DNA from: Crambe crambe
Lineage: Eukaryota > Porifera > Demospongiae > Poecilosclerida > Crambeidae
DNA length: 64,000 nt
NCBI GenBank assembly: GCA_963924555.1
Contig: OZ004581.1
Span: 9,463,338 to 9,527,337 of the forward strand
Direction: 5' to 3'
Each line of letters opens with the position of its first letter. Position 1 is the stretch's first letter. This document shows, piece by piece, positions 1 through 64,000 of the stretch. The notes beneath the pieces are model-generated. The model was not told the DNA's origin. It worked only from the letters and a program-made list of their open reading frames with translations, and did not search any database. Both the position numbers and the translations under genes were made by a program.

Positions 1-676
1 CAAAAAACCTTTTGGCTTCTCCAGTCCAAGTAAGAGGCCTTAGGCAATATGTTGCAGGCTATAACTAGTTAAAGAGATGCTTGCTAGTCCTAGGGATGCT
101 AAATGTAGGTATGAAGTAGTACAGTGCAAGGCTAAAGCTTGTAAGCTGGGGCATATCTGGAAAACCACATGAAAGAATAGAGTGCTTTGAATTTTGTATG
201 TACAAGTTGTAGTTTGTGATGCAGTATGAATGATGTATACTTTGATAGCTGTCTGTCTGTGTGAGACAATCAAAGCTCTGTGTTTTGAATCCTGATACAT
301 GATTTCACTGTTCTTGGACAAGATGAAAGTGTGCTGACTTTTTCCCTCACTGCATCAAAGGATGAGTCGTTTATTGTGGTGGAGGTCGCAGCTGCGATAT
401 CACCCATTCTGCTACTAAATCAAATGTTCATAGTCATGGAAAGAAATGATAATTAAATGCCATTCCTGGCACCAAGAAAAGAAAACTAACTTCTGCATGC
501 ATGTAGTCCAATAAGTCTCAACACACCTGCTCTAGGACTACTCTATGGTAGAAAAATTTTGCTAGGGTAAATTTAAACTGTTATGAAATGCATGAAAATT
601 ATACTCCATAAAGATTTCCTGAGTGGTATAAGGTATGAGATTCACACGTGATGTACACGTACACTTTGTTTCCCAG
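1..676. other. No supported coding exon; probably intron or 5' region of the kinesin gene
   Basis: The first kinesin exon visible (from 677) begins in the middle of a codon and lacks the amino-terminal motor strand, so at least one coding exon lies upstream. I looked here for a stretch resembling the usual V-R-V-R-P start of a kinesin-8 motor and saw none in any forward frame. The DNA is moderately AT-rich with no obvious repeat. It is most likely intron sequence, but an unrecognised 5' exon cannot be excluded. Confidence 0.5.
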
Positions 677-12524
<11,848 letters not shown>

Positions 12525-12698
12525 TTGAGAAGATGATCTGATCTCACTTCATCACTTGAAACATCTCCACTTCCATCACTTCTTAAACACTCAACCAACC
12601 CATTATTCTTTGATAGCTTACTGCTCACTTTATATTTTTTAATACAATTTTAGGATGTGGTTAATTAATAGGGCCTAGGGCCGGCTAGGGTTAATCTA

Positions 12699-12726
12699 GG
12701 GCGCGCAAAACGTGCGCGCCAAAAAA
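12699..12726. promoter_or_regulatory. Paired E2F-like sites upstream of CAPSL
   Basis: An imperfect palindrome, GGCGCGC then seven bases then GCGCGCC, about 100 bases before the CAPSL start. Read on the minus strand, both halves give E2F-type cores (TTTTGCGCGC and TTTTTTGGCGCGC). It is the only CpG-dense patch in the 300-base gap between the kinesin stop and CAPSL. Assignment to E2F is inference from the consensus. Confidence 0.4.
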
Positions 12727-12821
12727 TAGAGGTGTGCATGTGTGTATTATTCGCATGCTGCAACTCAATCAGAGGCTTTTGATATCGTCTTACTATCTTC
12801 TTTGCTCTATACACTGAAAGA

Positions 12822-16221
<3,400 letters not shown>

Positions 16222-17196
16222 AGCCTTCCATGCCACTCCCACTTTAATCGTCTCAGGTCACCCACCTGTATCTTAACTCTTGAATAGTACATTAAATTAA
16301 GTTTTAGGGTGTGTAGCAGAGCATTTCAATCAAATCTTATTGTTGTGATGTAGAAAGAAGTGTTTTTATGCAATAATTTGAGCTGAGCATGCGCAAAGGT
16401 CAAAGGTCATTAACTTTAGTGAGTTATTCTATAAAAAAAAGAAGATAAAACGAGATATTCAAGCATATGGTTTATTCAAGAAGGTAATGATGCATGCTTG
16501 TGAAGTAGCTTTAAACTTCCTGAGGCTGAGAGTGCAAGTGTAACAGGCTGAAAGTACCAGTGTGGTCAAATTTCATTTGATTTTTTGTGAATTGATAGTG
16601 CTAAGATGTATCATTCCTGCCTGCAAATTTTGTTTTGTTCTGAGAATTTTTTTTGTGTATTTAATGTGATGACTTTTTCACAAAATTACTTCCAATAATG
16701 GCAAGACTCCAAGAAGATATTCCCCCCCACGGAAAGAGTACTACAACATTTAATATAAGATAATATAATACGAACATCTATTGAGTCAATGCATATCTTG
16801 CACTGAACAGAAGAAATGGTTTTTGACTGCAATTAGTATTTTTATCAGCCATGACTGAGAATTTATTTTTAAAGGTCTAGTAAAGTATTATTTATCAAGA
16901 GAGAGTGAAGAAGTTTTCAGAAGTCATGATAGCCATAAGACAGCACACCCAAGGAAGTTGCCCCATTACGTCACTTCCGGATTGCATTTTGCACACTATA
17001 ATTATAGTATTTTTTCTTTGTTCTAGCCCTATTCTTACTACACGTCCATGAGTTCGTAAGACAAGGCAAAGGCAATGGGGGGTTAAACTAACTTCTTATT
17101 TTAGAAGTGAATGTACAGAACTGCATGCACTATTATTATGGCGTGGGAGGGAAAAAAATTAATGGTTGATGCATGATGATATGTGTTGGTCTAGGA
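16222..17196 (+). other. CAPSL 3' flank and upstream region of receptor copy A
   Basis: After the CAPSL stop there is an ATTAAA-type polyadenylation signal near 16289. From about 16830 on, the sequence recurs upstream of receptor copy B, for example GGTTTTTGACTGCAATTAG near 16817 and GTCCATGAGTTCG near 17045. This marks the left edge of the tandem-array unit. I see no gene here. Confidence 0.6.
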
Positions 17197-17208
17197 TGCG
17201 CATGCGCG
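17197..17208 (+). promoter_or_regulatory. NRF1-like promoter box, receptor copy A
   Basis: The palindrome TGCGCATGCGCG, followed at once by TTCGAACGCCAT, lies 63 bases before the start codon. It matches the NRF1 consensus (YGCGCAYGCGCR). The same 23-base module precedes every copy in the array, within 28 to 63 bases of the ATG. Function is inferred from conservation and consensus. Confidence 0.55.
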
Positions 17209-17270
17209 TTCGAACGCCATCCAATTCCAACTGTACACTGAAAATGTACAGTATCTATGCACTGAGCAAC

Positions 17271-20200
17271 ATGGTCAAGTTACTGCTGTTTTTCCAGTGC
17301 CTCCTGATGATATCGCTAGAGTCCATTCGTGTTTCTGCTCAAAGTGACTGTAGTAGAATTATAGCTCTCTAGCTGAGTTAATATAGTCAGGTAGTGTTGA
17401 CATAACACAACATCAGTTTGAAGATGGCACAATTATTATTATTTCACTATAGCACTGTTAGCTTCATCTACAATTCATGATATTCGAGTAGTGGGACATG
17501 GCTATTTTGATAGGTCCTGTTCATATAGTGGGTAAGTTAGGTTAACAGTACTGTGAATTCACAGTTGATCTTACTATTTTATACAGAACCAACACAGATT
17601 TTTTTCGCTTAGAAATACACTTGAATGGAACTGTACATCCAAGAGGAGGGAGGGGGAGAGATAGAGATAGATTTGTTGACATATCCATATCTGGACCTAC
17701 ATTTGCTGATTCAGGGGATTACAAATGCTCTGCATTATTTTCTGGTGGCATTGCAGTCAGATCTGTCAGTGCTGGATCCCTTCGTGTATATAGTTGAGTT
17801 ATATATATCATCATCAAACAAGTTGTGAAATATTTCTCCACAGGTACAGATGCCATATCTCACAGCCCAGCAGTTGTGAATGTGGCAGTAGGTGGCAATG
17901 CTCTCCTGGAGTGTTCCACAAGTATCCCTCAGACATATGCTGTATGGAGTGATTCCAATGGGATTTCTGACTTTTCTGGTGCGATCAGTAATGCTGGTTT
18001 GAAAGATGCACGCCAGTACAGTTGCAGTATTAAAGAAGAATCAAGACATAGTATAATTTACACTGGCTTGATCAGAATTGATATCGTTGGTAAGTGTCTA
18101 CTGTGTATAGAGTGTTAGTGTGTATGATTATTATAGCGACTATGTAGTTAGCTATATTATTATAACTACTCTTCCCTCTTGCTTGCTTTTGATGATATAA
18201 CTGTATAGCTAGCAATCTAGCTCATGAGGCTAGCTGAGGTTAAGCAACTATGAGACTAGGTATGAGGTTAGCTATTAGCTGTAGAGCTAGTGCGTGTACA
18301 GGATTCTTAGCTTATGACTAAATTAACTTTTTATGAATTGCCCATAAACACTTAATTCTTTCAGTTCCTCCAAAGATTATTACTGAGCCTCAAGTCTCTG
18401 ATATATATGGCAATGAAATGGTGAACTTTACCGTCTTGTTTTTGAGTGTACGGTTTTACACTGAGATTATCTGGCTCAAAGATAGTGTCCCCATTCACTC
18501 TGGGTTTGAAGTTCACTACCAGAACAGTACAACAGGAACCACTTCATTGGTGTTCGATCCCCTGACCCGTGCAGATGAAGGACTGTACACTGTGAGGATT
18601 TCCAACAACAACACATTGATCCCCACAGGAAGAAGACTTGTAACTCACAACTTTAGAGTGAATGTGAAAGGTATACTATACTCAAGACAGATTGAATGCT
18701 TGGATTGACTCTATATTATATGCAGTACCTCCTGCCATACCTTCAGTTCCACGGGTTCAAAGAATCAATGATTCACTTATCAGAGTCTCTTGGAGGTTGA
18801 TCAATCAGACAGCTGATGCCAGACCTGAGACCTTGCTACTGAATGTGACCAACCATCCTGACAGTCCTATCAACATCAACCCTCCTAACACTGAAGAGAT
18901 TCTGTTGCCTATTGAACCAGGTGTACAATATGACATTACCCTTCATTCCATTAACAGAGATGGAAGTGCTGTGTCTCCATCTCTACAGTATTCTATTCCC
19001 CCTACTGGTAATATCATAGGTTCACTATAGTGCTCTTATCTCATTGAAGATATCACTTTGTAGCACCTTTTGTGACAGAGGTAGCAGCATTAAAGGTGAA
19101 TGACTCTACATTCTACCTCGTAGTGGAAGTACTGTACACAGGGGCAGGCTCAGGGAACTTACTCTTAGTTGAAATTTTCTTCAGAGAAGCTGAAGAAAAT
19201 TGGATTCAACTAGGACGAAGTCTGGATCTTGTTCCCAATGAGTCCAGGCGGAACTGGCATGTGGTGGTGCAAGATGAACGCATTGCTCAAATCAGTAGAG
19301 TGGAGTTTTCATTTCGTATCCAAAATAGACTGAACCTAGAAGTAAGCAGAAGAGTAGAAGGAATATCAGGTACATAATACTAATCCTATAGTTCACAAAA
19401 AAAAACTTTCTTCTCTTCTCTTGCAGTTGTGCCAGGTCAACCCCATAGCATCAAACTTATTTCTGTCTCTTCTACTTCTCTCACAATACAAGCACAGCTC
19501 TCGGATATTGGAACTGCCCCCATACTATCAGCACACCTCAGTATTACTTCTCCTGATAGTACTTCCTCACTCCACGATGTGACAGAGAATCTATTCCAAG
19601 GGAAAGTGCTGGAGTTTGTGGTGGATGGTTTATCTTCTAACACCACCTACTTTGTTGTGATATATGCTGTTAATGCAGTTGGTAAAGGTCAGGAGAGTGA
19701 GAGGATGAACTTTACTACTACTGGTATGTGATAAAGCATATAGAATTCCCAAGTAGCTGATTCCCTGATCACAGTGTTAGCTACCTCAAGTTCTTCAATG
19801 ACTGGGGCAGTGATCGGTGGGATCTCGGGAGGCTTAGTTGCTGTAGCAGTTCTGCTCTTTGTGGTGATCATAGGATGTTGCTGGTATCATCGAAGGGAGA
19901 GAATACACAGTCAGTCAATGCATGACAATACTAATACGCTGTGTCTAGAGTCCCGGCAACAGGATCGGTCCGTTCAGGCCACCAGTCCCGGCACCCAGTG
20001 CCAGGACTATAGGCCAGCTTTGCTGGCCTATATGTATATTATAAAGGCTCCTGCAAGGGAGCGAGCGCAGCGAGCGTTAGGTGTATGGGACGTACTATTC
20101 ACGCACTGTTGTGACTCCAAGGCTAGGCAACACTCGCCCAGCTTGCAGTGCAGGCCCAAAGGGCTCCCTAAGGCAACCAAAGAGTTTGAAGTCAGAAGTA

Positions 20201-20845
20201 TAAATATCGCTTTCAAACAGTATTTTGTGGCGTTGCCACTGTAGCCCATCAGTTAGTGTATGCTGCGTGCTATTGACTGTGTGGTCTCGGGTTCGATTCC
20301 AAATTAGACTTTTTTTTTCTTTTTTCAATCTTTGAAAAAGTGTCCTGCCGGAACTGATAGCCTGAACGGACCGGGACTGTAGACACAGCCATACTAATAT
20401 CTCTCTACTAAATCTTCCTTTCCTCACAGCTAATAAGCATCATCCACCTCTTTCCACAAAAGCTGGCAAGTCGTCTTACAAAAGAACTAGTAGGCCTTCA
20501 GAAGAGCTTAGACAAAAAAGAAGAGATGACCCCTCAATTGGAGATTGCTCTTCAAAAGGAGGAGGTATCTCTTCAAAAGGAAAGAGGCCTTCAAAAGGAG
20601 ATAGGCCTCCAAAAAGTCCTTCAAAAGGAGATGGGCCTCCAAAGAGTCCTTCAAAAGGAGATGGGCCTCCAAAATGTCCTTCAAAAGGAGATGGGCCTCC
20701 AAAACGTCCTTCAAAAGGAGATGGGCCTCCAAAACGTCCTTCAAAAGGAGATGGGCCTCCAAAACGTCCTTCAAAAGGAGATGGGCCTCCAAAACGTCCT
20801 TCAAAAGGAGGAGATGGCCAAGGAGATCGGCCTTCAAAAGAATGA
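17271..20845 (+). CDS. Ig-FN3 transmembrane receptor, array copy A
   Basis: Type I membrane protein of 779 residues from ten exons: 17271-17343, 17453-17531, 17587-17792, 17844-18089, 18365-18670, 18726-19007, 19064-19369, 19427-19723, 19781-19909, 20430-20845. Order: signal peptide (MVKLLLFFQCLLMISL); a V-like Ig domain on exons 2-3 (Cys in RSCSYSG, DSGDYKC); an Ig domain on exon 4 (LLECS, AVW, DARQYSC); an Ig fold on exon 5 that keeps the Trp (IIWLKD) but lacks both disulfide cysteines; three FN3-like domains on exons 6-8; and a transmembrane helix ending GCCWYHRR. The 138-residue tail is rich in Lys/Ser/Gly/Pro and has about seven copies of a ten-residue repeat (PSKGDGPPKR type). The donor of exon 1 (A|gtgact) is weaker than in the other copies. 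A 454-base transposon lies in intron 9. A cell-surface recognition or adhesion role is inferred. Confidence 0.82.
19937..20390. mobile_element. Non-autonomous TIR element with internal tRNA-like promoter, in receptor A intron 9
   Basis: The element is flanked by a 9-base direct repeat, ATACTAATA, where copies B to D have only one copy of the site. Its ends are inverted: CGCTGTGTCTAGAGTCCCGG on the left, GGCTGTGTCTACAGTCCCGG read inward from the right. Both continue into GGTCCGTTCAGGC, with about ten extra bases on the left. A 9-base duplication with long inverted ends suggests a Mutator-like family. Near 20241-20300 there is a tRNA-like block with an A-box-like stretch (TAGCCCATCAGTTAG) and a good B box (GGTTCGATTCC), as in SINEs. 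There is no coding sequence. The insertion is recent relative to the array, since only copy A has it. Confidence 0.75.
20588..20815 (+). repeat. In-frame 30-base tandem repeat, cytoplasmic tail of receptor A
   Basis: Seven to eight near-identical 30-base units (CCTTCAAAAGGAGATGGGCC plus CTCCAAAACG) each encode ten residues of the form P-S-K-G-D-G-P-P-K-R. Only one codon position in the unit varies much (Ser, Cys, Arg). The unit is a multiple of three, so gain or loss of units keeps the frame. Related but rearranged units make up the tails of the other copies. Confidence 0.9.
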
Positions 20846-20849
20846 AGAT

Positions 20850-20975
20850 GAGGACCAAACTTCCTTTAAGAGTTCTGACTCTCCTGATGGGAAGGTGGGT
20901 GTGGCTACTTCAATCCCTTTCTTCAATGCTTTAGCCTAAAATTTAGACTGGCAGCCTTTCACTGCACCAAAAGTA
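20850..20975 (+). pseudogene. CAPSL exon 5/intron 5 fossil behind receptor copy A
   Basis: Starting four bases after the receptor stop codon, the sequence follows the end of CAPSL exon 5 (GAGGACCA, CTTAAGAGTT, TGACTCTCC, GGAAAGGTGGGTG) across the splice donor into intron 5 (TGGCTACTTCA, TCCCTTTCTT). After a gap it matches further intron sequence (GGCAGCCTTTCACT). The true gene has these at 15860-15965 and 16030-16060. It is not part of any CAPSL frame here and would form the receptor 3' UTR. Confidence 0.85.
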
Positions 20976-22189
20976 GTTGTCTAGGAACTATTCAGTTTGG
21001 AACTCTAATACCCCATTATAATCTTCCTCTTTTCGTTGTTGTTTTTGTTTTATTTATTTAGTTCTTGTTTATGCCAGATTCATCCTGAGTATCTTGTGTC
21101 CTAGGTTGTGTGTTGAGTGCAGCTCTCAGGCACTTTCCTTTGGACTCATCATAGTATCCCAACTCTCAAAAAAAATTTTTCCCTCTCATGCCATGCATAT
21201 GTGACAACGTCAACATTTGTGGTCAATAAAAAGTTTGCCTTTTTCCAGGGGGAGTCATTATAGACTAGTCAGAAATGACCGGGGAGTCACTCAGACCTAG
21301 GCGTGAGTGACCAGGGAGTGACCGAGGAGTCGTCGCCAAGGGGAGTCACCGCTGACTATGACACCGGGTCAAGTGAGTAGTGAGACATTTGAGTCGTTGC
21401 CTTCTCGAAAGAGTGGGTGGAATAGTGTCGAAAGAATGAAGCCCCAACCATTTTTTTCATCTGGTAACTTTTGGAATAAGAGTTGGAGATTATCGCTCGT
21501 CAGGTCATCAGCAAGAGGACCTTTTGCCTTTTCATCACATAGGTACCAACCTACATGCTCCGAGGAATCCAGTTCTGACCATTTAATATACAAGTGGGCT
21601 CCAACTGGGGGGAGACCCTTCCCATTTGGAACCTTCAGGGTCTCTCAATGGAAGGGATGAAGCTAAAGGATAGCAAGAAGAGGATATAGGAGATGAAGTA
21701 TGAAGATGCCTTTGACAGATAGAATTGTAGCTTTCCAACACTTGGTGGAGAAATAGCCAAGTGTATAGTTTGGAGTACATGTTTGTCATAGCTAGTCACC
21801 TCCATACATGACTAAGCATCGAGTTTGTGAGATCGAGAATGAAATGGTTTTTGACCGCAATTAGTATTTTTATCAGCCGTGATTTCATGCACTGAGAATT
21901 TATTTTAGTAAAGTATAGTAAAAGAAGGTGAAGCAGTTGTTAAATTTTCAAGTGGAGAGTAACTGGCACACCAACACACATTTTACACACTATATTTCCA
22001 GCCTGCCATGATCTTTACATGTCCATGAGTTCGCAAGACAAGGCAAAGGAGATGGGGGGTTAAACGAACTTCTTATTTTGGAAGTGAATGTACAGAACTA
22101 AGTACTTGCTGTATGTAGACACTATAATTATGGCGTGGGGGAGGGAAAAAAAATGTTCGAGTTGATGATTTGATTATGTTAGTCTAGAA
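20976..22189. other. Spacer between receptor copies A and B
   Basis: Holds an AATAAA polyadenylation signal at 21225-21230, a GAGTCA-rich block, and a region (21358-21790) that is repeated between copies B and C1 and in reduced form between C2 and D. That region has a minus-strand open stretch (residues such as HVGWYLCDEKAKGPLADD) shared by two copies. I do not recognise the protein. It may be a relic exon carried along by the tandem duplication. Confidence 0.5.
21247..21405. repeat. GAGTCA-rich spacer block, copy 1
   Basis: Tight cluster of GAGTCA/GAGTGAC words around the phrases GACTAGTCAGAAATGACCGG and CAGACCTAGGCGTGAGTGAC. The block recurs once downstream of copies B and C2. It may be an internal minisatellite carried by the array unit or a regulatory block; the sequence does not decide. 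Confidence 0.6.
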
Positions 22190-22201
22190 TGCGCATGCGC
22201 G
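22190..22201 (+). promoter_or_regulatory. NRF1-like promoter box, receptor copy B
   Basis: TGCGCATGCGCG followed by TTCGAACGCCAT, identical to the box of copy A, here 39 bases before the start codon. Confidence 0.55.
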
Positions 22202-22239
22202 TTCGAACGCCATCCAGCTAGCTAGCTGTATTGAGCAAC

Positions 22240-25180
22240 ATGATCAGGTTACTGCTGTTTTTCCAGTGCCTCCTGATGATATCGCTAGAGTCCATTCGTG
22301 TTTCTGCTCAAGGTGAGTGTAAGAGAATTATAGCTCTCTAGCTGCGTTAATATAGTCAGGTAAATTGCAACAAACACAACATCAGTTTTGAAGATTGCAC
22401 AATTATTATTTCACTATAGCACTGTTAGCTTCATCTACAATTCACAATGTTCGAGTAGTGGGACATGGTTTTTTTGGTAGGTCCTGTTCATATAGTGGGT
22501 AAGTTAGGTTTACCAGTACTGTGAATTCATAGTTGATCTTGCTATCTTGTACAGAACCAACGCAGATTTTTTTCGCTTAGAAATACACTTGAATGGAACT
22601 GTACATCCAAGAGGAGGGAGGGGGAGAGATAGAGATAATTTTGTTGACATATCCATATATGGACCTACATTTGCTGATTCAGGGGATTACAGGTGCTCTG
22701 CATTATTTTCTGGTGGCATTGCAGTTAGATCTGTCAGTGCTGGATCCCTTCGTGTATATAGTTGAGTTATAATTATCATCATAAAACGAGTTGTGAAATA
22801 TTTCTCTGCAGGTACAGATGCCATATCTCACAGCCCAGCAGTTGTGAATGTGGCAGTAGGTGGCAATGCTCTCCTGGAGTGTTCCACAAGTATCCCTCAG
22901 ACATATGCTGTATGGAGTTATTCTAACAGGCTTTCTGACTTTTCTGGTGTGATCAGTAATGCTGGTTTGAAAGATGCACGCCAGTACGGTTGTAATATTA
23001 TAGAAGAATCAAGAGATAATATAATTTACACTGGCTTGATCAGAATTGATATCGTTGGTAAGTGTCTACTGTGTATAGAGTGTTAGTGTGTATGATTATT
23101 ATAGCGACTATGTAGTTAGCTATATTATTATAACTACTCTTCCCTCTAGCTTGCTTTTGATGATATAACTGTAGCTAGCAATCTAGCCCACTGCTATGAG
23201 GTATATAGCTATGAGGCTAGCTGTATGAGACTAGGTATGAGGTTAGCTATTAGCTGTAGAGCTAGTGCGTGTACAGGACTCTTAGCTTATGACTAAATTA
23301 ACTTTCTTTCAGTTCCTCCAAAGATTATTACTGAGCCTCAAGTCTCTGATATATATGGCGATGAAATGGTGAACTTTACTGTCTTGTTTTTGAGTGTACA
23401 GTTTTACACTGAGATTATCTGGCTTAAAGATAGTGTCCCCATTCACTCTGGGTTTGAAGTTCACTACCAGAACAGTACAACAGGAACCACTTCATTAGTG
23501 TTCGATCCCCTGACCCGTGCAGATGAAGGACTGTACACGGTGCGGATTTCCAACAACAACACATTGATCCCCTCAGGAAGAAGATTTGTAACTTACAACT
23601 TTAGAGTGAATGTGAAAGGTATACTACTCAAGACATGGATTGAATGCTTGGATTGACTCTATATATATGCAGTACCTCCTGCCATACCTTCAGTTCCACG
23701 GGTTCAAAGAATCAATGATTCACTTATCAGAGTCTCCTGGAGGTTGACCAATCAGACAACTGAGGCTGGACCTGAGACCTTGCTACTGAATGTGACCAAC
23801 CATCCTGACAGTCCTATCAACATCAACCCTCCTAACACTGAAGACATTCTGTTGCCTATTGAACCAGGTGTACAATATGACATTACCCTTCATTCCATTA
23901 ACAGAGATGGAAGTGCTGTGTCTCCATCTCTACAGTATTCTATTCCCCCTACTGGTAATATCATAGGTTCACTATAGTGCTCTTATCTCATTGAAGATAT
24001 CACTTTGTAGCACCTCTTGTGACAGAGGTAGCAGCATTAAAGGTGAATGACTCTACATTCAACTTTGTAGTGGAAGTACTGTACACAGGGGCAGGCTCAG
24101 GGAACTTACGCTTAGTTGAAATTTCCTTCAGAGAAGCTGACGAGATTTTTGAAAATTGGATTCGACTAGGACGAAGTCTGGATCTTGTTCCCAATGAGTC
24201 CAGACGGAACTGGCATGTGGTGGTGCAAGATGAACGCATTGCTCAAATCAGTAGAGTGGAGTTTTCATTTCGTATCCAAAATAGACTGAACCTAGAAGTA
24301 AACAGAACAGTAGAAGGAATATCAGGTACATAATACTAATCCTATAGTTCACAAAAAAAACAACAACTTTCTTCTCTTCTCTTGTAGTTGTGCCAGGTCA
24401 ACCCCATAGCATCAAACTTATTTCTGTCTCTTCTACTTCTCTCACAATACAAGCACAGCTCTCGGACATTGGAACTGCCCCCATACTATCAGCACACCTC
24501 AGTATTACTTCTCCTGATAGTACTTCCTCACTCCACGATGTGACAGAGAATCTATTCCAAGGGAAAGTGCTGGAGTTTGTGGTGGATGGTTTATCTTCTA
24601 ACACCACCTACGTTGTTGTGATATATGCTGTTAATGCAGTTTTTAAAGGTCAGGAGAGTGAGAGGATGAACTTTACTACTACTGGTATGTGATAAAGCAT
24701 ATAGAATTCCCAAGTAGCTGATTCCCTGATCACTTAGCTACCTCAAGTTCTTCAATGACTGGGGCAGTGATTGGTGGGATCTCGGGAGGCTTAGTTGCTG
24801 TAACAGTTCTGCTCTTTGTGGTGATTGTAGGATGTTGCTGGTATCATCGAAGGAAGAGAACATGCAGTCAGTCAATGCATGATAATACTAATATCTCTCT
24901 AGTACTAAATCTTCCTTTCCTCACAGCTAATAAGCATCATCCACCTCTTTCCAACAGGAAGTTGTCTTACAAAAGAACCTGTAGGCCTTCAGAAGAGCTT
25001 AGACAAGAGATGCCCTCTCAATTGGAAATTGCTCTTCAAAAGGAGGGGGGAGCTATCTTTTCAAAAGGAAAGAGGCCTTCGAAAGGAGATAGGCCTCCAA
25101 AACGTCCTTCAAAAGGAGATAGGCCGAATCGTTCTTCAAAAGGAGTAGATGGCCTAGGAGATCAGCCTTCAAAAAAATGA
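22240..25180 (+). CDS. Ig-FN3 transmembrane receptor, array copy B
   Basis: The best-preserved copy: 728 residues, ten exons (22240-22312, 22420-22498, 22555-22760, 22812-23057, 23313-23618, 23673-23954, 24011-24325, 24388-24684, 24738-24866, 24927-25180), all with plausible splice sites. Architecture is as in copy A: signal peptide, V-like Ig, Ig, cysteine-free Ig, three FN3-like domains, transmembrane helix, tail. Nearly all introns are phase 1, so domains can be gained or lost without a frameshift. The second FN3 exon is nine bases longer than in A. The tail is the shortest of the array (84 residues, two or three repeat units). Ectodomain sequence is closest to copy A. The short last intron (gtcagt...cacag) is supported because copies A and D tolerate an insertion and an indel there. 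Confidence 0.85.
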
Positions 25181-25184
25181 AGAT

Positions 25185-25298
25185 GAGGACCAAACTCTCC
25201 TGATGGAAAGGTGGGTGTGGCTACTTCAGAGTGAATCCAACAAGGATCTTTCAGAATGCTTTAGCCTAAAGTTTAGACTGGCAGCCTTTCACTGCACC
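25185..25298 (+). pseudogene. CAPSL exon 5/intron 5 fossil behind receptor copy B
   Basis: Same arrangement as behind copy A but shorter. GAGGACCA is followed by a deletion to TCTCCTGATGGAAAGGTGGG and intron-derived TGGCTACTTCAG, then GGCAGCCTTTCACTGCACC after more array-specific sequence. Confidence 0.8.
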
Positions 25299-27087
25299 AG
25301 GCCAGGAACTATTCAGTTTGGAACTCTAATACCCCTCTTTCACCCCCACCCTCTTTTTGTTGTTTTTGTTTTATTTGCCTTGCCAACAAGATTCATCCTG
25401 AGTATTTTGTGTCCTGAGTGTGTGTCCATCAATAAAAAAATCAAACAATTCTTTCCCTGCATAATGACAATGTCAACGTTGTGAATTTTCTCATGCTCAT
25501 CTGTGGTCAATAAAAGTTTACCTTTGCCTTACCTTTGGGATGTGCAGTGACACTGAATAAAATAAATCATGGCAGGCAGTGTAGCTATAAAGAATGTGGA
25601 TTGATAAGTCTTTTTCCATGGGCAGACAAATCAGAAATGACCGGGGAGTCAATCAGACCTAGGCATGAATGAGCAGGAGTCATCCACACCTAGTCAAGAG
25701 TGCTCATTTTTTCCAGGGGGAGTCATTATAGACTAGTCAGAAATGACCGGGGAGTCACTCAGACCTAGGCGTGAGTGACTGGGAGTCATCCAGACCTAGT
25801 CTGGAGTGACCGGGGAAGGGGAGTCACTGTTGACTATGACACTGGGTCAAGTGAGTAGTGAGACACTTGAGTCTTTTTCAATTTTGCCTTCTTGAAAGAG
25901 TGTGGCGGGTTTAGCACTCTAGGGTGGAATAGTGTCGAGAGAATGCCATTTTTTTCATCTGGCAGCTAGCTAACTTTTGGAATAAGAGTTGGAGATTATC
26001 GCTCGTCAGGTCATCAGCAAGAGGACCTTTTGCCTTTTCATCACATAGGTACCAACCTACAAGCTCCAAGGAATCCGGTTCTGACCATACAAGTGGGCTC
26101 CAACTGGGGGAAGACCCTTCCCATTTGGAACCTTCAGGGTCGCTCAATGGAAGGGATAAAAGGATAGCAAGAAGAGGATATAATATAGGAGATGAAGTGT
26201 AAAGATGCCTTTGACAGATAGAATTGTAGCTTTCCAACACTTGGTGGAGAAATAGCCAAGTGTATAATTTGGAGTACATGTTTGTTATAGCTAGTCACCT
26301 CCATACATGACTAAGCTTGTCTAACATTTTGTGAGAGTGCGTTTCTCAGGTCGATGAAAGGTTGGGACTTACAATAATAAGGCATTAATGCTCATGATGT
26401 GCTGTAGTCAGACTACTACTCCATGACAGTGATTAGTCTGGCATAGCCGACCCTTTACTGTAACAAAGCCTTTCTGCATGGATGTGTCGATGATGCCATT
26501 CGGTATTAACCTCTCCTATCTTCTTGCTAGAATTTAGTTTCCCAATGCAGGGCAATTAAAGTTGCAGGGTCACCTTTCTTGTATATTACATTGATTTAGC
26601 CAGGCACCATTCAGGAGGGGAGACTAGGATCTTTGTAATTAATGTAGTCAAGAAGTGTTAAGGCAGATTCTTCAGGTGGTGGTGGTATTCATAAATTGAT
26701 TTTATCTTCGCCAGGTGATGATTTTGAAGAGCGTGCATCCTTTATTCGTAAGGGAGGGTATTCTGATGCAACTGTAGGTGGATAGGAAACGCCCATTGAG
26801 TTAATTGTCATAGTGTTGTGTGTGTGCCATTAGATGACGGATGAAATTCGGTGTTGCTAGGGATAAAACTGCTTCTGACTGCCCTTTAATACTTTTCTTT
26901 AACAACCGTATAGTTTAACGCTGAGATGCACCATTACTTTCTCTCTACTCAGATCCGCTATCCAATGTATTCGGGGTGCTCGTTCGAAAAGTGGGTTCGC
27001 ATCAAGATCTCCCCGGACCTCATTTAGATCATAAGTTTTGATCTCATCTGATAACTTCACCATCAAAAAAAAATCTTTAGTATAGAA
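25299..27087. other. Spacer between receptor copies B and C1
   Basis: Contains two AATAAA signals (about 25429 and 25508), two tandem versions of the GAGTCA-rich block (25614-25870) and the second copy of the minus-strand open stretch (25911-26279). A region around 26340-26540 recurs before copy D (33177-33300). From about 26540 to 27060 I see only unique intergenic DNA. Confidence 0.5.
25614..25870. repeat. GAGTCA-rich spacer block, copies 2a and 2b
   Basis: The block found behind copy A occurs here as a complete version (from about 25713) preceded by a partial, more divergent one (from about 25625), both with TCAGAAATGACCGGGGAGTC. The local duplication shows the block itself can expand. 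Confidence 0.6.
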
Positions 27088-27099
27088 TGCGCATGCGCG
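27088..27099 (+). promoter_or_regulatory. NRF1-like promoter box, truncated copy C1
   Basis: TGCGCATGCGCG followed by TTCGAACGCCAT, 37 bases before the signal-peptide ATG of C1. The box is intact although the gene behind it is broken. Confidence 0.5.
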
Positions 27100-27135
27100 T
27101 TCGAACGCCATTATATCCGAGCGATCTTGGACAAC

Positions 27136-28003
27136 ATGAGCAGGTCACTACAGTTTTTCCGATGCCTCGTAATGATATCGCTGGAGTCCATTCGAGTTTC
27201 TTCTCAAGGTGAATGTAGGCTCTCTAACTGAGTTAATATAGTCGAGTAGACATTCTGGTAGCTAGATCTTATTAAACGTTAGCACAATGTCATTCATTAT
27301 TTTGAAGGTGTGACATAATTGTTTCATTATAGAACTGTCAGTTTCATCAACAGCTCACACTGTTCGAGTAGTGGGACATGGTTATTTTACTAGGTCCTGT
27401 AGATATAGAGGGTAAGTTAGGTTAACAGTACTGTGAATATATTAGTCGATCTTGATATCTTGTAGCTACAGAAACAGTGTAGATTTTTTTTCGCTTAGAA
27501 ATACACTTGAATGGAACTGTATATCCAAGAGGAGGGAGGGGGAGAGATAGACATGATTATGTTGATATACGTATACGTGGACTTACATATGCAGATTCGG
27601 GGGATTACAAGTGCTCTGCATTATTTTCTGGTGGCATTGCAGTCAGATCTGTCAGTGCTGGATCCCTTCGTGTATATAGTTGAGTTATATATATCATCAT
27701 AAAACGAGTTATGAGATAGCTACATAATTATTATGATATTTCTCTGCAGGTACAGATGCCATATCTCACAACCCACCAGTTGTGAATGTGGTAGAAGGTG
27801 GAAATGGTCTCCTGGAGTGTTCCACAAGTATCCCTCAGACATATGTTGTATGGAGTTATTCTAACAGGCTTTCTGATTTTTCTGGTGTGGTCAGTAATGC
27901 TGGTTTGAGAGATGCACGCCAGTACGGTTGCACTATTATAGAAGTATCAACAAATCATTTAATTTACACTGGCTTGATCAAAATTGAAGTGTCTACTGTG
28001 TAG
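27136..28003 (+). pseudogene. Truncated Ig-FN3 receptor, array copy C1
   Basis: Signal-peptide exon (27136-27208), exon 2 (27333-27411) and the two following Ig exons are recognisable and closest to copies C2 and D. Exon 3 has eight T where the others keep seven in the GATTTTTTTCGC stretch, which shifts the frame. At the end of exon 4 (from 27750) the bases holding the splice donor (GTTGTTGGTAA) are missing, so the frame runs into a stop near 28003. No FN3, transmembrane or tail exon follows; an unrelated transposase remnant does. A short secreted Ig product from exon 4 alone is unlikely. This is a host gene fragment, best called a pseudogene. Confidence 0.8.
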
Positions 28004-28704
28004 AGTCCAAGAACCGAAATCTTTCGTAACCATAGCTGGATTGATGCCTGGTTCCACTTGCCGTAAATATTTTCATAAGCAAAATGTTTTCTGCATCAAG
28101 CGTGCGGAAAAGCATCGACACTTGACCATAGATATACTAGACTTGTACTTAACTTACGTACACAGGATTGGAAACAGGTCACGTGCGCCCATAACGACAA
28201 TACTGACAATCCGTGTAGGCAGCTGTTCGTGCTAAATTGCCCCAAACAAACAGGGGAGGAGAAGTAGTGTGCCAAATTTCTGCTAAACTATAGCCAATTG
28301 GTAAGTTCAAAGAATGCAAAGAGTGGGCTAGTATAGTGCTAAACAAGCATAGTTCTTAAAAAGGCTGGTTTCTCAAGTGTTAGAGGGTATAATTGCGAGT
28401 AACAATGGTAGTTCGACTTTGTGGACCTCTGGAGCTTGGATGTTAAAAGTATAGTCTCTTTTTCCCCACTAATCTGTTAGGTAGTGATCATTTATATGTA
28501 CATATGTACTTTTTAAAGGTGCCTGTAAAAAAATCATGTTGATGTTACTGTTTCTTCAGATTACCCATGGCTGGCTGTCAAGAAAAGCTATAGTAAAGAA
28601 GGATACTATAATGTAGCAACTAATACTGTCACTTTACACATATTTTCTTTCATGTTATAATAAAAAAATGATGAGTTTAATTTAATCCTGACAGTCTTCA
28701 CAGA
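28004..28704. other. Intron remnant of copy C1 and unique spacer
   Basis: The first 130 bases match the intron after exon 4 in copies C2 and D (GGTTCCACTTGCCGTAAAT). After that, to 28704, I see no gene or repeat. Confidence 0.5.
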
Positions 28705-29272
28705 TTAGTCAACTTTTCCATAGATACAAAATACATGAAACCATCGGTCGCATACTTTATAGTCTATCCAGAACACATTTCTCTCATTACAACCATCTGG
28801 CTCCCGTTTCAAACACTTCTCACAAACAGTATCTGATTCATTGCCATCTGAAGATTCCACAGTGTCATCACTTCTCTTGAATCTTGCTGGGAGACGGACT
28901 TTTCTTTCAGGGTGGCACTTACAAAATCGTGTGAACCAGTTCTTGCTTAGTCCTTCGTCTGGAAACCGGTCAGCCTTGCCTGATCTTATGGCAATGGCTC
29001 ATCCAAAGGCAGTGGTCATTCTAGGAGTGAGTGGGAAGCCTTGTTTTGCCATATGAACAAGATATGCCACTAAAGCATCCTCTTCCTCTTTCGATAGTAC
29101 TGTTGAAGGTCCATGGCTTTTGCCATGCCGAACCCGGCCTTTTATTCTATCATCCAATTGGAACATGATAGATCCTAGCCATAGAAGTGATTGTTCCTTT
29201 GCCCTCTTTTACTGCATTCATTGCAGCTACCATGTCAGAGTCCTGCCACTGCTTTCTCCTTGCTTTGGCCAT
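28705..29272 (-). mobile_element. Decayed pogo/Tigger-type DNA transposase fragment
   Basis: On the minus strand the reading begins MAKARRKQWQDSDMVAAM, a psq-type helix-turn-helix start. It continues with a CENP-B-type DNA-binding segment (KEEEDALVAYLVHMAKQGFP, LSKNWFTRFCKCHPE) and then jumps to a Cys/His-rich end resembling a PHD finger (CEKCLKREPDGCNE, DRWFHVFC). The central DDE catalytic core of pogo-like transposases is absent. One frameshift near 29143 and an in-frame TGA near 29000 interrupt it. Terminal repeats were not found. It is an old, internally deleted DNA transposon lying between two receptor copies. Confidence 0.6.
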
Positions 29273-29640
29273 ACTGTAATGTTATAGATAACCATCCGTA
29301 TGTGACCAAGTTAGTTATTTGCTTCATTTAGAAGCTAAAATGAGGTCTAAATAGCTAGCTTGCTGTCTGGACCTACAACAACAACCCCTCCACCTACTCA
29401 ACCCCAGCAAAGCTTACTTAGAAAGCTTTTAGAGAGCTCTTGTGCCATGGACTAAACATTCCTCGAAAGAAAAAATACTGTCACCAAGCTAGCTTTAAAA
29501 GAAAGGCTGTTTCTAGAACTCACCTTTCGATAATACCGTCGATGCAGATATCAAAGTGGACCATGTGCTCTGGAGAATTTACTGGCAGTGTGCAAATCTC
29601 AGTAAACTATTCAATCTCGCACTTTTGATCTACGCTATAT

Positions 29641-29649
29641 GCATGCGCG
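29641..29649 (+). promoter_or_regulatory. NRF1-like promoter box (partial), receptor copy C2
   Basis: GCATGCGCG followed by TTCGAACGCCA, 28 bases before the start codon. The left half of the palindrome is altered (ATGCATGCGCG instead of TGCGCATGCGCG), so this is the weakest box in the array. Confidence 0.45.
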
Positions 29650-29676
29650 TTCGAACGCCAAGCGATCTTGGACAAC

Positions 29677-32411
29677 ATGGGCAGGTCACTGCAGTTTTTC
29701 CAATGCCTCGTGATGATATCGCTGGAGTCCATTCGAGTTTCTTCTCAAGGTGAATATAGGGTAGGAGAAATATAGCTCTAATAGATCTTATTAAACGTTA
29801 GCACAATATCATTCATTATTATGAAGGTGTGATTATGATTACATTATTGTTTCACTATAGAACTGTCAGTTTCATCAACAGATCACACTGTTCGAGTAGT
29901 GGGACATGGTTATTTTACTAGGTCCTGTAAATATAGAGGGTAAGTTAGGTTAACAGTACTGTGAAAAATTATATTAGTTGATTTTGATATCTCGTACAGA
30001 AACAGTGCAGATTTTCTTCGCTTAAAAATACACTTGAATGGAACTGTATTACCAAGAGGAGGGAGGGGGAGAGATAGATATGATTATATTGATAATGTTA
30101 ATTATGTTGATGTACGTATACGTGGACTTACATATGCAGATTCGGGGAATTACACATGCTCTGCATTTTTTTCTGGTGGCATTGCAGTCAGATCTGTCAG
30201 TGCTGGATCCCTTCGTGTATATAGTTGAGTTATATCATCATCAAACAAGTTGTGAGATACATATGATATTTCTCTGCAGGTACAGATTCCATATCTCACA
30301 ACCCACCAGTTGTGAATGTGGTAGAAGGTGGCAATGCTCTCCTGGAGTGTTCCACAAGTATCCCTCAGACATATGCTGTATGGACTTATTCTAACTTTGT
30401 TTCTGACTTTACTGGTGTGGTCAGTAATGTTGGTTTGAGAGATGCACGCCAGTACGGTTGCACTATTATAGAAGAATCAACAGATCGTTTTATTTACACT
30501 GGCTTGATCAAAATTGAGGTTGTTGGTAAGTGTCTACTGCATGTGTAGAGTCCAAGAAAGTGTGCTATCACCGAAATCTTTCCGTAACCCTAGCTGATCA
30601 TTATGGGGTTGATGCCTGGTTCCACTTGCCGTAAATATTTTCATATTAAGCAACTATGAGGCTATGAGGCTAGCTATAGCTGTAGAGCTAGTGAGTTTTC
30701 AGCTTATGACTAACTTAACTTTTATGAATTGCTCAGTTCCTCCAAAGATTACTACTGGCCCTCAAGTCTCAGATATTTATGGCATTGAAATGGAGAACTT
30801 TACCGTCTCGTTTTTGAGTTCACGATCTTTCACTGAGATCATCTGGCTCAAAGATAGTGTCCCCATTCACACTGGGTTTGAAACTCATTACCAGAACAGT
30901 ACTGCAGGAACCACTTCATTAGTGTTCGATCCCCTGACCCGTGCAGATGAAGGACTGTACACTGTGAGGATTTCCAACAACAACACATTGATCCCCACAG
31001 GAAGAAGACTTGTAACTTACAACTTTAGAGTGAATGTGGAAGGTATACTATACTACTCAAGACATGGATTGAAATGCTTACATTGACTCTATCCTTATGC
31101 AGTACCTCCTGATAGAGATGTGTCTCCATCTCTACAGTATTCTATTCCCCCTACTGGTAATATCATAGGTTCACTATAGTGCATCATACTAATCCATATT
31201 TCACAAAAAAACACTTCCTTCTCTTCTCTTGCAGCTGTGCCAGGTCAACCCCATAGCATCAAACTTATTTCTGTCTCTTCTACTTCTCTCACAATACAAG
31301 CACAGCTCTCGGATATTGGAACTGCCCCCATACTATCAGCACACCTCAGTATTACTTCTCCTGATAGTACTTCCTCACTCCATGATGTGACAGAGAATCT
31401 ATTCCAAGGGAAAGTGCTGGAGTTTGTGGTGGATGGTTTATCTTCTAACACCACCTACTTTGTTGTGATATATGCTGTTAATGCAGTTGGTAAAGGTCAG
31501 GAGAGTGAGAGGATGAACTTTACTACTACTGGTATGTGATAAAGCATATAGAATTCCCAAGTAGCTGATTCCCTGATCACTTAGCTACCTCAAGTTCTTC
31601 AATCACTGGGGCAGTGATCGGTGGGATCTCGGGAGGCTTAGTTGCTGTAACAGTTCTGCTCTTTGTGGTGATCGTAGGATGTTGCTGGTATCATCGAAGG
31701 AAGAGAACACGCAGTCAGTCAATGCATGATAATACTAATATCTCTCTAGTAGTAAATCTTCCTTTTCTCACAGCTACATCTCACAAAAGAACTAGTAGGC
31801 CTTCAGAAGGAGAGCTTAGACAAAAAAGAACCTCAATTGGAGATTGGTCTTCAAAAGAAGGAGGCGTCTCTTTAAAAGGAGAGATGCCTTCAAAAAGAGA
31901 TTGGGCTTCGAAAGGTTCTTCAAAAGGAGAAGATTGGCCTTCTACAAAAGGAGGAGATGGCCCTTCAAAAGGTTCTCCAGAAGAAGGAGATTGGCCTTCA
32001 AAAGGTTCTTCAAAAGGAGATTGGCCTTCAAAACGAGGAAGTGTCTCTTCAGAAGGGCCTTTTAAAAAAGGACAAACTCATAGGTCTTCAAAAGGAGGAG
32101 ATGGCAAAGGTTCTCCGGAAGGAGATTGGCCTTCAAAAGGTTCTTCAAAAGGAGATTGGCCTTCAAAACGACGTGTCCCTTTAGAACGAGGAAGTGTCTC
32201 TTCAGAAGGGCCTTTCAAAACTCATAGGTCTTCAAAAGGAGGAGATGGCCCTTCAAAAGGTTCTCCGGAAGAAGGAGATTGGCCTTCAAAAGGTTCTTCA
32301 AAAGGAGGAGGTGTCATTTCAAAAGGAGCTTTAAAAGGAGATAGGCCTCCAAATTATTCTTCGAAAGGAGGAGATGGCCAAGGAGATCGGCCTTCAAAAG
32401 AATGCAGATGA
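29677..32411 (+). CDS. Ig-FN3 receptor, array copy C2, lacking two FN3 domains
   Basis: Nine exons (29677-29749, 29861-29939, 30000-30223, 30280-30525, 30737-31042, 31103-31156, 31235-31531, 31585-31713, 31774-32411) encode 681 residues in one frame. Signal peptide and three Ig domains are present; exon 3 carries an 18-base in-frame insertion (DNVNYV). The first FN3 exon is cut by an internal in-frame deletion to 54 bases, and the second FN3 exon is gone with its introns fused. Only the third FN3 domain precedes the transmembrane helix. The ectodomain is thus about 185 residues shorter than in A, B and D. The tail is the longest of the array (212 residues), built from SKGSSKGDWP-type and RGSVSSEGPFKKG-type blocks, with no tyrosine motif of the ITAM or ITIM kind. 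Confidence 0.78.
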
Positions 32412-32597
32412 GGACCAAACTTCCTTAAGAGTTCTGACTCTCCTGATGGGAAGGTGGGTGTGGCTACTTCGGTCCCTTTCTTCAGTCATGAATTTGTATC
32501 ATCCTCTTCTTTTTTTTTTGAGTGAATCCAACAAGAATCTTTCATAATGCTTTAGTCTAATGTTTAGACTGGCAGCCTTTCACTGCACCAAAAGTAG
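32410..32597 (+). pseudogene. CAPSL exon 5/intron 5 fossil behind receptor copy C2
   Basis: The longest of the three fossils. It matches from GAGGACCA through CTTAAGAGTT, TCTCCTGATGGGAAGGTGGG, TGGCTACTTC, CCCTTTCTTCAGTCATGA and a T-run, as in CAPSL intron 5, then GGCAGCCTTTCACTGCACCA. Here it begins right at the receptor stop codon. Confidence 0.85.
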
Positions 32598-32885
32598 TTG
32601 TCTTGAACCGGCCAGGAACTATTCAGTTTGGAACTCTATCATCCCTCTTTCACCCCCACCCTCTTTTTGTTGTTGATGTTGTTTTATTTATTCAGTTCTT
32701 GTTTACGCCTTGCCAAAACTCTGGTCAAGATTCATCCTGAGTATCTTGTGTCCTAGGTTGTGTGTTGAGTGCAGCTCTCAGGCACTTTCCTTTGGACTCA
32801 TCATAGTATCCATCAACTCTAAAAACAAATTTTTCCCTCCCATGCAGGGAGTCAATCAACAGAGTGCTTAGAATGGTGGAGTCAT

Positions 32886-33060
32886 TTTTTCCAGGGGGGA
32901 GTCATTATAGACTAGTCAGAAATGACCGGGGAGTCACTCAGACCTAGGTGTGAGTGACCGGGAGTCATCCAGACCTAGTCTGGAGTGACCGGGGAGTCAT
33001 CGCCAAGGGGAGCCTGTCACCGCTGACTATGATACCGGGTCAAGTGAGTAGTGAGACACT
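32886..33060. repeat. GAGTCA-rich spacer block, copy 3
   Basis: Third occurrence of the block, with GACTAGTCAGAAATGACCGG and the same run of GAGTCA/GAGTGACC words, at the same place relative to the receptor gene as behind A and B. Confidence 0.6.
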
Positions 33061-33521
33061 TGAAAGAATGGCAATATATAAGTGGGCTCCAACGAGGGGA
33101 AGATCCTTCCTATAATATGGAACTTTCAATGGAAGGGATAGCAAGAAGAGGATATAAGAGATGATCAGGTCGATGAAAGTGATAGACATTAGCTTGGGAC
33201 TTACCATGCATTGATACTGAAGATGTGCTCCATGATGCCATTGATACCTGTAACAAAGCCTTTCTCCATGGATGTCAATGATGCCATTAATTATTACCAC
33301 CACCTGAAGAATCTGCCTAACACTTCTTGGCTACATTATTTATGAAGATCCTACCTAGCTAAGTCAATCCTATGTGTGACCCTGCAACTTTTCGTCAGAT
33401 TGCCTCACCCATAAAATTCCAGCAGAGAGGTTAAAGCGATTTCGAGCAGCTAGCAGTAGCTACTTTTCAAAATTTCATTGTAAAGCCAGGGATTTATATA
33501 GAGAGAAAATAATGTGAAATA

Positions 33522-33888
33522 CAGGGTTTCCAAAGTTAAAATTTGAAAACTCTGAATGGTCCTCAAAAAATCCAAACTTTTAATAGCAAAAAAATCTGAA
33601 TATGAAATTAATAGACCATGGTCTGTGAAAAAAATTATGGGTGATGAGAATCTTCTAAATACATTCATACAACTTCTAATCCTCATTGACATTGTATAAA
33701 CAGAGATGTCAGAGTATCCACATCAACTTTGACTCAACATTAGTATTCCATTTATTGTTTACATAATTAGAATAAAATTGAATTTCTCTTGAATTAAAAA
33801 AATCTGAGTATTAGGAGAAATCCTGTCCAAATACTGAACAGTCAGAGTGTATAAAAATCGGATAAAATCTGAAACTTTGGAGACCCTG
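33522..33888. mobile_element. Miniature hAT-like element between receptor copies
   Basis: The ends CAGGGTTTCCAAAG (left) and CAGGGTCTCCAAAG (right, read inward) form 14-base inverted repeats with one mismatch. They are flanked by TGAAATA on both sides (GTGAAATA left; the first G on the right overlaps the element end). A CAGGG start and a 7-8 base duplication fit the hAT superfamily. The 367-base AT-rich interior has no coding capacity. Confidence 0.7.
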
Positions 33889-34029
33889 TGAAATAACCAG
33901 GCTCATGATGTGCATGATACACATGATACAACATCGCTCTGAGTGATAGTGCCTTTTCAATCGCTAGGGGTTGTGAGAAGGTGCAGCAGGTGTAGTGCAG
34001 CCGAGGTGAACTTTGGCAGTAGTATAGAA

Positions 34030-34041
34030 TGCGCATGCGCG
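34030..34041 (+). promoter_or_regulatory. NRF1-like promoter box, receptor copy D
   Basis: TGCGCATGCGCG followed by TTCGAACGCCAT, 40 bases before the start codon. Confidence 0.55.
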
Positions 34042-34069
34042 TTCGAACGCCATCGTTGGACAATGCAAC

Positions 34070-37000
34070 ATGGTCAGGTCACTGCAGTTTTTCCAATGCC
34101 TCGTGATAATATCGCTGGAGTCCATTCGAGTTTCTCAAGGTGAATATAGGAGAATTATAGCTCTCTAGCTGAGTTAATAGTCGAGTAGGCATTCTGGTAG
34201 CTAGCTATTGTTATTATTTTTGAAGGTAGCTATGCAAAATTGTTTCACTATAGAACTGTCAGCTTCATCAACAGCTCATAGTGTTCGAGTAGTGGGACAT
34301 GGTTATTTTAGTAGGTCCTGTAGATATAGAGGGTAAGTTAGGTTAACAGTACTGTGAATATAGTTGATCTTGGTATCTCCTACAGAAACATTGCATTTTT
34401 TCTTCGCTTAGAAATACTCTTGAATGGAACTGTACATCCAAGAGGAGGGAGGGGGAGACTTAGACATGATTATGTTGATATACGCATACGTGGACCTACA
34501 TATGCAGATTCAGGGGATTACAAGTGCTCTGCATTTTTTTCTGCTGGCACTGGAATCAGATCTGTCAGTGCTGGATCCCTTCGTGTATATAGTCGAGTTA
34601 TATCATCATCAAACAAGTTGTGAGATACATGTGATACTTCTCTGCAGGTACAGATGCCATATCTCACAGCCCACCAGTTGTGAATGTGGCAGAAGGTGGC
34701 AATGCTCTCCTAGAGTGTTCCACAAGTATCCCTCAGACATATGCTGCATGGACTGATTCTAACAGGCTTTCTGATTTTTCTGGTGTGATCAGTAATGCTG
34801 GTTTGAGAGATGCACGCCAGTACAGTTGCACTATTATAGAAGTATCAACAAATCATTTAATTTACACTGGCTTGATCAAAATTGAGGTTGTTGGTAAGTG
34901 TTTAACCGAAATCTTTCGTAACCCTAGCTGATCATATGGGGTTGATGCCTGGTTCCACTTGCCGTAAATATTTTCATAAGCAAGATGTTTTCTGCATCAA
35001 GTGTGCGGAAAAGCATCAACACTTGACACTATATATAGCTATGAGGCTAGCTATAGCTGTAGAGCTAGTCAGTGTTCAGCTTATGACTAACTTAACTTTT
35101 ATGAATTGCTTAATTCTTTCAGTTCCTCCAAAGATTATTACTGAGCCTCGAGTCTCAGATATTTATGGCAATGAAATGGTGAACTTTACTGTCTCATTTT
35201 TGAGTCTGCTGTCTTACACTGAGATCATCTGGCTCAAAGATAGTGTCCCCATTCACACTGGGTTTGAAGTTCACTACCAGAACAGTACAACAGGAACCAG
35301 TTCATTAGCGTTCAATCCCCTGACCCGTGCAGATGAAGGACTGTACACTGTGAGGATTTCCAACAACAGCACATTGATCCCCACAGGAAGAAGACTTATA
35401 ACTTACAACTTTAGAGTGAATGTGAAAGGTATACCACTCAAGACATAGATTGAATGCTTACATTGACTCTATATATATATGCAGTACCTCCTGCCATACC
35501 TTCAGTTCCACGGGTTCAAAGAATTGATGATTCACTTATCAGAGTCTCCTGGAGGTTGACCAATCGGACAGCTGACGCCGGACCTGTGACCTTGCTACTG
35601 AATGTGACCAACCATCCTGACAGTCCTATCAACATCAACCCTCCTAACACTGAAGAGATTCTGTTGCCTATTGAACCAGGTGTACAATATGACATTACCC
35701 TTCGTTCCACTAACAGAGATGGAAGCGTTGTGTCTCCATCTCTACAGTATTCTATTCCCCCTACTGGTAATATCATAGGTTCACTATAGTGCTCTTATCT
35801 CATTGAAGATATCACTTTGTAGCACCTCTTGTGACAGAGGTAGCAGCATTAAAGGTGAATGACTCTACATTCTACCTCGTAGTGGAAGTACTGTACACAG
35901 GGGCAGGCTCAGGGAACTTACTCTTAGTTGAAATTTCCTTCAGAGAAGCTGACGAGGTTTTAGAAAATTGGATTCGACTAGGACGAAGTCTGGATCTTGT
36001 TCCTAATGAGTCCAGACGGAACTGGCACGTGGTGGTGCATGATGAACGCATTGCTCAAATCAGTAGAGTGGAGTTTTCATTTCGTATCCAAAATAGACTG
36101 AGCCTGGATGTAAGGAGAAGAGTAGAAGGAATATCAGGTACATAATACTAATCCTATAGTTCACAAAGGAACACTTCCTTCTCTTAATTCTCTTGCAGTT
36201 GTGCCAGGTCAACCCCATAGCATCAAACTTATTTCTGTCTCTTCTACTTCTCTCACAATACAAGCACAGCTCTCGGACATTGGAACTGCCCCCATACTAT
36301 CAGCACACCTCAGTATTACTTATAGTACTTCCTCACTCCACGATGTGACAGAGAATCTATTCCAAGGGAAAGTGCTGGAGTTTGTGGTGGATGGTTTATC
36401 TTCTAACACCACCTACTTTGTTGTGATATATGCTGTTAATGCAGTTGGTAAAGGTCAGGAGAGTGAGAGGATGAACTTTACTACTACTGGTATGTGATAA
36501 AGCATATAGACTTCCCAAGTAGCTGATTCCCTGATCACTTAGCTACCTCAAGTTCTTCAATGACTTGGGCAGTGATTGGTGGGATCTCGGGAGGCTTAGT
36601 TGCTGTAGCAGTTCTGCCCTTTGTGGTGATTGTAGGATGTTGCTGGTATCATCGAAGGAAGAGAACACGCAGTCAGTCAATGCATGACAATACTAATTAT
36701 CTCTCTAGTACTAAATCTTCCTTTTCTCTCAGCTAATAAGCGTCATCCACCTCTTTCCAAAAAAGCTGGCAAGTCATCTCACAAAAGAACTAGTAGGCCT
36801 TCAGAAGGAGAGCTTAGACAAAAAAGAACCTCAATTGGAGATTGGTCTTCAAAAGAAGGAGGCGTCTCTTCAAAAGGAGAGATGCCTTCAAAGAGAGATT
36901 GGGCTTCGAAAGGTTCTTCAAAAGGAGAAGATTGGCCTTCTAAAGGTTCTTCAAAAGGAGGAGATGACCCTTCAAAAGGTTCTCCAGAAGGAGATTGGCC

Positions 37001-37316
37001 TTCAAAACGAGGAAGTGTCTCTTCAGAAGGGCCTTTTAAAAAAGGACAAACTCATAGGTCTTCAAAAGGAGGAGATGGCAAAGGTTCTCCAGAAGGAGAT
37101 TGGCCTTCAAAAGGTTCTTCAGAAGGAGATTGGCCTTCAAAACAACATGTCCCTTTAGAACGAGGAAGTGTCTCTTCAGAAGGGCCTTTTAAAAAAGGAC
37201 AAACTAATAGGTCTTCAAAAGGAGGAGATGGCAAAGGTTCTCCGGAAGGAGATTGGCCTTCAAAACGACATGTCCCTTTAGAACGAGACAAACTCATAGG
37301 TCTTATATTGCTGTAG
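34070..37316 (+). CDS. Ig-FN3 transmembrane receptor, array copy D
   Basis: Ten exons (34070-34139, 34254-34332, 34386-34591, 34648-34893, 35123-35428, 35485-35766, 35823-36137, 36199-36489, 36543-36671, 36733-37316) give 835 residues with the full three-Ig, three-FN3 architecture. The signal peptide is one codon shorter than in the other copies, and the third FN3 exon lacks six bases, both in frame. The transmembrane segment has Pro in place of Leu (VAVLPFVVIVGCC). The 194-residue tail carries SKGSSKGDWP and VPLERGSVSSEG blocks and ends differently from the other copies (RDKLIGLILL-stop). A further open stretch beginning at 37316 may be an alternative last exon. No CAPSL fossil follows this copy. 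Confidence 0.8.
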
Positions 37317-37880
37317 GCAAGCCTGATATGAAAAAATCTAAGTCTGATAGTGTGACAACTGAGCGTGGTCCACTTCATCCAGATGGAACAGCCAAGTCTC
37401 ATCTTAAACCACATAAAGTAAGTATGCATGGATGAAGATCATACTTGGTGTTGTTAAGATAGTTTTATATGTCACAGTGACTCACCTGAGGGAAAAGCAT
37501 TGTAAGACCTACCTGGCTTATTCTCCCTTTCATGATCACGTTACATCACAGCTCTATGGTTTTGTTTTTGTTTTTGTAGTAGTTTTGTCTTGTTTTTTAC
37601 TGCTGCAGATGCACATTATGAAGCAATAATAATTTCCAAACCCTAAAGTCCCTATGTGTTAGTATTGACTATCTGCAGTGATAATATGATGTTGCTGGTG
37701 TCGTCAAAGCATATTCTCCGAATGCAATGCATGACAATATCAAAAAAGCTGGTGAAATAACTGGAGAGGTCCCTTCTGAACACTGCCAAGCCTGATTTAA
37801 GTCTGATAGAATGACATCTGAGCATAGTCCACTTCACCCGGATGCAACAGCCAGTTGACTTAATATAAACCACACGTAAT
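37316..37880 (+). pseudogene. Possible extra tail exon of copy D and relic copy E
   Basis: 37316-37419 is an open stretch preceded by CTGTAG and followed by GTAAGT. It would read KPDMKKSKSDSVTTERGPLH with a basic end and has the look of an exon. About 370 bases on, 37690-37865 repeats in order a decayed piece of the transmembrane exon (GATGTTGCTGGTGTCGTC, AATGCAATGCATGACAAT) and the same KPD exon (AAGCCTGATTTAAGTCTGAT, CCACTTCACCCGGATG). The order implies that an ancestral gene spliced from the transmembrane exon toward this tail. E is clearly dead. Whether copy D uses the exon is unknown. Confidence 0.55.
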
Positions 37881-38421
37881 TGACTGCCTAGCCTAAGCCT
37901 GTGGGAAGATCAAAGCAACGTGAAGCCCTCAGGGCATATGATAACAAATTTGTGCATAGTCCATTGATTGTAATGAGTAGATCCATAGTGTACTCTTCTG
38001 TGAATGCGCATTGAGGTTTTTCTTGTCTGACCGGCATTCATTTTGAGTGAATGCTGGGTAATAGCTATATCACATAAAATGGCTAATGACCTATCAAATC
38101 GTGATAATAATAATTATATTTCATCTGAAGGCAAGACATACATGCTTCTTTTGATATCATGCATAGATAGCTAGCTATAAACTATGTAGATGTTAACTGG
38201 CTCCAACTGATGCAGTTTTATATGCTGGCACATTCTTGTAATGCCTATAGCTGAAGCGATCTATTTTTCAGGGGAAAATGAAATAATTATTTTTTGTGCT
38301 AATAATATTTGGAGTCCATCCTTGTTGAATAATGCTGGTTGAAGTCCAGTCTGAAATGTAGGAACTGGAGGGACTGTTCAGAATGACCTTTCACCTTTTC
38401 CATTAGTTCGCCCACCATATC
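37881..38421. other. Intergenic gap between the receptor array and TUBGCP3
   Basis: AT-rich unique DNA between convergent genes (array on +, TUBGCP3 on -). I see no open frame, repeat or RNA gene. Confidence 0.5.
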
Positions 38422-41400
38422 CTACATGTGTAGGTAGCATGTAACATGGAGGACAGGCTCACTAGTACAGTGCACAAGTACCTTAAACGAGTCATGGAGA
38501 AGAACAATCTCAGATTGGAAAGGGTCAGCTTTCTTCTTGAATTCTTTTCTCTTATTCCTCTCAACTTCCTCCAGTGAGTCTGTAACACGCCACTCACCCT
38601 GTGTAATAACCCTTTGACATTAACACACACGAGAGCAGCATGCTACCATCTGCCTACCATTAGAGCAGCATGCTCTAATGGTAGGTTTGCCTCCAGAATT
38701 CAGTAGGCTAATGGTAGTCCTCATTTCTCTGCTGCGTTTTACCTGTAAGGCTCTCTGGTCCCTCATCTCCTCCAGAGCTTGCCTTCTGTCCACCTCTGCT
38801 AGGCCAGTATCAAACAGTAGTGTCTGTTTCTGTTGGAACATGATGATGAGGTCATAGATGGCTCTGAGCCTGGTCAGGATTGATTGCGATGATGGATCAA
38901 GTAGACATTGTCGAGTAATCTTTTCTAGAAACTGGTCGTGTGCCTCGATCACCTGATCCAAGTCCTCTGCCGCCTCAACCTGTCCTAGCAGCCCAGCCCA
39001 GCTACACTCCAGTACCTGTCCACATTACAGCAGTGTTTCACATACATAGCTAACCGGAAAAAAAATTCCATTCATTGATAGAACACCACACCATACAGTT
39101 ATGGCTGGAGATAATACATATTCTACTTACAAGTTCCAGCTCAGTGACAGACACAGCATATGCAATAAGATTATAGGAGTGTACTCACCTCAAAAGTGAT
39201 GTAGTACTGGAGCTGGGAAATAAAGTGTACCATGGCTGAGACCAGCAAATGACTCTGATGAAGCACATAACCAAGTTCTGTAGAAAACATGTTACATAAT
39301 AAATTATTGAAAGTGATATTATAATGAACCTGGAAGGGCTTTGATGAGGATCTTATAATTGGTAGTCTGTTTGCGCCACATTCCTGCCAAACAGTATTCC
39401 ATCCGCTTCCCCCTCCACAGGAAGTTAAAGACACGCAGATATTTCAACATGGCCTCACCAGTAAACACCTACGTATCAACACGCGTAAGAACAAAATCTC
39501 CAAATAAATATTTGCAATGGGCAACAACTGCTAGACTGAGAACTCTCCTCCCCTCCCTGTGGACTGACCGTGCCAATGGAACCATCCACATGGTAGTGGA
39601 GACTGAAGACGTCCCAGCCCATGTCCCCTGGGCTCAGGTCCAGCATACGGACATCCAGACGTTCCAGTGCCTCAGGTTGGTCATATTGAGCATTGGTAGC
39701 ACGAATGGCAGCCTCCAAAGTTCCAGTCAAGTTGTGTAGGTATAGAGATGATGCTGGCTTAGATAACTCTGGACTGCATATCAATACAGATAACTGTATC
39801 ACTGGATTTATTATGTAATGGTGTATGTGCTCCGGCATGCATGCATAGGAGCATTGGATCTCTGCAAGCTAGTATGGAATTTTTAATGCACATACGCTAG
39901 AAGGTCCATGAGATGCCTAATGAAGTCTCCCTGACCTAGCAACAGGTAGCGACGTAGAGCCTGGAGGGAAATATGCTGTGCATACTCCAAATACACGCAA
40001 AATATGGAATAAGATGTACCTTCATATGCTCCATGAGGTTGTATTTACTGTGTAGTACTTGTAGCAGGTACTTGCTTGTCTCATGGTAAGTTGACTCCAC
40101 CACTGCCTGCAGTATAACAATGTTGTTCTAAATTATGGGTTCAATAATGGCCAGACTTCAGACCTTGAGGGCAGGACCAGTCATTGAGTCAAACGAGCTC
40201 TGCCCCTGTTCATTAAGATACCAGGTTCGCAAGGCAGCACCTCCCAGTTGGGTATTGTCTTTACAGATCTGCCGCAGGAAATTGATTGATTTCCCAATTG
40301 TCAGAATCTAAGGGGAAAATGAACCAGTCATGTCATGACTCATGATGACCATCAATGTCCCCATGACTCATCTGTAGTTACATCACTAGCTACTTCATGT
40401 GATCAGATATGACTCATACACGTACCTTTTGAGCCAGACTGCGTGGAATGAAACTGGGCAGCATCGACTGTCTTATGGTGTACTTTGACCTCCATAATTT
40501 TTCAGCTTTTGAAGAGTCATCACAGGCTACAAAGAATTCAAGTGAGCGATCAGCTAGCTCTCCTTCAAAGATCCAACTATGGAGGATACGGTGCAGTGGC
40601 AGGTACACCTATGTACAATACAGGATCATACAGTGCAGGAAACAAAGCTACAGGCATAGAATATTTACTTACTTGCATGAGGAGGTGTTTGACAAGGGCA
40701 GACACTGCAGGGTCTCCATGTTGACTGTAGTGGTATAGGGTGGACACCATACCACCACCCTTCAGTCCTAAGATGTGATCATTATTATTGTCACATGCAT
40801 GCAGCTACTCTTGCTGAGTGACTTACGTTTGCAGCCATCAACAAGCACAGCCAGCATCTGCAATCTCTCCCTAGGATCATGTGTCCACACTAACAGACGG
40901 CGTAGAGTCATCCCCACACCCACTTCCTGCTGCTGCTGCTTGAGTTGTCCATCCAGCACTGCGATGAGGCGATAGTACTCAGTCAGTTCCTGACTCAATG
41001 CTGAACAGAAACTCTGCAATGGAGGGGGGGGGGGGGGTAGTGATACTGAATGCTCAATTATCACATGATCATACTTACATACATACATATATACATACTG
41101 ACCTGTACCACTAGGCCCTGAGATCTGTCTCTTGTTCTTGAGTCAATAAAGTGCCTGATCTTGCGATGGAGCCAGCCCAACTCAGCCAGCTTGTGACACA
41201 GTTCCTTCATCGAGGGATTCACCACTATCTACATATGTATGTAGAATGAGGCAGCAATTAATGCCATCTATTACATGTATGCAGTACTTGAGGTTGTATC
41301 CTGAAACCATCTTCTTTGTGATTGAAGTGAATATACTCTCCCTCAATGTCTTGGAAGACATAAATCAAGTCACGAAGTAGTTTCATCTCACTCACTTCCT

Positions 41401-42855
41401 CTAAACAAATGAACTATTATGAGTGCCTACAAATGACTAAGTATCACATGTACAAGTATAATTCTCTGTGTAAGTGCCCACTCCACCCATATCAGTGTAC
41501 CTTCATCAGCACCAGGTAATCTGTGGGGTGGAAGGGGTTCTTTGCTTGTTGATTGTGGTGGGTGGATCTCTGACCATGTGCCCATGCTGGAGCCCATAGT
41601 GTGCCTTGGTATGAAGGGTGGAGGTGGGGCAGTAGGACCACTCACAGCTGGAGTTGATGCAAATGGCACACCGGACCTACATATAACATACACATTGGTT
41701 TGATTCTACCTTCCAGCTTGAATCAAGAACAAAAATGGTAGGAGGGACCACTTGACTACAGCAGAAGAAGCAATGATCCATGGGTCATTAGAACATTTCT
41801 GAGCAGCAGTCAAAATTGGATCTAGGCACAGCCACGCTATTCTCATTTTAAAGACTGATGAAGATTGACCTTGGTAGTTTTGAAGAGTTAGCCACAGAGT
41901 TTTCTGGGATAGTGATGGTATCTCCACCACTAGAAGTGGCCAGGCTACTACCCAGACCACTGGAGCGAGAGGACACAGGATCACTGCGAGAAGAGGAAAA
42001 GGATGGAGTGAGAAGGGCTGCTGGGTTGATACCTCGAAGGGGAGGAGCACACGATAAAGAGGGAGGGTCCACTCCAGATGACAGCCCAGGGGCATCCAGT
42101 AGAAGGGAAGGAACCTTAAACAATAGCAAACAAAGTGATACGTATATGGGAGGAAGAAAGATGCAATAGTTTGTAGTAGCAAACTATTGAACTTAAATAT
42201 ACCTGTGGAGGTCGAGTGTATCCATTGGAGTGGGTTCCTTTCATGAGGGAAAGGAGGAAGGAGAGGAGAGAACAATGGTACTGCAGCACATTCTATAGTG
42301 GACGCATACATACATACATACATATACTAGACAGGAGGGAGGGAGGGAGCTGCATATGTATGTACCTGGGAAGAGAGTTTGTGGTACAGTTCCATGAAGG
42401 TGACTGCATCAGACTCTTGTCCTTGCTGAACCACTATAACAGGAAAGGGGAAGAGATCATGGCAACATGGCAGTGTATGAATGGCTGAAAGACTCACATT
42501 TCTTTTGAACTCTCTCTGTGAGTCTGCACTCATCCAACACAACTGATGGCTGCAGTCCACTGTGAGGAGTAAAATTAATATGATCGCTATATGTAATGCA
42601 AATACTTACTTACCTGCCCAGCATGTGAAGAGCCAGTGTGAAGACATTAGTAGCTTTGCCTGCAATACAAACAACACTCTAGTCAGCTGACCTGCTCTAG
42701 CAACCACCATATTTATGACCCATAGGCTCATGTGAAAGTATTAGTTAGCCAAGAATGAACAAGTTGCTGCATAGGAGAGTACCTTTGTCCTTGGTATAGA
42801 GGGTGCAGAGCCCATACAGCAGCTCACTCACAACAGTTTCCTTCTCCTTGGCCAT
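38422..42855 (-). CDS. TUBGCP3: Gamma-tubulin complex component 3
   Basis: Core subunit of the gamma-tubulin complexes that nucleate microtubules at centrosomes and basal bodies. Twenty exons, 880 residues. In transcript order: 42783-42855, 42614-42659, 42498-42559, 42366-42433, 42203-42292, 41870-42114, 41501-41676, 41288-41400, 41103-41228, 40827-41013, 40673-40767, 40426-40608, 40164-40307, 40020-40106, 39896-39960, 39569-39773, 39330-39468, 39189-39277, 38743-39015, 38422-38598. Diagnostic GCP3 stretches include [68 protein letters not shown] and [13 protein letters not shown]. The amino end ([20 protein letters not shown]) also fits GCP3 rather than GCP2. Residues 110-250 are a Ser/Pro-rich linker. 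The carboxyl end is shorter and more divergent than in vertebrates. The start ATG lies in CCATGG and shares a 343-base divergent promoter with the ADF-H gene. Confidence 0.95.
38654..38684. repeat. Perfect 14-base palindrome in the last TUBGCP3 intron
   Basis: CTACCATTAGAGCA, the spacer GCA, then its exact reverse complement TGCTCTAATGGTAG. This gives a 31-base hairpin in an intron of only 144 bases. A nearby partial repeat (AGAGCAGCATGCTACCAT) suggests local duplication. Confidence 0.85.
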
Positions 42856-42956
42856 GGCAACTCAAATTAACGCGCCACTGCCAGAAGAGGTCAAAGTTCA
42901 CCGATTGTATACTTGGGGTGTGGTGGGAATCACATTTATAGGGTGGAGTCTGTGTT
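42854..42956 (+). other. Short open frame with hydrophobic segment in the divergent promoter
   Basis: Starting from the plus-strand ATG of the same CCATGG that holds the TUBGCP3 start, the frame reads [19 protein letters not shown] and then a hydrophobic run TWGVVGITFIGWSLC. A consensus donor (gtaagt) follows at 42957, and a good acceptor (TTGTTCAG) lies at 43176, just before the ADF-H start codon. It could be the first exon of a small membrane protein, or an upstream ORF in the ADF-H transcript, which it would overlap out of frame. I do not recognise it. Confidence 0.3.
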
Positions 42957-43198
42957 GTAAGTACGTAGATCTTTCACTGGCTTGTTTACTATCGTGTCTG
43001 AAGCAACCTTTCTCATGTGAGTTTCAGTGTAGCAGTAGCTAGTTACATTCCTTCTCCTGTATGACTGAAAGGGGAACTGACTGCAAAATATAATTCACTC
43101 ATTCAGCTGCATGTAACCAACCCTCTAGCGAACATTTACTATATTAAAAGTTGTACTCTTTTTTGTCCTTGTTCAGTTTGCCACGACACGACCCAGTT

Positions 43199-46100
43199 AT
43201 GTCTACTGAAGTGTGTATTGAAGATCAGGACTCCTTCAATAGAGCTCTCATGGATGTCAGAGCAGATGATACTCAAACGAATTGGTAAGTCTTGAATGCA
43301 TACATGAATCCAACACTAAAGGTCACATTGTTTGAGCTCACTCCTGACTTCTCTCCATCACTTTCCAGGGCTCTATTTGGGCATGTCGAGGACAACCCGA
43401 ATATGTTGTGTTTGTTGAACTCTGGCCCTGGAGGTCTGGAGGAAATGGCAGACCAATTGATGGACAGTCAGATGCACTATGCACTTGGTAATCCATATAA
43501 GTGTACATATTAAGGTCCATGTCAGTCACATGTATATCATGTGATAAGGACATGCATGTACGGTACTACACTGTAGCACAAAAGGATCATGCCTTTTTGG
43601 AAAGTGATTCACACCAAATGAATGGTATACGAAGAAGGGAGTGAGTTAGTGCATGGTTGTGGAGAACACTATATACTTACATACACAATTGCTGTGACCA
43701 TCCCTCTTCTATTCTGCAGTGCGACTGGAAGAAACGATAGACATGTCCACCACCATCAAGTTTGTGTACATTCGATGGAGTGGTAGTGACGTGGCATTTA
43801 CAAAGAAAGGCAAGTATGGTGTCGTCCATGGAAGTATTGAAAAACTCTTCACAGTAAGCACTTAATCCATCATCTGTAGAAAGTGGGGGGTGGGCCAGCA
43901 TGTATTTACTGCATAGGCTCCCTGGGGAATACAAGCATAATCATAGCAGCCAGTGGAGCAGATCTGTGGCTCCACACCATCCAGTTAGCTAAGTATCCAT
44001 AACTCCACCACCCACCAAACTGTGGACAATAGTAAACCACAACAGAACAAGCTGCAAATACCAAAAGTATGTGCAGTGTCTGGGAGCCAGCTCTGTGACT
44101 ATGACATCTGCTAGTCAGTAACTGCCCTACTGGTAAGGAAAGAGAATGATTCATGAGAAACATAAGAAGAAGTTTCTACTGTGTTATTTGATCCATGTCT
44201 TGCCTTATATGGTCATGTTGAGTATGGTGTGCACACTAGGAATGACTCCAATAAGTCTACTACTAGCTGATCAGGATGTTTTTATCTTATTGTGGAATAA
44301 TGTTATGGATTAGAGGTTGAGCTCTCTAATTGGCTGATGGGTTGTACATTTTGTGGTATTGTAGTGTGCCATTTATCTACTTCACTTCCCAAATTGCTTA
44401 CAAATAACTTCCTTTATGGTCAGTAGTCATAAACTCAGTTACATCTTCGACGCCTCTCTCCCCTCCCTCCCCCTCTCCCTTCCCTCCCCCTCTCCCCTCA
44501 CTCCCCCTCTCCCTTCCCTCCCCCTCTCCCTTCCCTTCTCCCTTCCCCCTCTCCCTTCCCTCTCTCCCTTCCCTTCTCCCTTCCCTCCCCCTTCCCTCTC
44601 TCCCTCTCCCTTCCCCCTCTCCCTTCCCCTCTCCCTCTCCCTTCCCCCTCTCCCTTCTCCCCTCTCCCTCCCCCTCTCCCCTTCCCCTCTCCCTTCCCTC
44701 CTCCTCTCCCTCTATCCCTTCTCCCCCCTTCCCTCCTCCCCTCCCTCCCTCTATCCCCTTCTATCCAGCCGTATCACTGCAGTGTGGAGACTGATTCACA
44801 TGATGAACTCACGGAAGAGTACATTATGACCAAGTTACAGGAACAAAGGTCAGCACGCACACACACATTAGATCTGTGGCATGTAGTCACTGACACTGCA
44901 CGAGTCTCCATAATGGTGTGTCTTGTAGTTGATGTATTGTTATTGTCCAGTGGTATGAAGAGTAAAGTGCTGGAGGCAACAGTTGCTAAGACCAGACCAG
45001 TGAGTTTATCAGATTGCTGACTTAATCAAGGGCTAATTGAAATCCTTCTCTCCCCCTCAGGAGCGAGGGTTCACCTCTGGTACTACCACCAAGATGGATA
45101 GTACAGGAACCACACCCACCCAGTCTTCGCATGTGAGCAAGATAGGGAAGATGGGTTCGTCCTTTGCAGGGATGACTGGCATGGCCAAGTCCAGCGGTGG
45201 TGAGTGGGGGTAGTATAGCCAGTGGTGGTGAGTGGGGGTAGTATAGCCAGTGGTGGTGAGTGGGGGTAGTATAGCCAGTGGTGGTGAGTGGGGGTAGTGT
45301 AGCCAGTGGTGGTGAATGGGGGTAGTATAGCCAGTGGTGGTGAGTGGGGGTAGCATAGCCAGTGGTGGTGGTGAGGCTGAAGCAAGGGGGCGTGGCTATG
45401 TAGGTTCTGGTAATAATTATAACTAGCCTGCACCCACAGAAAATCTGTGGCAATCTTATTTTGCATTTGAAATTGCATGCTATTGGGGGGGGGGGGGGGG
45501 GGGGGGGGTGGTTTCTTCTAGCTGTAAGCCTATGCTGTGCTCTTCTTCCTTCAGTGAGGCTTTTCCTATGCAGTTGCCCTTGCTATCTAGGCTTGCTGCA
45601 GCCATGCATTCTCCGCTGGCCTAGGCTTACTGCAGTCTCCAGCCCCTTGCTTGTTTCTATCTTCGCCAGCCAGTAGCTATTGACCTTTGAACCATATTTT
45701 TATTTTTCTTTCTTTTCTCCCCTCACCTCTTTTTAACGTTGGACACTTAGAGCGTCAAGATTCATTGTTGTTGGGCGTATTGAGCTGCTCTGCGGCCTTC
45801 CTTCATTGCTTTGAATTTGCATGTTGCCACAAGTGACACGCATGCGCGTTACCAATTGACCTTTGAACCGTGACGGATGTACGTACAAGCGCATTATAAT
45901 TATAATGAATGTATTATAGGGGTGAGGGCTGACCAGGAGGTGGTGGAAGCCATTGAGAGTGTCAGGGATGATACTAATGAAGATGTCACTTGGTTAGTCA
46001 TAATTACATGGCATTGTATTCTGATCATATGAGTTTCACATGAACTGTACATGTGATCACATGGTGTGTGTATGTGTGTGTGTGTGCAGGTGTGCTGTGG

Positions 46101-46567
46101 GCTATGGTGATAACAATCCCAAGAATCCACTAGTTGTCAAGGAGACAGGTAAAGCTCTTGAAGACTTTACTAAGCTGTGCACTGACGACACCATTGTCTA
46201 TGGACTCGTCAGAGTGGTAAATTATCCACATACATGGACTATACCTTCAGTAATGATAACTACCCCTTTCCCCTTTAGACTGACTTGGTGGACGATATTC
46301 CCACTGTGAAGTTTGCTTACATCCAGTGGATGGGAGAGGGAGTGAAACCAATGACTAAAGCCAAGATGAGTACTCACAAAGGAGCCCTTGAGAATCACTT
46401 TAAGGTCTGCATACATGGTAGCTACCTCACCTCCTCTACATAATTATTCTGATCTGCAGCCTTTCCATGTGTCCATATTTGCAACTCTTCCCAGTGAAGT
46501 TAGTACTAGAGTCATCATGGACAAAGTGATGAGTGCCAGTGGCTCCAAGATCAATATCAAGGCATAA
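43199..46567 (+). CDS. Tandem coactosin-type ADF-H domain protein
   Basis: Ten exons (43199-43284, 43369-43487, 43720-43853, 44769-44848, 44951-44999, 45061-45199, 45920-45992, 46090-46216, 46279-46404, 46460-46567), 346 residues. Two actin-depolymerising-factor-homology domains are joined by a Ser/Thr/Gly linker (about residues 155-200). The first (MSTEVCIEDQDSFNRAL, TIKFVYIRWSGSDV) is divergent. The second (DQEVVEAIESVRDDTNEDVTW, FTKLCTDDTIVYGLVRV, VKFAYIQWMGEGV, KGALENHF) closely follows coactosin, which is normally a single domain of about 140 residues. Coactosin binds F-actin. Twinfilin also has two ADF-H domains but of the cofilin type, and its tail is not present here. It is probably an actin-filament side-binding protein with doubled valence. 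Intron 4 ends in a 310-base pyrimidine tract, and intron 6 begins with a minisatellite that repeats the splice donor. Confidence 0.88.
44450..44768 (+). repeat. Long polypyrimidine (CCCTCTCCCTTC)n tract ending at a 3' splice site
   Basis: About 310 bases of nearly pure C/T, built on CCCTCTCCCTTCC-like units, run into the acceptor of exon 4 of the ADF-H gene (CTATCCAG). The sequence and placement are like the kinesin tract at 3599-3873, but the unit differs in detail. Confidence 0.9.
45196..45370 (+). repeat. 28-base minisatellite containing repeated splice-donor sequence
   Basis: Six to seven units with a 28-base period start inside the exon 6 end of the ADF-H gene. Each unit contains CCAGTGGTGGTGAGTGGGGG, which reproduces the real exon-intron junction (AGCGGTG|GTGAGT). 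Use of any downstream copy would read GGT GAG TGG GGG TAG and stop. Confidence 0.85.
45371..45919. other. Intron 6 of the ADF-H gene: dispersed repeat with poly-G
   Basis: Contains a run of about 24 G (45485-45508). A following region carries GCTGGCCTAGGCTTACTGCA (45615 on), the inverse of a word in CAPSL intron 3. The remainder has no recognised feature. Confidence 0.45.
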
Positions 46568-46801
46568 GCTAGAGAATTATAATCTTAAAGTGACAGGCTG
46601 TCTTGGAAAGTGTGCACTATTGATTTATATGATAGCAACCTAGTTTTTGTCAATCATCCTTCAATATTTTTTTCTGGTGAATTGGATAGTTTTGTATGGT
46701 CTATTGCTTTAGTGAATGTATTTTATATAATTTTGGCCTGCTATTTTTAATAACGTTTATCCCTGACGACCATGTTTCATGTCCACGCATGCGTATATAA
46801 G

Positions 46802-46815
46802 ATCGTCATGGAAAC
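46802..46815 (+). promoter_or_regulatory. X-box-like RFX site
   Basis: ATCGTCATGGAAAC fits the X-box consensus GTHNYYATRRNAAC except at its first base. It lies 61 bases before the downstream start codon, just after a TATA-like GTATATAAG. X-boxes bound by RFX factors are typical of ciliary genes and usually sit within a few hundred bases of the start. Confidence 0.5.
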
Positions 46816-46876
46816 CCATATGAGATGCTAACTCCACCTCCCAAGTGAGTTACCGATCAAGAGAACTGAAGTTGTA

Positions 46877-48272
46877 ATGGATCGCAGTAGAATGTCCAAC
46901 AATAGTTTGCACCTTACTTCCACTGGTGTTGGGCACTCTTTTATGGGAAAATCACCGGATATTACACTCAAGGTATTTTACTAAGCTCCAGCTAGCTGGT
47001 AGCCTAAGGCTGTTTCCTATAACAGAGTAGGTTACACAAAGAATTACCTCCTTCTCTGTTGCGTGAGTACATGCCATCCAGTTGCAGACCACTGAGTCTG
47101 GACGACACTTACCAAACCTCAACACAGCTCCAGAATACTTATGTTGAGAGAGCTGTCCAGGCTGGTGGTGAGGTGACCAGCCCCCCTGTGCATGTACAAA
47201 AAAAGGCTCCTGGAAGCTGGAAAGTTACCTACATCCTTGATAACATTGACAAAGTAAGCACAGAGTCTACATAAGGACACAATTCTGTGTATTTAATGCA
47301 GTGATTTATCAGTTGAGTAGGAACACTTGTCGTCGTCCCTTGACTATGGGTAACCAATGCAGTGAGATGAAGGGAGAGTATCAAGGCAAGAGTGACCAGG
47401 TTGCATCCACCCTTCCTCTCCAAGTTCCAGGCCAGTGCTACAACCAAGACCTACTGCCACAAACACTCACACATCACTTCCAAAACAACCTCACCAAGGT
47501 ACTATTAGCTATGAAAGGTCAAAGCTCCTACACATGACATATTCTATATACAGGAACTTCCAGGAGCTACAGTGAACAAGAAAGCAAAGGGACGAAGTGT
47601 AGTGGTAAATGACCAAGCCGTACTGGATCGTCTGCAGCCATATGTCACCACCCAACAGTGGTTTCACCGCACATTCCCCCCAAAAGAACGTTTGCAGTAT
47701 CCTTGCAAAGACATTGCCACCTACTGGCAGTGTGAAAACTATCCAAAGGTCAGTCATACCATGGCACCTACTTCAATTCAAGCTGTATGCGGTCAAACTA
47801 GACACGTGGTTTTGGGTTGAAGTACAACCCCCTAGATTCTGAGAAGAAGAACGATAAAGAAGCTGTGATGAGGGACAGGATATTGTTCCATAGACCCACT
47901 ACTATACCTTCAGTACCACCACAATCCCTAGCTCCAGTCAGCTAGTAAGTCTGTCTCACTCCACTTACATTTAATTCACCATCTGTTTGTAATTGTGCAG
48001 TGGTTTGAGGAGTTTATATTCTGATAAGTACCAACGCCCACCGACTGACAAGAGGAAGACTCTCTTTTCTCCACTGATTCCTCCTACCACCACCATCACT
48101 AAAGGTAAGGAGAGTAAGTGTGCCTGGATGGTAATCCAATCTCAATATCTTGTCATCTACAGACGAGTCACTCTTGCATACAGTTCCTCTCATGTACAAA
48201 TGCACCAACAGCACATATGGGGACCATCACCATCCACCTGCTGATAAACTGCCTCTTCTGATGGGCAATTGA
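46877..48272 (+). CDS. Unrecognised protein, candidate ciliary component
   Basis: Seven exons (46877-46972, 47026-47253, 47313-47498, 47554-47748, 47823-47944, 48001-48104, 48163-48272), 346 residues, start MDRSRMSNNSLHL. I recognise no domain. The protein has no signal peptide or membrane segment and is rich in Pro, Tyr, Thr and Gln. It has spaced aromatic motifs (GSWKVTYILDNIDK, SRNTCRRPLTMGNQ, TQQWFHRTFPP, YWQCENYP, YSDKYQRPPTDK, HHHPPADKLPLLMGN). This low-complexity, tyrosine/proline-punctuated style is seen in many ciliary microtubule-inner proteins, and the X-box just upstream points the same way; both arguments are inference. The acceptors at 47312 and 47822 were chosen because they keep the frame, so those junctions are the least certain. 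The gene ends 134 bases from the convergent DDX3 stop. Confidence 0.6.
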
Positions 48273-48406
48273 TTAGATATATAGACTGTTCATAATAATA
48301 AGTTATAGTGAATCAGATTAATTAGTGTCCTGATTGTGACTAAATCTAAAATGGTCGAGTTCCTTGGCCATCGCAGTATGTTGGCATAATAGAGTTCTAA
48401 GGGTAG

Positions 48407-52708
<4,302 letters not shown>

Positions 52709-52976
52709 AACTTGATAGAGAAAATCAGTAAAATCATTCAAACCCCTTCTTTTCCAGGTTTCTGTTTCTGAGAAAAGAATGACAATGCACATGCGATATC
52801 TGTTCGTTTAATTAGAATCAGATAAAAATGAGGTCATTTTTGACCAATGAAATCCATTCTCCATCAGAATACGAACTTTTGGCGCACAGTTCATCCAAGT
52901 ATTCAAATTCCAAATTCCATGCTCATCTTGAATTTGCCTCTTCATTGATCTCTTCTCTTACGCGTGGTCTGGAGAT
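52709..52976. promoter_or_regulatory. Divergent DDX3 / cyclin B3 promoter with E2F-like and CHR-like sites
   Basis: 268 bases separate the two start codons. TTTTGGCGC (52877-52885) matches the E2F core. TTCAAA (52902-52907) is the reverse of the cell-cycle homology element TTTGAA. They lie 92 and 70 bases before the cyclin ATG, in the order usual for G2/M genes bound by DREAM/MuvB-type complexes. Short motifs like these also occur by chance. Confidence 0.4.
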
Positions 52977-55312
52977 ATGCCTAGAAATCCAAGAAGAGCC
53001 AGTGGCACCAAAGCTTTGCAAGCCATCAAAGAGACAGCTAACTTGGGAAGACACTCCAAAGTAAGTTCTACTCTAGCCTAGTTGTGTAGCTAACTAGCAT
53101 TCCCTCCTCTCTCCAGGTGCAGAAAGAGAATGCTGGAGGCTTAGGGCGACAGAAGAGAACATGCTCACCTACTTCTTTGGTGCCTGAACCAAAACGGAAC
53201 TTTTTAGGAGATGTCAAGAATGTATGCACCTAGTTATGTTCCTTCCTGTGCATCTAGCAATGGTGTCCCTTGGTTTCAATGCTGTGTTAGTGTCTACATG
53301 TATTGTCTTTGTATGTTGTACCAGTATCTTGGAAATATTCAAATGAGTGATGCCTCCTCAGTTGATTGCTATAGCTACTCTCATCAGCATTGCTTTCAAC
53401 TCTGTAGGTAATCAGGAATGGTCAAGGATCAAAGCCTTCAAAAGCTTCTTCAAATCTAGTCCTTGAGCGTGTGAAGCCACCCAGTCAGTCTTCTTCCAGA
53501 AAACCTCTCTCTTCTACTAGCACTAATCAAACCATCGACCTCACCCAAATAAGGTATGCAAGTACAGTGCCTGACACAGGATTTGCCTGTCTTTATCTGG
53601 TCAACATCAGCCCTTAAGCGACTAGCTATTTTAGCTAAGTAAGCATGCTATGTTATAATCATGTATGTGTTGAGTTTTCATCTGATTGAATTAATTATCA
53701 GCTGAGATGTTAGATGTTTGGGGGTTGATATATTGTGTGTCTGTAGTTCTGTTACCCCGGTGGCAGCAGTTCTGAAGGCAACCACACTCGATGACAGTAA
53801 CACTCTCTCCCCTGAAATACCATGCAAGGATAACATCCAATCACCAGGTGGGTGCGTTCATTGGGAGGGGTGTGTGCAGCAATCACTATGCACTGTAGAT
53901 GCTAGCAAGTCTGAATGTGAATGGAAGGACATAGACAAAGCAGAAGCCAATGATCCTCTCTTCTCCTCCGAATATGCTCCAGAGATCTACCAGTACATGA
54001 GACAGAGAGAGGTAAGTCATAAAAATGATTTGCAGGCCTGTCCCAGTGATGACCTTTATCAAAATACATGGTGGCATTAAAAACTAGTGAACTATACACT
54101 ACTCATATTCCATTAGATCCACTTTCTGGTGCCAGCATATATGTCATCTCAACCTGACATCACAGCCTCCATGAGGACTATTCTAGTGGACTGGCTGATT
54201 GAAGTACAGGAGAACTTTGAATTATTTCACGAGACCCTGTATCTTGCTGTACAACTCACTGATGCCTACTTGACGCGCAAGAATGTCAAGAGGGAGTACC
54301 TGCAGTTGGTGGGTGCCACATGCATGCTCATTGCTGCAAAGTTTGAAGTGAGTAATCTTAACAATCAGAGATTATGTACATTACCCTCCACCCACTCCCT
54401 CTGGGACCAATAATTATTTGTTTTGCAGGAACTGAGCCCTCCTTTGGTAGATGATTTCCTCTACCTGTGTGATGATGCATACACACATCAAGACATGCTC
54501 AAAATGGAGCGAGAGGTGCTTCATGCCTTGGATTATGACCTCAACATTCCTGTGGCCTACAGATTCTTGCGTCGTCTTGCTAGGGTATGTGACATTAATG
54601 CATAGTTTTCTAGAACTTACAATTGCTGGTGATGCAGGCAGCAGAGGCCACCATGGAGACACACACTTTGGCTCGCTACATCAGTGAGAGCACACTGCAA
54701 GACTACTCATTTGTGACCACACGACCCTCTGCTATAGCTGCCTCTTCCATGTACCTTGCTCTAAGAATGAAGAAATTGGGCCCCTGGGTGAGTTGTAATT
54801 CAAGTCCACGAAGATAGAGCTCAGTAGTATATATATTTTTTGATGTATAATTTAATTCTGTGCAGACACCTACTCTGGAGCATTATAGTGGCTACTCGGT
54901 GGATGAGATGTTGCCTCTAGTTAAGAGATTAAACACATTAATACAGACGCCTCTGGGTCAGACAGCCACTGTCAGGAGCAAATACTCCCATGAGTAAGAC
55001 TTTTACTAGCTACGTGACCCTGGACCTTCACAATCCAAATGGCCATTTTAATGACTATTTTGAGGTGCATTAAATGGAAACTAGAAAGTGCTTCATTCAA
55101 ACTGTATGCATTCACTAATCCAAATCTTTCACTACCAGATAGTGAGGGTCCACTGTACTTTGCGTGATTCATAAATAATGTGCTTACATCTATCTTTCTG
55201 TCTTCATCATGAGCTAATATATTTTATTCTTAGGGTTTTTTTCAAAGTAGCTACACTTGCCCCTTTGGGTGACATCGAAGAAGATGCCAAACTAGCAATG
55301 TCAGAGAGCTAG
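52977..55312 (+). CDS. CCNB3: Cyclin B3
   Basis: Mitotic/meiotic cyclin that activates CDK1. Nine exons (52977-53060, 53117-53221, 53408-53553, 53747-54011, 54117-54347, 54429-54584, 54638-54787, 54866-54993, 55234-55312), 447 residues. The amino end has a KEN box (VQKENAGG) and a destruction box (RNFLGDVKN), both signals for APC/C-driven degradation. The cyclin box starts at EYAPEIYQYMRQRE and includes MRTILVDWLIEVQENFELFH (the B-type MRAILVDWL signature with Thr for Ala). B3-type features are VDDFLYLCDDAYTHQDML, NIPVAYRFLRRLAR and the end RSKYSHEVFFKVATLAP. Vertebrate CCNB3 is far longer because of an expanded exon; this copy has the ancestral compact size. The start ATG was chosen because it reads straight into the KEN-box exon. 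A longer open frame beginning at 52828 is in another phase. Confidence 0.95.
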
Positions 55313-55919
55313 CACTCTCAACTGATTCATTTCTATGGCAACACCTCACCCCACTCCACCTACACTTGTATTGAATTTTTTCTTTCTACTTGTAAGTATT
55401 ATTATCATAGATTTTTAAACATTTTTTCCTTCCTGTTTTGTTGTGATAATAAGAGGAAAGCATGGGAGTGAGTATATGCCAGACCATAATGATGGAGAGA
55501 ATAATATTTAAGGAGACAGATGATTAATAATTATATAGTTATTAGAAATGTCATTGCTTTTGGATTAAGAGATGAGGCGAGTTGGTTCTTCTGGTTGGAC
55601 ACACTGCAATGCATGAATAGTTGCATTATTAGTATATTATGGAGCTCTATTTTAGTTAGCTACATATTTCAGAACCTCCATGCTGACTTGTGGTTACACA
55701 CCTGAGAAGAGTCTCCTCCATTTTGTACCACACAGCGACATAACTCTGTATTAGTGGCAGTCACGCAGTCCCTCCTTACACCTCCTTGGCCAAGAAGTAC
55801 ACAAGTGCACCTAGTTAGTGCACCATAATAATAACAAGTCCATTATTATGTAGTCAATTGGTGTTGATAAACAAACCATTAACTAACAGTCATCACAAAG
55901 TTATAGCAGTTAATGCTTA
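55313..55919. other. Gap between convergent cyclin B3 and collagen-VWA genes
   Basis: AT-rich DNA holding the 3' flanks of both genes. I see no coding region, repeat array or RNA gene. Confidence 0.5.
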
Positions 55920-58900
55920 TTAATACCTGCGACAACTCTCAATAGTCTCCCTAATCTCCCTGAGTTTGATTTGGGCAAAAGCTGAAGTGAAAGAGTTTAT
56001 GACATCTTGGTTAGAGTTGATTGAAGATTCTCTCAAGATGCGAAGTGCCCATGAAGCTCCACCCACTTCTAAGGCAAGGTCCACATAAGCATCCGCTGTA
56101 TTATTGTGAGGCTGTACAGACAACACATGCACCCTTAAACACACACACAACAGTCGAATAAGGTAGCAAGGTGGTGGTGATTCACAATATTATTATGATG
56201 TATACTTCAGTTATGTCTGAGATCAAACCTATAACGTACATTAGTGACTTGATAAGGACTGGTGGAGGTATTGAAAGTGCCTCCATCCTGCAGGATGTAC
56301 GACACTCCCTTGCTGTCCACACCTAGAACACTAGCATTTGTATTGTCAGCTAGTTCATAGTCTGCACTCACTATCACATTCAGCAGTATATCTCGAGACT
56401 GCAAGCATTAATACTTATGACATTGATAGTATCGATTAAGATTTGAGGGTAGCTAGCTACCTTCAACTGCTGCTCAATGATTGGTCTGGTTAAGTTCTCC
56501 CCCTCAGGGATGGGGACTCGGCCTTCATCTGTGATGAGAAGGATGTTCTTGGCTATGAAGGGACTAGCTCTAAAGGGTACTCTGTCCAGGGCAAACTGAA
56601 TAGCTTGGAAGCCATCCTCCATTAATCCTCTCGTAATAAGTTGTCCCTGAGCACGGGGAAAGTTTGCAGCCGAGTAACAAGGCATCCCATCCACTAATCT
56701 GAAATGAGCTGAACGCAGCGGGGGGAAAGCACCAAAGCCAATCAAGCAATAGCGATTATGGACATCTCCATCACCAACACCTGTACAGTTAATAATACAC
56801 TACCTATAATGTCTATAGCTATTGCTGTAGGTCTTTGCTCATTCTATTGTGGGGATAGCTAAACAAACAAATGCCAATGCAACTGTCACATTGGGTTGAA
56901 GCTACCACACCATTTAGCTACACTGGCCATTTAGAAAGTTAAAAAAGAATAGCTAGCTAATTGGTTTGCTAAGGACACCACTGCACACACTGTCTAGTGT
57001 GTGTGGCCTTCTAAACATGTAGCTAGAGCTGCAGACAATGACTTATTCAGAACCTTTTGGAATGCAATTGGAAGAGACAGACACAACCACAACTTTATAG
57101 TGATCCACACTAACACACACACACACATAAACATTATACATACATACATACATTCATATATGCACAGAATCCTCACACTACACACACACACACACACACA
57201 CACACCACAAACATACATACATATACGCTTACAAACATGCATGCATACATACATACTACTTGCCTGCACTAGTGAGGACTCTCTCCAGGAAAGGAACCAT
57301 AACAAGTAGCCACATTTGCTCATTGATCATGGATCCTGATTCATCCACCAGCAGCACCACATCAGCTGCATCCTGAGTACCTTGTGTCACATTAGACACA
57401 AACACCTACAGGGAGACATACAGACAAGGTCACCAGGGAGAGTGAATGGCAACTCTAGTTGGAGTAACCATTTACCTGATACCACTGGCCACCTACAGGC
57501 TGAGGGCCTAGGGGACTTTCACATGTGATAGCTGCATAAACAAGAACGAGTCACTTGTGAAATTACTAATTTATGTAGCTATAGCTACTTACGTCCTCCA
57601 CAATCATCCGTTTTCAAGCACTGGAGAAGAGAGATAGACGATAGTTTTTCAGGTTGCTACTAACACTTTAACTCACCATCCACATGGAACCATTGCAGAA
57701 GTAAAGTTTATTGAGGGTGGAATCGAATCGGATGACTCCTTGCAGTTCTAGAGTGCATGGATTCCTTCCTATGGGTGCCTGTACAACATGATAAAAGATT
57801 ATCCTTGGTAGGGGAGTTTGCTGTTTGTAGCTATGTATCATGTACCTAGAGCTAAAGCTACTGACCACGTCTATGGGGGGGCCAGGTGGACCTCTGTCTC
57901 CCTTCATTCCATCTGCTCCATCTTTGCCCACTTCCCCTGGTTTCCCTGGAGTACCTGCTCTACCATCTTTCCCAGGGGGTCCCTGTACTCAACACAATCA
58001 ATGGTTGAAATCAGCTCTTACCTTAGTCGCTTAGTACTTACTGTCCGGCCAGGTATCCCATCTTCTCCAGGGGTCCCAGGTTGTCCCTATGAAAATCATT
58101 TCAAGAATTATGGTTACTCAAAAAAAAATCAAAAAATCCATGGATTAGCTACTACATTATTTCTATCTGCTGGCTAGCTAGCTAAATACCAAATTCATTG
58201 CTTACAGGCATTCCCTTTCTTCCTGGCTCTCCATTCTCTCCAGGTTTGCCTGCACGTCCAGGGGGTCCCTGCTCCCCAGGAAATCCCTTACGCCCACTCT
58301 CCCCAGGCGGTCCTGTTTGTCCAGGTGGGCCCTGTATGAAAGTGCATCAGGAGACTCAAGCAAGAGCATCTCTATTATATGTAGCTAGCTAGCTAGCTAA
58401 TGTCGTAGCTAGTCAATTACTACCTGCATTCCCTTTTCTCCTGGCAGTCCAGGGTCTGCGGGTTTTCCTGGCATGCCCTATAATATATGTACATAATAAT
58501 TAGTAGCCCTTAGATAATAAAACACTTTGGAGAGCTATGCTATGTAGCTAGCATCTTTTGTTACTTACTTTCCGGCCTGGATCACCTGTTGCTCCTTGTT
58601 CCCCCTGCAGAATTGTGCATTATCTAATAATTATTGGCATAGATACATAGCGACTGTAGATATATTCACCTTTGGTCCGACTACAGGATCATTTTGGGGG
58701 ATGCGAGGAAGGTGTTGTGTGATGAATCGCAAGCAAAACTAGAGGAAATCAAAAGGATATCTTACTAGCTACCACAATGTCATAGAGCTAGAGCTAGCTA
58801 GATGAGTACATACTATTATTTACAACTTACATTTGCATCACAATAACCGGGAGCTCCTCTCACACCAGCATATCCCTAAAGATTATAAAATTTTCAGTGT

Positions 58901-59272
58901 AGCTGTAGCTAGCTAGTTAGCCAGCATACTAACTTGAGGACCAAGTGGTCCAGGAGAGCCTCGAACTCCTTTCTGACCCTTGCAGCCAGCAATGGGGCAG
59001 TCCATTGGCCAGCGCTTATTCCTTACTGCTGAACTAACCAAGTCTGCATGCAAATTAAACATCTTAGCTCTGCTTAACTGCTGTAGCTGCTATAGCTATA
59101 TCAATTACTTGGCACTGCTGATGAAAGGACAAGCAAGAGGGACAGCATAATCCCAGAAAACACAAAGCTGCTCCTATGAACAATACTGAATAGAGTTAAC
59201 TTTCCACATGATTCAACATGGCATTATCAAACTTAGCTAGCTAGCTACTAACCATTTCCAAGTTCTATTCAT
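55920..59272 (-). CDS. Secreted collagen with von Willebrand factor A domain
   Basis: Seventeen exons, 572 residues: 59253-59272, 59109-59173, 58934-59043, 58831-58875, 58670-58738, 58569-58604, 58424-58477, 58206-58331, 58042-58086, 57866-57982, 57677-57778, 57593-57620, 57476-57531, 57264-57405, 56461-56780, 56229-56398, 55920-56133. A signal anchor or signal peptide ([16 protein letters not shown]) is followed by a Cys-bearing start ([13 protein letters not shown]). A Gly-X-Y region is interrupted once by a short non-collagenous stretch ([15 protein letters not shown]). Pure collagen exons are multiples of nine bases and begin with Gly codons. Then comes a small Cys module ([28 protein letters not shown]) and a VWA domain with all MIDAS residues (DESGS, Thr in LITRGL, Asp in LITDEGR). 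It is probably an extracellular matrix protein with metal-dependent ligand binding. The intron after 57264 uses a GC donor. Confidence 0.88.
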
Positions 59273-59702
59273 GTTGTGAATCTTGAACAGAATGAAAAGT
59301 GATGCTAGCTATAGATAGTTAGCTATTATCAACTACTTCATGATCACAATATGTGGCATTCCATTTCAAGTAGCTAGCTATAATTATTATTATATTGATA
59401 TTGCTCAAGACAAAACTTTGTTTTTAGTGAACAATTCTGCATGGGTGGGTGCACAGTTGTGGCCTCTCTACATTCCACACATTCACTATTAGCTACAACA
59501 GTTCCATTAAATGATAATAACACACACACAGACTTCTAATCTAGACACTATAATGTCTATAACTTGCTTTGTGATAAAAATCATAACTGTAGCTATCGGC
59601 TATAATATAGTTAAAGCTGCCGTGCTGTCTAGTTATTCACAGATTTGAGCAAACTAACGAAGACTCTATAGACTATTGCTAGATACATACAGTTAGTAGC
59701 TA
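59273..59702. other. Gap between filamin stop and collagen-VWA start
   Basis: 430 bases between two minus-strand genes. It should hold the filamin 3' flank and the collagen-VWA promoter. It is AT-rich with several TAGC tetranucleotide runs. I see no recognisable element. Confidence 0.5.
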
Positions 59703-62700
59703 TCAGTTTTTCTTCTTCTTTCTTGCTTTGCATGCAGACTCATGGTGCTTGGTCAGCAGAAAAGGAGCTCCCTTGAATTGCACATAGTTCCAATACAGCC
59801 TCAGGTCATAAATCTCTCTATCTTTGTCATCAAAATTAATTGTAGCCATTTCTGGTGTAACGGTGAAGGCAATTGGAACTGGACTCGATTTTTTACCATG
59901 CACATTGACCTTGGCAGAAAGAATGCCATAGTAAACACGTCTTGCGATGCCATAGTGACCATACTTCAAGCTCTCCAGACCCTCTACTTGTGGTGGGTGT
60001 GTTGGAGGACCAGAAGTGTCCAATTTAAATGGCGACCCCTTAATCTCATGCCCAAAGCTATAGACACGTACTAGGTATTTGCCCCTGCGATGACCCCACA
60101 AGCTAATCTGATAGCGTCCTCGCTCGTACTGCTGTAATGCTGGTCTCGGTGGCAAACGGTCGTGGATGGAGTGTGCATTTGTCGATTGTGTGTGATGAGA
60201 TTCATTATCTTCCTCTGCATCGACAGATCCACCATCCTTTTGATTGTCGCTGCCTTGTTCTTCTATCTCTTGTAAGGATGCTGTTACAATAGTTCGTGGT
60301 CCAGCCAGAGGATCGAAGCTTATAGTGACAGGAGGTCTCTTCAGTTGTTGTTTGAACGAAAGAGAGAATGGAGAATCTTTGATGGCAAGGCCATACCAAT
60401 GAACTTCAACTTCAAAGTCATCATCTTGTGTTGGCACAAAGCTCACTTTAAAGAGATCAGATGATTCTTCTTCAATGCTATGTGAGACTATTTTACGTGT
60501 TGCAGTCGAAAAAACAGTGACTGTAAAGTCCTTGCAAGATGTCTTACCCGCTTCACTCGTATCAAAGAACATTTCTATGGGGTTTCCAGCTCGAAATGGA
60601 ATCATGAAGTCATAAGATATCACCTTTTCCACATTGGGGATGGAGGTCATATCAAGAGTGAAGGGACAGTCTGGCAGTGGCTTCCCACAGTACTCCACAG
60701 TGAGTTGGTACACATCAGGTACAGTAGTACGAACGTTTATCAGGAATTCTCCTTCACCTTTTTGGGTGAACTGAACATGAGCAGGATGAGTGAGTTCTGT
60801 GCCAGTCTCTTTACCGACAGCTCTCACTGCAAACTTTTCGTTGATTGGTCGAGCTGCAGTGGCTGTTTCAATGGAATCTGGCAGACTCACTGATTTAAAT
60901 CCTTTGAGAAGTGCACCTTCAGCCTTCAAGTCCACCTCGACAATACAGTGAGTTCCATCATGTGGAGCATCCCTTGCAGTAAGTTTTGAGTTGGGTAAGT
61001 GGATGGTGGGTTGTAGCGTCTGTCTCACTTCTCCATAACTTAAGTCCACATCAAAGGTGCCTTCATCATCGGGAGTGAAGTCGATTCGATGAGTTCTTGT
61101 GTTGACTTTGTGCACCTTGCATGGGACTTGTTTCTTTGTGGGACTTGTGACGACTGCCTCCAGAGGTGGAGGGGCAAGGTGGTCAGATTGGACAACAATG
61201 CTGATGGGGTGGTGGGCATAATACTCTGTTGGGCTTTGGCCCTGTTGGGGGTATTTGACCTCAAACTTTGTACCGTTGTCCGGAGTAGGTGCACCTTTGT
61301 AGGCAATGTACATGGTGTACGTTCCTTCTTCTTTCGGTACAAATGTGACAGAGAAGATGTTTCTTTCTCCTTTCTTTGGACAAACTTTTGGGAGCTCTAT
61401 TCCTCCCGAGCAGTCATACACACGAATATCAAAGTCTGTAAGTGGTATGTCATTGTCAAGGTCAGCCTCTTTAGCATCAAGGGTTACCAGTATGGGGCGG
61501 TTTGGAATATATGCTTTCTTCTGTTCTGGAATTACAATGACCTTGTTATTGTAAGGACTGCCTGGAAGAGCTTCAGTGACCTCAAATTCTCTGTCTGGAA
61601 TGATTGCATCTTTATACTTGATCGTCATAACATACTTATCTTTTTTTCTTGGTACAAAAGTAATTGAAAAGACGTTTTTCTCTTCTGCGTCAGGTTTCAT
61701 TTGCATGGACACGGCTTCACCAGAACTGTTTCGAACTTCCACGCTGAAATCTTCCACGACTATAGTATTATGAGGATCAATATCTTTAGCATCAAGAGTG
61801 ACTGAAATGGGTTGGTCAGTCATCAAATTACTGTCAAACTGTGGACGAATGAAGGGGCTGGTTGTAGTATTGCCATCAGGTGGAGGATGTCGATCAACAT
61901 GATGTTGAATGACAGGGTATCTCACTTGAAACTCTGTTCCACTATCTGGTATTGGTTTGCCCTTGTAATCAATATCCATTCGATAAGTGCCTTTCTCTCT
62001 TGGAACAAAGTCTATAGAAAATGTATTTTTCTCTTCGGGAATGAGCTGGACTTGTATGTCAGACACAAGCTTATCTGAGTTATTGTATACTTTGATATTG
62101 AAATCTTCTTTTCGAACGTCATTGGGAAGGTTTGTAGCATCCAGAGTTATGATAATAGGCTGGTCGATTATCAAATGGCTCTCAGGTTTTTCACGAATAA
62201 AGCACTGGGAGGCAGGCCCAGAAGAAACTTTGACTTTGTAGGGGCTGCCACTCACATGCCATGTCTTGAACTTCACATCAATTTGGACGTGATCGCTGAC
62301 TGCTGCATCTTTGCAATCGCAGTAAGGACATTCAGAGCACGGATTAGGAACTATCTGATAATTGCACCTGCAAGGGCATCAAATAGATAATAATATTACT
62401 CTGTAATTAAAATGGGTAGCTTTTTATTAACTGACCTGTATGCAGTCATGTCACCTCCCAGTCGCTCAAGGCTTTGTTCGATAGTGTGCTGTGAATTATG
62501 AGGGCATAATATGACTTGCACTGATAGATCCCTATCTCGGGGATGAAGATCACAAGATTCGTTGGTAATGATGTCAAACTCATTTTCAGCTGGGCCTACA
62601 ACTGCCCATCTCAACCCACAACCTTGCAAACTCCAGCGAGAGGGGTCAGAGATGAGGATACTGTGTGGAGCATGGGGGATGGGAAAGTCGTTCCAGCATA

Positions 62701-64000
62701 TGGACAGCAAGTGTTTTCCAACAAATTTTGGTGTGAAAGAGACTGCATAACAGCCATCCTCATCCATCTTCTCTAGCTTTGCCTCTATGGTGGTATTGCC
62801 TGATGGAGGATGAACTTGTACAGTGAGCGAGCCATTTCCTGCAGCTGAGCAGTCTACAGTGAACTGGACTGGATAGTTGACAAGTGATGATGCTGAATCA
62901 TGCAGGCCCAACACACGACAGTGCTGGGCAAGACTTGCGTCAAAGTGAGTCAAATCAATAGGAAAACCCTCGATGGTCTGGTCTGCAAGACGGGCAGTGA
63001 TAATGTACTTCCCAGGTTCTGGAGGAGTGTACGAAAAAGAATCTCTGGAGTCTTTCCTGACATCCACCATTTCCCCCCGAGGACTAGTAACTGTGACGTC
63101 AACATGATCTTGACTCTTGATCTTGAGAACTGCTGTTGCATTTGCAGGAGACCTTGTTGGCAGATCAATCAGCAAACGCTTGCAGGAAAATTCCAGTGGT
63201 GGTTGAAAATTGGGAATGGAGTGATCATTGAAGAAGAGAGACACTCGGTGAATGCCTTCTATTTGAGGAGTGAAGTACACACGGAAAATACCTGACTCCA
63301 ACTTTTCGACTGAACACACTTGTAAAGATTCTGTCTGTGGGCTTTGAGTGGCCATTGGAAGGGGAGGTGTGGAGAGATGAGCTGTCAACTCACCTTGACC
63401 TGCCTGAGTAGTGCACACTTTAAAGGACACTTCCTGTCCCAGCAAATAGTTTTCTTCAAGAGAAGTGACAAGTCGACACTGCTGTGGGTCAAAGACATGA
63501 AAGTCCAATGGACTGTCTGGAATATCGACGTCATTGCATCTGATGGCAATACTGAAGTCACCCACAGAAGTTGGATAAAAGAAGTAGTCACTGAGTCCTT
63601 GTTCTGTGGTATCACTTACTCTCTCCAGTGGCAATGGTTCCTTAAGAGAAGGTGGTCCATGAACCATCACCTGTATTTCGCAACCTGGTGACTCTAACTG
63701 ATCAACTTGAATGGAAACTCTTGAACCAATTCGTTGCAGCTTCTTCAGGTCCTTGCTCAGGACTATTTTAGAGGCCGGGTGAGGACGACATGGAATATTC
63801 TTCACCGATTGCAGACGAATCAGAAAGAGAATAAGAGGGAATGGATCAGCTGTGGGATTACCTATATCAGCCGAACTAAAGTCAGAAGTAATCGACAAAT
63901 TCTTCTCTGCTGCTTCCACAGCTGAATTGATCAGCTCTGCAGAGCTTCTGCCTGTCATACTGACCAGAGAGGGAAGAGAGTTTGGAATGAGGGAATATAC
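59703..64000 (-). CDS. FLN: Filamin (5' partial, cut by the window edge)
   Basis: Actin-crosslinking scaffold. Two exons in the window: 62436-64000 (open to the edge) and 59703-62367, about 1409 residues. The first residues are the carboxyl half of a second calponin-homology domain (TGRSSAELINSAVEAAEKNL, ADIGNPTADPFPLI), so the actin-binding domain is largely off the window. About 13 Ig-like filamin repeats follow, many with the typical ending Y-x-V-x-Y-x-G-x-x-I-P-x-S-P-F (for example YQLTVEYCGKPLPDCPFTL). Two features are unusual: exons of 1.5 and 2.7 kb in an otherwise intron-dense region, and a Cys cluster CSECPYCDC at the exon junction (about 62320-62355). The protein ends with a basic tail (KARKKKKN). 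The repeats are divergent, and I cannot tell whether the last one dimerises as in vertebrate filamins. Confidence 0.88.

Follow-up and report, generated by a model that had tools for sequence, protein, structure and literature searches.

Results

Organization of the receptor array

In the window, the 64,000-nucleotide stretch of Crambe crambe DNA that was analyzed, four intact genes for type I membrane proteins, one pseudogene and one 3' relic lie head to tail on the plus strand. Gene models were built by hand from an alignment of five copies, and splicing was predicted from the sequence. Gene A (17271-20845; 779 aa) consists of exons 17271-17343, 17453-17531, 17587-17792, 17844-18089, 18365-18670, 18726-19007, 19064-19369, 19427-19723, 19781-19909 and 20430-20845. 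Gene B (22240-25180; 728 aa) consists of exons 22240-22312, 22420-22498, 22555-22760, 22812-23057, 23313-23618, 23673-23954, 24011-24325, 24388-24684, 24738-24866 and 24927-25180, and comparison of the window with itself aligns A and B over 2.9 kb at 92% identity (E = 0), far beyond chance. The pseudogene (27136-28136, plus strand) retains only exons 1-4, carries a frameshift caused by an extra T in exon 3 and has lost the donor site of exon 4. Gene C (29677-32411; 681 aa) is composed of exons 29677-29749, 29861-29939, 30000-30223, 30280-30525, 30737-31042, 31103-31156 (the rest of FN3-1), 31235-31531, 31585-31713 and 31774-32411. Gene D (34070-37316; 835 aa) is composed of exons 34070-34139, 34254-34332, 34386-34591, 34648-34893, 35123-35428, 35485-35766, 35823-36137, 36199-36489, 36543-36671 and 36733-37316. 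The relic of a sixth copy (37678-37874, plus strand) comprises the end of a transmembrane exon and the original end of a tail without SKG repeats, and matches D with 70% and 79% identity (E 1e-5 and 1e-14, respectively).

The reading frames of A, B, C and D are uninterrupted from signal peptide to stop codon and every intron is of the GT-AG type. In A, B and D ten exons encode, in this order, the signal peptide, Ig1 (two exons), Ig2, Ig3, FN3-1, exon 7, FN3-3, the transmembrane segment and the tail. Annotating the locus anew, with all copies aligned, showed that the original prediction of four full-frame receptors, a truncated copy and a relic in tandem was right in outline and coordinates, and its statement that introns are nearly all in phase 1 was borne out, the sole exception being intron 2, which is in phase 2 (8 of 9 introns are in phase 1 in A, B and D, and 7 of 8 in C). 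Contrary to what had been thought, the copies do not all follow one exon plan, because exon 6 of C is reduced to 54 nt and its exon 7 is missing, both deletions being in frame. Also, the peptide TAHTVRVVGHGYFTRSC, formerly quoted for a receptor "C1", belongs to the pseudogene, whereas intact copy C has TDHTVRVVGHGYFTRSC.

Domains of the ectodomain and the cytoplasmic tail

With the whole protein as query, the Pfam families Ig_3, I-set, V-set, ig and fn3 were matched above their curated cut-offs (Ig_3 with E 1.9e-12 and 4e-13). When each exon was searched separately, Ig3 (E 5e-7) and FN3-3 (E 7e-9) passed, and Ig2 (E 1e-4) and Ig1 (E 1e-3 in A) gave weaker matches below the cut-off. The matches of Ig1 and Ig2 are weak ones to V-set/ig and Ig3 is I-set-like. 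FN3-1, encoded by exon 6, gave only a weak fn3 match (E 0.024), and for exon 7, previously taken for a second FN3 domain, no match was found in Pfam or in the PDB. The assignment of exon 7 as FN3 is thus unsupported by both searches and three FN3 domains are not established. Read directly from the translations, Ig1 keeps Ig hallmarks in a cysteine pair with DSGDYKC, Ig2 keeps them in the pattern C...W...DARQYSC, and Ig3 has the tryptophan and lacks the cysteines. The best PDB matches were a Dscam FN3 domain (E 9e-6), an NCAM2 FN3 domain, a titin Ig domain and a MuSK Ig domain. Ig2 can be weakly aligned with IgLON5 and with antibody light-chain V domains, and the latter alignment places Ig2 residues 64-71 over CDR3. 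AlphaFold2 models obtained from shallow alignments were poor (pLDDT 49 for the Ig2 exon and 41 for exon 7). A signal peptide and a single transmembrane helix were read by eye from the translations, in the hydrophobic N terminus and in AVIGGISGGLVAVAVLLFVVIIGCCWYHRR, respectively, and the glycine-rich helix is followed by CCWYHRR.

The tail exon is a succession of units with periods that are, almost without exception, multiples of three (18, 24, 27, 30, 33, 63 and 135 nt). The frame dictated by splice phase is the only one without an internal stop in all four copies, and therefore the other frames of the repeat tail were ruled out. In this frame the tails have net charges of +12 to +21, contain 4-14 copies of SKG and share a conserved KRT[SC]RPSE segment (4 of 4), and a search for tyrosine motifs of the type YxxI/L/V found none in any of the four. 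The tail is a basic, repeat-built (Ser/Lys/Gly/Pro) and probably disordered segment. In A, B and C it terminates immediately ahead of a fragment of another gene, described below, and in D it ends through a frame change ahead of KSDSVTTERGPLHPDGTAKSH, which is also present in the relic. The probable original 3' end of the tail lies at 37317-37412 (plus strand), where KPDMKKSKSDSVTTERGPLHPDGTAKSHLKPHK precedes GTAAGT and is out of frame with the present tail of D.

Origin and surroundings of the array

Directly upstream of the array lies an intact gene for a calcyphosin-like (CAPSL) EF-hand protein (12822-16221, plus strand; E 8e-87 to PDB 11yj). The stretch at about 15863-16060, which takes in the last part of the penultimate exon of this gene plus the next intron, is repeated behind the tails of A (20860-20975, plus strand), B (about 25195-25300) and C (32420-32596), each repeat marking a duplication junction; such a fragment was also looked for behind D and behind the relic and was not found there. 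A further collinear block pairs 16809-17300 with 21836-22269. The left end of the duplicated unit is at about 15863-16060, inside CAPSL. The stretch 15881-15992 had been considered as a receptor relic and was rejected, as it belongs to the intact CAPSL gene. The array is most simply explained if a unit that starts within CAPSL and extends through the receptor was duplicated in tandem, D being the original last copy.

A conserved 24-bp motif, ATGCGCATGCGCGTTCGAACGCCA, occurs on the plus strand at 17196-17219 (copy A), 22189-22212, 27087-27110, 29637-29660 and 34029-34052 (five matches, none expected). Each match precedes the start codon of one of the five copies by about 17-52 bp, and there is no other in the window. 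The core of the motif, TGCGCATGCGC, is palindromic and appears to resemble the NRF1 site, and ATGCGCATGCGCGTTCGAACGCCA is a candidate for a shared promoter element.

Several other elements were noted in and around the array. Intron 9 of A contains a 450-bp MITE-like insert (19937-20390, plus strand) with inverted ends CTGTGTCTA and AGTCCCGG, flanked by repeats of ATACTAATA and absent from B and C; the flanks duplicate the branch-point-like TACTAAT. Repeats common to the intergenic regions behind A, B and C (21239-21817, 25601-26316 and 32882-33164; 65-95% alike, no Pfam match) are apparently later insertions into the duplicated unit. The region 28200-29500, between the pseudogene and copy C, has no receptor similarity, and its minus-strand ORFs look transposon-like by eye and have no Pfam match. 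Outside the array, minisatellites are located at 45191-45370 (28 nt), 48733-48967 (81 nt) and 49760-49942 (30 nt), and an uninterrupted ORF of 891 codons with six filamin repeats at 59703-62378 on the minus strand. The neighboring genes, which have short introns, encode a kinesin, CAPSL, a gamma-tubulin complex component, a DEAD-box helicase, a cyclin, a collagen and filamin repeats, a set that indicates an animal and would suit a sponge. Rfam and tRNA scans found nothing.

Divergence between the copies

Silent divergence between copies amounts to 7-12% in the 5' half, versus 0.5-2% over introns 6 and 8 and FN3-3 (Fisher p 1e-5 to 0.04). Intron 6 is identical in every possible comparison, and no two copies differ at more than a single base of intron 8. 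The near identity of FN3-3 and of these introns indicates recent homogenization, and the contrast between the two halves is the pattern expected of gene conversion or unequal exchange confined to the 3' half. Near identity had been claimed for both the FN3-3 and the transmembrane exons; it holds for FN3-3 (0.3-2.0% nucleotide difference), and the transmembrane exon (3.1-6.2%) is less uniform than had been claimed.

Nei-Gojobori ratios of nonsynonymous to synonymous change over all pairs were 1.70 for Ig1a, 1.32 for Ig1b and 1.66 for Ig2, and for the inner exons 0.53 (Ig3), 0.71 (FN3-1), 0.88 (exon 7) and 0.56 (FN3-3). Nonsynonymous divergence in Ig1 and Ig2 (0.098-0.155) equals or exceeds the divergence of introns 2 and 3 (means of about 0.11 and 0.085). 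The four sequences A-D were also analyzed with a codon model written for this work. With a single ratio, w for Ig1 and Ig2 together was 1.47, which is not significantly above 1 (2dlnL 2.27), and therefore the signal of selection rests on the site model. A partition test gave w 1.62 for Ig1+Ig2 versus 0.76 for Ig3+FN (2dlnL 4.70, 1 df). Comparison of M1a with M2a on Ig1+Ig2 gave an LRT of 16.0 and assigned a w of 4.4 to about 30% of codons, a value to be read with the knowledge that there are only four copies and that exchange between copies can inflate site-model tests. None of 281 null simulations under M1a reached this LRT (largest 12.8, 99th percentile 8.5). Taken alone, Ig1 gave an LRT of 8.7 and Ig2 one of 8.0, the other two topologies preserved the M2a result with more rather than less support, and the Ig3+FN control showed a weak signal (LRT 4.38). 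Ig2 has six positions with at least three different residues, and every one of them is located beyond the C strand or within F/FG, segments that were chosen after the data had been seen. The statistics from these four copies show that amino acids in Ig1 and Ig2 have changed at or above the neutral rate.

Discussion

The array is, on balance, best understood as a recently amplified set of type I cell-surface recognition receptors whose outer domains are probably under diversifying selection. It had been proposed to be a recognition locus, and this proposal gains support in part: amino acids of the two outer Ig domains are replaced no more slowly than neutral change would allow, with a significant site-model test, and the inner half is conserved or homogenized. 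The predicted proteins begin with a signal peptide and two outer Ig domains that diverge between copies, followed by a conserved stalk of Ig3 and FN3-type exons, one transmembrane helix and the tail. The locus arose by tandem duplication of a unit of roughly 5 kb starting inside the neighboring CAPSL gene, as shown by the junctions; on this reading, later exchange between copies has kept the membrane-proximal half alike, and diversifying selection, for which the statistics from four copies speak, has separated the two outer domains, chiefly beyond the C strand and near the CDR3-like loop of Ig2. Ig1-Ig2 of each copy may bind a different ligand or its own kind, with Ig3-FN serving as a spacer. 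As the tails have no YxxI/L/V motif, output is proposed to occur through adhesion, the cytoskeleton, Ser/Thr kinases or a partner protein and not through ITIM/ITAM phosphorylation.

More specific roles can be weighed against the same data, and their probabilities overlap with that of the preferred reading because allorecognition and microbe sensing are narrower forms of it. Were the copies innate immune or symbiont-sensing receptors, each binding a separate microbial surface molecule, the birth and death of copies, the diversifying outer domains and the homogenized stalk would all be usual, and in sponges combinations of SRCR with Ig and FN3 domains have indeed expanded (PMC4772301); with a tail that has no signaling motif, this role can be proposed only tentatively. 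An allorecognition determinant, whose alleles or copies would bind homophilically so that the sharing of variants decides between fusion and rejection, as for Alr1/Alr2 of Hydractinia, is by analogy conceivable but unlikely. In its favor, the single-pass Ig proteins are encoded in a cluster, their outer domains vary, and a pseudogene and a relic accompany them, gross features that Alr loci show as well (PMC11067881, PMC11876637), but diversity between copies is not allelic diversity, the stalk is of the FN3 type, the tail has no tyrosine motifs and the known systems are unrelated between phyla (PMC12065747).

Two further explanations do without recognition. An adhesion receptor may simply have been duplicated recently under relaxed constraint, with no selection for diversity. 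In favor of this, the copies are young, one is dead and another is missing two domains, the tail ends are chance products of duplication junctions, and a single w is not above 1. This explanation is rather unlikely, for relaxed constraint predicts w near 1 throughout and not 1.6 versus 0.76, nor does it predict the M2a result; moreover, four frames are intact, all splice sites are kept and the two deletions of C are in frame. An assembly artefact in which allelic haplotypes of one gene were set side by side might be suspected from the 92% identity of the neighbors A and B. This is very improbable: each of A-C ends in a piece of CAPSL, as tandem duplication would be expected to leave at its junctions, which is evidence against an artefact, the copies have private insertions and deletions, and the flanking genes are single.

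For the preferred reading, that of an amplified array of recognition receptors, exons 2-4 are concrete and small candidates for work on self/non-self recognition in simple animals; to our knowledge, the self/non-self genes of sponges and other simple animals are largely unsettled. By analogy, the locus could even be a histocompatibility locus of an early-branching animal, drawn from an Ig/FN3 family not known for that role and signaling without tyrosine motifs, which we regard as quite unlikely. Were the role microbial sensing or ordinary adhesion instead, the locus would still show clearly how such an array forms, by duplication starting in a neighboring gene, exchange in one half and divergence in the other. 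In the open-licence literature no paper on such an Ig/FN3 family in sponges or cnidarians was found, and searches of genome-contig and viral-contig collections with the receptor alignment and with CAPSL gave a sole match (L001; 25 aa at 48%) that is too short to mean anything.

With Ig/FN3 adhesion molecules such as NCAM, Dscam, contactin and receptor phosphatases, the array shares the order of Ig followed by FN3 domains and the location at the cell surface. These molecules are usually conserved genes. The array differs from them in its tandem arrangement, its diversifying outer domains and its tail of Ser/Lys/Gly/Pro repeats.

There is no conservation between the candidate molecules of allorecognition in sponges, in cnidarians and in ascidians (PMC12065747), and therefore resemblance to allorecognition loci is by itself weak evidence. 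The Alr loci of Hydractinia are clusters of single-pass genes of the Ig superfamily whose outer domains vary, with many copies and with pseudogenes among them (PMC11067881), and the array likewise groups single-pass Ig genes with dead copies. The defining features of Alr are allelic polymorphism that predicts fusion or rejection, and homophilic binding. The Alr family numbers about 41 genes, their domains being of the V-set and I-set types (PMC11999971), compared with six units here, and unlike Alr the array has an FN3-type stalk and tails without YxxI/L/V; the two are compared here by description. Botryllus fuhc-tm is likewise a type I protein with three Ig domains, its tail being short, and the fester family is likewise multigene and varies in gene content (PMC12065747); for both, compared here by description only, no FN3 domains or repeat tail have been described. 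The vertebrate CEACAM and KIR clusters signal through ITIM/ITAM, whereas the tail motif YxxI/L/V of such receptors (CEACAM, KIR, FcoR) is absent from all four tails of the array, which shares with these clusters the character of fast-evolving, clustered Ig receptors (PMC13278318, PMC7516082).
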